DNA of 40,557 nucleotides from a virus, in IMG/VR virus record IMGVR_UViG_3300012931_000039, positions 1 through 40,557 of that record; one strand, written 5' to 3'. The translations under genes were made by a program, and so were the position numbers. Within the stretch, counting starts at the first letter, position 1, and each line of letters starts with the position of its first letter. Of this stretch, positions 1 through 40,557 are shown piece by piece. Below the pieces are notes generated by a model. It searched no databases and had not been told where the DNA came from. It was given only the letters and a program-made list of their open reading frames with translations.

Positions 1-501
1 CACGCCGGCGGTGCTGCTCGCGCGGGCGTAGAAGGCCCAGTACGTGCTGTCGAGCGTGGAGAACGCCTGACGGGTGAAGTCCACCACCAACTCCACCGCC
101 GATTCCACGCCCGCCGCACCGTCCCCAGCCAGCAGCACGTAGGAGGGTGCGCCGCCTTTGGTGCGGAACGCGTTGCCCTGGATGTCGGTCGTGAAGAAGT
201 TGCTCTTGACGTAGGTCTCGGCCGGCGCCTCGGCGACGTGGCTCGTGATCGCGGTGTCGTTGGCGTCGGTGAACGTGTCCTGCGCGATCGCGGTGAGTTC
301 TTGCAACTCCGCATCCACCGCCTGGACGGTGTAGAGCCCCACGTCCCATTGGCCGGTGGCCACGTCCAGCGATTGGCCATCGCCGTGCGGTGCTTCGCCC
401 GTGAGGTAGGGCGCGGCGTCGGTCGGGACGCTGCTCAGGACCAGCGCGTCGCTCAGGTCATCCGCCGCGCGGATCCGCAGGCGGTAGTGTCGGGTCGCCA
501 T
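1..501 (-). CDS. Giant tail / host-specificity protein, N-terminal part (continues across contig ends)
   Basis: This is the first ~167 codons of the large tail protein whose remainder lies at 35186-40557. It starts at ATG 501 in a TGATG overlap with the upstream minor tail gene and is open down to base 1. The N-terminus (MATRHYRLRIRAADDLSDA) and the following beta-rich sequence look like the base of a tail tip or fibre protein. It ends inside a jelly-roll-like stretch (WAFYARAS) that reappears at the other contig end. Collapsing the 20-bp overlap gives 5838 nt in total, exactly 1946 codons including stop. The role in tail tip or receptor binding is inferred from position after the tape measure gene and from size. 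Confidence 0.8.
   Translation of the reverse strand, partial: MATRHYRLRIRAADDLSDALVLSSVPTDAAPYLTGEAPHGDGQSLDVATGQWDVGLYTVQAVDAELQELTAIAQDTFTDANDTAITSHVAEAPAETYVKSNFFTTDIQGNAFRTKGGAPSYVLLAGDGAAGVESAVELVVDFTRQAFSTLDSTYWAFYARASSTAGV
16..35. repeat. Contig-end direct repeat, left copy
   Basis: These 20 bases are identical to the last 20 of the window. Over the first 35 bases the two ends still agree at 29 positions, and the mismatches lie in the outermost 15. Both copies encode the same residues (FYARAS) on the minus strand in the same codon phase, so merging them restores one open tail gene. This is how a circular or circularly permuted phage contig looks. The mismatching tip may be strain variation or an assembly artefact. 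Confidence 0.85.
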
Positions 502-932
502 CAGCTCCCCGGCCCGTACTCACAGATCAACGCCGCGGCGCTGGCGTTCCGCACCTGGAGCATGAGCGTCCACTCCATCAGCGCGGCGTCAGCCAACGTG
601 AGGCGCGGGAGCGTCCCCTCGCGCAGGCGGCAGGTGTAGCTGTGGGTGGAGGCGTCGTCGGTGTTCACGGTGATGGTGCCGCCGTTCGTCAGGTGGCGGA
701 TCAGTCGGTGGGCCACCGCCATCTCGGCGGAGGTGAGGTGCCGTACCTCGAAGGCGGCCACGTAGTCGGTGCGGAAGACGAACTTGTAGGGGATCCCGTC
801 CCCTAGGCCGTTGGCCCGAGGCCCGACGTCCACGACGTCAGGCAGCCAACCCCCGAACCGGTCGCCCGGTGAGGCGGCCGCGCTTTGGAGCGTGGCAGCG
901 GCGCCGTCGTTGAAGGTGATGGTGGCGCTCAT
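501..932 (-). CDS. Minor tail protein (distal-tail-like)
   Basis: A 143-aa protein between the tape measure gene (ATGA overlap at 929-932) and the giant tail protein. The sequence is beta-rich without membrane segments, with a compact middle (YKFVFRTDYVAAFEVRHL) and an acidic, Thr-rich strand region after it. In siphoviruses this slot usually holds a distal tail or minor tail component linking tube to tip. I recognise no specific family, so the assignment is positional. Confidence 0.6.
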   Translation of the reverse strand: MSATITFNDGAAATLQSAAASPGDRFGGWLPDVVDVGPRANGLGDGIPYKFVFRTDYVAAFEVRHLTSAEMAVAHRLIRHLTNGGTITVNTDDASTHSYTCRLREGTLPRLTLADAALMEWTLMLQVRNASAAALICEYGPGS

Positions 933-2167
933 CCGATCCCCCGGAGGCCAGCGTTGCGGACCAACCGGGCCACGGCCCGCTGTGCCGCGGGGTCGTCAGG
1001 CCCGATCACCGTGACGTTCATGGGTGCGGCCCCCGGGATCACGGGGGCCGGCACCTGGATACCGCCCAGGTCGAGCATGGGAAAGACGGGAGCGGGCACG
1101 TGGAATACCGACGCCGCCAGCAGCTCGAACCCCAGCCGCACCGCGCTGCCCAGGAAGCTCTTGAGGAAGCTCTTGAGGTTCAGGCCGCCTTCGACCAGCC
1201 CCGCGCCAAACTCGCCAGCGGCCGTAATACCCAGCTGGCGGAAGGATGCCGTGACTTCCATAGTCAACGGCTCGGACACGCTCTTTTTCGCCCAGACCTT
1301 GATCTCCTCGCCCATCTGGTGACTGCGGGCGGTCAGCGACTTGGCCAGGTTCTTTACCATCTCGTCCGACGCGATGCCGATCTGGGCCTCATCGGCCACG
1401 AAGGGCATACCCTTCCACTCGCCGGTGGGCAGTTGCACTTGGGACAAGAGGTCGAACGCCCGCAGGCTCGCGTTGCGGTAGGCATCGGCCAGCGCCTTGA
1501 CGAACTCCGGAGACCCCAGCTGTTCGGCCAGCGGTGGCAGCAGATAGTAGGTCTGCCCCAGCTCCTCGTTGACCTTGACCTCGTCGCGCAAGATCAACAG
1601 GATGCCCTCCTGGACCTTGGCGCGCTGTGCCGCCAGGTCCAGCAACTGCTGGTCGGTATCCAGGATGCTCTTGTTGGCTTTGCCGGAGGCGATGCGATAA
1701 CTCAGGTCGGCTTGCCGTTGGGCGATAGCGGCGTCCAGCCGGGCGGTCTCCGCTTCGCCGGCGGCCTTGATCGCCATGGCCTCCAGCTCGGGGTGTTCTT
1801 TTTGCTGGCGTTCGAGCAGGGTTTTGATGTATTGGGCTTGTTTCTCGGTGGCCTCACCCGTGCGGTCAGCCACCGCCTTCCAGGCGAGCCCGATGGCCCC
1901 GATGGCGGCCACGGCGGCGAGGGCGTAGTCGCCCGCCGTGAACAGCGCCAACTGGCTCAGGATGGCGGCCATGCGGCCATGGACCCCGCCCATGGCCAGG
2001 CCCATGTACGTAAGGCTCCGGGTGAACCGGCCGGCGGAGAACTCGGCGTGGATCAACCCGCCGGCCACCCCGCGGCCCGTGCTGTCCAGGGAGGCTAACT
2101 GCGTGTTGGCAACCTCGGCTCCCGGTGTCGAGATCGGGATCTCCAGCGCCCCCAATTCAACCGGCAT
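929..2167 (-). CDS. Tail tape measure protein (short)
   Basis: A 412-aa protein in the tape measure slot, directly after the frameshifted chaperone pair, whose stop it overlaps by 11 nt. It has an alanine/glycine-rich hydrophobic stretch at about 65-105, a long charged helical region at about 110-200 rich in Glu, Gln and Lys, and a Gly/Pro/Val-rich C-terminus. This pattern is typical of tape measure proteins, which are usually 700-1500 aa. The present one would specify a tail of roughly 60 nm at the usual ~0.15 nm per residue (inference). No lysozyme or peptidase domain is visible. Confidence 0.75.
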   Translation of the reverse strand: MPVELGALEIPISTPGAEVANTQLASLDSTGRGVAGGLIHAEFSAGRFTRSLTYMGLAMGGVHGRMAAILSQLALFTAGDYALAAVAAIGAIGLAWKAVADRTGEATEKQAQYIKTLLERQQKEHPELEAMAIKAAGEAETARLDAAIAQRQADLSYRIASGKANKSILDTDQQLLDLAAQRAKVQEGILLILRDEVKVNEELGQTYYLLPPLAEQLGSPEFVKALADAYRNASLRAFDLLSQVQLPTGEWKGMPFVADEAQIGIASDEMVKNLAKSLTARSHQMGEEIKVWAKKSVSEPLTMEVTASFRQLGITAAGEFGAGLVEGGLNLKSFLKSFLGSAVRLGFELLAASVFHVPAPVFPMLDLGGIQVPAPVIPGAAPMNVTVIGPDDPAAQRAVARLVRNAGLRGIG

Positions 2168-2522
2168 CGGGCTTCACTTTGCTCCGGCGGATCCGGCGCA
2201 CCAGCCGCAAGCCCGCGCGCCGCAGGTCAGCCGGCGACTCGTCCGGCACGTTGAACGCCCGCTGCACTTCTTGGGCTTCACGGACCAGGGCGTCTGGGTC
2301 GTGGTATGCGAGTGCGACGCTTTGCGCCAAGGCCAACCTCCCCACGCGCTCCTCCAGCGCGTCAATGAGCTCCATCTCGGTCAAGCGGCTGGCCGCCCAC
2401 ACAATCAGCACCGCGGGCCACGCCAGCACCTCCCTCAGGCCGGCGCCGTACTCCCGGGCGACGCGGGCGAGGAGGTATCCAACGGGGTCGGCGATGCCCG
2501 GCCCGCCGCCGGGGGTGCCGCT
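2157..2522 (-). CDS. Tail assembly chaperone, T extension (made by -1 frameshift)
   Basis: This open frame lies -1 relative to the upstream chaperone and has no good start of its own. It is open from the slippery heptamer at 2522-2528 to the stop at 2157. Translation beginning after the slip gives a Gly/Pro linker and then VGYLLARVAREYG...LREVLAWP, a sequence style typical of lambda gpT-like extensions. The fused G-T product would be about 230 aa (109 from G, 121 from this frame). It should act as a chaperone for tape measure assembly, as gpGT does in lambda. An internal GTG at 2429 could start a 90-aa product but is less likely to be used. Confidence 0.8.
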   Translation of the reverse strand, partial: SGTPGGGPGIADPVGYLLARVAREYGAGLREVLAWPAVLIVWAASRLTEMELIDALEERVGRLALAQSVALAYHDPDALVREAQEVQRAFNVPDESPADLRRAGLRLVRRIRRSKVKPDAG

Positions 2523-2848
2523 TTTCCCTCCGCGTCTTCCGCTGGGCCCAGCAAGTCCTCCAGCCGGCCGGAGGCGATCTTCAGGACCCCGCGCAGCATG
2601 GCGGGCGTCAGGTGGCTGATCTCCTCCTCGGTGGCCGTGGGCATCAGCTCCTGCGCCAGCCGCTCCAGGAGCCGCCCGTCGCCCGCGACCGGCTCCAGTT
2701 TCCCTTCCGCCAGGTCGGAGATCCGCTGGCGCAAGTAGAGAGCGGCGCCCGTAAGCCCCCGCACGGGCACCACGCGCCGTGTGTCTGGCAGCACCACCTC
2801 GCCCGCCGGCTCGTCGAGCGCCGTCAGGTCCACCGGCCCGGGCCGCAT
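2435..2848 (-). CDS. Tail assembly chaperone, G part
   Basis: A 137-aa protein starting at ATG 2848 in a TGATG overlap with the tail tube gene. It is the first of the two chaperone frames between tail tube and tape measure, the conserved lambda G/T position. The body (about 25-105) is helical and acidic (LTGAALYLRQRISDLAEGK). The tail past residue 109, downstream of the slippery site, is a low-complexity Ala/Pro/Ser run, as expected for the short unshifted product. Confidence 0.8.
   Translation of the reverse strand: MRPGPVDLTALDEPAGEVVLPDTRRVVPVRGLTGAALYLRQRISDLAEGKLEPVAGDGRLLERLAQELMPTATEEEISHLTPAMLRGVLKIASGRLEDLLGPAEDAEGKAAPPAAGRASPTPLDTSSPASPGSTAPA
2522..2528 (-). promoter_or_regulatory. 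Programmed -1 ribosomal frameshift site (GGGAAAA)
   Basis: The minus strand reads GAG GGA AAA GCG in the G frame, so the heptamer G-GGA-AAA fits the canonical X-XXY-YYZ slippery pattern (lambda uses GGGAAAG). After a -1 slip the frame is open into the T extension through to 2157. The very GC-rich bases just downstream could form a stimulatory structure, but I did not identify a defined pseudoknot. Confidence 0.8.
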
Positions 2849-3399
2849 CAGCTCACCGCCGACAGGTACTCGATCACGTAGGGCGCGGTGCCCTCGGCAT
2901 CCGCCGCAGCGGCCTTGCCGGCGAAGTCGAAGTCCACCAGGCCCTCCTCGCGGTCGGTGCCCTTGACCGTCCACTTCTCGCACAGCGCGGCGGCCATGCG
3001 CACCTGCACGAACCCACCCGAGCCGCGCTGGTAGACCAGTCGCAGGTTGGTGACGTACTGGCCCGAGGTGAAGTAGGTGCCCGCGGCGATGGGGGTGAGG
3101 CGCGTGGTGACATTGCCGCCCGGCGAGGTCTGGACCCCGCCCGGCTCGAGCCGCGACATGTCGTCCGTGCCGAACTGCACGAGCTGGCCGGTGAAATGGG
3201 GCTTGTAGTAGACCCGGCGGTCCAGTCCCACGCGATCGGCCAGCTGGCCGTCGTAGGGGGTCTGGCGGTAGGTGATTCCCGGGTCGAACACGGGTCCGCC
3301 GCGGGTGATGCCGAGCGGGTGGTTGCCGGCGAACAGCACGCCCGTGTTGAGCAGGACGTCATCCGGCAGTCGGTCGTTGTAGCCACTGAGGGGGGGCAT
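2848..3399 (-). CDS. Major tail tube protein
   Basis: A 183-aa protein with a good ribosome binding site (AAGGAGAA) before ATG 3399. It lies between the tail terminator gene and the frameshifted chaperones, the standard place of the tail tube gene. The sequence is beta-rich with many Gly, Thr and Tyr residues and no hydrophobic segments. The C-terminal part (DFDFAGKAAAADAEGTAPYV) resembles the end of tube subunits. The family call is positional plus composition. Confidence 0.7.
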   Translation of the reverse strand: MPPLSGYNDRLPDDVLLNTGVLFAGNHPLGITRGGPVFDPGITYRQTPYDGQLADRVGLDRRVYYKPHFTGQLVQFGTDDMSRLEPGGVQTSPGGNVTTRLTPIAAGTYFTSGQYVTNLRLVYQRGSGGFVQVRMAAALCEKWTVKGTDREEGLVDFDFAGKAAAADAEGTAPYVIEYLSAVS

Positions 3400-3411
3400 G
3401 CGATGTTCTCC

Positions 3412-3867
3412 TTAGCTGACGTAGACGGTGAGCGAGCGGGGCCAGGTGATCAACGGGTACACGCACCGCACCCGGGCCGTGGCGCGGTGATGGGGGTCGG
3501 GGTCGGGTGGCAAGGTCGAGCGGGTGCGCTCGCGGGCAAAGAGCAGGCCGCTCGAGGCGTCGTGCCAGCGCAGCAACGCGGCGTCCGCCAGGTCGGCCGC
3601 GTCCTCGATTGCACCCATCTGCTGGCGCGGCGCGTCGTAGAACTGCACTTCGCACATGATCACGTCGCGCACCGAGTCAAACGCCCCGTCCACGGCCCGG
3701 TCCAGGAAGGTGATCACCGCGTAGGGCATCACGGCCGACTGTGGGGCCTCAGCATGGTAGACCCGCCCGCCGAGGATCGTCTGGAGCGTGTCGCCTGAGA
3801 GGGGCGTGAACCCCAGGAGCCGGGCCCGCACCGTGGCGTAGAGCGCCGAAGTGGAGCGCGTGCTCAT
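3412..3867 (-). CDS. Tail terminator / tail completion protein (DUF3168-like)
   Basis: A 151-aa protein upstream of the tail tube gene, starting at ATG 3867 and overlapping the stop of the preceding neck gene by 4 nt. Features fit tail-terminator-like proteins: an N-terminal helix with TVRARLLG, a short ILGGRVYHAEAPQ segment, and VMPYAVITFLD as the central strand. These recall the 'G-dRVy...P....PYvvv' pattern of DUF3168 proteins. It should cap the tail tube and join it to the neck. Confidence 0.6.
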   Translation of the reverse strand: MSTRSTSALYATVRARLLGFTPLSGDTLQTILGGRVYHAEAPQSAVMPYAVITFLDRAVDGAFDSVRDVIMCEVQFYDAPRQQMGAIEDAADLADAALLRWHDASSGLLFARERTRSTLPPDPDPHHRATARVRCVYPLITWPRSLTVYVS

Positions 3868-4259
3868 CGTGCTTTGCCCACACCGGCCAGGGCGCGTTCT
3901 ACTTGCGCCGCGAAGGCCAACTTGATCGCCGCCTCCTGCGCCCAGGCGGCCGGCTCCCAGACCCGGACCCGCTCGAAGCGTCGCGTGAACAGGTTGTAGT
4001 GTCCCAACTCCCAGAACAGGTTGTAGTCCAGACTCGTACCCACCTTGATGTAGCCGTCGAACGCGCCCGTCATCACCACGGGCGAACGGGTGACGTGGTT
4101 GATGGACATACCAGTCACGAAGTCCCCTGTAGTGTAGCCGCCCCGGAGCCCCAGCTTCACGGCGTTGACCAGGATCTGCGCCCCGGCCAGCAGGCCGTTC
4201 CGCACCCCGGTCCGCAGAGCGGCTTGCACGGCGGTCAGGTTCGAGCGGTAGGTGGCCAT
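3864..4259 (-). CDS. Neck / head-tail joining protein (HK97 gp10-like)
   Basis: A 131-aa protein starting at ATG 4259, which overlaps the stop of the previous gene (TGATG). An upstream in-frame GTG is possible but lacks support. The N-terminal helix, the GGYTTGDFVTGMSINHV stretch and the C-terminal amphipathic helix are in the style of HK97 gp10-type tail completion proteins. These sit between the head closure and tail terminator genes, as here. Function is inferred from gene order. Confidence 0.6.
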   Translation of the reverse strand: MATYRSNLTAVQAALRTGVRNGLLAGAQILVNAVKLGLRGGYTTGDFVTGMSINHVTRSPVVMTGAFDGYIKVGTSLDYNLFWELGHYNLFTRRFERVRVWEPAAWAQEAAIKLAFAAQVERALAGVGKAR

Positions 4260-4594
4260 CAGCTCGTGATCACCAGTTCCTCGCCCACGTGGCGTGAGCA
4301 CAGGCATTGGATCTCGGCCGTGAGCCGGCGCGGTAGCGCGGCGTGGACCTTCCAGTACTCCCCTTCGACCGCGAGCAGCGAGCCGGGCTCTACCGTCGCG
4401 TAGTCGGGCAACAGCACGATCCCCTCCACCGTGAACTCACCCGACTGACCGAACGTGCCCTCCCGGCCGGTCGGCGGCTCGAGCCGGCCCCATTGCGCGT
4501 CCACGCACTCGTACAGGTGCGACACGAACCCCTGCGACTCGGCGGGCGTGTAGGCGTAGATGCGCACCCACTGGTCCCGCTGGCTGATACTCAC
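4259..4594 (-). CDS. Head closure / head-tail joining protein
   Basis: A 111-aa protein starting at GTG 4594, with its start inside the stop of the connector gene (GTGA). It is beta-rich with 'RDQWVRIYAYTP' at the start and a small barrel-like middle (FTVEGIVLLPDYATVEPG), consistent with the small head-tail joining proteins of the SPP1 gp16 / HK97 type. The assignment rests mainly on its place between connector and neck genes. Confidence 0.6.
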   Translation of the reverse strand: MSISQRDQWVRIYAYTPAESQGFVSHLYECVDAQWGRLEPPTGREGTFGQSGEFTVEGIVLLPDYATVEPGSLLAVEGEYWKVHAALPRRLTAEIQCLCSRHVGEELVITS

Positions 4595-5175
4595 GTCGCA
4601 TCCCTCCAGCGGTACTGCTCCAGCATGCTGGCCGTGCGGGCTGGCAGACCGCCCGCGGCGTAGCTCACGCTCACCCCACCGCCGGCCGACTCAGTCATCG
4701 AGGCTGGGTTGCGCTGCTGGTACAGGTCGGCCCCCAGGTCCAGAATCGCCGCGCGGACCACCGGCTCGATCACGGTGCTGTAGTCCGGGTCGGCGCTCAG
4801 GCCCACGGTGGCCGTGATCTGGTAGGGTCCGTTCCCGAAGCTCCGCCCGGGCACGGCCCGGATGACGGCCAGCTCGGCGTCCAGCTCGTAGTCGGTCGCC
4901 GCCACCGTGTCGCCGTCCGCGTCCACCACGGTCAGATCCTCGTCCGGGTCTACCGGCCCCTCGGGCAGGACCAGCTCGAGGATCGCCCCGTAGACCACGG
5001 CCGTCTCCGCCGGATCGCGGAAGGTCTTCTCCTCGGCCGTGATCGGCGTGCAGAGATAGCTGCGGACCCGGCCCGTGGCCTGGGCCAGCTTGTCGGTCAG
5101 CAGCGTGTCCTGGCCGTGGGCCCCCTGCGGGATCCGCAGGTGGTCTTTCAGGTCATTCAGCGTGGGCAGCGACAT
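4591..5175 (-). CDS. Head-tail connector protein (gp6-like adaptor)
   Basis: A 194-aa protein starting at ATG 5175 after a GGAGGG ribosome binding site. It has the common adaptor start (MSLPTLNDLKDHLRIP) with helices through about residue 75. An insertion rich in Asp and Val follows, then a C-terminal helix ending in 'LEQYRW'. This N-terminal motif is typical of Phage_connect/gp6-like adaptors that bind beneath the portal. The gene overlaps the preceding glycosyltransferase by 23 nt, so head-to-tail gene order resumes right after the sugar cassette. Confidence 0.75.
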   Translation of the reverse strand: MSLPTLNDLKDHLRIPQGAHGQDTLLTDKLAQATGRVRSYLCTPITAEEKTFRDPAETAVVYGAILELVLPEGPVDPDEDLTVVDADGDTVAATDYELDAELAVIRAVPGRSFGNGPYQITATVGLSADPDYSTVIEPVVRAAILDLGADLYQQRNPASMTESAGGGVSVSYAAGGLPARTASMLEQYRWRDAT

Positions 5176-5914
5176 CGGCCCTCCGGGGTGCCGGCTCACG
5201 CAGCCGGAGCGCGTAGCGGGCGTCAATCAACCGGCGCAGCGCCAGCCGCGCCGCGGTGCGGCGGTGGCGCCGGCCGCTTTTCTGGCCGGGGTGGATCCGG
5301 TAGGCCGTCGTCACGACCGACAGGCCGTGGAACACATAGCCCATGGCCAAGAGCCGCAAGTGGTACTCCCACTCCTCCGCCCCGGTCAACGTCACATCCC
5401 AGGGGCCCGCGTGCCGGCACATGGCCGTCCGGTACAGGATCCCTGTGCCGTGGAACACCAACCCCCGGCGCCGGCGCACCGTCTCCCAGGTGATCACGGG
5501 GTTCGCCGCCAGCCAGCGTTTCGACCGCTCGGGCGTGCCCAGGCTGTTGCCGCGCGCGTCCACGTAGAGCGGCAGCGAGCAGACGGCGTCCGCCTCGGGG
5601 TGGGCGTCCAGGTACTCGGCCAGGACCCGCAACTTGTTCGGGTACAGGAAGTCATCATCGCTCAGGATGCTCAGGTACTCGCCCCGCGCCATCTCCATGC
5701 CCCGGTTCACCGCGGCCGACAGCCCGGCGTGGGGTTGCGTCACCCAGCGGAACGGGATCGGGTGTGCCCAGCATGGGCGCGCGGCGTCCGGCCCGTCGTG
5801 CACGACGATCACCTCGAACCGTTCGGGCGGGTACCGCTGGAGCGCCACGCTGGCCAGCGCCTCGGCCAGGAACGCCGGCCTATGGTACGTGGGTACGATC
5901 ACGCTCACCTTCAC
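5153..5914 (-). CDS. Family 2-type glycosyltransferase (GT-A fold)
   Basis: A 253-aa protein with the textbook GT2 start (VSVIVPTYHRPAFLAEAL). It has a nucleotide-sugar binding region to about 50, the metal-binding DDD triad in 'LSILSDDDFLYP' near 110, and an acceptor-side TGAEEWEYHL near 195. It starts at GTG 5914 in a GTGA overlap with the preceding glycosyltransferase. It is the last of four sugar- or methyl-transfer genes lying between capsid and connector genes. The substrate is unknown; candidates are virion proteins, modified DNA or host envelope glycans. Confidence 0.85.
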   Translation of the reverse strand: MKVSVIVPTYHRPAFLAEALASVALQRYPPERFEVIVVHDGPDAARPCWAHPIPFRWVTQPHAGLSAAVNRGMEMARGEYLSILSDDDFLYPNKLRVLAEYLDAHPEADAVCSLPLYVDARGNSLGTPERSKRWLAANPVITWETVRRRRGLVFHGTGILYRTAMCRHAGPWDVTLTGAEEWEYHLRLLAMGYVFHGLSVVTTAYRIHPGQKSGRRHRRTAARLALRRLIDARYALRLREPAPRRADVAAHAE

Positions 5915-6675
5915 GGGGCCACCCCCGGTCGCGCGCTGCGCAGCCCGGCCAACATCTCCAACTCGGCCACCATCTCCAACTCGGCAGTCCCTAACTCGGC
6001 GCGCAGCAACTCGTCGGCCTCCACCGGCTGGCCGTTGACCTGGGCAGCCGTCCAGAGGTTCTGCCCGCTTTTGACGTCCAGCACCAGCCGCCTGCTGCCC
6101 GCCAGGCGGAGTGCTGTACACGGGATACCACGCATCCGGTCGTCCATCGTGCCGTCCAAGCCCCGGTGTTTGCCCCGCCGCACGCGCCACAGCGACCAGC
6201 CCAACCCACCCAAAACCTCCGCGCTGACCAGCCTACCCGTGCCAATCGGATGCCCGCAGCGCGCGGCGTCCGTGTAGCCTGGCCAGTAGCTTGTCTGGCG
6301 GGCCGCCGTGTCCAGGAAGTAGCAATCCAGCACGCCAGCGTAGGGGGCGCCGCAGGCCATGATCTGGAGGTACCAGGCGAAGGCCGCCGACCCGATCAGG
6401 TCGTCCGAGTCGAGCCGCAGCACGTAGTCGGCTCCCAAGTCGCGCGCCGCCCGTAGCCCGGCGTTGTGTTTGGCGGCCAGGGGCAAGTTTGGCACCAGTC
6501 GCACGTGTGCCCCGGCGTCCATGGCGATGTCGCGGTTGCGTGGGTCCTCGGGACTGCACAGGGCGACCACCTCGAACGCCGCCATCCTTCGCAGGCGGGC
6601 GAGGCCCAGCCAGTAAAGCCGGGAGACCGCTGGCCGGCCCCAGAAGGCCGTGACTACTACGAGCTTCAGCGCCAT
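5911..6675 (-). CDS. Glycosyltransferase, GT-A type
   Basis: A 254-aa protein starting at ATG 6675, whose start overlaps the end of the methyltransferase-like gene by 10 nt. The N-terminus (ALKLVVVTAFWGRPAVSRLY) and the D-x-D region 'LRLDSDDLIGSAAFAW' near 100-115 mark a GT-A glycosyltransferase. 'AAKHNAGLRAARDLGADYV' just before is the usual helix that precedes the metal site. The C-terminal ~60 residues are helical and Glu/Leu-rich. The sugar donor and acceptor cannot be read from the sequence. Confidence 0.75.
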   Translation of the reverse strand: MALKLVVVTAFWGRPAVSRLYWLGLARLRRMAAFEVVALCSPEDPRNRDIAMDAGAHVRLVPNLPLAAKHNAGLRAARDLGADYVLRLDSDDLIGSAAFAWYLQIMACGAPYAGVLDCYFLDTAARQTSYWPGYTDAARCGHPIGTGRLVSAEVLGGLGWSLWRVRRGKHRGLDGTMDDRMRGIPCTALRLAGSRRLVLDVKSGQNLWTAAQVNGQPVEADELLRAELGTAELEMVAELEMLAGLRSARPGVAP

Positions 6676-7202
6676 ACCACCGCCTGGTCCCGCATCACCG
6701 CGGCGTCCAGGTGCCCGGGCAGCCGCGCGGCGATCTTCTGGAGCGACACGTTCTGCCACTCGGGCCGCGGCCGCGGCGTGCCGAAGTCGTGCACGTCATC
6801 CACCAGCACCAGGTCATGGTACCGCCGGGTGGCGACGGCCCGTAACTCGTCCCAGAGCGGGAACCCCGCCGGGTCCCCGCGGCCCGCGACCTCGCGGCTC
6901 TGGAACCAGTGGGCGTCCAGGTAGAACACGGCCGGCTCGGCGATGCGTTGGCACAGCGGGGGCAGCACTACCCGGCTGTCGCCCAGGTGGAAGTGCAGGT
7001 CGGGCGTGGCGCCGTGCTCCCGCACGGCCTGGTCGTACAAGGGACGTGACAGCTCGATGCTGTGGACCACGGGGAACACGCTGCGCGCCAGCAGGGTGGT
7101 CTTGGCGTGGAACGTGCCCGTCTCCACGAAGACCCGGATGCCCGCGTATTGCGGGTGGCGAGCGCGTATCGCCTCGAGGTCGCGGAGCCGGAAATTGGCC
7201 AT
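6666..7202 (-). CDS. Class I SAM-dependent methyltransferase-like protein
   Basis: A 178-aa protein starting at ATG 7202 in a TGATG overlap with the preceding glycosyltransferase. 'VFVETGTFHAKTTLLA' around 25-40 is a motif-I-like glycine turn. 'HSIELS' near 48-53 matches the acidic post-I strand, and 'VFYLDAHW' near 93 the motif-IV strand. Such proteins are often annotated as FkbM- or class I-type methyltransferases beside glycosyltransferases, and may methylate a transferred sugar. The assignment is from fold motifs only. Confidence 0.6.
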   Translation of the reverse strand: MANFRLRDLEAIRARHPQYAGIRVFVETGTFHAKTTLLARSVFPVVHSIELSRPLYDQAVREHGATPDLHFHLGDSRVVLPPLCQRIAEPAVFYLDAHWFQSREVAGRGDPAGFPLWDELRAVATRRYHDLVLVDDVHDFGTPRPRPEWQNVSLQKIAARLPGHLDAAVMRDQAVVWR

Positions 7203-9088
7203 CAGCCCCGCCCTCCGATGCGTAGTACGGTGCGCCAGTGCACCGCGGCGTCCAGCAGGTCCAGGTACCGCAACGCCACCGCCGCCTCGTCGTGGTAGGC
7301 GGTCACGTACCGCAGCGCCCGGGCGCCCGCCTCCGCCCGTGCGGTATCGTCCTGGGCGTAGTGGGCCAGCGCCTCCTCGAGGTCTGCCGGGGTGCGCACC
7401 AGACGATAGGGCGCGTCGGCCTCGGGCCCCAACCAGCGGCGGAACCGATCGTAGACGTACTCGTCGCCCGCCAGTACGGGGATCCCCATGGCCGCCGCCT
7501 CCAAGCCCGAGCACTGGATCCCGAGGTCGAACGAGTCGAAGAACAGGTCGCACCGGGCCTTCGCCTGGAGGGCTTGGGCGTGGGGCATCTTCACCGTGAC
7601 CAGGGGTTCCACCGGCACGCCGCGCGCCCGGAGCCGCTCGCACACCGCCAGGAAGTCAGCCGTCCCCTTGATCTCCGGTTTCGAGGGCGAGTGTCCCACC
7701 AGTATCCGGCCCGGGTGCGGCCGGTAGGCGCGCGTGCGCAGCGCCTGGTACTCGGCCACCGGCACGGGGTTCGGCAGGTAATGGCGCCCGTCGCCGTAGC
7801 GCGTGAGGTCCCAGTTGCTGATGAGTCGCAACTGGGCCTGCTGGTCGGCCACGTTGAAGTAGCCGCTCATCCGGCGCAGGATGGTCCCGTGGTGATGGAT
7901 CACCGTCCACCGGGGCCGGCGGTCGCGCGGGATCACCGACAGCATGCCGTAGTCCAGGTGGCAGTGCGCCACGTCAGCCGCCTGCGCTAGCTGGGCCACG
8001 AGCGCCTCGTCGTACCCGTGGTCGAACTGCACCGGCCCGGCGAAGGGGTTGTCGTGAGTGCGGCGCACAAACGCCGAACTGTGGGGTGTGGTGACGTTCA
8101 ACCCCGTGTGCAGCCGGAACGCGACCAGCCCCGGGTCGTAAGGTGCCAGTTGGAGGACTCGGAGCGACTCGCGGCCGCCGAGCGAGCGGTCGGACATCTC
8201 GGTCCGTCCAGGCTCGGCCACGGCGGGTGTCTCCTGCTGGTATTGGGCGGTGGCGACGGCGGCTTTCGCCCGGATCCGTGCCGCTCCGCGACCCAGCATG
8301 CGTCGGTTCTCGATCCGTGCTTCGCACCAGGCGTGTCGCCAGCCGCGGCCGGCATACTGGTGCGTCGCCAGCAGGCGGTCGCCCGCGTAGAGCCAATGGT
8401 GTCGCCCACGGTACGCCAGGTCGAGCCTTGCTGCCACGCACCGCGGCTGTCCGTAGGTTCGGCGGTACAGCGTGTCGTTCTGTATCTCCAGCCAACCCAC
8501 GTCGCAACGCGGCAGCCGGCGCAGCGCGGCGCCGGCCGTCAGTACCTCGTCGGCGTCGATGATCAGACACAAGACCGGTCGGTCGGCCCCAGGCGACAGC
8601 GTGCCAGCCTCACGTAAGAGCGTGGTGCGTTTCTCCAGCTGCGAGGACCAGGCGCAATCCAGGATGATGAACTGCCCCGGCTCGCGCTCGGCCTTGGCCA
8701 CGTACTCCTTCAGGCCCTCCGTGCACGGGCCCCGCTCGACGGTGCCCCATGACCCATCGGCGACCACCGCTCGGTCCACGTGGGGAAGCCAGCTGGGCAA
8801 CGTCGCCTTGAGCGCCGGCAGGTCGTTCCAGATGCTCACACAGGCCACTACGTACCAGTGCGCCGCGATATCGGGCGTGGCGCGCAATTCCCGCCCGCTG
8901 AACCGAGTCCAGGTGTTGGCATCCTTGACCGCACGCAGGTCGTCGCTGGGCAGCAGCCGCACCAGTGGATGGTCGAGCCGGGCCAACCGCCTGGCTATAT
9001 CCGCCGGCAGGAGGAACCGGTCGCCTTGGTGGCGGATCGCGCCGCGGGCCGTAATCCGGTCCAGTGCTTCGACCCGCAAGAGGGGCAC
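7202..9088 (-). CDS. Bifunctional glycosyltransferase (GT-A + GT-B domains)
   Basis: A 628-aa protein that appears to fuse two glycosyltransferase folds. The first ~300 residues carry a GT-A-like start (ACVSIWNDLPALKATLPSWL) and an acidic metal site (CLIIDADEVL). From about 310 on, 'LRVLQLAPYDPGLVAFR', a 'TVIHHHGT' segment, 'ILVGHSPS' and the donor-site helix 'CSGLEAAAMGIPVLAGDE' are typical of GT4/GT1-type GT-B enzymes. I chose GTG 9088, which follows the upstream stop directly and has GGAGAG ahead of it; an upstream TTG at 9115 would add nine residues. The gene opens the sugar cassette that interrupts the head genes. Confidence 0.8.
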   Translation of the reverse strand: MPLLRVEALDRITARGAIRHQGDRFLLPADIARRLARLDHPLVRLLPSDDLRAVKDANTWTRFSGRELRATPDIAAHWYVVACVSIWNDLPALKATLPSWLPHVDRAVVADGSWGTVERGPCTEGLKEYVAKAEREPGQFIILDCAWSSQLEKRTTLLREAGTLSPGADRPVLCLIIDADEVLTAGAALRRLPRCDVGWLEIQNDTLYRRTYGQPRCVAARLDLAYRGRHHWLYAGDRLLATHQYAGRGWRHAWCEARIENRRMLGRGAARIRAKAAVATAQYQQETPAVAEPGRTEMSDRSLGGRESLRVLQLAPYDPGLVAFRLHTGLNVTTPHSSAFVRRTHDNPFAGPVQFDHGYDEALVAQLAQAADVAHCHLDYGMLSVIPRDRRPRWTVIHHHGTILRRMSGYFNVADQQAQLRLISNWDLTRYGDGRHYLPNPVPVAEYQALRTRAYRPHPGRILVGHSPSKPEIKGTADFLAVCERLRARGVPVEPLVTVKMPHAQALQAKARCDLFFDSFDLGIQCSGLEAAAMGIPVLAGDEYVYDRFRRWLGPEADAPYRLVRTPADLEEALAHYAQDDTARAEAGARALRYVTAYHDEAAVALRYLDLLDAAVHWRTVLRIGGRG

Positions 9089-9090
9089 GG

Positions 9091-9348
9091 TTAGCTCTCC
9101 GTCCGCGCGGGCCAATCCCAGGTTCCTTTGCCACCGTCGTGATCGCCCGGGCTCCCACGCTGTGGGACCGTCGCTTTGACCATGGGCTGCAAGGCGTAGT
9201 CCGCGAAACAGGTGAGGTTCACGACCGCCGGACCCCAGACGCGCGTGATGATGGCCGCCACCGGCCCCAGGGCGTTGCCGTTCGCCCCGGCCGGGTCATC
9301 TGGCCCGCTGGGGAAGTAGTGCACGATGCGACCGACCGTGGGGACCAT
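9091..9348 (-). CDS. Small phage protein of the head operon
   Basis: An 85-aa protein starting at ATG 9348, downstream of the capsid gene and a strong hairpin. The sequence has a recognisable phage style: 'GRIVHYFPSG', then 'GPVAAIITRVW', 'VNLTCFADYA' and a C-terminal 'GTWDWPAR'. I have seen this pattern in many phage hypothetical proteins, but I know of no assigned function. No membrane segment is visible. The position after the capsid gene would allow a role in head decoration or completion, though that is only a guess. Confidence 0.6.
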   Translation of the reverse strand: MVPTVGRIVHYFPSGPDDPAGANGNALGPVAAIITRVWGPAVVNLTCFADYALQPMVKATVPQRGSPGDHDGGKGTWDWPARTES

Positions 9349-9374
9349 GGCGCCCTCGAGACGGGCTGCGGGTC

Positions 9375-9396
9375 CGGGGTGGCGTCGCCCACCCCG
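9375..9396 (-). promoter_or_regulatory. Strong hairpin downstream of the major capsid gene
   Basis: An 8-bp perfect inverted repeat (CGGGGTGG / CCACCCCG) with a 6-base loop lies in the 99-bp gap between the capsid gene and the 85-aa gene. A second 6-bp hairpin (CCGCCC / GGGCGG) lies nearer the capsid stop, at about 9419-9436. Neither is followed by a U-tract, so neither is a classical intrinsic terminator. They could stabilise the capsid mRNA 3' end or partly attenuate the downstream sugar cassette. Confidence 0.5.
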
Positions 9397-9447
9397 AATC
9401 CAATTTGCTTCTCATGTGCCGCCCGCGACGGGGCGGGGCTCCTCGGT

Positions 9448-10998
9448 TTAGGAGGAGGCCGCGTCGCCGAGCACCACGAACGGCGAGTGCTCGTCCACCT
9501 TGACGCCGGCCGGGGCCTTGTAGGCAAACGTCCCGGTCGGGATGGGGATCCCACCGCCCCGGGCGAAAGCCCGGTAAGTGGTGATGTCCTTGACGAACTC
9601 GACGTGAATCGAGCTCTCGATGGTCAGCTGGGTCCGCACCGCCGCCGCGTAGAACGCGGGGTTGATGAGGGCCAGGTCCGACTGGACGCCCAGCGTGGGC
9701 TGGAGGTCGTTGACCCGGAGCGGGTAGCCCAACAGGCTCATCCCCGGCTTGCCCGCCAGGTTCTGGAGGAAGGTGACGAGCGTGTTGCCGCTCAGGTGCA
9801 GGGCGAAGATCTGCTCCATCACCCGGCGCGAGCAGGACCAGTAGGACCCCGGCCCGTGCGTGTGGCGCGTCCACAGCCGGAAGATGTCGGTGGTGTCCAC
9901 GGACATGGTGGTGTCGCGGTGCACCACGAGCAGCGCCCCGTTGTTGGCATGCAGCGCCGCCAGCGGCTGCGCCGTGCCCGAGCCCACGACCGTCATGTAG
10001 TCGTTGAACTCGTTGATGATCTGCCCGCCGACCAGCGTGGCCACGCTCTGCGGCCCCTGGCCGGTGAAGTCGTCGGCGGCCGTCTCGTCCCCGATCTTCC
10101 AGATGGCCGCCCACTTGTAGACCGTCAGCAGCCGCTGCTCGAAGCTCGGCTCCCGGGTTCCCTTCTCCGCGCCCTCGCCGACGATGCTGATGGCGGCGAT
10201 ACCGGCCATGGGCCGGGTCTTGCCGCCAGTCGCGTCGGTCTGCACGACGTAGGGGATCCGCAGCGTCCGGCCGGTGACGGCGTACTTCTGCGCGTACTGG
10301 AGGATGCCCTCCTGTACGTTCGGCACCATGAAGATGCTGGGCACCTGCTGCAACGGGAGCAGGAACTCGCCGCCGCTAGCGTCGCCCGTGGTGCCGATGA
10401 TGGTCCGGGCGCTCAACTCGCCGGGGAACAGCTCCCGGGCCAGGTCGTGCGCCTCGCGGATCAGGGCGTTCTTCTTCTCGCTCCTGGTCTGGAAGCGGCC
10501 CGACCCGTACTTCACAAACTCGTCCACCGAGCCGAACGCCCTCATCACCCGGGCGTGTAGGCCGTCAATCCGCTCCTTGACGGTCACGACCTCGGGCTCG
10601 TCCGAATCGGGGCCAGCCAGGCGCAGGGCCGTGTCCCCGCCCTGCCGGTTGATCTCGTCCTGGGGGGTGATCTCCAGCACCTTGGCGGCCCTAAACTCCA
10701 GGTCGTTGATCGCCGCGGCGGCCTTCTCCACCTCGTCCTTGGTCATCTTGATCGCGGGGTCGAGCATCTTCTTGCGTAACTCGTCGGCCTCGGCACGCCA
10801 TTTGGTCGCCTGGTCGTAGGCGGCACGGTTCTTGATCACGGGGGGCGTGGCGGTGGCGGCGGCCGTCAGGGCGAGGAGCCCGGCGACGGGGCCGCCAGCC
10901 AGCAGGGGCATGGGGTCAACCCAGCCCAGGTGGGTACAGGCCAGGGCGGCGATCAGCGCCAGACAGAACGCCGAGGCCCAGATGGCAAACGTTTTCAC
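9448..10998 (-). CDS. Major capsid protein (HK97 fold) with hydrophobic N-terminal extension
   Basis: A 516-aa protein starting at GTG 10998 in a GTGA overlap with the prohead protease. The C-terminal ~300 residues read as an HK97-type capsid: 'TTGDASGGEFLLPLQQVPSI' opens the capsid domain and 'LINPAFYAAAVRTQLTIE' lies near the end. A helical delta-like region (about 60-120) precedes it, as expected when a protease is encoded upstream. Oddly, residues 1-55 form two hydrophobic stretches (IWASAFCLALIAALACTHLG and LLAGGPVAGLLALTAAATAT) like a signal or membrane anchor. A later start would remove them, but no better-supported one is seen. The extension may be removed by the protease. Confidence 0.85.
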   Translation of the reverse strand: MKTFAIWASAFCLALIAALACTHLGWVDPMPLLAGGPVAGLLALTAAATATPPVIKNRAAYDQATKWRAEADELRKKMLDPAIKMTKDEVEKAAAAINDLEFRAAKVLEITPQDEINRQGGDTALRLAGPDSDEPEVVTVKERIDGLHARVMRAFGSVDEFVKYGSGRFQTRSEKKNALIREAHDLARELFPGELSARTIIGTTGDASGGEFLLPLQQVPSIFMVPNVQEGILQYAQKYAVTGRTLRIPYVVQTDATGGKTRPMAGIAAISIVGEGAEKGTREPSFEQRLLTVYKWAAIWKIGDETAADDFTGQGPQSVATLVGGQIINEFNDYMTVVGSGTAQPLAALHANNGALLVVHRDTTMSVDTTDIFRLWTRHTHGPGSYWSCSRRVMEQIFALHLSGNTLVTFLQNLAGKPGMSLLGYPLRVNDLQPTLGVQSDLALINPAFYAAAVRTQLTIESSIHVEFVKDITTYRAFARGGGIPIPTGTFAYKAPAGVKVDEHSPFVVLGDAASS

Positions 10999-12056
10999 TT
11001 GCGCACTCCTGTGTCGAACGTGGATCGGAACGCGGCGACGCGCTCGTCCATGGTCGCCGCGGCGTCCTCCGCCATTGACGCGGGGGGCGAAGCTGGCTTC
11101 TCGGGGGTGGGCCCCGAGGCCGGCGGCTTGCCACCGTGGTCGTCCTGCGTGCGGACGTCGGTGAGGAACGCCTCCCGGTCCTCGGGCGCCAGCCGGTGCC
11201 ACAGGCCGCGCATGAAGGCCGCGAGGTCCAACTGGGAGCGCACCGCCATGACCTCGGCCCCGGGGACGGCGGCCAGGGGGGTGATGGTGCCCTCCATGAG
11301 CTCGATCTCTGTATAGGTGGCGACGTAGGTGTTCTCGCCGTCCACCGTCTCTTTCGTCAAGTCGGGCGCTTTGCGCTCCCGGAACCCGACGCTGAGGCCC
11401 GTGCTGGCCCCGGCGCCCAGGACCTTCTCCAGGTAGTCTTTCGCGGCCCGGCCGTCCGGCGTGTCGAAGATGTCGGCCCCCATGACCGCGTTGTCGCCGA
11501 CGTCCTCGAGCGTGCGCACCACGCCCACGTGCGTCCGGGCGTTGTACATGTGCATGCCGGAGCCGTCATAGGTCATGTTGATGAACAGCGGCACCCGGCC
11601 GGCGGGCACCTTCTCCGCCCGCGAGCGATCCATACAGCCGCGGGCGAAGCGCGTGCCGTAGCTGTCCACACGGTTGTAGGGCAGCAGCACGCCCGTGACC
11701 CGGCCGCAGATCCCTTTGGGCAGCGCGGCGCCGTCAGCCCGCATCTCGAGCTTAGTCTCCACGACCGCCATGCCGAACGGGTAGGCGCGCGGGCGCCGGC
11801 TCTCCTTCGCGGTGCGCTGCGCCTCGGGCGCGCTGTCGCCTTCGATCTGGCGTTTGATCACGGCACAGTAGGCCTCGGGGTCGCCCTTGTCGCTGTTCTG
11901 GGCCACACAGTCGGCGAAGTCGGCATACTCGCCAAAGGGGCGGGCCTTCATCTCATCGGTCAGGGCCCTCACGGCGTCCGCTCGGGCCTCGGGGCTCATG
12001 CCCGCCAGGGTCTCCGCCGCGCGCGCCATGCACTCCTGCCACAGCTCCGGTTTCAT
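10995..12056 (-). CDS. Prohead protease (HK97 family) with N-terminal extension
   Basis: A 353-aa protein starting 4 nt after the portal stop. The core (about 95-280) has typical HK97 prohead protease features: 'ICGRVTGVLLPYNRVDSYGT', 'VPLFINMTYDGSGMHMYNA' with a candidate catalytic His, and 'ASTGLSVGFRERK' containing the candidate serine. 'ITPLAAVPGAEVMAVRSQ' closes the domain. The first ~80 residues are a separate helical, Cys-containing region (FADCVAQNSDKGDPEAYCAV), and the C-terminus is Pro/Ala-rich, possibly a scaffold. It should mature the capsid protein encoded just downstream. Confidence 0.85.
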   Translation of the reverse strand: MKPELWQECMARAAETLAGMSPEARADAVRALTDEMKARPFGEYADFADCVAQNSDKGDPEAYCAVIKRQIEGDSAPEAQRTAKESRRPRAYPFGMAVVETKLEMRADGAALPKGICGRVTGVLLPYNRVDSYGTRFARGCMDRSRAEKVPAGRVPLFINMTYDGSGMHMYNARTHVGVVRTLEDVGDNAVMGADIFDTPDGRAAKDYLEKVLGAGASTGLSVGFRERKAPDLTKETVDGENTYVATYTEIELMEGTITPLAAVPGAEVMAVRSQLDLAAFMRGLWHRLAPEDREAFLTDVRTQDDHGGKPPASGPTPEKPASPPASMAEDAAATMDERVAAFRSTFDTGVRK

Positions 12057-12060
12057 CGGC

Positions 12061-14295
12061 CTACTCCTCGCCCGTGTAGTACAACAACGTACACCGGCAG
12101 TTGATCACCTGCTCGGGGCCGGCGCGCTGATCGCCCGGGTGGGCCAGGCCGGGCGCGAACTCCCCGGCGATGGGGATGCGCACCCCGTCCAGCGCCTCGT
12201 GTTCAAGCCGGACCCGGTCGTCGCCCTGTGACAACCACTCCTTGTCGCGGAAGATGCCGGCGTCCTGGGCGGTCAGGTACTCGCCCTGGTTCAGCGCGCC
12301 GATGCTCTCGGTGCGCGCAATCCGCGTGGCCCGCATCTCGGCCGTGCCGCCGAACACCAGGTTGTCAATCAGGTCCGCGATCTCCCGCACCCCCAGGCCC
12401 TGCTCTTGGCCCAAGGCCACCGCCTGGCTTACCTGGGTCGCTGTCTCTTGGGTCACGAAGTCCGCCAGCCGGCGCGCCCGGGCGTCGATGGCGTCCAGCA
12501 CGGCGGGGTTCTTCAACGTGAAGTCGAACCCCACGGAGTCGGCCAACCCTTTGGCCGCGGCGTTGATCGTCCGACCGATCAGCGCCCGGTAGCGGTCGAG
12601 CCATCGCTGATGGTAGTCGCCGCCGGGGCTGTAGTTGCTCATGACCCGCGACAGCGCCGCGTTCACGAAGGGATCCTCGCCTGCGGCGCCCCCCTGCACC
12701 CGGGCCGCGCGCTGCGGGGCGTGGTCGTCAAACACGGCGTTCACCCCGCGGCGCTCCTCCTCGAACTGGAGGATGGCGGCACGGAGGTAGTCTTTCTCCT
12801 CGTCCACGGCCCGGGCGTCGAACGTCTTCCAGAGCGCCGCCCGCTGGGCGCGGTTCAACACGACGCTCCGCGACAAGACCCGCGGGTGGGCCCGCTCCTT
12901 CAGCGGCGTGCCGGGGCTGCCCTGCTCGGGGCCGGTGGGCCCGACCTTGCCCAGGCCCGGCGGGTGGGCTTCGCTGCCGGTGCCCAGGAGCTTCTGGGGT
13001 TTGACGGTCTCGCCCCCGGGCACTGCCCCGCCGCCGTTCCCACCCGGGGGCAGCATCAGGGCCGAGAGGCTGCTGGCCCGCAAGTCGGAGTAGAACTGCT
13101 GGCCGGCTTCTGGCACGGGGTCGCGTCCCAGGCTCATGCGCGCTTCCTCGCGGGTCAGTAGATCACCCCGGAACTCGTTGATGATCCGGCCGGAGTACTC
13201 GGCATCGTCCAGTGTCAGCTTCCGCAGCTCCTCCCGGCTGAACCGCACGAACACGTCCCCATACTCGGGCGTCAGCTGGAAGTTGAGCTCGGCTTCTACC
13301 GCGTCCATCTCCGGCCGCACGCACTGCGCCACGAACCGCTTGAACGCCTCGCTGTACTGCTGGCCGGAGAGGCCGCCTTCCGTCCCGCGGGCGGAGGCGA
13401 TGCCCACCATCCGGGGGTCAATCCCGAACGCGGCGCAGATGTCCTCCCGGGCGATGCCCCGTAGGTTCGGAAACTCGAGCTCCTGGAGGTTGAAGCCCAT
13501 GGGGATGATCTCGTCCACGCCGCGGATGAAGTGCACACCGCCCCGCCCGCCACGCCCAATGTACTCCTGGTTCCAGCGTGCCTTCGCCCGGCGCATCTGC
13601 TTGTTGGCCACGCTCTCAGGCACCCGGACCACGACGCCCGGCTGGCCATGGTTTGTGATCACCTGGCGCACGTACTGCGTCGCCTCGTTGTCGCTGGAGA
13701 TGTCGAGCAGGGCCGCCGCGGCGCGCGGGTAGCCGAACAGCCAGTCCCCACCCGCCAGGTCACGCACGTGCAGCATGTCGTTCGCATGCGTCAGGTGCAT
13801 GATACCAGTGCGGTCTCGCCACTCGTACACCATCAACTCCAGCGTGTCCCGGTCCAGGTAGACGTAGATGATGTTCTCCGGGTGGATGAGCCGCAACCCG
13901 CTGGGGGGCCGCGTGGGGCCCTCCTTCCGCTCCAACTCCCACAGGAAGTTGCCGTAGGTCAGCCGGTGGGTCAGCGAGAGCGTGGTGTTCCGCCGGCCGG
14001 ACATACCGACCCGCGGCGTGGTCAGCAAGTCCAGCAGCGGGTGCTTCCGGATCACTTCCTCGTCGCCGTTCTCATGCAGGCGGTAGACCTCGAACGGCAC
14101 CGAGGCGACCGTCTCGGCGATCAGCCGGGCGCACGCCTGGACCACGGCGTTCCGCTCCCAGCCCAGGATCCGGACGTTCTTGCCGGTCTGCTGGTAGTGG
14201 GTCGGCGCCTCGCCCCGGACGATGGCCCAGCCGCCCGGGTCCAGCGAGATCAGGTTACTGACCCGCGCCCGTACCCACTCGCGGAACCTACCCAT
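12061..14295 (-). CDS. Portal protein fused to a MuF-like head morphogenesis domain
   Basis: A 744-aa protein starting at ATG 14295, overlapping the upstream small membrane gene by 8 nt. Residues ~1-400 are an HK97-type portal: 'AVVQACARLIAETVASVPFE', 'RLTYGNFLWELERKEG', and 'FNLQELEFPNLRGIAREDIC' followed by the 'GIDPRMVGI' turn. After a Gly/Pro linker (about 420-470) comes a C-terminal part with 'RATRIARTESIGALNQGEYL' and a final 'VINCRCTLLYYTGE', the hallmark of MuF-type minor head proteins. Portal and MuF are more often separate adjacent genes. The fusion would place one MuF domain per portal subunit. Confidence 0.85.
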   Translation of the reverse strand: MGRFREWVRARVSNLISLDPGGWAIVRGEAPTHYQQTGKNVRILGWERNAVVQACARLIAETVASVPFEVYRLHENGDEEVIRKHPLLDLLTTPRVGMSGRRNTTLSLTHRLTYGNFLWELERKEGPTRPPSGLRLIHPENIIYVYLDRDTLELMVYEWRDRTGIMHLTHANDMLHVRDLAGGDWLFGYPRAAAALLDISSDNEATQYVRQVITNHGQPGVVVRVPESVANKQMRRAKARWNQEYIGRGGRGGVHFIRGVDEIIPMGFNLQELEFPNLRGIAREDICAAFGIDPRMVGIASARGTEGGLSGQQYSEAFKRFVAQCVRPEMDAVEAELNFQLTPEYGDVFVRFSREELRKLTLDDAEYSGRIINEFRGDLLTREEARMSLGRDPVPEAGQQFYSDLRASSLSALMLPPGGNGGGAVPGGETVKPQKLLGTGSEAHPPGLGKVGPTGPEQGSPGTPLKERAHPRVLSRSVVLNRAQRAALWKTFDARAVDEEKDYLRAAILQFEEERRGVNAVFDDHAPQRAARVQGGAAGEDPFVNAALSRVMSNYSPGGDYHQRWLDRYRALIGRTINAAAKGLADSVGFDFTLKNPAVLDAIDARARRLADFVTQETATQVSQAVALGQEQGLGVREIADLIDNLVFGGTAEMRATRIARTESIGALNQGEYLTAQDAGIFRDKEWLSQGDDRVRLEHEALDGVRIPIAGEFAPGLAHPGDQRAGPEQVINCRCTLLYYTGEE

Positions 14296-14470
14296 GGGGA
14301 TCGTCCTTCGGCTCGCACGTGCTGATATGCAACTCGTCCGCGCCCATGATGCGGACGGCACACCAGATGAAGAACAACGCCACCCACAGCCGCAACCGCA
14401 CGAGCGGCGACACGGTCACCGCCACCGTGGTGCCGGAGAGCGACGTGAGGTTGGCGCCTGCGATGTTCAC
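14288..14470 (-). CDS. Small single-span membrane protein
   Basis: A 60-aa protein starting at GTG 14470 in a GTGA overlap with the upstream gene and overlapping the portal start. Residues ~26-45 (LRLWVALFFIWCAVRIMG) form one clear transmembrane segment, followed by a short charged C-terminus. No family is recognised. Its place between terminase and portal genes is not typical of lysis genes. Confidence 0.6.
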   Translation of the reverse strand: MNIAGANLTSLSGTTVAVTVSPLVRLRLWVALFFIWCAVRIMGADELHISTCEPKDDPHG

Positions 14471-14763
14471 AACTCGGACAACTTCTGGCGCTCGCCCGCA
14501 GGCTGCTCGACCAAGCGCGGCGCCGGAGGCGGCAAGTAGATGTCGCCGCTGATGCCGTGCTGGCGGAGCAACGCCTCGCTCAGTGGCGTGGACAGGGCGC
14601 GCAGGAACGCTAGCAGCGCCTCAGGCGGCACGATGACGTTGACGTTCAGGCCCCGGACGGCGAATTCTTTGTCGTCTTCCAGCGCGCGGACGTCCACCCG
14701 CACCTCCACTTGCCCTGACGGGGTGAGGGTGCCGGTGCGGAACTCTATCTGCTTACTGATCAT
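14467..14763 (-). CDS. Hypothetical protein between terminase and portal genes
   Basis: A 98-aa soluble protein starting at ATG 14763 after a GGGAGGA ribosome binding site. The first half is beta-rich with alternating Val (QVEVRVDVRAL...LNVNVIVPPE); the second half is a short helix and a Pro-rich end. I do not recognise a family. The strong ribosome binding site and the coupling to the 60-aa membrane protein suggest both are made with the packaging proteins. Confidence 0.6.
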   Translation of the reverse strand: MISKQIEFRTGTLTPSGQVEVRVDVRALEDDKEFAVRGLNVNVIVPPEALLAFLRALSTPLSEALLRQHGISGDIYLPPPAPRLVEQPAGERQKLSEL

Positions 14764-14791
14764 GAAGATCCTCCCAATACCAGCTCTGTGG

Positions 14792-16201
14792 TCATGCCAC
14801 CCCCAAGCCCAGCCCCATGTTCGTGAGCTTGGCCGCAGCGCCAGCCGCGGCGTCCATCTGGTCGAGCACCTGATCGGTCTCTTTGCTGGGGTCGGCGTTG
14901 TGCAGCTCGCGGAGGAACGCCTCGTTCCAGGGGCCGACCACCAGGAACACGTTGCCCGCCTCGGCTTGGGCCGCCAGGGGCCGCGCCCGGTCGAACTTAG
15001 AGCCCGTCACCCTGTCGGCGTGCACCACGAACCCCCGCAGCATGCGGATCGTGTTCTCAGCCGACTCCTTGCCGCCCGACCCAGGCTCCTGCTCCACCCA
15101 GATCCGCACGTCCCGACCGTCCGCCCGGGCGGTCTGTTTGATGACGTTCTCGCGGTGCATGGCGCTCCACTGCCCCCGCACCATGTCCTCGATGTACAGC
15201 TGGCCACGGGGCGCCAGGGCCACCCGGCAGCCGGCCGAGAACTTCCCGCCGCCTTCGGTGCCCGCCTTGTCCCAGTAGCGTACGCGGCGTGCGTCGGCGG
15301 GCGCCACCTCGACGATCCGGAACCACGCACGGTTGAAGAAGTTGCCCGCCCGGTACCGGACCTTCCAGTTGCCCCCACGGCGGTCGGGCCCGCCGTAGAG
15401 CCGCATGCGCTCCACCTCGGGCAGGGCCAGCAGGTTGGCCAGGTAGTTGGGGTCCTTCTCCATCAGGGCGGGGTTGTCGTGCAGACTGCTGGGGATGAAG
15501 GTGAGGCTCTTAGGCATGACCTTGGCTTCACGCGCCGTGACGCCGAGCGATAGGGCGATGGTGATGGCTTCGGCCCGCGAGTCGGCCCAGTGGATCTCGT
15601 CCCGCACCCGCACGAACCAGCGGATCACCCCACTGCGCTCAGGAATCGGGTAGCCGCTGTCCTGGTCAATCCACCAGGCCAAGAACCCCGCCAACCAGCT
15701 GTCCGGGTCGGGGTTGACGCTCATGCGCACGTAGGGCCGCACGCCACAGATCGAGCGGTTCCGGCTCAGGAGGTACCAGAACTGGTACTCGGTGAAGTGC
15801 TCGCCCTGGTCAAAGCCGATGAAGGTGATCTGCGAGCCGTCGTAGTTGAACACGTCCTGGTCGTACTCCAGGCCGGCAAACTTCACGAGCACCCGGCCGT
15901 CCCGTTTGCGCCACTCGAGCACGCCCTCCCGCGGCTCCAACCCCAGGGGGCCGTACAGCTCGCGCGACTCGTCCCACATGCCGCCCGGGTTGCGGATCTC
16001 CGGCGTGGTGCGGCGGAAGATCACGGCCGAGTAGCCCGGCACGTCCCAACCCCGCAATGCCTCCAGCAGCAGCCCGTAGGTCTTCCCGCCGCCAGCCTCG
16101 CCGCCGAATATCACGATGTCCGCCGGCGACGCCAGGAACGCTTCTTGCGGCCCCGGCTGGGGCTGGAACGTGAGCACGCGCGCCGCGGGCGCAACACTCA
16201 T
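14792..16201 (-). CDS. terL: Terminase large subunit
   Basis: A 469-aa packaging ATPase-nuclease starting at ATG 16201 in an ATGA overlap with the small subunit. Walker A is GGEAGGGKT (33-41). The Walker B region is 'TFIGFDQGEHFTE' with D131 and E134, followed by the 'YLLSRNRS' coupling stretch. The nuclease half begins near 'RVRYWDKAGTEGGGKFSAGC', whose Asp is the expected first metal ligand, and includes 'IWVEQEPGSGGKESA'. It should drive DNA into proheads and cut the concatemer. Confidence 0.9.
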   Translation of the reverse strand: MSVAPAARVLTFQPQPGPQEAFLASPADIVIFGGEAGGGKTYGLLLEALRGWDVPGYSAVIFRRTTPEIRNPGGMWDESRELYGPLGLEPREGVLEWRKRDGRVLVKFAGLEYDQDVFNYDGSQITFIGFDQGEHFTEYQFWYLLSRNRSICGVRPYVRMSVNPDPDSWLAGFLAWWIDQDSGYPIPERSGVIRWFVRVRDEIHWADSRAEAITIALSLGVTAREAKVMPKSLTFIPSSLHDNPALMEKDPNYLANLLALPEVERMRLYGGPDRRGGNWKVRYRAGNFFNRAWFRIVEVAPADARRVRYWDKAGTEGGGKFSAGCRVALAPRGQLYIEDMVRGQWSAMHRENVIKQTARADGRDVRIWVEQEPGSGGKESAENTIRMLRGFVVHADRVTGSKFDRARPLAAQAEAGNVFLVVGPWNEAFLRELHNADPSKETDQVLDQMDAAAGAAAKLTNMGLGLGVA

Positions 16202-16566
16202 GCGGTGCGCCTCTCAGCCTCAGGCTCCGGTACGGCCGTGGGCTGGGGCATCGCGGTGGGCTGGCGCCGGCTGTTGTCGGGCAGGTAGACATGCACCTGC
16301 GTGCGGGTGCCGTCGGGCTCTGGGGCGGGCAGCGGGGACGTGTTCAGCGGGTTGCCGGCCGCCTGGACACCCACCGTGCGGTACACGGCGGCGAAGTGAG
16401 GATGGTCGGGGTCAGCCAACACGATCCTAACCGATTGCTCCACCGTGGGATCGTGCAGAAGTGCCAGCAGTTTTGCGCGCCAGGCGGAGGCCGTCTTGAC
16501 GCCGGTACGGCCGGGCAGTCCGTGCCCGCGCCGCGGGTCGTGTCCCTTGGCGAAGGGCACGCCCAC
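16198..16566 (-). CDS. Probable terminase small subunit
   Basis: A 122-aa protein immediately upstream of the large terminase and overlapping its start (ATGA). It has a basic N-terminus (KGHDPRRGHGLPGRTG), a helical middle (about 22-70) and a Pro-rich tail. The position is that of the DNA-binding small subunit, but no clear helix-turn-helix is visible. GTG 16566 is the first usable start; the frame is open for about 117 more bases upstream with a coding-like Pro/Glu-rich sequence but no ATG, GTG or TTG there. The true start may therefore be non-canonical. Confidence 0.55.
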   Translation of the reverse strand: MGVPFAKGHDPRRGHGLPGRTGVKTASAWRAKLLALLHDPTVEQSVRIVLADPDHPHFAAVYRTVGVQAAGNPLNTSPLPAPEPDGTRTQVHVYLPDNSRRQPTAMPQPTAVPEPEAERRTA

Positions 16567-16798
16567 GGTGCGTTTGACGATGGCGGTCCCCGGCTGGGGA
16601 GCCGCGGGCTCCTGGGGTTCGGGCGTGTGGGCTGGGTCGGTCAGCGGGACGGCCTGGCTGCCAAGTGGCTGTCGTGCCTACAGATAGGCTGGCGCGTGGT
16701 GGGGCCGAACGGCACCGTGTCAGCCTCCCCGAAGGGGTGGACAGCGTGCTCGCGGCGGTGGCGAGCTCCTTCGGGGTAGGAAAGATAGTGTGTTTGGG
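16567..16798 (-). promoter_or_regulatory. Intergenic leader of the late genes
   Basis: A 232-bp stretch without a convincing gene on either strand. It holds the leftward promoter at its right edge and therefore a transcribed leader of about 209 nt ahead of the small terminase. Two short hairpins lie in it: 16676-16689 (GCCTA / TAGGC) and 16727-16737 (CCCC / GGGG, loop of three). Neither has a U-tract. They could fold into a 5' leader structure. Confidence 0.5.
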
Positions 16799-16810
16799 CT
16801 AGAAGGTAAA
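16782..16810 (-). promoter_or_regulatory. Leftward sigma70-like promoter for late genes
   Basis: On the minus strand, -35 TTTACC (16805-16810) and -10 TATCTT (16782-16787) are separated by exactly 17 bp. The predicted start is near 16775. Both hexamers nearly match the other leftward promoter at 25981-26009 (TTTACT-17-TATCTT), which supports a shared promoter class. It overlaps the end of the HNH gene and faces the terminase and structural genes. Confidence 0.65.
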
Positions 16811-17107
16811 GGCCTCCGGCGGTTTGCGGACCTCGAGGTAGTGCTGCCACAGCTCGGCGCAGAGTCTAGGCAGGTCGAGCTGGTGGAGCCGCTGGAAGGT
16901 CCAGATGCCGATCCAGTGCTGCTGGCAGTGGTGAAAGTGACAGGCGGGGTAGAGGTTGCCGGGGTCGCCGGCCCGGGTGCCTCGTGCCTCAAAGTGGGCG
17001 GCTTCCGAAGGCCGGCGACCGCACACAACGCAGGGTTGGCGCCGGACCCAGGCCCGGTACTCCTCATCCGTTACCGGGCCTGGGGGTTTCGGGGCCGGGA
17101 AGATCAC
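16799..17107 (-). CDS. HNH-type zinc nuclease
   Basis: A 102-aa protein starting at GTG 17107. It has 'PCVVCGRRPSEAAHFEARG' (about 25-43), then 'GDPGNLYPACHFHHCQQH' (about 47-64). The first CxxC pair, a central His after 'SEAA', the Asn and the late Cys/His cluster fit the zinc-binding HNH fold found in phage proteins near terminase genes. Such HNH proteins can assist DNA packaging or cut recombination intermediates. It is the last gene before the late promoter and the terminase genes, which favours a packaging role (inference). Confidence 0.7.
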   Translation of the reverse strand: MIFPAPKPPGPVTDEEYRAWVRRQPCVVCGRRPSEAAHFEARGTRAGDPGNLYPACHFHHCQQHWIGIWTFQRLHQLDLPRLCAELWQHYLEVRKPPEAFTF

Positions 17108-17112
17108 CGCCG

Positions 17113-17262
17113 CTACGGGGCGATGTTGGCGGGCGTGGGGCCCCAGCTGAGGTTCTCCAGCTCGTTCAGGGCGCGCAGGGTGCGAGCCCGCTCCTCAGGG
17201 GTCATCTTGTCCATGAGGCGCTGGATGCTGCGGAAGCTCTGGCGGAACTGCTTGTCGTCCAC
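17113..17262 (-). CDS. Small hypothetical protein (49 aa)
   Basis: A short gene starting at GTG 17262, eight bases after a GGAGGA ribosome binding site, and ending at TAG 17113. The product is helical and charged, with 'IQRLMDKMTPEERARTLRAL' in the middle, a style common for small phage helical proteins. It fills the gap between the 248-aa gene and the HNH gene. No function can be assigned. Confidence 0.6.
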   Translation of the reverse strand: MDDKQFRQSFRSIQRLMDKMTPEERARTLRALNELENLSWGPTPANIAP

Positions 17263-17292
17263 GTCTGTATCCTCCGTGAAGGTGGGGGGTGT

Positions 17293-18039
17293 TTAGCCCA
17301 GGACAGTCCACTCCGGGCCGAGCCGGCGGCGCAACCACTCGGCCGTCAGCTGCGTGCCCTCTACGAGCCAGGCCGCGTTGCCGGTTTCGTACAGGGCGGC
17401 CCGCGGCGGCTCGCCGTCGCCCTTGTGGAACCGGAGCACGAACGGCGAGGTCGGCTGGGCGATCTCGGGGAACGTGCGCCACGGAGCCAGGTTCCAGGGG
17501 TTGCGGACGGCGGTGCTGCGCACGGCGGCGATGCCCGATTTGGCCTGCACTTCCTGGCTCACGCCGTCGTCCGCCACGCCGATCTCCTCCGTCTCCCGTA
17601 CGGAAGCGCAGAACGCCCGCAGCGCCTCGACGTCTCCCAGGCCCGGCGCGAAGCAGGTCAACAGCGCGATCTGCAACGCCTCCAGGCTGAGGGGGGCGTT
17701 GAACCGAAAGCCCATCGGAGATTGGGCGTAGGGCGTCTCGGCCAGGGCGTAGGTGGCGCGCAGGTGCCCGTTGATCAGTCGCGTCAGGGCGCACACTTGG
17801 CCCGGCTCGTTGACATGGACGAGCACGTCTCCCGGCGCGAGGTCAGCCCGTAGGAACGCGGCGAACGGCTCGAGGCCCAAGAACTTCACGGGCATGACCA
17901 GCTCGGGGTCCGTGTTGATGCGAGCCAGCTGGCGGTCGGCGTATTCGACGCCGCCGATGACGAACCGCTGCACGGGCACGGCCTCCCGTGTCAGCCGTTC
18001 CACGGCTTCGACCGCCGTGGCGTTCAGGGTGTCACTCAC
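17293..18039 (-). CDS. Conserved early-region phage protein
   Basis: A 248-aa soluble protein starting at ATG 18039 and overlapping the upstream gene by 8 nt. It contains 'VSQEVQAKSGIAAV', then 'NPWNLAPWRTFPEI' and 'PFVLRFHKGD' followed by 'AALYETGNAAWLVEGT' at the C-terminus. I recognise this order from phage hypothetical proteins that commonly sit beside the gene encoded just upstream here. The pair therefore looks like a conserved early module. The biochemical role is unknown. Confidence 0.6.
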   Translation of the reverse strand: MSDTLNATAVEAVERLTREAVPVQRFVIGGVEYADRQLARINTDPELVMPVKFLGLEPFAAFLRADLAPGDVLVHVNEPGQVCALTRLINGHLRATYALAETPYAQSPMGFRFNAPLSLEALQIALLTCFAPGLGDVEALRAFCASVRETEEIGVADDGVSQEVQAKSGIAAVRSTAVRNPWNLAPWRTFPEIAQPTSPFVLRFHKGDGEPPRAALYETGNAAWLVEGTQLTAEWLRRRLGPEWTVLG

Positions 18040-18388
18040 TGGAAGCCTGCCTTTCGGTAAGGGGTAGCACGCCCTGGCGCGGGTCTTGGGCTGGGTGGAC
18101 GACCGTGGCGATGGGTTGGCCGTCGCGCGTGCCGAGCCACATCACGTCACCCGTGGGCCGAGTGGCGGCCAAGACGGACTTGGCGCTGATGGCCACGGTG
18201 ACCACTTCGCGGTCCGCGTTGGGTAAGAGCACAAACTCCATGACGATGCGACGCTTGGCTTCGGCCTCGGTGTTAGGGTCGCGGATGTTGGCCAGCACGG
18301 CCTGGAGCTCGGCATCGAACTTCTCGCGAGCGGCCCCGGCGCCCAACGTGTCGAGGCTGGCAAACTGCTCAACGGCTTGGTGTTCCAC
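18032..18388 (-). CDS. Phage protein resembling annotated 'replication terminator' proteins
   Basis: A 118-aa protein starting at GTG 18388 after an AGGAGA site, overlapping the upstream gene by 20 nt. 'LGAGAAREKFDAELQAVLAN' (15-34) then 'IRDPNTEAEAKRRIVMEFVL' (35-54) matches the pattern of small phage proteins usually annotated as replication terminator protein, a name with little experimental support. The second half is beta-rich (VVTVAISAKSVLA). It pairs with the 248-aa gene downstream. Confidence 0.55.
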   Translation of the reverse strand: MEHQAVEQFASLDTLGAGAAREKFDAELQAVLANIRDPNTEAEAKRRIVMEFVLLPNADREVVTVAISAKSVLAATRPTGDVMWLGTRDGQPIATVVHPAQDPRQGVLPLTERQASSE

Positions 18389-18890
18389 GGGGGTCTCCTG
18401 AGACGAAAGGTCGTAGCGCGTGTTGGGGCACCCAATACTGCTCCTGCGAGCCAGGCCGCAGCTGGTGCCGGGGGGCGGGATAGCAGATGGCTTCGCGGGC
18501 GAACAGGGCGCCGCACACTCGGCAGGTCAGCCGGTCGGCGCCGACGAGCACGAGCACGCACAGTTTGTCGGGGTCTTCCGTGCCGTAGACGATCAAGTGG
18601 CCGCCGGGGTTGGTAGTGGCACGCACCTCGTAGCCGGCCACGTCGCCCGCGCCGAACTCGTCATCGTTCGGGCGCCAGCCAGCGAGGCCCAGGGCCCGCG
18701 CCACGGCTAACTCGCCCAGCGCCCCCACGGTGTGATGGGCGATGAGGGCGGCGACCTCGCGCTGGGGCTCCCCGTGTCCCGGTTTCAGGCCGCGGTTCAG
18801 CACCCTGCGCACGCGCTCGGCCGCGGTGTCTTCGGCCGCGCGGCGGTCCTCATCCGTCAGGCGGACCAGGAGGCCGTCAGCGGAGTCCAC
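18369..18890 (-). CDS. PD-(D/E)XK-like protein with zinc-knuckle insertion
   Basis: A 173-aa protein starting at GTG 18890 and overlapping the Nmad1-like gene by 14 nt. 'GALGELAVARAL' (E60 after G59), 'GAGDVAGYEVRATT' (D83, E88-V-R90) and 'LCVLVLVG' follow the E...D...ExK order of PD-(D/E)XK nucleases. Arg replaces the usual Lys, so activity is uncertain. CRVC (123-126) with two later Cys residues suggests a bound zinc. It lies in the modification cluster, so it could read or cut DNA depending on modification state (speculative). Confidence 0.5.
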   Translation of the reverse strand: MDSADGLLVRLTDEDRRAAEDTAAERVRRVLNRGLKPGHGEPQREVAALIAHHTVGALGELAVARALGLAGWRPNDDEFGAGDVAGYEVRATTNPGGHLIVYGTEDPDKLCVLVLVGADRLTCRVCGALFAREAICYPAPRHQLRPGSQEQYWVPQHALRPFVSGDPRGTPSR

Positions 18891-19431
18891 AGCGCGCCCC
18901 GGCTTGCCAGAGGTACATGTAGCGCCGCAGGTCGAGCAGGTCATCCAGCACGCCGGCGGGGTCCCAAAGCTGGGCTTCCAACGCCCGCAGCAGCCCGCCG
19001 TGAGTGTCCATCTGGACCCGCATGCGGTCCCACTTGCGGATTCCCACCATGTAGGCCCCCACGCCACCCCGCCGGTACCAGCTGTCGCCGTAAGTGGTCT
19101 GGCGCGCCCGCAACACGGCCACGTCCCCTCCCAGTGCCAACCCGCATTCCGCACGGTAGTCCCAACACTGAAACGCCGTCAGCCACTGGCGCGCTTCCCG
19201 CACGTACGCCCGCACGGTCGGCTCCATGTCGAGGGCGTGAAAGATGTCCCAGCCGAACTCCCGCGCCGAGATGTCCACCCGGGTCATCAGTTCCACCAGC
19301 CATCGTTCCTCGAGTGAGGGGTGTCGGCGTTCCACCCATCGCCTGACCACCCGCTCGTCGGCACGGCACAGGATCTCTACACCGCGCAGGATGCGCTCGC
19401 CCGTGGGCAACAACTCGCGTTTATGTGGCAT
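18877..19431 (-). CDS. Nucleotide modification associated domain 1-like protein (Nmad1 / DUF1599)
   Basis: A 184-aa protein starting at ATG 19431 and overlapping the end of the hydroxymethylase gene by 11 nt. The C-terminal half has 'TTYGDSWYRRGGVGAYMVGI' (112-131), KWDR (133-136), then 'LDDLLDLRRYMYLW' (162-175). This follows the DUF1599 order of Y-G-x-x-W, a K-x-x-R helix and a D-D-L-x-D-x-x-x-Y helix. That family was named for frequent linkage with DNA base modification genes, which fits this neighbourhood. Its own activity is unknown; the N-terminal ~90 residues look like an added helical domain. Confidence 0.6.
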   Translation of the reverse strand: MPHKRELLPTGERILRGVEILCRADERVVRRWVERRHPSLEERWLVELMTRVDISAREFGWDIFHALDMEPTVRAYVREARQWLTAFQCWDYRAECGLALGGDVAVLRARQTTYGDSWYRRGGVGAYMVGIRKWDRMRVQMDTHGGLLRALEAQLWDPAGVLDDLLDLRRYMYLWQAGARCGLR

Positions 19432-20527
19432 CTTCGCCCACCGGCTCGCGGGGGGTTCCCGGCTGGTACCAGGCCTGGGGCACTTCGATACCGCGGTAGT
19501 GCCGTACCAACCATTCCCCGCAGGCCAAGCGCCAGTCAGTGGCCCGACACTGACGCACGTGTTCCAGCGCCAGCGCGACGTTCTCTCGCCGCACGTCCCA
19601 GGCCCGGCGCAACGGCTGGGCCACCTCGTAGAAGTAGGGGTAAGAGTAGCCTTCCCGATCCCACGCCGGGCCTAAGAACCGCATCAGGTCCAACTCCCAA
19701 TCGGCCGTCTTGAGCCCTAGGGAGATACCGCCGTAGAACAGCGGGTAGGGATGCACCCAGCCGAGCTCGTAGGGACAGGCGGTGCGGTTGACAAACTGCT
19801 CGGCGCCCCAACGCTCGCCCCACAGCGCGGCGTACACGTGGGCGTTGGCGGTGGCGAAGTGCAGGGCGCCCACGCCCAGGGGCACGCCGGCCCGCTCAGA
19901 GATCGCCTCGGCCAACCACTCTTGGAGCATGCTGAAGTGGACGACGTTCGCCCCAAACAGTCCCCAGATCAGGTCGTGCCCGCGCGCCGTGATTAAGAGG
20001 TCGAGCCGGTCGTCCACCAACCGGCCCCACTGGTGCGAGCGGACGGTGGGCACCACGGCCAGGTTGCACGGCACGTCGCGCCCCGGGCCAGGGCCGTCGC
20101 ACCGCGGGTCCCACATGCCCAACACCACGCGCCGCTCCGTGGGGTCGGCCGCCAACCGTTCGGCCGCGGCCAACAGCTGGTCCCGGCCGAAGTGATGACG
20201 CCAGCGGTGCCCGTAGGCCCCCGCGAAGGTCACGCCGTCGTCCGAGTAGTCGGTCATGCGGCGGTTGAACTGTGCCAGCCAGGCCACGTCGTTCGAGCCG
20301 GCGAGCATCCACAACCCCTCCATCAGGTGGAAGAAGGGGTTGGCGTCCCGCACGGCGTCAAACAGCACCCGCTCCCGCGGGCGCTCCACCTCGGTGAACA
20401 GCGGGCCGGGCAGCCGCAAGACGCCACCATTCCGCGAGCCGTCTGGCTGGGCGTAGGCGTGCAACTCGATCCGCGCCACGGCGAACACCTCGTTCACGTT
20501 GCGTCCGCGTACCGTGTGCATGGGCAT
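19421..20527 (-). CDS. Thymidylate-synthase-fold dUMP hydroxymethylase (probable)
   Basis: A 368-aa protein of the TS / pyrimidine hydroxymethylase superfamily. Key positions are visible: 'FFHLMEGLWMLAG' with E70; 'RRVVLGMWDP' (132-141); 'RDVPCNLAVV' with catalytic Cys154; and 'DLLITARGHDLIWGLFGANV' with R182 and N194. The Asn in 'GAN' is the residue that reads dUMP in thymidylate synthases, where dCMP hydroxymethylases carry Asp. The substrate is therefore probably dUMP. Linkage with 5-hmdU kinase and transferase genes argues that the product is hydroxymethyl-dUMP, but plain dTMP synthesis cannot be excluded. ATG 20527 follows an AGGAGA site. Confidence 0.75.
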   Translation of the reverse strand: MPMHTVRGRNVNEVFAVARIELHAYAQPDGSRNGGVLRLPGPLFTEVERPRERVLFDAVRDANPFFHLMEGLWMLAGSNDVAWLAQFNRRMTDYSDDGVTFAGAYGHRWRHHFGRDQLLAAAERLAADPTERRVVLGMWDPRCDGPGPGRDVPCNLAVVPTVRSHQWGRLVDDRLDLLITARGHDLIWGLFGANVVHFSMLQEWLAEAISERAGVPLGVGALHFATANAHVYAALWGERWGAEQFVNRTACPYELGWVHPYPLFYGGISLGLKTADWELDLMRFLGPAWDREGYSYPYFYEVAQPLRRAWDVRRENVALALEHVRQCRATDWRLACGEWLVRHYRGIEVPQAWYQPGTPREPVGEDAT

Positions 20528-20548
20528 GAGGTCTGGTCTCCTGTCCCG

Positions 20549-21493
20549 TTAGGCCGGCAGCGTACCTGCCGGCATGAACAGCTGGCGCGGGAGGCCCTGG
20601 CCGAGCCGGGCGCGCTCGTACTTGTCCATCTCGCAAAGTGAGTGCTCGATGTCGCGCATCTCCAACGGCCGCGGTACCCAGGACGCGAGCGGCGAACCGG
20701 CGCCGTTGGCTACGGCCAGCAACTCGCGCATCTCACCCACGGGGTCAGCCGGCCGCACGTGCAGCGGCCGTCCGTGGACCCGGTTCAGGCCGCGCACGGC
20801 GCCGAGCCCCGCATGGGCCCAGGTCATGATGTCCGGCGCCCGACACAGAAGATCCGTGTGGCGCAAGTCGCTGACCACTTCATACGCCGTGAACCCCCCG
20901 CCCCAGCCTGGTAGTGCGCTCAACCAACACCAGAGTGCCAATAGGGTGCCGCACAACGACGGGGGGTCAAGACCCCACGCCAGCGTCTGGGCAATCCCGT
21001 TCAGCACCGTGTAGACGGTGTAGTAGGGCTTGTTGTTGTCCCGCGGGGCGCTCGGGTCTCGTCGCTGGACATCACCCCGCACCACGTAGGCCCCGGTGTA
21101 GACCTTCTCCCCGCGACGTGCCCGGTCGCGCATGATGTGGTAGACACGCCCGGGGTCCCAAGGCCAGGGGTATCCGATGGCCTCGAGCGTCGGCGGCCAG
21201 TTGATCGCCCGGGCGACCGCCATCGCGAACAGGACCGAGGGGTCGCCGCGATGCGGCTCGCGCCAGTGCTCCCGTATCCAGATGGTCGTTCGGTCCAGCT
21301 CGCGGAACACGTTGCAGAAACGGTAGCGTGCCAGGATCGGATCGTCCGTGTAGGCGTAACGCAGTGGCTGCCCGTTACCTATGACCGCCTCTCGTGCCGC
21401 TGGCGAGAGGTAATCCTGCCCTGCTACCCAGCGCCGGCGCAGGTAGATCGCATGCCGCTCGTTGATCCAGTCCCACAGGGCTTGGGCGTTCAC
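20549..21493 (-). CDS. 5-hmdU DNA kinase helical partner / DNA-glycosylase-like (HMUDK_hel type)
   Basis: A 314-aa helical protein starting at GTG 21493 in a GTGA overlap with the P-loop kinase. 'RFCNVFRELDRTTIWIREHW' (58-77), followed by 'FAMAVARAINWPPTLEAIG', matches the conserved start of the helical domain that accompanies 5-hydroxymethyl-dU DNA kinases and the related thymine pyrophosphorylase-like families. In several known phages this domain is fused to the kinase; here it is a separate gene translated directly after it. It probably binds DNA around the modified base. Assigned from memory of the family pattern. Confidence 0.65.
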   Translation of the reverse strand: MNAQALWDWINERHAIYLRRRWVAGQDYLSPAAREAVIGNGQPLRYAYTDDPILARYRFCNVFRELDRTTIWIREHWREPHRGDPSVLFAMAVARAINWPPTLEAIGYPWPWDPGRVYHIMRDRARRGEKVYTGAYVVRGDVQRRDPSAPRDNNKPYYTVYTVLNGIAQTLAWGLDPPSLCGTLLALWCWLSALPGWGGGFTAYEVVSDLRHTDLLCRAPDIMTWAHAGLGAVRGLNRVHGRPLHVRPADPVGEMRELLAVANGAGSPLASWVPRPLEMRDIEHSLCEMDKYERARLGQGLPRQLFMPAGTLPA

Positions 21494-22140
21494 GGGCGGC
21501 CGTCCCGGAGTATGTCCAGGAGGCCCGGCAGCGGGTCGCCGTGCGGCAGCCACCGGACCCGGCATCCATAGCTCTCGAGTTTTAGGGCGTTCTTCCTGGT
21601 GCCGCGCCACTTGTCCTCAGTGTTGGCAGGGTTCAACGGCTTGGAGACTCCCCGGGCATCCCGTCTTGCTTGGATGCGCGCCACACACAGCTCCAGTGGC
21701 GTGTCCAAAAAGGCGAAGGTGATGCCGCCGTATCCCGCCAGCCGGCGGTCGAGCTCGGCGTATCGCTTGGCGCTGACGCTCACCAGCAGCCCCTCAAACA
21801 GCACATCACCTTCGGGTGCCCAGCGTGCCACCCGGGCACAGATCTCGTCCTGCGTGGGCACCCTGTCGCAGCCACCGCACTCGTTCTCGTAGCTGCCGAT
21901 CACGAACGTCGGCCGCGGGCCGGCGCACCGGTAGGCCAGCGGCACCTGTCGCGGCGCACGCCCCGGTCGCCAGGGGTCAAGCCCGAATCCCAGCGTGAGC
22001 GACTCCGCCGGCTGGCCGTACACCTCGGGAAACGGGCCAGCCGGCGAGTACAGCGGGGCCCAGCCCCCACAGTGATCACGGTAGGCCCGCACCAGCCAGC
22101 TCTTGCCGCTGCCCGAGGTGCCCCGGATGTTGACGATCAC
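21490..22140 (-). CDS. P-loop 5-hydroxymethyl-dU DNA kinase
   Basis: A 216-aa P-loop kinase starting at ATG 22140, overlapping the upstream transferase gene by 4 nt. Walker A is GTSGSGKS (7-14) within 'MIVNIRGTSGSGKSWLVRAY', the characteristic opening of phage hmdU DNA kinases. 'PTFVIGSYENECGGCDRVPT' (77-96) contains a Cys pair, and 'GDVLFEGLLVS' and 'ITFAFLDTPLELCVARI' are the expected later strands. In characterised phages this enzyme places pyrophosphate on the 5-hydroxymethyl group in DNA, creating the leaving group that the amino acid transferase displaces. Confidence 0.75.
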   Translation of the reverse strand: MIVNIRGTSGSGKSWLVRAYRDHCGGWAPLYSPAGPFPEVYGQPAESLTLGFGLDPWRPGRAPRQVPLAYRCAGPRPTFVIGSYENECGGCDRVPTQDEICARVARWAPEGDVLFEGLLVSVSAKRYAELDRRLAGYGGITFAFLDTPLELCVARIQARRDARGVSKPLNPANTEDKWRGTRKNALKLESYGCRVRWLPHGDPLPGLLDILRDGRP

Positions 22141-23339
22141 AGCCCCAGCCCCTGCTGGAGCGCCGCCCGGGCCGCGGCGGTCCGCGCCTCACAGCCGTCG
22201 TTGAAGTCGTTGCGGAAGCAGTCCCAGTCGGCGTCCATCATGATCACCTGGCCGGTGTGGCGGTAGTGGTTCTGTTTCAGGGGGCACAGGCCGGGGTCGC
22301 CGGGGTTGTCCTCCAGCCGCAGTTGGGCGGGCAGGCGGTCCCGGCGTGCCTGCCAGAAGATGTTCAGATCCTCGTCCGGCCAGCGACGCTCCGCCCGCCG
22401 GATCCGGTCATGCAACATGTCCATGTAGACGTTCGGGTACCGCCGGTTTGGCCGGTGCCAGCTCTTGTACGTACACAAGGCTGACTCCAGCGTGAAGTAC
22501 CCCACGTCCTCTGCGCCCGGCGCCCCCACCACGATCCGACGCCGCGCCTCACGCAGCAAGGTCGCCGCCTCCTCGACCAGCCAGCCCAACACCTCCCGCG
22601 TGTACTGGCCGGCGAACCCCGTGGGGTTGCTCTCGTGCCAGTCCAGGTCGTCACGCCCCAGCACCTTGGCCAGCCCGTTGCGGTGCGATTTGCTGCCCTC
22701 CATGTCTTCCAAGAACAACTGGTTGCACTCCAACGGCAGGCCCATGATGCGCAGGTACTCCAGGTAGCTGAACGTGCTCAACCGGCCGAAGCTGAAGAAG
22801 TCGCGCCGCACCGCAGCCCAGACCGCCCGGAAGTTGGCTCGGGGGTCGGAGCTCCCGCACAGGCGGGCGAAGTAGTCCGCCTGGGCGCCCCGGGTCAGCA
22901 TCCGGTAACAGGCCACGCTGGCCACGAAGTCGCCCTTCTGATGCCGGCGGTCGGTGTCGAACTCCAGCCGCGGGTACTCCCGGCCCCACCAGTCCTCGAG
23001 GCCCGGGCTGTTCGGCGTGGGAAAGCGCCGATGGATCAGGAGGCTCGTGATGGGGTGCTGGGTATTGCCGTTGAGGAAAGCAAACCACAGGGCCTGCTCG
23101 TCGTCCCAGGCCAGGTTCTGCCGTAGGTACGGCATGAGCAGGTACACCCCACCCGGGTGCGAACGGTGCCGCAGGTGAAACTCGTAGAAGCGCAGGAACA
23201 CCTCACGCCGGTACTCCGGTCGCCGGAAGTCTTGGCCCACCCGGAGATCCGCCATTTCCGGTACCCCGGTCAGCGTGGCGTAGCGCCCCGCGGTGTCGTG
23301 CGACACCAGCGCCGGAGGCGCGTACCACAAGTCGCTCAC
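22137..23339 (-). CDS. Amino acid:DNA transferase-like protein (thymine hypermodification)
   Basis: A 400-aa protein starting at GTG 23339 in a GTGA overlap with the PLP enzyme, with GGGGAGGC ahead of it. 'FLRFYEFHLRHRSHPGGVYL' (48-67), then 'EQALWFAFLNGNTQHPITSL' (81-100) is the signature I associate with phage amino acid:DNA transferases (ADDT, of the thymine pyrophosphorylase / DNA-glycosylase-like group). Later conserved-looking parts include 'DFFSFGRLSTFSYLEYLRIM' and a final CPLKQNHYRHTGQ. The expected reaction replaces pyrophosphate on activated hmdU in DNA with an amino acid. Which amino acid is not evident. Confidence 0.65.
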   Translation of the reverse strand: MSDLWYAPPALVSHDTAGRYATLTGVPEMADLRVGQDFRRPEYRREVFLRFYEFHLRHRSHPGGVYLLMPYLRQNLAWDDEQALWFAFLNGNTQHPITSLLIHRRFPTPNSPGLEDWWGREYPRLEFDTDRRHQKGDFVASVACYRMLTRGAQADYFARLCGSSDPRANFRAVWAAVRRDFFSFGRLSTFSYLEYLRIMGLPLECNQLFLEDMEGSKSHRNGLAKVLGRDDLDWHESNPTGFAGQYTREVLGWLVEEAATLLREARRRIVVGAPGAEDVGYFTLESALCTYKSWHRPNRRYPNVYMDMLHDRIRRAERRWPDEDLNIFWQARRDRLPAQLRLEDNPGDPGLCPLKQNHYRHTGQVIMMDADWDCFRNDFNDGCEARTAAARAALQQGLGL

Positions 23340-24388
23340 CGAGCCTCCCCGGCCACGACCCAATAGAGCCATGGGCGCTGGCGATGGTGCGCGAGAACGG
23401 CCGGGTGATCCTGAGTGTACAGCCAGCTCTTGGCCTCGTACCGCGGGTGCAGCCGCAGGGCCGTGCCGTCGGCCAGGGGGATCGAGGCGGGACGCAGCTG
23501 CTCGTAGGTGGTGTAGCCGTGTTGGCACAGCCGGCACTCGTGGTTCCCGCAACCGCCATACACGTCGTGATGCCAGAGCTCGTAGCCTCCGCTCGGCGGC
23601 AGGCCCCACCGCTCGCGGAACGACTCGGCTGCCCACCCCGCACCCCGCCAGCAGACCGGGTGATACCAGTCGGCCAGCCGCTCGCCGACCGCCTGGCCGA
23701 TGACCTCGAGCCGCTCGTAGATCATCTCGGGGTAGCGAGACCCATCGTGTCCCACGCCCATCACCACTACCCGCCGCAACGACGGGAGCGGCCAACGGGT
23801 CAAGCCGTACAGCACCGAGGTCACACTGGTGCACGAACCGGCGCAGATCACCAGTGTCTCCACGTCGGGTGGCAGGTTCTGCACCTGCTGGGCGCCCCAA
23901 CGGTGAAACGCCTCCAATTCGGCGGCGCTGTGGTGCCGGTGATCCAGGGTGATGTTCGTCTCCACATGCAACCAGCTCTTCGCCGCAGCGTGCGTTCGGG
24001 CTCGAGCGTTCAACGTGCCAGCGTAGCCGGGGTTCACGGTGACCACGTCGGCCGTCTCCGGTACGCCGGCCGGCCGCCCGCGCCCGCCCGTGAACAGCGT
24101 ACAGGGCACGCCCAGCGACCGCGCACACTCGGCCACCATCTGGTGTTGTGGACTCTCCCGCACCGCCCCGGCGGTTACGCCCGCTATCGGCGTCCGGGCC
24201 ATCAGCCACATCAACTGGCGCAGCTTCGCCCCGTTCACCCCGGCGCCGGGGAACGGCCGGAACAGGTCCTCCCGCTTCACGTAGCCACCCGGCCCGAGCA
24301 TCTGCATCACCGGGGTCAACTCACCCATTCGCCTCATCCAGTCGGCCACCACTGCCGGATCCCATCCGATCAGACCCCCACTCGTCAT
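23336..24388 (-). CDS. Fold type II PLP-dependent enzyme (ACC deaminase / D-Cys desulfhydrase-like)
   Basis: A 350-aa protein starting at ATG 24388 in an ATGA overlap with the zinc-ribbon gene. 'GYVKREDLFRPFPGAGVNGA' followed by KLRQL (35-60) mirrors the KRED...GxK-x-RKL segment of fold type II PLP enzymes, with K55 the likely PLP lysine. 'GVTAGAVRESPQHQMVAECA' (70-89) matches the substrate/cofactor loop, and 'LVICAGSCTSVTSVLYGL' the phosphate-binding Gly/Ser loop. Near the C-terminus a Cys/His group (CGNHECRLCQHG) may bind metal. It precedes the transferase gene, so it may process the amino acid on DNA or supply it. Confidence 0.65.
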   Translation of the reverse strand: MTSGGLIGWDPAVVADWMRRMGELTPVMQMLGPGGYVKREDLFRPFPGAGVNGAKLRQLMWLMARTPIAGVTAGAVRESPQHQMVAECARSLGVPCTLFTGGRGRPAGVPETADVVTVNPGYAGTLNARARTHAAAKSWLHVETNITLDHRHHSAAELEAFHRWGAQQVQNLPPDVETLVICAGSCTSVTSVLYGLTRWPLPSLRRVVVMGVGHDGSRYPEMIYERLEVIGQAVGERLADWYHPVCWRGAGWAAESFRERWGLPPSGGYELWHHDVYGGCGNHECRLCQHGYTTYEQLRPASIPLADGTALRLHPRYEAKSWLYTQDHPAVLAHHRQRPWLYWVVAGEAR

Positions 24389-24657
24389 CCGTCCCCCACC
24401 CTCCGCGGCGGCGACAGGGGCAACACCTCCCCGTCGTCGGTCAAGTGGAATCCCTGCTCCCGGGCGCGGGCCGCGTCCTCCAGCCGCTGGAGACAATCGC
24501 CACAGGTGGCGTTGGCCCGCGTCTCACCCGGCCGCAGCCCCGTGAAGGACATCCCGTCGTAGTCTTTGCCGCACTGAGGGCAGTGTTTGGGGATCAGCAC
24601 CGGGCCGGCCGCGATCCGCGGGTCCAGCGCGTCGCCCAGCTTCACTGGTTCGCTCAT
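24385..24657 (-). CDS. Small zinc-ribbon protein
   Basis: A 90-aa protein starting at ATG 24657, overlapping the replication gene stop (ATGA). 'HCPQCGKDYDGMSF' (25-38) and 'ATCGDCLQRLEDAARAREQG' (50-69) give a CxxC...CxxC zinc ribbon followed by a helix. There is no catalytic signature. It links the replication gene and the modification genes in one translationally coupled chain. Confidence 0.6.
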   Translation of the reverse strand: MSEPVKLGDALDPRIAAGPVLIPKHCPQCGKDYDGMSFTGLRPGETRANATCGDCLQRLEDAARAREQGFHLTDDGEVLPLSPPRRVGDG

Positions 24658-25676
24658 GTGGCCGCCAACCCCAGGTAGCGCTCGGCCATCTTGTGCGTCT
24701 TGCCCGGCTCGTACCCACCCAAGGCGGCGAGCCGCTCCACCTGGCCCCGGTCACGGAACAGGGTCTCGATGCCGTTGTGGGGGGTCTGTGTCTCGTTCTT
24801 GCCCATGAGGTTCGGGTCTCGGCGCGCTCCGTCCACCACGTACAACAACTCGTGCACGTTGCCGTCGTTCTCCACCAGTCGGTCCTGGATGCGGCTGTCT
24901 CGCTTGGGGTCCATGCGCGCGCCCTTGTGATGGAGTCGCGCCCCCCAATACGCGAACACCAACTCGGATTGCAACTCCCGCACGCTCTGGCGCACCACTT
25001 CGCCGGTACCCGCTGCCGCCAAGGCTGCCGCCAAGTCCAGCTGCACCTGCTCCGCCGTCTTGGCGGCGCAGGTGGGTCGCCTCCGCACCGCCGGCAACTT
25101 ACCTGTCCCGTTCCCCTGAACCTGCTCCCCCTTCAACCTCGGTTCGCCTTCTTTAGATCTGGTTGTAACTACTATCTCGTTGTGAGAGCCTACATCTAGT
25201 TGGGGGGGGTCTTTATGGGGAGTTGAGCGAGTAGAAAGCGATTCACTAAGCGATTCGCTTTGCGCTCGCTTAGCGAGTTGCCCTATCCGTTTGCGGGCAC
25301 TGACCTTAGCGTTACGCGCCTTGCGTTGATAGGTGGCCAGTCGCCGCTCACGTATGGCAGCCAGTTTGACGTTGGCCCGCCGACCGCCGGGGGGGAGCGA
25401 AAGCAAAGCGAGCGCCGTCGGGCGCGCGTGAGCGATTCGCTTAGCGACTGGGAAGAAGTGTAACACCGACAACAGGATATCATCAGTCACCGCCGAATCG
25501 TCGGGACGGCTCAGTACGCCGCGCACGCCAGGCACGTCAGCCGGGATGCTGCCTTCCACCCACTGATGCATCAACAAGTCGTGGTAAACCCCGCGCTCCA
25601 AGTAGCCCAAGCGCCGCACACGCTCGTCCAACTGCCAGGCCACCACGTCATGGGGATACCACGTCAGGGGGTTCAC
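24654..25676 (-). CDS. DUF1376-type phage replication protein
   Basis: A 340-aa protein starting at ATG 25676. The N-terminus reads 'WYPHDVVAWQLDERVRRLGY', then 'LERGVYHDLLMHQWVEGSIP', the typical start of DUF1376 (YdaU-like) phage replication proteins. A basic region (about 95-135) and a low-complexity linker (about 135-200) follow. The C-terminal half is helical with 'ELVFAYWGARLHHKGARMDP'. No helicase or primase motif is present, so it would act as an initiator or loader for host proteins. The DNA encoding residues ~77-150 is packed with AGCGA/TCGCT palindromes, recalling the lambda O gene, where the origin lies inside the initiator gene. Confidence 0.7.
   Translation of the reverse strand: MNPLTWYPHDVVAWQLDERVRRLGYLERGVYHDLLMHQWVEGSIPADVPGVRGVLSRPDDSAVTDDILLSVLHFFPVAKRIAHARPTALALLSLPPGGRRANVKLAAIRERRLATYQRKARNAKVSARKRIGQLAKRAQSESLSESLSTRSTPHKDPPQLDVGSHNEIVVTTRSKEGEPRLKGEQVQGNGTGKLPAVRRRPTCAAKTAEQVQLDLAAALAAAGTGEVVRQSVRELQSELVFAYWGARLHHKGARMDPKRDSRIQDRLVENDGNVHELLYVVDGARRDPNLMGKNETQTPHNGIETLFRDRGQVERLAALGGYEPGKTHKMAERYLGLAAT
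25226..25447. other. Candidate replication origin: clustered AGCGA/TCGCT repeats inside the replication gene
   Basis: Eleven copies of AGCGA or its complement lie in 222 bp, in two clusters. The left one has the odd palindromes AAGCGATTCGCTT (25248-25260) and CTCGCTTAGCGAG (25265-25277). The right one has AGCGATTCGCTTAGCGA (25431-25447). A stretch visibly richer in A+T than its surroundings lies just left (about 25150-25200). Iterons beside AT-rich DNA within an initiator gene is the lambda-type origin layout. The repeats also encode Ser/Glu/Leu repeats, so a protein-level explanation remains possible. Confidence 0.45.
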
Positions 25677-25700
25677 TGCGGGCGACCCGTTGGGGGCCCC

Positions 25701-25970
25701 TTAGGCCAAGCCGGCCGGTGGGCCGGCGCCGGGGTCTGCCGCGGCGGCCTCAGTCGCCAGCGCCACGAGTTCGCGATCCGCCGCGGCGAACAGGGCCTTG
25801 CGTGCCCAGGCGCACAGCTCCTTGTAACCGCACAGCCGCGCCACGGCATCCAGGCGGCGAAACTCGAGTTCGTTCAGCCCGATACGCAACCGGGTGTCTC
25901 GACGCCGATCAGGGGGCAGGGCTGGCCGGCCGCGGCCGGGCTTCTTCTTGGGAGTGGGGGCCACAGACAT
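25701..25970 (-). CDS. Small DNA-binding protein, ribbon-helix-helix-like
   Basis: An 89-aa protein with a strongly basic N-terminus (KKKPGRGRPALPPDRRRDTR). It is followed by a short strand (LRIGLN), then 'ELEFRRLDAVARLCGY' and 'ELCAWARKALFAAADRE', the strand-helix-helix order of RHH / MobC-type regulators. ATG 25970 is preferred because the promoter upstream predicts transcription starting about 4 nt before it. The in-frame ATG at 26030 would lie upstream of that promoter. As first gene of the leftward unit next to divergent promoters, it may regulate both. Confidence 0.6.
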   Translation of the reverse strand: MSVAPTPKKKPGRGRPALPPDRRRDTRLRIGLNELEFRRLDAVARLCGYKELCAWARKALFAAADRELVALATEAAAADPGAGPPAGLA

Positions 25971-25980
25971 TGTGCGACCT

Positions 25981-26009
25981 AAGATAGTGCCTTGACCATG
26001 AAAAGTAAA
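25981..26009 (-). promoter_or_regulatory. Leftward early promoter, nearly leaderless
   Basis: Minus-strand -35 TTTACT (26004-26009) and -10 TATCTT (25981-25986) are spaced by 17 bp. The predicted start near 25974 leaves about 4 nt before ATG 25970. It shares the ten bases TT(T/G)ACTTTTC at its -35 side with the divergent rightward promoter. Confidence 0.65.
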
Positions 26010-26020
26010 GCCCCAGTTGG

Positions 26021-26055
26021 AAGTGGCCATCTACGGGACACTTAGCCACCCACTT
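26021..26055. promoter_or_regulatory. Imperfect inverted repeat between divergent promoters (possible operator)
   Basis: AAGTGGC (26021-26027) faces GCCAC (26045-26049) and CCACTT (26050-26055). The right arm touches the -35 box of the rightward promoter and the left arm lies about 12 bp from the -35 of the leftward one. A regulator bound here could affect both. The arms are short and interrupted, so this is tentative. Confidence 0.3.
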
Positions 26056-26082
26056 GACTTTTCGGGGCGCACCAACTATATT
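26054..26082 (+). promoter_or_regulatory. Rightward early promoter
   Basis: TTGACT (26054-26059), a 17-bp spacer and TATATT (26077-26082) make a near-consensus sigma70 promoter. It stands out in GC-rich DNA. The predicted start is near 26089, giving a 37-nt leader with GAGGAG before ATG 26126. Confidence 0.75.
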
Positions 26083-26125
26083 AGGTGTGAGGTTCAGACA
26101 GCCCACTCCCAACGAGGAGTCAACG

Positions 26126-26296
26126 ATGACCGACCGACCAGACCCCACCCATCCCACCGCCGCGCAGCGCGAACGCCAACGGACCCGCCAGACCAACGGC
26201 CGGTACGCCGAGATGACACCCTGCTACGGGGAATGCGGCAAACGCCTGAACCTACAGGGCGAGTGGCGGGAATGGGAACGCCGGAGCTTGCGATGA
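26126..26296 (+). CDS. Small early protein (56 aa)
   Basis: First gene after the rightward promoter, starting at ATG 26126 with GAGGAG at the right distance; an upstream in-frame ATG lies inside the promoter and is not used. The product is hydrophilic and Arg-rich, with 'TPCYGECGKRLNLQGEW' containing two cysteines separated by three residues. No family is recognised. Being first in the early transcript, it could be a host-takeover peptide, but nothing in the sequence shows that. Confidence 0.65.
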   Translation: MTDRPDPTHPTAAQRERQRTRQTNGRYAEMTPCYGECGKRLNLQGEWREWERRSLR

Positions 26297-26523
26297 GCGC
26301 CGGCCTGTTCCTGGCCTTGGTGGGCGACAGCACCGGCGTCCGTATCACCGTGTGGAAGCCGGCGTACTACGAGTTCCTGATGGCACAGCCGGAGTCCCTG
26401 GCAGGCGAATGGGACCCCAGTCGAGCGCGCGGTTGGGTGGCGTTCGCCAGCCTAGCCGCCCTACAGCGGGCCGCAGCCCGCTACAACGGGCAGCCCATGC
26501 CACACCTGGGGAGGATGTCGTGA
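26293..26523 (+). CDS. Hypothetical early protein (76 aa)
   Basis: Starts at ATG 26293 in an ATGA overlap with the first gene. The sequence is a compact alpha/beta type (AGLFLALVGDSTGVRITVW, then AAARYNGQPMPHL) with no cysteine cluster or membrane span. No family is recognised. It is the second member of the coupled early chain. Confidence 0.6.
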   Translation: MSAGLFLALVGDSTGVRITVWKPAYYEFLMAQPESLAGEWDPSRARGWVAFASLAALQRAAARYNGQPMPHLGRMS

Positions 26524-26561
26524 GCATCCAACTCGACGTACTGGAAGCGTCCAAGCCATGA
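26520..26561 (+). CDS. Micro-ORF (13 codons) linking two early genes
   Basis: GTG 26520 lies in a GTGA overlap with the upstream stop and has GGGGAGGA at ideal spacing. Its own stop forms an ATGA with the next gene. The encoded peptide is MSIQLDVLEASKP. Both junctions and the strong ribosome binding site suggest it is translated, perhaps only to pass ribosomes on, or it is the remnant of a longer gene. Confidence 0.4.
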   Translation: MSIQLDVLEASKP

Positions 26562-27088
26562 TCCCCTTCCTACCGGGCCCGTCCATTGATGCGATAGGCG
26601 AGACAGAGATTGCCGACGCCCGGCAGTTCCTGGCACTCCCCGTGGCGGAGCAAGTGCTGTGGTGGGCGAGTGACGGGGGTTGGGCGTTTGACGTTACAAC
26701 CTTCGCTGAGTACCGCTGGGCCATGACGGAGTTGGCCCGGGGCCGGGATGTGAGCCCGCCGTTTTCGCTGCTGTGGTTTGACCGGAGCGACCGTTCCGTC
26801 CGCGAGATCATCGGGGGGCACTGGGACACTCAGGATACCCGCATGAAGACCGTCGCCCAAACTGAGACCTTCACGCCACTACTCGAAAGGCTAATGGCCA
26901 GAAGGCGGTTCATGCCGTGCGGCCCTACGGGCGAGGGAGTCTTAGCATTCGCCGCAAAGGATGTAGAGCGAGCCATCGAAGCCGGAATCAAGGAAGCGTT
27001 TCGCGGCCAGATGAACGAGGAAGCAGGCACCAAGCGAGCGGTGGCCGCCGCCGTGGCGACGCTGGCTCTGCGGGAGAGTCCCACATGA
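26558..27088 (+). CDS. Hypothetical early protein (176 aa)
   Basis: Starts at ATG 26558 inside the stop of the micro-ORF. The N-terminal half is Trp-rich (VLWWASDGGWAFDVTTFAEY, LLWFDRSDRSVREI). The C-terminal half is helical and ends with an Ala-rich stretch. A possible internal break exists around residue 90 (TQDTRMKTVAQTETF), where a separate protein could start. No family is recognised. Confidence 0.6.
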   Translation: MIPFLPGPSIDAIGETEIADARQFLALPVAEQVLWWASDGGWAFDVTTFAEYRWAMTELARGRDVSPPFSLLWFDRSDRSVREIIGGHWDTQDTRMKTVAQTETFTPLLERLMARRRFMPCGPTGEGVLAFAAKDVERAIEAGIKEAFRGQMNEEAGTKRAVAAAVATLALRESPT

Positions 27089-27348
27089 CAGCCGACCGTC
27101 AAGCCGACCTGTTGCGCGAGGCCGCGGCCCGCGTGGCCGCCGTGCACCGCTCGCTCAACCGTGCGGTGTCCCCGTGCCCGTGCTGCGGCTTGAACAAGGC
27201 CGACAACTGGCCCGAGAGCCAGATGGGCCAGCAGCTTGAGGCACTGGAACGCCGGCTACGCGACTTCGCCGATCGGCTGCGGAGCGGGTTGTCCCTGGGG
27301 GGGCAACGCGCATCGTTGGAGCGGCAACCTACGGAGAGCCGCCCGTGA
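27085..27348 (+). CDS. Small zinc-knuckle protein (87 aa)
   Basis: Starts at ATG 27085 (ATGA overlap). It has an N-terminal helix (DLLREAAARVAAVHRSLNR), a 'SPCPCCGLNKADNW' cysteine cluster near 30-44, then an amphipathic helix (QLEALERRLRDFADRLRSGL). It looks like a small helical protein with a half-zinc site. Function unknown. Confidence 0.55.
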   Translation: MTADRQADLLREAAARVAAVHRSLNRAVSPCPCCGLNKADNWPESQMGQQLEALERRLRDFADRLRSGLSLGGQRASLERQPTESRP

Positions 27349-27524
27349 CCATCGTACGGCTGTGCCTGTGTTCCGGCCACCACGACTGTTTCGTCGAGCG
27401 TCCGGGCGCCGCGCGCTGGGAGCGCGGCCGGATCCCGCACCTGCGGGGCACGGTGGGTTGTTGGCACCGGCACCCGCAAGCAGAACCTCACCTTCACTCG
27501 CAGGAGACGCCCGCCCATGCCTGA
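27345..27524 (+). CDS. Small Cys/His-rich protein (59 aa)
   Basis: GTG 27345 sits in a GTGA overlap, and the gene overlaps the start of the annealing protein by 8 nt. The product has many Cys and His residues (LCLCSGHHDCF, then TVGCWHRHPQ), suggesting metal binding. No family is recognised. Confidence 0.5.
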   Translation: MTIVRLCLCSGHHDCFVERPGAARWERGRIPHLRGTVGCWHRHPQAEPHLHSQETPAHA

Positions 27525-28437
27525 CCAGAAACCTGACACTCCGAAGGGTACGGCCGTGGCCAAGGTGGCCCCGCCCGCGGCCGACGCCCTGGAGCAGAAG
27601 CTGATGACCATGGCCAAGACACCCGAGGAGCGCGCCATGGCCTTCGCCGCGGCCACGCGGATCCGGCAGAGCCGCATGGTACGAGAGGCCGCGGTGGCGA
27701 TCAGCGCCCTCAGCTGGGGCCGCGAGTTGACCGACTACGCCCGCGGGGCCATCGCCCGCTACGCCCTGGAGACGGGGACCGACCCGGTGCGCCACTGGGA
27801 GGTTTTGGGCGGGCACCTGTACGACACCGCCGAGCTGTGGCAGGACCTCGCCACCAGCCAGGCCGACTACAACGGCTACGAGGCCGACGACCTGACCTGG
27901 ACCGATGGCCTAGGGGACGAGGAGAAGATGCGGAGGAGGGCAGAGCGGGCACGATTCGGCCTACCGCAGGACGTGCGGGGAGCCTGCGTGGTGCGGATTT
28001 ACCGCAAGGGCATCGAGCGGCCGTTCATCGGCGCCAACCACGCCGGGAACCGTGTGGGTTACAACGCCAAGCTCAAGGCGGGCGAGCACCGGGAGGCCGG
28101 CGACCGGATCCCTGACCCCATCGGCGAGCAAGACCCCGGCAAGACGGCCTTCACCCGAGCGTTCCGCCGGGCCGCCAAGACCGCCTGGCCGCTCTGGCCC
28201 TACAAGCGGCTCCCTGGCGGCGATGAGGGCATCACCGTCCAGGAACTGCCCCCCGGCACCGCCGACCGCCTGGCCGGCCGGGAGAAGGTCGAGGGGGTCA
28301 TCGCCCAGAGCCAGAGCCCCGTGCCCGAGCCGGAGCCCGTGCAGCCGGTGGCGGCGCCTACCGACCCCTACGCCGGCCAGGACGACGAGGCCCGCGTGCG
28401 GCAGGAAGACGCCCGGCTGGCGCAGGAGGGCCGGTGA
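27517..28437 (+). CDS. Probable single-strand annealing recombinase (RecT/ERF-like)
   Basis: A 306-aa protein starting at ATG 27517. It has a core with 'ALETGTDPVRHWEVLGGHLY' (88-107), then 'GACVVRIYRKGIERPFIGAN' (155-174) and 'EQDPGKTAFTRAFRRAAKTA' (204-223). The 'DPxRHxEVLGG' element, a substrate strand and the final 'K...RA.RRA...A' helix are the pattern of RecT-type annealing proteins that I recall. The C-terminal ~60 residues are Pro/Glu-rich. It lies directly before an SbcD-like nuclease, as an annealase-nuclease pair would. No cysteine motifs are visible. The family call is moderate. Confidence 0.5.
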   Translation: MPDQKPDTPKGTAVAKVAPPAADALEQKLMTMAKTPEERAMAFAAATRIRQSRMVREAAVAISALSWGRELTDYARGAIARYALETGTDPVRHWEVLGGHLYDTAELWQDLATSQADYNGYEADDLTWTDGLGDEEKMRRRAERARFGLPQDVRGACVVRIYRKGIERPFIGANHAGNRVGYNAKLKAGEHREAGDRIPDPIGEQDPGKTAFTRAFRRAAKTAWPLWPYKRLPGGDEGITVQELPPGTADRLAGREKVEGVIAQSQSPVPEPEPVQPVAAPTDPYAGQDDEARVRQEDARLAQEGR

Positions 28438-28574
28438 GGTTCTTCGGCTGGCGACGCGTGCGCGTCATTGACGAGCTGCGGCTGACCGAGGTGGCCTACC
28501 ACCCGGCCAGCGGCCAGTGCGCCGTGGCTGGGTTGGTAGAACGCTGGCACTGGGAATGGCGGAGGGTCCGGTGA
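28434..28574 (+). CDS. Small basic protein (46 aa)
   Basis: GTG 28434 overlaps the recombinase stop (GTGA), and its stop overlaps the GTG start of the nuclease. The product is basic and Trp-rich (RFFGWRRVRVIDELRL ... ERWHWEWRRVR). It may be a small partner of the recombination proteins or only a coupling peptide; the sequence alone does not decide. Confidence 0.45.
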   Translation: MRFFGWRRVRVIDELRLTEVAYHPASGQCAVAGLVERWHWEWRRVR

Positions 28575-29737
28575 AGGTCGCCCACCTGGCGGACTTGCAC
28601 CTCGGGTTCCGACGCTACCAGCGCATCACCCCCGAGGGCGTGAACCAGCGGGAGGCCGACGTGGCCCGGGCATTCCGCACCGTGGTAGACGGGCTGATCG
28701 CCACAGGGCCCGACCTCGTGCTGGTGGCCGGGGACCACTTCCACAGCATCCGGCCCGGCAACCACGCCATCATCGACGCCTACTCCCAGTGGGCTCGGTT
28801 CCGCGCCGCCCGGCCGGAGGTGCCGGTAGTGATCGTCAGCGGCAACCACGACACCCCGCGCACCAGCGAAGTGGGGTTCATCCTGCGGCTCTTTCACCAG
28901 CTGCCAGGGTTCTACGTGGCCGCCGGGGATCCGAAAGACTTCCGGCTTCAGGTCGCGGGGACGGCCGTACACATCCGGGCGGTGCCCGAGAGCAACCGCC
29001 CCGTACCGATCAACCAGCCCGACAAGGACGGCCTACGGATCCTGCTGCTGCACGGCGACACGCCCTCCACCGTCAAGTGGAAGGGAGACCCCCAGGGGGT
29101 CTTCTGCCACAACGTGGTGCCGGTCGAGGAACTGGCCCGCTGGGACTACGCGGCGCTCGGGCACTACCACGTGACCCAGCAGGTGGGCGAGCACGCCTGG
29201 TACGCCGGCGCCATCGAGTACACCAGCAGCGATCCCTGGGCCGAGCTGCGTGAGGAGGAGGGGATCGGCAAGGCATGGCTGCTGGTCACCTTTGACGGCC
29301 GAGTCCCCACGGTCGAGCGCCAGCCGGTGCCGACCCGCGCGCTGCGAGATCTGCCCGTCGTGGACGCCGCGGCCATGACGGGAGCCGAACTGATGGATGC
29401 CCTACGCGCCAACCTACCCGCGCAGTATGACGGCATGGTCCTGCGGCAGGTCGTCCAGAACGTCCCGCCCTCACGGCGGCAAGAGCTCGACCACAGCGCC
29501 ATCCGTCGCTGGAAAGCCACGGCGCTCGAGTACCAGCTGGACCTGCGCCGGCCGGCGCGCGACGCTGCCGCGCTCACCGCTCACAACGAGCTGCGGGGCA
29601 AGAGCCTGGCGGAGATCGTGGCGGACCACCTCGCAGCCCGGCCCCTGCCCCCGGACATCGACCGCGAGGCCTTGATGCGGCTGGCGGACAAGACCCTGGC
29701 CGACGCCGACGCCGCGCACGAGGCGGCTGCCATATGA
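28571..29737 (+). CDS. SbcD/Mre11-like metallophosphoesterase nuclease
   Basis: A 388-aa protein with the five metallophosphoesterase motifs: D8 and H10 in 'VAHLADLHLG', G54-D55, N92-H93-D94 in 'GNHDT', H161-G-D in 'LLLHGDTP', and G197-H-Y-H200. A C-terminal helical part (about 270-388) follows, in place of SbcD's own cap. GTG 28571 has GGAGGG four bases ahead and overlaps the previous stop, so it is preferred over ATG 28556. No SbcC/Rad50 ATPase is encoded here, so it would work alone, with host SbcC, or with the annealing protein upstream. Confidence 0.8.
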   Translation: MKVAHLADLHLGFRRYQRITPEGVNQREADVARAFRTVVDGLIATGPDLVLVAGDHFHSIRPGNHAIIDAYSQWARFRAARPEVPVVIVSGNHDTPRTSEVGFILRLFHQLPGFYVAAGDPKDFRLQVAGTAVHIRAVPESNRPVPINQPDKDGLRILLLHGDTPSTVKWKGDPQGVFCHNVVPVEELARWDYAALGHYHVTQQVGEHAWYAGAIEYTSSDPWAELREEEGIGKAWLLVTFDGRVPTVERQPVPTRALRDLPVVDAAAMTGAELMDALRANLPAQYDGMVLRQVVQNVPPSRRQELDHSAIRRWKATALEYQLDLRRPARDAAALTAHNELRGKSLAEIVADHLAARPLPPDIDREALMRLADKTLADADAAHEAAAI

Positions 29738-30009
29738 GCGAACGCCCAGCAATCCAGATACCCGAAGCGGCCCGCAGTGGGTGCCGCAGTTGCCATGCGC
29801 CCATCATCTGGGTCCGAACGGAAGGGGGCAAACACATGCCCCTCGACCTCGAGGAGACCATCGGCACGGGGTTGGTGCTGTTCGTCATTGACGACAAGGG
29901 CGTGGCGCACTTGGCGTCCGCTGGCCAGCCCGGCCGCGAGAGCCACTTCGCCACGTGCCCCGACGGGGCCAAATGGCGGCGCGGCCCCACGCCCCGAGGG
30001 GGAGCCTGA
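29734..30009 (+). CDS. Small phage zinc-binding protein (91 aa)
   Basis: ATG 29734 lies in an ATGA overlap. 'GCRSCHAPIIWVRTEGGKHM' (16-35) then PLDLEE is the well-known opening of a widespread small phage protein family with a C-x-x-C, I-W, T-x-x-G-K and P-x-D pattern. A later Cys and His (SHFATCPDGA) may complete a zinc site. The function of the family is not established as far as I know. Confidence 0.65.
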   Translation: MSERPAIQIPEAARSGCRSCHAPIIWVRTEGGKHMPLDLEETIGTGLVLFVIDDKGVAHLASAGQPGRESHFATCPDGAKWRRGPTPRGGA

Positions 30010-30012
30010 ACC

Positions 30013-30363
30013 ATGAGCGAGAAGGCGCTCCACGTCTGCTACGCCAGCGACCTGCACCCCTACGAGTGCGGCGGGAAGTGCATCCACTGCCAGGCCAAGC
30101 GCCTGAAGGGCCACAATCCCCGGCGCTGTTGGCTCTGCTGGGATGGTGACCCTGACGGGATGCCCGGAGTTGCCGCGAGCCTCAAGTCGGCCCAACGAAT
30201 CCGCGAGCGCGAGATTGTCAAACGGGCGAAGGCCATCGTGGGCCTCCTACGTGACCTGCCCGACATCGCCGCGAAGGTGCGCATCCTGACGCTCGCGCTG
30301 GAACCGGCTGACCGTAAGGACCTGGCGTGGCGGTGGCAGAACCAGGAGGCTCCTCATGCCTGA
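30013..30363 (+). CDS. Cys-rich early protein (116 aa)
   Basis: Starts at ATG 30013 after GGGGGAGCC. The N-terminal ~50 residues carry seven cysteines (YECGGKCIHC, RRCWLCWDGD), enough for zinc sites. The rest is a helical Lys/Arg/Leu-rich domain (IVKRAKAIVGLLRDLPDIAA). No family recognised; nucleic-acid binding would fit its composition. Confidence 0.55.
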   Translation: MSEKALHVCYASDLHPYECGGKCIHCQAKRLKGHNPRRCWLCWDGDPDGMPGVAASLKSAQRIREREIVKRAKAIVGLLRDLPDIAAKVRILTLALEPADRKDLAWRWQNQEAPHA

Positions 30364-30391
30364 CCCCGGCGCGCGGGCGGCCTGGAGGTGA
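30356..30391 (+). CDS. Micro-ORF (11 codons) with strong ribosome binding site
   Basis: ATG 30356 follows AGGAGG at ideal spacing and overlaps the upstream stop; the peptide is MPDPGARAAWR. Its last codons contain the GGAGGTGA that serves the next gene at GTG 30396. It may be a coupling peptide rather than a functional product. Confidence 0.35.
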   Translation: MPDPGARAAWR

Positions 30392-30395
30392 AACC

Positions 30396-31370
30396 GTGAG
30401 CGGCGACACCCGATTCGGTGACGTGCTTCCCGAGGACGAAGCGACGGACCCCGCGCGCCCCGCGCCGGAAGAGCGCATCACGCGGCTGGCGAAAGACGCT
30501 GGACCCATAGGTAGTGCGGTATGCGTCCTGCGCGAAATCGTCAGCGGGGATCGCGGCGTTGTGATCCTACCGCGCGAGGCATCTGCCCTACTGCGCGAAT
30601 TGGAGCGCGGCGTCTCGCTGCCGGTGCCCGCGCCGGAGGAACGCACCACGCCGGACGAGCAGTTGGAAACGCTCGCCCTGGCCATCGTCCGCACGGTCAA
30701 GCAGTACGCGGCCTACGACGAGCGAGCTGTGGCGGCGATGGTGACATCGTGCGTCGAGCAGGCGTGCGAGGTCGTGACGGAGCGCGGCGTGGCGCTCCTC
30801 GCCGTCACACCGCCCGTCCGGCGCTGCGGTTCGTGCGGCGGGCCGCTCGTCTCACACACGCAGTGGATTTGCCGAGGGTGCAACCTCGTTGCCCAAGAGG
30901 GCGGCGGTGTGCTCATCGGCCCCGGCGGAAAGGGCATGGCCACGGGCGCGAATCAGGAGCAGGCTGGCGGTGGGAGTGATGCCCCTTTGCCTCGCACTAT
31001 TGATGCGAGCGACGCCAGCCCTGCCCCCAGCCTGTCGCCGGCCCCTGGCTGCGCGGCCTGTTCTGTGCGGGAAGCGGCCCAGCTCCTACATGATGAGAAC
31101 CCTAAGGCGTTCGGCATGTCAGCACTGTGCGCCGCGCTGGCCCAGCCCTGCGGAGCGCCCCAGCCGTCCGAGGCGGCGGCAGACCGTGAAGTCCAACTCG
31201 CACTGGCCTCTGAGCGCATGACGCCGGAATCGGAAGGTCGCTGGCCAAGCACGCCGGAAGGTCGGCGCGAATTGTTCCGGGCGGCCTTCGAGTCGGGTTG
31301 GGACTGGTCTCGGATTGCCCAATTCGGCGCCCTAGGCGGCGGGCCGCAGGAGGAGCGAGACCATGGGTGA
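30396..31370 (+). CDS. Large zinc-ribbon hypothetical protein (324 aa)
   Basis: GTG 30396 has GGAGGTGA five bases ahead. Two copies of an 'APEER(I/T)T' element (residues 23-29 and 79-85) each precede a helical segment. 'RRCGSCGGPLVSHTQWICRG' gives a C144/C147...C159/C162 zinc ribbon. A low-complexity Ala/Pro/Gly linker (170-220) and a C-terminal 'RELFRAAFESGWDWSRIAQF' domain follow. The mosaic look and internal repeat suggest assembly from smaller genes. No family recognised. Confidence 0.55.
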   Translation: MSGDTRFGDVLPEDEATDPARPAPEERITRLAKDAGPIGSAVCVLREIVSGDRGVVILPREASALLRELERGVSLPVPAPEERTTPDEQLETLALAIVRTVKQYAAYDERAVAAMVTSCVEQACEVVTERGVALLAVTPPVRRCGSCGGPLVSHTQWICRGCNLVAQEGGGVLIGPGGKGMATGANQEQAGGGSDAPLPRTIDASDASPAPSLSPAPGCAACSVREAAQLLHDENPKAFGMSALCAALAQPCGAPQPSEAAADREVQLALASERMTPESEGRWPSTPEGRRELFRAAFESGWDWSRIAQFGALGGGPQEERDHG

Positions 31371-31461
31371 TCGTTGCGCGTGGATGGCCCGGCACTGGTG
31401 GCTCGATCTCTGGGTGGTGCGCGTGGCGGTTATCCTACGCGCCCCGGAGACCCCTCGGTGA
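31363..31461 (+). CDS. Small Trp-rich peptide (32 aa)
   Basis: ATG 31363 overlaps the end of the zinc-ribbon gene by 8 nt and ends in a GTGA with the next small gene. It is preceded by AGGAGCGAG. The product is hydrophobic and Trp/Arg-rich (WMARHWWLDLWVVRVAVILR), possibly a short membrane-associated peptide. Confidence 0.4.
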   Translation: MGDRCAWMARHWWLDLWVVRVAVILRAPETPR

Positions 31462-31538
31462 CCGCCTGCTGGTGGGGCCTGCTGGCCGCGTACTCTTGGG
31501 GGCTCCCACGGGTGATCGACCGGGCGGAGCGCCAGTGA
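31458..31538 (+). CDS. Small hydrophobic peptide (26 aa)
   Basis: GTG 31458 (GTGA overlap) to TGA 31538, which overlaps the start of the methyltransferase. The product begins 'MTACWWGLLAAYSWGLP', half of a membrane span. With the previous gene it forms a pair of tiny coupled ORFs. It is real only if translation is confirmed. Confidence 0.35.
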   Translation: MTACWWGLLAAYSWGLPRVIDRAERQ

Positions 31539-32896
31539 GCCATGTCTACTACAACGACAATGAGCCGTTTGTCGCCCAGTGGTTGCGGAACCTGATCGCG
31601 GCGGGCCACCTGCCCGCTGGAGACGTGGATGAGCGGAGCATCACCGAAGTCCAACCCGACGACGTGCGCGGCTACACCCAATGCCACTTCTTCGCTGGCA
31701 TTGGCGGCTGGCCTCTCGCGCTCCAGCTCGCCGCTTGGGGCGACCGACCTATTTGGACCGGCTCCTGCCCCTGCCAACCCTTCTCCGCGGCGGGCAAAGG
31801 GCAAGCCGGCGCTGACGCACGGCATCTCTGGCCAGCGTGGTTTCGGCTCATCCGCGAGTGCCGCCCTGAGCGAGTCTTTGGCGAGCAGGTTGCAAACGCA
31901 ACTGGGCACGGCTGGCTCGACCTTGTGGCGACAGACCTGGAAGCGGAGGCGTACACCGTTGGGTCGGTTGAACTGGGCGCACACAGCGTCGGGGCTCCGC
32001 ACCAACGGCAACGGCTCTGGTTCGTGGCCGAGTCCCGATGCCCAGAACATGCGCCCTGGAGACTCACCCCGGACGCTGACGCCGGAACGCATGGCGAGCG
32101 GCAGGACCAAGCCAGCGGGAGCGAGCCTGCATCATGCGGCCCAACTGGCGACGTGGCCGACGCCGAACGCGATCCCCGAAACGCGGGGCGGATTGCAAAC
32201 GAGCCCCGAGGGCGCGATGAAGCGGCGAGCGGCGGGCCATGCGGTGAACCTGGACGATGCGGCCCAATTGACGGCCTGGACGACGCCGCAGGCCCACGAC
32301 GCGACGGCGCGGGGCAAGGGCCAGAAGCCGAAGCATGGGACGAAGCACGGGTGCGCCGACCTGAACGCGGACGCGGTTTTGGCTGGCTGGCCGAGCCCGA
32401 TGGCAGGAACCCCTGCGACGGAGCGGTACAACGAAGCGGGCAACACGGACAGCAGCCGCAAGACGGTGGACCTCGCCAGTTGGGCAACCCCGCGGCTGGA
32501 GGACGGGGAGAGCGCGGGGATGCGCCACGCCCGCCAGACGGCGGACACGCTCTCCGCGCAGGCGGGGCAGGATGTGGGGAGTTGGCCGAGCCCGAATACG
32601 CGGGACCATCACGCACAGGGGGCGACCCACAACCCGAAGGCGCAATCATCCTCGCTGGCGACCATCGCTCAAAAGAAAGCGCCTCCCCTTGGGATGCCTA
32701 TCTCTGGCTCCCCTGCCGCGACGGGAAAGCCCGCCCGATTCCTGCTGAACCCGCGCTTTTCCCTCTGGTTGATGGGCTACCCAACCGCGTGGGCCTCCTG
32801 CGGGGAGCGGGTAACGCGATCAACCCGCAGACGGCAGCGGCGTTTGTGAGGGCCTACATGGACTGTATCGACCGGGCGGACCGGGGGCCACGGTGA
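31535..32896 (+). CDS. DNA cytosine-C5 methyltransferase
   Basis: A 453-aa protein starting at GTG 31535 in a GTGA overlap. Motif I is FAGIGG (53-58), motif IV is 'GSCPCQPFSAAGKG' with catalytic Cys80, motif VI reads GEQVA in place of the usual ENV, and motif VIII is QRQRLWFV (157-164). The C-terminus has 'CRDGKARPIPAEPALF' and 'RVGLLRGAGNAINPQTAA' (motif X). Between about 170 and 390 lies an Ala/Gly/Arg/Asp-rich region with repeated 'ADAE/AEPE' elements in place of an ordinary target recognition domain. That stretch is also open in the +1 frame, which encodes its own conserved-looking motifs. Confidence 0.85.
   Translation: MSHVYYNDNEPFVAQWLRNLIAAGHLPAGDVDERSITEVQPDDVRGYTQCHFFAGIGGWPLALQLAAWGDRPIWTGSCPCQPFSAAGKGQAGADARHLWPAWFRLIRECRPERVFGEQVANATGHGWLDLVATDLEAEAYTVGSVELGAHSVGAPHQRQRLWFVAESRCPEHAPWRLTPDADAGTHGERQDQASGSEPASCGPTGDVADAERDPRNAGRIANEPRGRDEAASGGPCGEPGRCGPIDGLDDAAGPRRDGAGQGPEAEAWDEARVRRPERGRGFGWLAEPDGRNPCDGAVQRSGQHGQQPQDGGPRQLGNPAAGGRGERGDAPRPPDGGHALRAGGAGCGELAEPEYAGPSRTGGDPQPEGAIILAGDHRSKESASPWDAYLWLPCRDGKARPIPAEPALFPLVDGLPNRVGLLRGAGNAINPQTAAAFVRAYMDCIDRADRGPR
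31629..32849 (+). CDS. Overlapping +1-frame ORF nested in the cytosine methyltransferase gene
   Basis: A 406-codon frame lies wholly inside the methyltransferase gene, with ATG 31629 six bases after GGAG. It does not look like random shadow. It has repeated W-P/T/A/S-(T/S)-P units (SWPSPDAQ, TWPTPNAIP, AWTTPQAHD, GWPSPMAGTP, SWATPRL, SWPSPNTRD). The N-terminal part has 'DLFGPAPAPANPSPR' and 'GSTLWRQTWKRRRTPLGRL', and the C-terminus 'LNPRFSLWLMGYPTAW'. I have met the same motif set in phage proteins annotated as methyltransferase-related. The sequence alone suggests two proteins are selected from one stretch. Function unknown. Confidence 0.5.
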   Translation: MSGASPKSNPTTCAATPNATSSLALAAGLSRSSSPLGATDLFGPAPAPANPSPRRAKGKPALTHGISGQRGFGSSASAALSESLASRLQTQLGTAGSTLWRQTWKRRRTPLGRLNWAHTASGLRTNGNGSGSWPSPDAQNMRPGDSPRTLTPERMASGRTKPAGASLHHAAQLATWPTPNAIPETRGGLQTSPEGAMKRRAAGHAVNLDDAAQLTAWTTPQAHDATARGKGQKPKHGTKHGCADLNADAVLAGWPSPMAGTPATERYNEAGNTDSSRKTVDLASWATPRLEDGESAGMRHARQTADTLSAQAGQDVGSWPSPNTRDHHAQGATHNPKAQSSSLATIAQKKAPPLGMPISGSPAATGKPARFLLNPRFSLWLMGYPTAWASCGERVTRSTRRRQRRL

Positions 32897-33093
32897 TAGG
32901 CCGGACCTGGTTTCGGTTTCCCGAGGGGCCGCTTGCCGGATTCTGGTGTCGGCGTGGGAGGCCAACCCTCTATGTCTGGCGCGAGGATCGCCGCTGGCGT
33001 TGGGGCGATTGCGTCCACCGTTCGCGGGGAGGCTTTCTGACGATGGAAAGGGCCAAGCGCAGCGCCTTGTCGTGGTACGCGAGGCAACGGTGA
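32893..33093 (+). CDS. Small basic aromatic protein (66 aa)
   Basis: GTG 32893 overlaps the methyltransferase stop (GTGA), and the ORF ends overlapping the next micro-ORF. The product is Arg/Trp-rich (FWCRRGRPTLYVWREDRRWR). No family recognised. Confidence 0.5.
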   Translation: MIGRTWFRFPEGPLAGFWCRRGRPTLYVWREDRRWRWGDCVHRSRGGFLTMERAKRSALSWYARQR

Positions 33094-33143
33094 AGCGTTC
33101 CGCGCCCCGTCGCCGGACGCCGCTCCGCAGGAGGAGCAGATGA
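33090..33143 (+). CDS. Micro-ORF resembling the N-terminus of NinG/HNH proteins
   Basis: GTG 33090 starts a 17-codon ORF encoding MKRSAPRRRTPLRRRSR. This is close to the conserved basic start (MKR..L.R.TPLR..S) of many phage NinG or HNH recombination nucleases, but the ORF stops there. Both ends overlap neighbours (GTGA, ATGA). It may be the remnant of a deleted nuclease gene. Confidence 0.35.
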   Translation: MKRSAPRRRTPLRRRSR

Positions 33144-33256
33144 AAGACGTCTTGCTGGCTTGGCTGACCATCGCGCTCTTGGCCTGGGCGGTAGAGCGGT
33201 TGGACCGCTCGTTGACCCGCCGCGGCGGGCCGCGCGACCGCCCGGGATGGGACTGA
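33140..33256 (+). CDS. Small single-span membrane protein (38 aa)
   Basis: ATG 33140 (ATGA overlap; AGGAGGAG just upstream). 'VLLAWLTIALLAWAVERL' is one transmembrane helix near the N-terminus, followed by a basic Pro/Arg tail, giving an N-out or N-in small membrane protein. Its role is unknown; it is far from the lysis genes. Confidence 0.5.
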   Translation: MKDVLLAWLTIALLAWAVERLDRSLTRRGGPRDRPGWD

Positions 33257-33858
33257 CTCGGCGCCAGCGCCGCCGGGCGCAGCTGGTGCTACACCGTTAC
33301 CGGAAGGAGCATGGGGTGATCTACGTCACGACGTTCCAGCCGTACCAGGAGACCCAGCGGCCTGTGGCCTTACAGGCGTGGGCCTGGGTGGTCATCACGA
33401 ACGGCAGCCGGTCCCGGGTGCCGGACGGGTTCGGGCGGCTGGTGCCGCTGATCCCACTCGGGGACGATGCGGCCCGCACCGAGGCCGCCCTGGTGCTGCG
33501 CCGCCTGATCAGGGACTCAGCGCAGGACGTGGCGGAGAGCGGCCCCACGTCGGCCAGGCCAGACCAGCGACTCCGCCACGGCGGAGCGACCTGGAAGTAC
33601 GATGAGGACACCCACAAACTCATCGAGGAAATCCGCGTCAAGTGGCGTCAACAGTTCGCCACGCCCGATGACGTGGAGGAGCAGGAGCTGATCCGGGCGT
33701 TCTTCGCGGACACCCCGACGCTCAAGGGCGAGGACCAGGCCCGCCGGCTCGCTGCGGCGGGTGGCACCCGGAAGTTCGCCTCGGTTGAGGAGTACGAGCG
33801 GTTCTTGAACCCACCACTAGAGGGGGCCGGTGGGGCCGCCGCCGCGACGGGACCGTGA
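33247..33858 (+). CDS. Hypothetical protein (203 aa)
   Basis: Starts at ATG 33247, overlapping the previous gene by 10 nt; the N-terminus is basic (GLTRRQRRRAQLVLHRYRKE). A beta-rich middle (VALQAWAWVVITNGSRSRVP), then a helical region with 'YDEDTHKLIEEIRVKWRQQF' follow, and the end is Gly/Ala-rich. I do not recognise a family. It is the last sizeable gene of the rightward unit. Confidence 0.6.
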   Translation: MGLTRRQRRRAQLVLHRYRKEHGVIYVTTFQPYQETQRPVALQAWAWVVITNGSRSRVPDGFGRLVPLIPLGDDAARTEAALVLRRLIRDSAQDVAESGPTSARPDQRLRHGGATWKYDEDTHKLIEEIRVKWRQQFATPDDVEEQELIRAFFADTPTLKGEDQARRLAAAGGTRKFASVEEYERFLNPPLEGAGGAAAATGP

Positions 33859-33931
33859 CGCCCAGGCGGCAATCATCGCCACCGTGCTGATGGCGATGAT
33901 CCTCGCCGCCCTGCTGTCGGCGCTCTGGTAA
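33830..33931 (+). CDS. Small membrane peptide (33 aa)
   Basis: GTG 33830 with GAGGGGG just ahead, overlapping the previous gene by 29 nt and ending at TAA 33931. A short basic start (RRDRDAQ) precedes a single hydrophobic helix (AAIIATVLMAMILAALLSAL). Only 5 bp separate its stop from that of the convergent holin-like gene. It could be an accessory lysis or inhibitor peptide (speculative). Confidence 0.45.
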   Translation: MGPPPRRDRDAQAAIIATVLMAMILAALLSALW

Positions 33932-33936
33932 GCCAC

Positions 33937-34215
33937 TCAGTCCTGGGGTTTGAGCTTGGCGTACACCTCACGCAGTGTGAGGAACGCCAGCGTCGAGGCC
34001 GGGGCCTGGGCGAAGGCCTGCGGGTCCACCGTGACGCCCAGGTGTTGCGCCGCCCACGGTACCGCCAGGCTGATCCCCAGGGCGATCACCGGCTGCACGG
34101 GCTTGATGACGCGCAGGATCCGCTCGTCGGCCGCTCCGGTGGCTTTCTTGATCAGGCCGGTGAGCGCCACGGCGACCAATCCCGCCAGCGCGCCCAGGGG
34201 GTTCAGGTTGTCCAT
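33937..34215 (-). CDS. Holin-like small membrane protein
   Basis: A 92-aa protein starting at ATG 34215 after GGGAGGA, downstream of the endolysin. 'ALAGLVAVALTGLIKKATG' (9-27) and 'PVQPVIALGISLAVPWAAQH' (39-58) form two hydrophobic stretches separated by a charged linker, as in class II holins. The C-terminus is helical (LAFLTLREVYAKLKPQ). The call is based on size, membrane segments and the endolysin next door. Confidence 0.65.
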   Translation of the reverse strand: MDNLNPLGALAGLVAVALTGLIKKATGAADERILRVIKPVQPVIALGISLAVPWAAQHLGVTVDPQAFAQAPASTLAFLTLREVYAKLKPQD

Positions 34216-34230
34216 GAGAACGTCCTCCCG

Positions 34231-34656
34231 TTAGAAGGGGTTGACCGCATCGAACCAACCGGCCCTCGCCGGCCGAATCTTGACGTAGGCATCTTGGGCC
34301 ACGGCGGCCTGGAGCGAGGTGGTGCTGCTGCCCCCGCCGCTGGCGCCGATGGTGTAGGCTTGCCCGCCGATCACCGCGTAGACCATCTCCACGTGACTGG
34401 CCGCGGTGGCGCCCGCCGGTCGGTAGAAGACGAGCGTCCCGGGCGTCAAGTCGTGCGAGCGCCGGGGCACGAACCGCTGCCGCAACTCCTCGGCCGTCCA
34501 GTCACCGTCCCTCGGCAGCACGCCCGCGCTCTTGAGGATCTCGATCACCATGCCCGAGCAATCGAACCCGGCGACTGGGTCGTTGCCGCCCCACAGGTAG
34601 GGCTGAAAGAGCAGGCGTTCTGCTATCGCCAGGGCCAGTTCGAGCCGCGTCTTCAC
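34231..34656 (-). CDS. NlpC/P60-type endolysin
   Basis: A 141-aa peptidase starting at GTG 34656 in a GTGA overlap, with AAGGGGGAT ahead. 'YLWGGNDPVAGFDCSGMVIE' (20-39) contains catalytic C33, and 'ASHVEMVYAVIGGQAYTIGA' (86-105) contains H88, the Cys-His order of NlpC/P60 cell-wall amidohydrolases. Longer upstream extension in the same frame is antisense noise. It would cut peptidoglycan peptides at lysis together with the holin-like neighbour. No signal peptide is visible, so export would depend on the holin. Confidence 0.85.
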   Translation of the reverse strand: MKTRLELALAIAERLLFQPYLWGGNDPVAGFDCSGMVIEILKSAGVLPRDGDWTAEELRQRFVPRRSHDLTPGTLVFYRPAGATAASHVEMVYAVIGGQAYTIGASGGGSSTTSLQAAVAQDAYVKIRPARAGWFDAVNPF

Positions 34657-35189
34657 ATATCCCCCTTGGCAGTCTTGAGCGCATCCCGCAGTGAGGACAT
34701 CGCCGTGTCCAGCCGCAGTTCCAGGCGGTTCATCCTGCTCTCCAGCGCCGCCACTTGGGGATCGTAGCGGCCATAGAGCTGATCGGTCAGCTTGGAGCTG
34801 AGTCCGTTCAGATCTTCGCGCAGCCGAGCCACGCTGGCCAGCACACCTCTGAGACTGGCCGTCGCTTCGCCGAACTCCCGGCTGTCGCTCTCGCCGTGAT
34901 CCACCACCATGCGTAAGAGAGCATCGACACGCTGAGTGATCTCGCTGCGCAGCGCCTCGCGAGCGGCGTTCGCAGCGATCTCTATCCGCTCCAGCCGGCG
35001 CTCTGTGCGTAGCTGGAGCAGCCAGGTGACGAGCCCGAGCACGCCAAACGCGCCCAACGTATATTCCAGGTTGTTCGGCCCGATGCCCGGCGGCAGTTGC
35101 GCCAGAAGCCGGCCGCCGGGGATCGCCACGAGAGCCAAGATCGGCAGGCCAGCCGCTCGCCGCCAGAAGCGCCGCCACGGCTGGCTCAT
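34653..35189 (-). CDS. Membrane-anchored coiled-coil protein
   Basis: A 178-aa protein starting at ATG 35189 in an ATGA overlap with the giant tail gene. Two hydrophobic segments (AAGLPILALVAIPGGRLLAQ, about 12-31, and 'YTLGAFGVLGLVTWLLQL', about 43-60) precede a long heptad-like region (62-175) such as 'RRLERIEIAANAAREALR' and 'LRLDTAMSSLRDALKTAK'. The position beside the lysis genes suggests a holin-associated or spanin-like role; no lipobox is visible. Confidence 0.6.
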   Translation of the reverse strand: MSQPWRRFWRRAAGLPILALVAIPGGRLLAQLPPGIGPNNLEYTLGAFGVLGLVTWLLQLRTERRLERIEIAANAAREALRSEITQRVDALLRMVVDHGESDSREFGEATASLRGVLASVARLREDLNGLSSKLTDQLYGRYDPQVAALESRMNRLELRLDTAMSSLRDALKTAKGDM

Positions 35190-38100
35190 GTGGCAATCAG
35201 CCCATGCGCGCGGGCGCGGGCGAGCCAGTCGTTGAGTCGCGCCATGGTGCTGGCGGGATCGGTGGCGTCCGCCACGGCGGCGCCCTGCGCGCCGACCACT
35301 TGCGTCGTGTTGACCCGGTACACCTTCCCGCTGCTCACATCCACGTCGTCCGCGAACAGGTGCTTGGCGCTCGCCCCCACGGCGGTATAGGTCACCAGCC
35401 CGGCGTCGGAGATCGTCACGTCGAGCCGGTTGGAGGCGTCGTACCCGAAGGAGGGGTTCTTCCAGGGGAGCGCCGTGGTCCCCAGCGTGAGGAGGGCGGC
35501 ACTCTCTGGCACGATGGCGGTGGCCCCCAGCCGCATCTTGCCCGAGGACCCCGCAACACCGAAGGCCATCTCATCGTTCGCCGCAACGTATTGGATAAAC
35601 CCCTTCAGAGTCGGCGTGGTGTCATAGAAACCGACGAACGTATTCCCGCCCGCCGTCGCGCGGACCAGGGAGAGGGCCGCCCCATCGTTCGTGGCGGTGA
35701 GCGCCCCCAGGCTCAATGACCCCCAATTGTCGCTGGTGTTGAGTAGGTTGATGTTGCTGACGCTCGTGCCCTGCAAGCGCAATTCCCCCGCGACGTTGCC
35801 GAGCACCACCGCAAAGCCCGACGTGGCCTTGACCGTCGTCGCCGTGAGCGCGCCCATCGCAACGGCGTGACCCTGGAAGTCGGCGGCGCCTGTCGCGGCA
35901 ATCGTGAGACGGATGGTGGCGTTCGTTCCGAATTGCAGAGGTTGATTTGATAGCACTCCGAGGAAACCGGCGTATGCTGTTCCCCCGCTGAATAGGGCTC
36001 CGCCGGTGCTCCGATCCACGCCCCAGAACAGATCGCCCGAGTTGTTAACGAGTCGTCCGAAGGCGGCTTGCGTGCCAGTCACCGGCGACAGGTAAATCAG
36101 CCCGGTATTGGCATTGCTGCTACCCTGCACCAGGGCATTGACGCCTAGGCTGGTGCCCAAAATAGCCTGACTCGCAGCGATACTGGCGGCAAAGGTCGCA
36201 GTCTGGTCTGCATTCAGCGTCAGAGCTTCGACCAATCCCGCGCCGTTGGCGGTGCGGAAATGCAGTTGGGCGCCAGTCACATCCCCGGTATCGAGATAGA
36301 CGCTCCCCGCAATTCCGGCGCCACCCGCCCGCTCGTTGCCGATGAGTTGGAGGACCGCCCCGCGCGTGCTGCCGAACGCCCCACCACCAGAGAGCCGTAG
36401 CACGTTCGTGTCGGCACCATCACTCGTGGACGCAACAAGATCGAACGGATTGCTACCATAGACGAAAGAACCGCCCGACACCGTGAGCCCCGCCTGCGCG
36501 GTGAGGAGACCGGCGACGATCAAGGCGTCATCGGTCTTGAGGGTGTCGGCCGCACTGCGGTAGAGGTTGGTATCCACGGCGGCGACGCCGCCAGCGCCCC
36601 ACTCCATCTTGCCGCTGGCGTAGAGTTGGTACCGCTGCGTGGCGTCGCCGGTGACCCGAGTGCCCAGGACCACATCGGTGGCGAGGCCGCCCAGCAGGTT
36701 GTACTGGCCCTCCTGGAGGTCGCCGGGGACGACGTCGGCCGCGAGCACCGTGTCCCAGTCGGGGGCGCCGGCCGTGGCGCCGTCCCCCACCTGACGCCAG
36801 AACTTCCGGGTCGTGCTGACGTTGCCCGCCACCGCCGCCCAGGCGCCGGCCGTCCCGTAGAGCGTGTCCCCTTCGGCTGGGGGGCTGCCGGTCACTGTGG
36901 CGCCGCTAAACGATCCGCTCAAGGCGTCGTACTCTACGCCAGCCGGACTGCTGATCTCGGAGAGCATCAGGAGCGACCCACTGCCGCCCAGCACACCCAG
37001 GAAGTGGAGGTGCGCCTTCAGGTCCCAATTGGCGTCCAGTTGGGCGGCGAACGAGATGCTGTCAATCTGGTTGTGCTTCTGCCCCACGCTGTAGGTTTTG
37101 ACGCCCACCTGCGTCCAGTTGGTACTCGCCGGACCGTCGTTCTTCCAGAGGGTCAACTCCATCAGGGTGCCGGCCAAACTCTGGGAATTGACCATGTAAG
37201 AGACGGTAAAGGTCGTCTCGATCGGCGTAGCATCTTCCAGGTTCGAGAAGGCTTCCTCCCCCTCACTATCCAAGAGCACGACGCTCTCCGCGCCGTTCAA
37301 GGAGGCGGCCCAGCCGTCTTTGACGTGGGTCGTGGTGAGCCCGGCGAACCCCCCGCCGGCCACGAAGCTGATCCGCTGTTTCCCCAGGTCGATGGATTCG
37401 GCGCCAGCCCCAGCCGCCTCCTCGTAGGCCAAGACCGACACGTAGGCCGTTTCGCCGTCCGAGATGGCAAGCAGCGTGCCACTCACCGCGACGCCCGCCT
37501 CATCGGTATCCAGGGCCGTCTCGGCGCGCACCGCCGCCGCGTCGGGGAAGACGCTGCTGTCGTCGGGATCGGTATCGACCGCGGCGGCGATCTTTACCGA
37601 GCCGCCGCCCCGCGTCATGACCGTCGCCCGCACGGCGCCCGAGGGATCCTGAAACAGCTGGACCGTGCTCACGGTGGGGATGCTACACGCCTTGAGTAGG
37701 CCGGGCATGACGCTGACCACGGCCGTGTAGGCACTCGCCGTCGCCCCCGGCCGCACATGCCGCGCCCGCAGGTAGCGCAGCTTCCCATCCACCGGGGCCG
37801 ACGTCTCCCAGCGGGTGAGGCCGCTCACCGCCGTGGGTACCGTCTGCTGGAGCGTATAGGCCCCCGGGATGCCCGAGCCGACCGCGGTTTCCACCGCCAT
37901 CTCGACTTCGATGGCCGAGGGGACCACCGCCCCCTGGATACAGAGCCCGATCGTCGAGTGCCAGGAGAAGATGGTCTCCGGGCTACCGAGGCCACAGAAG
38001 GCCGACGCGCCGTAGGGCGCGGGGAGCGTGGGCACCGCTCCGGGCACGGTGAACGACATTTCGGTCGTTGTGCTCACGCCGTGGAACGGCGCGTCTTCGG

Positions 38101-40557
38101 CATGCCGCACGCCCAGGGTGTAGCTCACGGCGGGCGTGAGCGAGAGCCAGACTTCAGCCGACCCCGCCGGGAGCCGGGCCACCAGCACTGCCTCGTCCGC
38201 CGGGTCGCCCTGTGGCCGCTGGTAGACCTCGAGCGGCACGTCCGTCTCGCCCACCGTCCACGAGAACTTGGTCCGGCCGGCATCGTCCGGGTCGGCCGCG
38301 TGGCCCAAAGCGCTGGGCGCCACGAGGTCCGTCAGGTTGACGTCCTGCCAGGCACTCCAGGCCGTAGGCCGCTGGTCGTTCCGGAAGGCTTGCATCCGGA
38401 TCCAGATCCGCGCCCCCGCATCGACCAGCGGGGTCAGGAAGTCGGCGGGGAGATAGCCTTCGGAATACGTGGCCAGCAGCGCGCCGCCATCAGCGGGGGC
38501 CGAGCCCCCGGCATGCCATTGGACCCGGAGCCAGGCGCGCGCGGTGTCCAGGGCGGCCTTGTTGGTGACGGTCACGGCGACCTGCTTGTTGCCGCTCGCC
38601 GCGAGGGTGAAGGTCGGGCTGGTGTTGAACTGGCTATTGGGCCCCGAATCCAGCAGCCGCAGGACCAGCCCTTCAGGTTGGACGGTGCGTTGGACCACCT
38701 GGAGGATCCGCGCCCCACCCCGGACCCCGGCGTTGGGCAGGTGGGCCACGTCGAGGATCAACTCATCGCCCAGCCGCTCCACCACGGTGTCCAGCACTTC
38801 GACGTTGCCGAACACCCCGCCCCGGCCGAAGCGGTCGAAGATCTCCATTGCCAGGGAATGCTCTGTGCTCCAGACACCCCCCGCAAACGGGTATCCACCC
38901 CCCTGGAGCGCGGCGTGGGTAACGGAGATCGTGCCTGGCAGGTCGAACACCAACTCCCGCGGCCCCTCCGTGGCACTGTCTGGCGTCCCGTCCCCGTCCG
39001 AGTCGAGCGGCACCTCGCGCGTCCGGGTGAGGCTCTGCACATCATCCAGCGGCCGTTCGGTGCCGAACTCATCACTCCAGGCCCGGAACTCCTGTTGCGC
39101 AATCCGAATCGTGTTGTAAATGGTGCTCTCGTCCAGCTCGAAGATCACCGTGTCGGGGCTGCGCAGATCCGTCAGGTCGTAGGTGTTGCTGGGCGCCGTG
39201 AGGTTGCGCACCCGCACCACGACGATCTCGATCTCGCCGTCGTCGCCGCGGCGGAGCCCCACGCCGAACAACCCACACAGCAGTCGCAGACAGTCGCCCA
39301 AGACGGGCGGGTCGGTGATCCGGAGCGTGATCAGCAGGTTGGGGCCCAATGCGCTCTTGGTGGCCGCCGCCAGGGTGCTATCCCAGGGAATCCCGGCGTC
39401 ACTGAGGAGCGCCGTGATCAAGTCAACCGGGTGGCCCTCGTAGTGGTAGGGGTTGTCCTTGCCCACGACGTTGCGCCAGGCGTAGAGCCGGTACTGGGCG
39501 CCGACGAGGGGCGGGCTGGCATCCCAGGGCGTGCCGACCGTCGAGACGATCAGGGCGCTCTGCGCGTTGGCCAGCAGCGGCCCGTAGGGGGCGTACTCCT
39601 CGAACTGCACGACCGGGATGAAGTCATCCACCAGCGTGCCGTCCAGGTCAGCCACGCGGACCGTGAGGTCGCTGAAGACGGGTTGGTCGCCTGTTGGCTC
39701 GTAGACCCCTTCCCAACTGGTCTGGGCGAAGCGGTTGGCCCGGCCCAGGGCGAGCGCGCCCATGCCCCGCGGCGGCCCTAATTCATAGCGGCCGTCTTCC
39801 ACCGGCAGGAACCCTTGCTCGAAGGCCAGGGTCACGGTATGGGCCCCGGCGTCGGCGTCCACCACCTCGAAGACCGGGGCTCCCCGATCGGGCACCGGGC
39901 CCCAGCCACCGTGAATCGGCCCCCCAATCAGGCAGCTGATCGCCGGCAGGTAGTCGGTGTAGCGGGCGAAGGCCCGGCGTGTGAACTCCACCCTCTGTGA
40001 ATCGGCGATCTGGAACTGCCAGCGCAGCGCATCCAGCAGCCGGTAACTGTTCACGTAGCCGGCGATCAGCACCGTGCCCCAGCTCGAGCCCCCGTCGTCG
40101 CTCATCTCCACGTAGGCCCGCCGGTGCACCAGCGTCTGCCGGCCGTTCGCATCCACGATCGCCCGGGTGATGAGGCGGTAGGTGGTGTAGACGAGGGCTT
40201 CGACGAGGTCGATCCGGACGTCCTGGTTGGCGTTGCCCTGCGTCTCGAAGCGCCAGCGGCGGTGGCCGCTGTTCTCGAAACTCACGCCGAACGTCTTGGC
40301 GCCGATCAGCGTCCGGGTCCCTCCCCCGAAGTTCTCGCGGTAGTAGGTGACGGTGGCCCCGCTGAAGGCCAGCACGAACCGGCATTGGCCGCCGGCATTG
40401 GCCAACGCCAGCGTCCCCAGCACCGTGTCCTCGACCAAGACGCCGGCCGCGCCGCGGACGGCGCGCACTTGCACGGTGTTCGCATCGATCGGGCCGAGTT
40501 TGATCCCGATCCCGTCCTGGTAGACGCCACCAGTGGCGCTCGCGCGGGCGTAGAAGG
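35186..40557 (-). CDS. Giant tail / host-specificity protein, main part
   Basis: With its N-terminal part at 1-501 this makes a 1945-aa protein. Beyond the jelly-roll-like start (FYARASATGGVYQDGIGI) come tail-tip-like beta regions. A fibronectin-III-like middle (FSWTVGETDVPLEVYQRP) follows. The C-terminal third (FWRQVGDGATAGAPDWDTVL and later Gly/Ala/Thr-rich repeats) is in the style of tail fibres. A GTG at 40474 is not the real start. The gene likely combines the tip (J-like) and fibre functions in one chain and ends in an ATGA overlap. No chaperone peptidase motif was identified. Confidence 0.8.
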   Translation of the reverse strand, partial: FYARASATGGVYQDGIGIKLGPIDANTVQVRAVRGAAGVLVEDTVLGTLALANAGGQCRFVLAFSGATVTYYRENFGGGTRTLIGAKTFGVSFENSGHRRWRFETQGNANQDVRIDLVEALVYTTYRLITRAIVDANGRQTLVHRRAYVEMSDDGGSSWGTVLIAGYVNSYRLLDALRWQFQIADSQRVEFTRRAFARYTDYLPAISCLIGGPIHGGWGPVPDRGAPVFEVVDADAGAHTVTLAFEQGFLPVEDGRYELGPPRGMGALALGRANRFAQTSWEGVYEPTGDQPVFSDLTVRVADLDGTLVDDFIPVVQFEEYAPYGPLLANAQSALIVSTVGTPWDASPPLVGAQYRLYAWRNVVGKDNPYHYEGHPVDLITALLSDAGIPWDSTLAAATKSALGPNLLITLRITDPPVLGDCLRLLCGLFGVGLRRGDDGEIEIVVVRVRNLTAPSNTYDLTDLRSPDTVIFELDESTIYNTIRIAQQEFRAWSDEFGTERPLDDVQSLTRTREVPLDSDGDGTPDSATEGPRELVFDLPGTISVTHAALQGGGYPFAGGVWSTEHSLAMEIFDRFGRGGVFGNVEVLDTVVERLGDELILDVAHLPNAGVRGGARILQVVQRTVQPEGLVLRLLDSGPNSQFNTSPTFTLAASGNKQVAVTVTNKAALDTARAWLRVQWHAGGSAPADGGALLATYSEGYLPADFLTPLVDAGARIWIRMQAFRNDQRPTAWSAWQDVNLTDLVAPSALGHAADPDDAGRTKFSWTVGETDVPLEVYQRPQGDPADEAVLVARLPAGSAEVWLSLTPAVSYTLGVRHAEDAPFHGVSTTTEMSFTVPGAVPTLPAPYGASAFCGLGSPETIFSWHSTIGLCIQGAVVPSAIEVEMAVETAVGSGIPGAYTLQQTVPTAVSGLTRWETSAPVDGKLRYLRARHVRPGATASAYTAVVSVMPGLLKACSIPTVSTVQLFQDPSGAVRATVMTRGGGSVKIAAAVDTDPDDSSVFPDAAAVRAETALDTDEAGVAVSGTLLAISDGETAYVSVLAYEEAAGAGAESIDLGKQRISFVAGGGFAGLTTTHVKDGWAASLNGAESVVLLDSEGEEAFSNLEDATPIETTFTVSYMVNSQSLAGTLMELTLWKNDGPASTNWTQVGVKTYSVGQKHNQIDSISFAAQLDANWDLKAHLHFLGVLGGSGSLLMLSEISSPAGVEYDALSGSFSGATVTGSPPAEGDTLYGTAGAWAAVAGNVSTTRKFWRQVGDGATAGAPDWDTVLAADVVPGDLQEGQYNLLGGLATDVVLGTRVTGDATQRYQLYASGKMEWGAGGVAAVDTNLYRSAADTLKTDDALIVAGLLTAQAGLTVSGGSFVYGSNPFDLVASTSDGADTNVLRLSGGGAFGSTRGAVLQLIGNERAGGAGIAGSVYLDTGDVTGAQLHFRTANGAGLVEALTLNADQTATFAASIAASQAILGTSLGVNALVQGSSNANTGLIYLSPVTGTQAAFGRLVNNSGDLFWGVDRSTGGALFSGGTAYAGFLGVLSNQPLQFGTNATIRLTIAATGAADFQGHAVAMGALTATTVKATSGFAVVLGNVAGELRLQGTSVSNINLLNTSDNWGSLSLGALTATNDGAALSLVRATAGGNTFVGFYDTTPTLKGFIQYVAANDEMAFGVAGSSGKMRLGATAIVPESAALLTLGTTALPWKNPSFGYDASNRLDVTISDAGLVTYTAVGASAKHLFADDVDVSSGKVYRVNTTQVVGAQGAAVADATDPASTMARLNDWLARARAHGLIAT
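40538..40557. repeat. Contig-end direct repeat, right copy
   Basis: This copy is identical to bases 16-35. Position 40557 is the second base of a minus-strand codon, as is position 35, so collapsing the overlap keeps the reading frame of the giant tail protein. Confidence 0.85.

Follow-up and report, generated by a model that had tools for sequence, protein, structure and literature searches.

A coupled operon in a 40.6 kb high-GC phage record predicted to specify a Salmonella phage ViI-type thymidine hypermodification pathway

The window analysed here, the whole 40,557-base stretch of an IMG/VR virus record (G+C 68.7%), carries on its minus strand the five coupled genes described in an earlier note on this DNA; all are present, with borders now refined, and the families named there are supported by Pfam and PHROG matches and by structure models. 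From upstream to downstream, the genes encode a predicted fold type II PLP-dependent tailoring enzyme (23336–24388; phrog_3650, 5.2e-45; predicted PLP lysine Lys55 at 24224–24226); an amino acid:DNA transferase (ADDT) of the aGPT-Pplase2 type, with a GTG start (22137–23339; PF18724, 1.2e-15; phrog_3271, 1.5e-75); a P-loop 5-hmdU DNA kinase-like protein (21490–22140; phrog_800, 1.4e-17; Walker A motif GTSGSGKS at 22099–22122); the 314-residue HMUDK_hel protein (alias aG/PT-PPlase1), also starting at GTG (20549–21493; PF18723, 1.8e-35; phrog_2396, 1.6e-46); and a TS-fold pyrimidine hydroxymethylase, the predicted maker of 5-hydroxymethyl-dUMP (19421–20527; PF00303, 2.2e-11; phrog_5131, 1.2e-83). 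The profile searches proposed earlier as a check on HMUDK_hel, ADDT and the hydroxymethylase thus return the expected families, all three beyond the Pfam cut-offs. With the refined starts, the PLP/ADDT, ADDT/kinase and kinase/HMUDK_hel junctions are 4-base GTGA stop/start overlaps, the exception being a 21-base gap between the HMUDK_hel and TS genes. The unit is slightly larger than first reported, for it takes in a minus-strand gene at either end. Upstream lies a gene for a 90-residue zinc-ribbon-like protein with two CxxC pairs (24385–24657), joined to the PLP gene by a 4-base ATGA overlap, for which a Pfam search gave no family above cut-off; downstream, a gene for a small conserved protein without a Pfam match, associated with TS and HMUDK_hel (18877–19431), overlaps the end of the TS gene.

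Matches to terminase, portal and minor tail proteins, together with the size of the record, are consistent with the earlier label of a small siphovirus. Each end of the record (1–60 and 40498–40557) falls within a long minus-strand reading frame, and a 20-base stretch, GCTCGCGCGGGCGTAGAAGG, is common to both; the record appears to be a permuted or circular genome, broken within a repeat-rich gene. On the plus strand, a cytosine-C5 DNA methyltransferase gene (31298–32896; phrog_363, 4e-73; PF00145, 3.2e-12) means that the phage probably has a second DNA modification besides that of thymidine. A search of bacterial genomes returned three MAG contigs only; two of these, labelled Actinomycetota/Actinomycetes and with an ADDT more than 50% identical, hint at an actinobacterial host.

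The TS-fold protein retains the catalytic cysteine, Cys154 (20066–20068), within the motif GRDVPCN, and its base-specificity position is occupied by Asn194 (19946–19948), as in thymidylate synthase, whereas alignments place an Asp there in the CMP hydroxymethylase MilA; a dUMP-type substrate is therefore predicted. By phrog_5131 membership and an iterative profile, the protein groups with the M6-type enzymes linked to HMUDK_hel, which tells against its being an ordinary thymidylate synthase. This possibility, or that of a decayed or unexpressed cluster, would leave the DNA unmodified; the record is known from sequence alone, but every frame is open and coupled and the catalytic residues are kept, making such an outcome most improbable. 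A profile built from the small 18877–19431 protein identified family members beside TS/hel at over 50 of the 85 HMUDK_hel loci (among L095–L172), and it also picks out a segment of the TS reading frame in Glutamicibacter phage Montesquieu.

Of the five family assignments that of the kinase is the weakest, its Pfam match (PF18748, HMUDK; 0.0021) being below cut-off; phrog_800 also contains the 5-hmdU DNA kinase of ViI, and an iterative profile unites the window kinase with those of M6, PaMx11 and ViI, placing it in the HMUDK family. The only clear structural relative of the AlphaFold2 ADDT model (pLDDT 93.3) is the PaMx11 5-PmdU glycinyltransferase gp46 (8z2m; VIA Z 17.0, 251 residues, 3.3 Å, 15% identity); DNA glycosylase-like folds come next. 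The PLP protein is likewise modelled (pLDDT 88.8) as fold type II, nearest to D-cysteine desulfhydrase and ACC deaminase (Z 21.8–22.6); Lys55 is invariant in an alignment of 19 rows, and the PF00291 match is below the Pfam cut-off, with a strong one to phrog_3650, the family of ViI orf00226. In many relatives the PLP gene lies next to that of the ADDT, in some as a single fused reading frame, and homologues of all five window genes are retained in unrelated phages. PDB sequence searches with the ADDT, kinase, PLP and HMUDK_hel proteins gave chance matches only; a scan of viral contigs with the PLP protein alone, using back-translated patterns that were too specific, gave no match.

Iterative profiles identified ViI homologues of all five proteins (TS, Vi01_060c; kinase, Vi01_061c; hel, Vi01_130c; PLP, Vi01_182; ADDT, Vi01_199). 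The window ADDT and PLP enzyme fall into the PHROGs of ViI (3271, with ViI orf00247, and 3650, with ViI orf00226) rather than those of M6/PaMx11 (6364 and 7093), and share with ViI the ADDT motifs FGRLS, DTD, GSxSxRNG and RDD and the PLP motifs NGxKLRQ and SPQ, all of which are replaced in M6/PaMx11. Together with the dUMP-type active site and the HMUDK-family kinase, this membership of ViI subfamilies makes it likely that the cluster specifies a thymidine hypermodification pathway of the ViI type; counted against this explanation, the reading frames searched yielded no recognisable DNA polymerase, dUTPase or hmdUMP kinase.

The TS-fold enzyme, judged by its family and the residues of its active site, would make 5-hydroxymethyl-dUMP, to be incorporated for part or all of dTMP; the P-loop kinase, by its family, would then phosphorylate the hydroxymethyl group within DNA; the ADDT, by fold and subfamily motifs, would swap the phosphate for an amino acid; and the PLP enzyme would modify this amino acid once attached, decarboxylation being the likeliest reaction. 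HMUDK_hel would seemingly be required when hmdU comes via the nucleotide pool, and the modified base would likely benefit the phage through protection from host restriction enzymes. The evidence supports the type of pathway outlined in the earlier note, from hmdU made by a TS-fold enzyme through displacement by an amino acid to tailoring by a PLP enzyme; the pyrophosphate named there as leaving group is imprecise, since such an intermediate is documented for PhiW-14 (PMC5977210) and the PaMx11 transferase uses the monophosphate 5-PmdU (titles of structures 8z2m/8z2n).

That the product is some PLP-tailored aminoacyl-dT base can be expected with considerable confidence. Its identity may be approached through ViI, which is the most economical model because the homologues of all five proteins, the ADDT and PLP PHROGs and the motifs match. 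The amino acid attached in ViI is reportedly serine and its PLP enzyme is said to be a decarboxylase, both attributed to Lee et al. 2018/2021. In the window, serine joined via its oxygen and then decarboxylated would yield 5-(2-aminoethoxy)methyl-dU (5-NeOmdU), which by gene-set identity with ViI is the product that we cautiously favour. ViI DNA holds 43% 5-NeOmdU, 7% 5-hmdU and 50% T at its thymidine positions and withstands many restriction enzymes (PMC6449724). The presence of a fold type II PLP enzyme, from which an undescribed base had earlier been suggested, does not itself point to one, as PALP-type enzymes are also carried by ViI (orf00226, 33% identical) and M6 (PF00291, 5.6e-10), and ViI has the full set.

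The amino acid may nevertheless differ from that of ViI, because the two ADDTs are 26% identical, that of ViI has a very long branch in the tree, and the closest relatives of the window ADDT belong to TET/JBP-route phages, for which we know of no measured base. The same pathway run with another amino acid, or with another PLP reaction (elimination, racemisation or retro-aldol), would give an undescribed base; such an outcome would also suit the resemblance of the PLP fold to β-elimination/deamination enzymes and the exchange of the PLP gene for other genes in relatives, but it has to be weighed against the retention of ViI-type motifs in both ADDT and PLP proteins and the place of the same PLP family in a ViI pathway of known product, and we consider it possible rather than expected. 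A glycine route as in M6/PaMx11, ending in N-alpha-glycinyl-T, 5-aminomethyl-dU or 5-(2-aminoethyl)-dU, appears improbable: the kinase, hel and TS proteins are close to those of M6 (hel 42%, TS 39%) and the ADDT has the fold of PaMx11 gp46, yet the ADDT belongs to phrog_3271 and not phrog_6364, both it and the PLP protein lie outside the M6/PaMx11 PHROGs and lack their motifs, and no FAD enzyme or radical SAM tailoring gene was found in the cluster. The ViI-type reading thus remains preferred, and the cluster very probably represents a known system in a new carrier, not new chemistry.

The source of hmdU varies among phages that have a related ADDT. TET/JBP oxygenases are encoded at 64 of the 80 viral loci found via the window ADDT and TS plus HMUDK_hel at 4, with both at none; likewise, when Pfam models were run over 30 whole records, TS and HMUDK_hel always occurred together (5 records), and Tet_JBP turned up in a further 24. 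By its gene content the window has a TS front end, and the Tet_JBP model (PF12851) that matched those 24 of 30 related records finds nothing across its 40.6 kb, in a record that may be incomplete. In a 50-row ADDT tree, 6 changes are required to account for the TS/hel label, at least 2 of them forced by well-supported branches; combined with the locus counts, this indicates that the hmdU source has been exchanged ahead of a conserved kinase–ADDT–PLP back end.

Variation is also seen at the tailoring position. At many TET-route loci (for example L075, 1850–2590) the PLP gene before the ADDT is replaced by one for a protein of about 250 residues without a Pfam family, which looks methyltransferase-like by sequence and has family members at about 40 ADDT loci; at others, among them L055 (1935–3002), a second, different PALP enzyme takes that place; both are possible alternative tailoring steps. 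In L137 (IMGVR_UViG_3300035180_000820, 4968–6845) a class II glutamine amidotransferase domain (PF13522, 9e-9) is fused ahead of the ADDT domain (PF18724, 5e-23), an arrangement found in two contigs only (L137 and L187), with identical protein sequences; the fusion suggests that the nucleophile is glutamine-derived ammonia and not an amino acid, which would give 5-aminomethyl-dU directly. In Mycobacterium phage Zemanar (L001, 785–3465), the protein annotated as terminase small subunit (gp4) is in fact like 5-hmdU DNA kinases, the one annotated as queuine tRNA-ribosyltransferase (gp2) matches a Tet_JBP profile, and gp3 is an ADDT; phrog_800 bears the same wrong name as gp4. Zemanar-like phages look like unrecognised thymidine hypermodifiers.

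The helical protein had been presented in the earlier note as the partner of the kinase. Its HMUDK_hel family is upheld, and the partnership is doubtful because the protein goes with the TS gene and is also present where no kinase was detected. Among 85 HMUDK_hel loci, in records that may be fragments, TS is found at 80 and TET at none; 18 have the kinase, 57 a TAGT-family glycosyltransferase without kinase, and none both. Clustering at 70% identity leaves 31 clusters, partly dependent on one another, of which 14 have kinase and TS, 7 glycosyltransferase and TS, 6 TS only and 4 neither, with TET in none, and 40 whole records include 10 with a kinase and none with Tet_JBP. The complete isolate genomes of Brevibacterium phage LuckyBarnes and Microbacterium phage Neferthena carry hel, TS and TAGT and give no kinase match; their DNA is predicted to contain T together with glycosylated hmdU. 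Such a distribution speaks against a role for HMUDK_hel limited to partnering the kinase. In pelagiphages, TS had already been linked to aG/PT-PPlase1 (that is, HMUDK_hel), a deoxynucleotidase and a glucosyltransferase (PMC9599517); the present analysis adds that HMUDK_hel loci exclude TET and can lack the kinase. A role as a second, ADDT-homologous amino acid transferase was considered and rejected, with an hhalign probability of 0.4% and the PaMx11 transferase being gp46 and not the hel protein gp50.

A further hint comes from SPO1 and CampHawk, which represent one lineage and in which a TS-fold gene is present and HMUDK_hel was not found; in SPO1 DNA, T is replaced by hmdU (table in PMC5977210). 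The link to the TS route, the absence from T-less SPO1 and the kinase-free occurrence make HMUDK_hel a candidate for the step that leaves normal T. Phages of the TS route build their T positions from hmdUTP, yet their mature DNA has part T, and for PhiW-14 the mechanism of the T-restoring step is stated as unknown (PMC5977210). It is conceivable, though we hold it unlikely, that HMUDK_hel, alone or as part of a larger enzyme, determines which hmdU residues in new DNA become ordinary thymine. Such a role would fit its absence where T is never lost, as on the TET/JBP route, and where hmdU is kept throughout, as in SPO1/CampHawk, as well as its persistence without kinase in glycosylating phages. 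Much of this distribution would also be expected if HMUDK_hel instead acted in the nucleotide pool.

If the assignment holds, the ViI-type DNA-disguise pathway extends, as a compact operon, to a small high-GC phage, and the kinase–transferase–PLP back end is seen joined to two different hmdU sources. The distribution of HMUDK_hel offers a testable gene candidate for how thymine reappears in hmdU-built genomes and suggests that the Pfam name of the family misleads. Should its genes function together, the operon would also offer a ready set of enzymes for writing amine handles into DNA.

Compared with known systems, TET/JBP-route phages (for example Zemanar and the marine contigs L018 and L075) share with the window an ADDT 46–60% identical, the kinase and often the same PLP enzyme, but have no TS or hel that could be found and are expected to make hmdU in DNA with a Tet_JBP oxygenase. 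Pseudomonas phages M6 and PaMx11 have the same TS, hel and kinase families and the same ADDT Pfam family and fold; they differ in their glycine-type ADDT subfamily and in tailoring, which involves a radical SAM-like and another PLP protein in M6 and FAD and acetyltransferase proteins in PaMx11. Their bases are 5-NedU (M6) and N-alpha-GlyT/5-NmdU (PaMx11). Glutamicibacter phage Montesquieu (OV696619), which infects an actinobacterium and for which, to our knowledge, no base has been measured, encodes TS, hel, ADDT, PLP and kinase in 47.6 kb, so that the full gene set in a small genome is, as judged by gene content, not unique to the window; unlike the window, it has two kinase paralogues, genes in two blocks and an ADDT about 40% identical to that described here. 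The 5-NeOmdU pathway of ViI (Kuttervirus) has all five homologues, the same ADDT and PLP PHROGs and the same subfamily motifs; its genes lie dispersed across the 157 kb of a myovirus genome, whereas in the window they form one coupled operon within 40.6 kb.

Follow-up and report, generated by a model that had tools for sequence, protein, structure and literature searches.

The stretch of DNA analysed here (the window) is a 40,557-bp virus record from IMG/VR with a GC content of 0.69, and it carries terminase, portal, and head genes. The gene of interest, P0001, occupies positions 23336 to 24388 of the minus strand, has an ATG start, and encodes a 350-aa protein which we annotate as a fold type II PLP enzyme, predicted to decarboxylate an amino acid carried by 5-hmdU in DNA. 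The ORF is a genuine gene: its family matches lie far above chance, and its third-position GC of 0.85 is codon-like. The protein contains the motifs KRED (residues 38 to 41), GAKLRQ (residues 53 to 58, including Lys55), and GSCTS (residues 184 to 188). Because the stop codon overlaps the GTG of the adjacent transferase gene (GTGA, 4 bp) and the start codon likewise overlaps the end of the upstream ORF (ATGA, 4 bp), P0001 is coupled on both sides.

That the coupled gene encodes a transferase, as noted in the initial annotation, was borne out by domain analysis. The product of this gene (P0002; positions 22137 to 23339, minus strand) matched PF18724 (ADDT, formerly aGPT-Pplase2; E = 1e-15), identifying it as an amino acid:DNA transferase. 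Three further genes of the minus strand follow. The first (positions 21490 to 22140) encodes a P-loop kinase, probably the catalytic part of a 5-hmdU DNA kinase (AAA_33, with a weak match to PF18748, E = 0.002); the second (positions 20549 to 21610) encodes the 5-hmdU DNA kinase helical domain protein (PF18723, formerly aGPT-Pplase1, E = 2e-35), and the two adjoin each other again in relatives. The third (positions 19421 to 20527) encodes a thymidylate-synthase homologue (PF00303, E = 2e-11; phrog_5131, E = 1e-83), the probable dUMP hydroxymethylase, a role assigned from pathway context. The transferase, kinase, helical-domain, and thymidylate-synthase genes, together with the phage genes, therefore indicate a phage with a thymidine-hypermodification cassette. 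In PHROGs the P-loop kinase falls in phrog_800, named "terminase small subunit"; the name is probably misleading, and the context is that of a DNA base kinase. A second DNA-modifying gene of this phage, a DNA methyltransferase homologue (phrog_1008, E = 6e-21), lies at positions 31629 to 32849 on the plus strand, and a 1,762-aa ORF at positions 35186 to 40474 on the minus strand shows a weak C-terminal match to the head fiber family phrog_20838 (E = 7e-5).

The class of P0001 is barely detectable by single-sequence search (PALP E = 0.037, below the Pfam PALP cut-off). phmmer against PDB sequences gave chance-level matches only, there was no match to TIGR01274 (ACC deaminase) at E<=0.1 or 0.01, and a BFVD search returned little. 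A PHROGs profile search matched P0001 to phrog_3650 (E = 5e-45) and to phrog_7093 (E = 5e-10), and a profile of the family reached ACC deaminases at E = 5e-10 and D-cysteine desulfhydrases at E = 2e-6. An AlphaFold2 model built from a 48-sequence alignment (pLDDT 91, pTM 0.90) was then compared with solved structures, which it matched at Z 22 over 270 residues. It gave a Z score of 22.3 to 1j0a, an ACC deaminase homologue, of about 22 to D-cysteine desulfhydrase, and of about 20 to ACC deaminase; serine racemase also matched, the desulfhydrase/ACC deaminase group being nearer by Z. Judged by this model and the profile matches, P0001 is a fold type II protein and a predicted PLP enzyme of the ACC deaminase/D-cysteine desulfhydrase group, as initially proposed, and it is expected to bind PLP. 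No mismatch with fold type II was apparent.

Residue conservation was scored over 67 phage relatives, using an alignment in which the numbering of the bacterial enzymes reproduces the published residues. Lys55 (positions 24224 to 24226), the predicted Schiff-base lysine, corresponds to Lys51 in both ACC deaminase and D-cysteine desulfhydrase; none of the 67 relatives has a substitution there, and G184 and S185 are likewise invariant. In the bacterial enzymes, Ser78 and the backbone of Asn79 and His80 hold the carboxylate of the substrate (PMC3344862). The corresponding loop of P0001 is Ser79-Pro80-Gln81 (positions 24146 to 24154), where S79 aligns with Ser78, the loop is Ser-Asn-Gln/His in ACC deaminase and D-cysteine desulfhydrase, and the Asn79 position is proline in 67/67 relatives. 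Proline has no backbone NH, so the carboxylate would no longer be held at this point and would be free to leave. Tyr317-Glu318 (positions 23435 to 23440) aligns with Tyr294-Glu295 of ACC deaminase and with Tyr287-Thr288 of D-cysteine desulfhydrase, and V345 aligns with Leu in the former and Thr315 in the latter. Glu318 is kept in all 67 relatives, and the N1-threonine position of the desulfhydrase is Val or Ile in every one of them. ACC deaminase bonds pyridine N1 through a glutamate where the desulfhydrase uses a threonine; with a carboxylate at this position electrons should be withdrawn more strongly, and a quinonoid could be stabilised (PMC3344862). The retained Glu318, the missing desulfhydrase threonines, and Pro80 all suit decarboxylation as read from the alignment. 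The Tyr-Glu pair alone does not show decarboxylation, because ACC deaminase, which is no decarboxylase, has the same pair.

In order to place P0001 among phage proteins, relatives were collected and compared by profile and tree. tblastn detected homologues in 342 phage records, mostly from phages of Salmonella, Vibrio, Klebsiella, and Escherichia (those whose taxonomy was seen being Ackermannviridae), including a single homologue, Vi01_182, in Salmonella phage ViI. A scan of IMG/VR with the P0001 protein alone found nothing; an alignment query did find relatives. phrog_3650 includes P0001, Vi01_182 (E = 2.5e-241), and MONT_41 of Glutamicibacter phage Montesquieu, and the PLP enzyme of Pseudomonas phage M6 belongs to phrog_7093. 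A test profile of the family, built without ViI or M6 sequences, scored Vi01_182 at 424 bits, ACC deaminase at 35, the M6 protein at 29, and Escherichia coli DcyD at 19. P0001 and the ViI protein grouped in a 19-row clade with support of 97/98. P0001 itself is divergent (about 30-41% identity to relatives, on a long branch), and an AU test gave a borderline result (p = 0.059) against placing it with bacterial ACCD/DcyD. We also tried the M6 enzyme as a member of this clade; it sits on a very long branch and its placement in the trees is unsure, so M6 is used below as an analogy only.

The gene neighborhoods of the IMG/VR relatives support the role in DNA tailoring that the initial annotation had suggested. 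The PLP gene adjoins the transferase gene in most loci, and the two are fused in 9 contigs. One of these (L086, positions 5098 to 8388, plus strand) has a single 1,096-aa ORF comprised of 5-hmdU DNA kinase 2 (PF18747, E = 5e-22), PLP enzyme, and transferase, and the same contig contains thymidylate-synthase-like and kinase helical-domain genes. The remaining PLP-transferase fusions (L100, L109, L110, L115, L119, L120, L130, and L133) come from several metagenomes and are about 720 aa where complete; three were placed in the large tree, where they form a distinct branch. The triple fusion is strong sequence evidence that kinase, PLP enzyme, and transferase would act consecutively on the same DNA base. 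Transferases of the same branch were found without a detected PLP gene in 10 of 21 records tested, many of which may be fragments, although one is 173 kb. Four such loci were inspected (L123 3916-5247, L128 3817-5208, L140 3904-5232, and L162 3872-5278). A TET/JBP oxygenase (PF12851) is shown in L128 and L140, a similar gene occupies this place in L123 and L162, and a P-loop kinase then follows. The loci with the oxygenase probably use another route to 5-hmdU and make a different final product.

The reaction proposed for P0001 rests on the chemistry of phages with related enzymes. ViI DNA contains 5-(2-aminoethoxy)methyl-dU (5-NeOmdU), and M6 DNA contains 5-(2-aminoethyl)-dU (5-NedU) (PMC6449724). 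Both bases lack the carboxylate and correspond on paper to thymidine bearing an amino acid that has lost CO2; for ViI this amino acid would be O-linked serine. For M6, Lee et al. in 2022 reportedly described the base as C-linked glycine after radical SAM isomerisation, again minus CO2, and they are said to have assigned PLP-dependent decarboxylases to these pathways. The ViI and M6 genomes contain exactly one PALP-type match each, so that Vi01_182 is the sole fold type II PLP enzyme detected in ViI, and neither genome has a decarboxylase of PF00282 or PF02784, the two other decarboxylase families searched. The fold type II enzyme is therefore the best candidate decarboxylase in both phages.

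We propose the following pathway. The thymidylate-synthase-like hydroxymethylase would allow the phage to make 5-hmdU, which the kinase would phosphorylate in DNA. The transferase (positions 22137 to 23339) would swap the phosphate for an amino acid, most likely serine joined by its hydroxyl oxygen. The free amino group of this DNA-linked amino acid could then enter an external aldimine in the PLP enzyme, which would release the alpha-carboxylate as CO2; an aminoalkyl group would stay behind, and the base would probably be 5-(2-aminoethoxy)methyl-dU. We consider it likely, with good though not full confidence, that P0001 serves a thymidine-hypermodification pathway as its ViI-type PLP enzyme and removes CO2 from a DNA-linked amino acid, of which serine is the likeliest; both its action on DNA and the decarboxylation are inferred. 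A new tailoring step, raised as a candidate in the initial annotation, is not upheld, since homologues occur in phages whose known modified base lacks the amino-acid carboxylate. P0001 is instead a further member of a known DNA-modification pathway and most likely its decarboxylase.

Which amino acid is used can be predicted less firmly. A profile of the window transferase matched the ViI transferase (E = 2e-53). It did not match the presumed M6 transferase, which was assigned to positions 8406 to 9281 of the M6 sequence (L001) by position and by the cassette order in PMC9476957. A radical SAM gene (PF04055) is present once in M6 (positions 10189 to 11631), and PF04055 had no match in ViI or in the window, a record that may be incomplete. 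These comparisons therefore favor, at roughly even chances, a prediction of serine on 5-hmdU that is then decarboxylated to 5-NeOmdU. The amino acid could differ, because the window and ViI transferases share only 26% identity; the closest relatives of the former among named phages are in Mycobacterium phages (46%) and in Montesquieu (41%). If the decarboxylated amino acid is not serine, or is N- rather than O-linked, another aminoalkyl thymidine would result; this is a variant of the same decarboxylase model. It is a real but distinctly less probable outcome, given that transferase and PLP enzyme both fall in the ViI branch and that no radical SAM isomerase was found. One of the mycobacteriophage homologues is gene 3 of phage Zemanar (L014 1-3465, genes 1-4), annotated as hypothetical and 46% identical to the window transferase. 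Its neighbors are annotated as ParB-like, queuine tRNA-ribosyltransferase, and terminase small subunit, and genes 1-4 may be a hypermodification cassette under misleading names.

The Cys/His-rich segment near the C terminus that had been noted earlier is present in P0001 as the insert CGNHECRLCQH (residues 280 to 290; positions 23519 to 23551, minus strand), with cysteines at 280, 285, and 288. The insert is conserved in P0001, L016, L017, L018, and L024 (e.g., CGNCEKCKDGYC) and is absent from ViI-group proteins. As a general feature of the family it was rejected, the full motif occurring in 5 of 93 sequences. It could plausibly form a zinc knuckle. It is conceivable, if improbable, that in this subgroup (the window, L016, L017, L018, and L024) a metal knuckle docks on DNA or on the transferase and that the enzymes make an undescribed modified thymidine, by decarboxylation of a non-serine amino acid or by a PLP reaction on DNA other than decarboxylation.

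The initial annotation had favored elimination, ring opening, or racemisation over decarboxylation, a preference that the retained electron-sink glutamate and the altered carboxylate-holding loop argue against. If P0001 acted on the DNA-linked amino acid by alpha,beta-elimination, as an ammonia-lyase, or by ring opening, this would agree with its nearest solved structures, ACC deaminase and D-cysteine desulfhydrase, which catalyze such reactions with free amino acids, and with the Tyr-Glu pair shared with the former. We regard it as very unlikely: the desulfhydrase N1-threonines are absent and proline replaces Asn79 in all 67 relatives, the ViI product keeps the C-O-C-C-N chain and not the carboxylate (PMC6449724), and on O-seryl thymidine an elimination would cut the modification off the DNA. 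About equally unlikely is that P0001 acts ahead of the transferase, racemising a free amino acid or altering it in some other way, as the serine racemase match and the possibility that a fused enzyme feeds its substrate to the transferase might suggest, for the desulfhydrase/ACC deaminase group is nearer by Z, the ViI product needs a decarboxylation for which no other tested decarboxylase type was found in ViI, and some same-branch transferases occur in records lacking a PLP gene, which may themselves be fragments.

Phages shield their own DNA with amino-acid-derived thymidines. Placing P0001 in the ViI branch extends this chemistry to an uncultured phage of 69% GC and gives a concrete predicted product, 5-NeOmdU. 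The natural kinase-PLP-transferase fusions may serve as one-chain catalysts. If the decarboxylase model is true, the enzyme would combine the fold of ACC deaminase with a changed carboxylate loop and so represent a tractable change of reaction type within one fold.

Compared with known systems, P0001 shares with ACC deaminase the fold, the counterparts of Lys51, Ser78, Tyr294, and Glu295, and a hydrophobic residue at the position of desulfhydrase Thr315; it differs in the change of Asn79 to Pro, in its phage genomic context, and in having no TIGRFAM match. D-cysteine desulfhydrase has the same fold and the same lysine, serine, and tyrosine positions, but Thr288 is replaced by Glu318, Thr315 by Val345 (Val/Ile in the family), and Asn79 by Pro. 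The M6 enzyme (phrog_7093) resembles P0001 in being a fold type II protein in a thymidine-hypermodification cassette and in having the lysine, the tyrosine, and an acidic N1 residue (Asp in M6). The two are 27% identical over 218 aa, the window-family profile scores the M6 protein below ACC deaminase, and M6 has a radical SAM enzyme that was not found in the window. The SN1 cassette also includes a PLP gene, comparable to that of M6 (PMC9476957). In Montesquieu, MONT_41 (phrog_3650; annotated as amino cyclopropane-1-carboxylate deaminase) overlaps the transferase gene MONT_42 by 4 bp, although the order is reversed, with the transferase first, and the protein is divergent, with a loop of APA instead of SPQ. 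Vi01_182 shares with P0001 its phrog, its active-site residues, and its pathway, ViI also encoding a transferase, Vi01_199, by homology. The two PLP enzymes are 34% identical over 222 aa. Unlike Vi01_182, whose gene lies about 9 kb from that of its transferase and which has extra N- and C-terminal segments, P0001 has the Cys insert and is encoded by a gene directly coupled to its transferase gene.

Follow-up and report, generated by a model that had tools for sequence, protein, structure and literature searches.

In the C5 methyltransferase M.EcoHK31I, the gene for the large subunit also encodes the small one, in an alternative frame, and the isoschizomer M.EaeI is likewise a close known system for the locus described here. 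M.EcoHK31I is a two-polypeptide enzyme whose large subunit carries motifs I-VIII and X and whose small subunit carries motif IX (PMC3404938, citing Lee, Kam and Shaw 1995), and its predicted target-recognition domain (TRD) has been placed in the large subunit (PMC3404938). M.AquI also consists naturally of two polypeptides; this C5 methyltransferase is divided after motif VIII, within the variable region (PMC3404938). Among phage genes, the ShiLan gp65 methylase has an out-of-frame HNH endonuclease within the gene (PMC11855218).

Here, we analyzed a 40,557-base stretch of DNA (the window), which is one metagenomic virus record containing terminase, portal, and other phage genes. A cytosine methyltransferase gene in this window, alpha, holds a second ORF, beta, wholly within it in the +1 frame. 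We consider, with a probability of about 0.88, that the locus specifies a C5-cytosine DNA methyltransferase in two natural parts, subunits that share their bases and differ in frame (0 and +1); most likely, one frame encodes the catalytic half and the other the half that recognizes DNA.

Features of the locus and translation signals

The features of the locus are as follows.

31535-32896, plus strand: alpha, C5-cytosine DNA methyltransferase catalytic subunit; frame 0, GTG start, 453 aa; phrog_363, PF00145
31619-31631, plus strand: beta ribosome-binding site and ATG start; GGAG at 31619-31622, 6 nt upstream of the ATG
31629-32849, plus strand: beta, proposed TRD and motif IX subunit; +1 frame, inside alpha, ATG start, TGA stop, 406 aa; phrog_1008
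31691-31711, plus strand: alpha motif I (FAGIGGW), AdoMet binding
31760-31798, plus strand: alpha motif IV, catalytic PCQ (GSCPCQPFSAAGK); P79, C80, F83, S84, and G87 invariant in 94 homologs
31877-31891, plus strand: alpha motif VI, FGEQV instead of ENV; G116, E117, and Q118 invariant
31914-32027, plus strand: conserved beta N-terminal domain (GSTLWRQTWK..TPLGR..), over alpha motifs VI-VIII; G96 invariant and S97, W104, T109, and P110 nearly invariant in 104 homologs
31991-32026, plus strand: alpha motif VIII (GAPHQRQRLWFV); R158 and R160 invariant
32025-32594, plus strand: six beta W-x-T/S-P units, proposed recognition modules; starts at 32025, 32154, 32277, 32388, 32481, and 32583 (beta residues 133, 176, 217, 254, 285, and 319)
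32039-32689, plus strand: alpha passenger linker, residues 169-385; open, unconserved as protein, low pLDDT
32742-32792, plus strand: beta motif IX (LLNPRFSLWLMGYPTAW), beta residues 372-388, over alpha PAEPALFPLVDGLPNRV; placed by hhalign to single-frame methyltransferases
32804-32845, plus strand: alpha motif X (GAGNAINPQTAAAF); G426, N427, and A428 nearly invariant

The GTG start of alpha follows a Shine-Dalgarno (SD) sequence, GGAG, and overlaps the stop of the upstream gene as GTGA; the gene ends in TGA. An earlier sequence-only reading had described the +1 ORF as 406 codons long with its own ribosome-binding site, and the ATG at 31629 with its upstream GGAG agrees with that description. 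In the alignment, the column of the window's beta ATG reads ATG in 68 of 132 homologs, 48 of which also have an SD sequence, and a start with an SD close to where the +1 frame opens was present in 73/132 homologs against 34.9 +- 4.7 expected. The exact beta start is uncertain because residues 1 to ~68 show stop depletion without a clear signal of synonymous constraint. A TTG or ATG with an SD near alpha residue 92 is common among relatives, and a second beta start there is possible in some of them. A beta starting only at that point was rejected, since +1 stops are also depleted upstream and the window has no ATG, GTG, or TTG there.

Other genes of the window were also noted. A thymidylate synthase family gene (19421-20527, minus strand; phrog_5131, E 1.2e-83) hints that this phage may modify nucleotides. 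A gene at 28517-29737 (plus strand) matches an SbcD-like nuclease or metallophosphoesterase family (phrog_100), and the sole match of a 1762-residue ORF at 35186-40474 (minus strand) is a short, C-terminal one to a head fiber protein family.

Alpha as the likely catalytic subunit

Alpha matches phrog_363 (E 2.3e-73) and PF00145 (E 2.3e-12; 47.4 bits against a cut-off of 22). This profile match, together with motifs I, IV (PCQ), VIII, and X and a motif VI that reads EQV, places it in the PF00145 C5-cytosine methyltransferase family, and the C5 methyltransferase motifs that the sequence-only reading had seen in frame 0 could each be located. Against M.HhaI chains, the alpha profile gave a best E of 1.8e-17 with a match spanning only motifs I and IV-VIII. 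The predicted fold matches M.HhaI/M.HaeIII (probability 1.00), and on this model the catalytic fold is probably that of M.HhaI. In the AlphaFold model, the catalytic part is above pLDDT 90 in most of its blocks and confidence extends over most of residues 1-168; the middle (residues ~180-382) is predicted to be unstructured, with a pLDDT of about 36-50, and a C-terminal helix at 431-450 is predicted at high confidence. Motif IX was not found in alpha.

Selection on both reading frames

The window by itself says little about whether the +1 frame is more than chance. An open +1 run this long arises in 9% of synonymous shuffles of frame 0 (p = 0.09), which is not significant because a GC-rich, leucine-poor frame 0 gives few +1 stops. 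On this evidence, the +1 ORF could be a by-product of such base and codon composition, with its conservation merely mirroring frame 0, and relatives were compared for this reason. We picked 80 viral loci by frame 0 alone and 80 by +1, which yielded 142 distinct genes, the window included. In these homologs, which are kin, so that stop counts are not independent events, yet diverse (124 beta representatives left at 75% identity), 6 +1 stops were observed against 67 expected over alpha residues 40-92 and 34 against 463 over residues 93-430; all 34 lie near the C-terminus, and none of the stops fall between residues 57 and 360. A +1 frame broken in relatives whose frame 0 is intact would speak against an old overlap; among the 73 distinct homologs selected by frame 0, we found 2 +1 stops in alpha 40-92 and no homolog with a stop in 93-400. 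Stop depletion is absent from the +2 frame (13.8 vs 13.0). The null model is calibrated, since 111 flanking control genes from the same loci, treated identically, gave 10.60 observed and 10.72 expected +1 stops, with p < 0.01 in 1/111. In the reciprocal test, in which beta codons were shuffled synonymously, frame-0 stops in the middle numbered 0 against 346 expected. The overlap is also retained in low-GC phages, with +1 runs of 232, 236, and 203 codons in Aragogtheria (45%), Bloom (47%), and R23.9 (48%), respectively, and 16-25 +2 stops.

Synonymous sites tell in which segments the second frame matters. Third-base mismatch at 4-fold codons shared among homologs was about 0.59-0.71 over alpha residues 11-100, close to the saturation value of 0.735, fell to 0.22-0.49 over residues 101-170 and to 0.16-0.18 over residues 401-420, at beta motif IX, and rose again to 0.55-0.69 beyond residue 430. 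Where beta is conserved, synonymous divergence drops sharply, from ~0.65 to 0.16-0.49 inside the overlap; this is the excess constraint over single-frame expectation that the sequence-only reading had proposed looking for. In close pairs, differences at frame-0 codon positions 1/2/3 were 0.114/0.081/0.398 before the overlap and 0.095/0.050/0.086 in residues 386-428. Ungapped blocks of the middle region gave 0.370/0.171/0.139, which is a +1 coding signature, and protein identity there was 78.9% in +1 (0.789), 55.6% in frame 0 (0.556), and 57.8% in the unused +2 frame (0.578). From the codon pattern and the 4-fold data, it follows that selection acts mainly on alpha over motifs I-VIII and mainly on beta in the middle, that both proteins are held fixed around motif IX, and that at motif X only alpha is. 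The frame-0 middle stays open though it is unconserved as a protein. The +1 codon periodicity found across the middle does not fit a conserved RNA element as the source of the synonymous constraint.

Dual coding is thus real, and both proteins are under selection. A by-product would not give stop depletion in 142 homologs against calibrated controls, an overlap persisting at 45-48% GC, synonymous constraint confined to the overlap, or a middle with +1 periodicity in which frame 0 is no better conserved than an unused frame. We regard that explanation as extremely improbable; a chance +1 ORF is ruled out on the homologs, not on the window alone. The suggestion that the overlap is old and conserved is supported by these stop and synonymous-site data across relatives. 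This overlap allows a segment-by-segment reading of which frame natural selection follows.

Breadth and linkage of the two frames

In a set of 322 viral and phage loci, in which some contigs are duplicates, beta lies in the +1 relation and overlaps alpha by >300 bases in 320. The remaining two are L195, with an overlap of 212, and the E. coli K-12 dcm control, which has no beta. In L195, the alpha match lies in a short segment of 110 codons and the open beta run spans 207; this may reflect a broken alpha or a contig error. In all 80 bacterial-genome loci, beta likewise lies in +1 relative to alpha. An alpha-blind DNA pattern in viral contigs, counted together with eight phage records, gave 49 +1 overlaps and 4 same-frame cases. 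Searches for a standalone beta with two beta alignments and the alpha-blind pattern in viral contigs, and with one alignment scan in bacterial genomes, found none; every beta-like ORF found overlapped or was fused with a methyltransferase. Hundreds of phages and prophages retain this arrangement.

The sequence-only reading had linked the two motif sets to separately annotated phage proteins, and they do correspond to two separate public phage families, phrog_363 for alpha and phrog_1008 for beta, both labelled 'DNA methyltransferase'; some GenBank phages annotate both frames as overlapping CDS. Gene callers mostly report one frame, with the result that beta is missed or filed as an unrelated methyltransferase. 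The two-frame gene is ~400 codons long here and 200-500 in most relatives, and the phages and prophages that keep it come from Proteobacteria, Firmicutes, and Actinobacteria.

Beta as the proposed recognition subunit

Beta matches phrog_1008 (E 5.6e-21). No model for it was found in Pfam or NCBIfam, its profile matched no solved structure in the PDB, and its own predicted model is poor (pLDDT 62), with fold comparison returning nothing but small, common arrangements, none above Z 3. The W-x-T/S-P repeats and C-terminal motif that had been noticed in the +1 frame are present as six units and as LLNPRFSLWLMGYPTAW; likewise, the frame-0 repeats said to share their bases with the +1 WPTP/WPSP repeats are found as VADA/AEP tracts coinciding with them. 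The C-terminal end of beta carries LNPRFSLWLMGYP, its motif IX. By hhalign, beta LNPRFSLWLMGYPTAW aligns with LSPRFVEFLMGLPAGW of single-frame methyltransferases (probability 92.5, E 4.9e-7), and the alignment to M.HhaI motifs IX-X is colinear without being statistically significant.

Single-frame relatives provide the second line of evidence. In Mycobacterium phage ShiLan gp70, a single chain carries motifs I-VIII, LPTP modules, PRLAPAFSEWMMGWP, and motif X; its residues 1-385 match phrog_363 (E 4e-79) and residues 196-388 match phrog_1008 (E 2e-61). Proteins of this type share the catalytic domain, LPTP modules, motif IX, and motif X with the window pair and differ in having all of them in one frame, while the +1 frame still contains the beta N-terminal region and two LPTP units. 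Because single-frame relatives hold both families in one chain, and because the motif IX profiles align, we propose that beta provides two parts of a C5 methyltransferase, the TRD, composed of W-x-T/S-P modules, and motif IX. The sequence-only reading had not seen that alpha and beta resemble complementary portions of a single enzyme. Among pairs whose alpha N-termini are >=80% identical, the beta middle is <50% identical in 126/333, a variation that fits what would be expected of exchangeable specificity modules; these variable modules presumably set the specificity. If beta holds the recognition domain, methylation-site prediction in many phages needs the other frame.

Beta might instead be a real protein that is not a methyltransferase subunit, such as an independent anti-restriction or regulatory protein produced by overprinting. 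The lack of a solved beta relative and the poor beta model leave some room for this, but it accounts badly for beta-family sequence forming the C-terminal half of single-frame methyltransferases, for a motif IX that is carried by beta and was not found in alpha, and for the absence of standalone beta from the viral and bacterial searches. We consider such a role improbable.

A model for a split enzyme

The canonical motif order (I-VIII, TRD, IX, X) is intact along the DNA, and the carrying frame goes 0 -> +1 -> 0. In the model that we favor, a methyltransferase split between two frames, alpha would be translated from its GTGA-coupled start and beta from its own ribosome-binding site and ATG. 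Motifs I, IV, VI, and VIII of alpha would fold at the N-terminus, followed by an unstructured linker and then the C-terminal motif X helix, and beta would supply its conserved N-terminal domain, a TRD of variable W-x-T/S-P modules, and motif IX. The two chains would then associate into one methyltransferase, which may methylate phage DNA at a site chosen by beta. Such methylation would protect the phage DNA against host restriction, and an anti-restriction role is likely by analogy with methyltransferases of other phages.

The same motif order, with only the frame changing, would also be expected if programmed frameshifting made one full-length methyltransferase, moving to +1 after motif VIII and back to 0 before motif X, in which case beta would not be independent; that some relatives are truly single-frame is in keeping with this. 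Yet two opposite shifts would be required, the +1 frame is open from about residue 40 and conserved as a protein upstream of the needed shift (alpha 101-168), starts with SD sequences are enriched for beta, and alpha retains conserved frame-0 residues in 386-428, on the very bases of beta motif IX. Frameshifting is accordingly given little credence here, and two independently translated subunits are preferred.

Shifting frame arrangements among relatives

The frame that carries the recognition modules, motif IX, and motif X varies among relatives (L332, L344, L368, L326, L352, L391, L325, L369, L393, and L451-L454), as if indels shift modules between the subunits. In L332, L344, L368, and the Gordonia phage GordDuk1, motif X is in beta, giving an AquI-like split in which the two overlapping subunits use different frames. 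JKSyngboy, Magnar, Fushigi, L352, and L391 have the TRD in +1 and motifs IX and X in frame 0. In ShiLan, prophiGD91-2, L369, and L393, the LPTP modules, IX, and X are all in frame 0, and the +1 frame retains the beta N-terminal region. At L343 (4036-5112, plus strand), one frame fuses alpha up to motif VI to beta (ETWPRAGM..WPTP..LNPTWVEWLMGYP) without motif VIII, and this is either a deletion product or an unusual fusion.

With at least four arrangements of one motif order (the window type, AquI-like, TRD in +1 with IX-X in frame 0, and single frame), these loci may represent a frame-exchanging split enzyme, in which, as both frames remain open and both proteins are produced, indels move modules (recognition units, IX, and X) between subunits without destroying the enzyme; we put the odds of this at about even. 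If it holds, the long dual coding would be a standing feature that allows fast swaps of recognition modules. The single-frame relatives offer a direct route to testing the origin of the split, overlapping enzyme.

Comparison with known systems

The closest correspondence is with M.EcoHK31I. As in that enzyme, and likened by motif layout rather than by sequence, alpha has motifs I-VIII and X without IX, motif IX is in a second polypeptide, and beta lies in another frame within the first gene. The differences are that M.EcoHK31I is part of a restriction-modification system, whereas the window gene is a phage gene with no nuclease gene recognised alongside, most neighbours having no family match, and that its TRD is assigned to the large subunit, opposite to our assignment to beta, which has several W-x-T/S-P modules. 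An M.AquI-type split places motif X with IX in the small subunit; the window locus does not have this layout, as X (32804-32845) is in alpha and IX (32742-32792) in beta. The ShiLan gp65 gene resembles the locus as an overlapping ORF inside a phage methylase gene, but it is another gene with a mobile insertion of an unrelated nuclease, not two halves of one enzyme.

In E. coli phage K1ind2, ORF28 ('Mte8-like') lies in +1 inside ORF29 ('C-specific methylase') and falls in phrog_1008. The K1ind2 alpha has 309 aa, which we take to be the length of M.EcoHK31I alpha as well, and the 'Mte8-like' annotation is a further lead. The K1ind2 and phrog_363/phrog_1008 annotations differ from the present account in treating the frames as separate genes, and we found no dual-coding analysis of them. 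The sequence-only reading knew of no description of a dual-coding system; this stands for the phage family, for which the open literature searched contained no paper describing it as dual-coding, and fails for the principle, since the two-polypeptide design was already known in 1995 from M.EcoHK31I. To judge from the open literature, the phage-wide breadth with quantified dual constraint, the placement of the TRD in beta, and modules trading frames appear undescribed, in a locus whose architecture, judged from its sequence, appears to be that of M.EcoHK31I.
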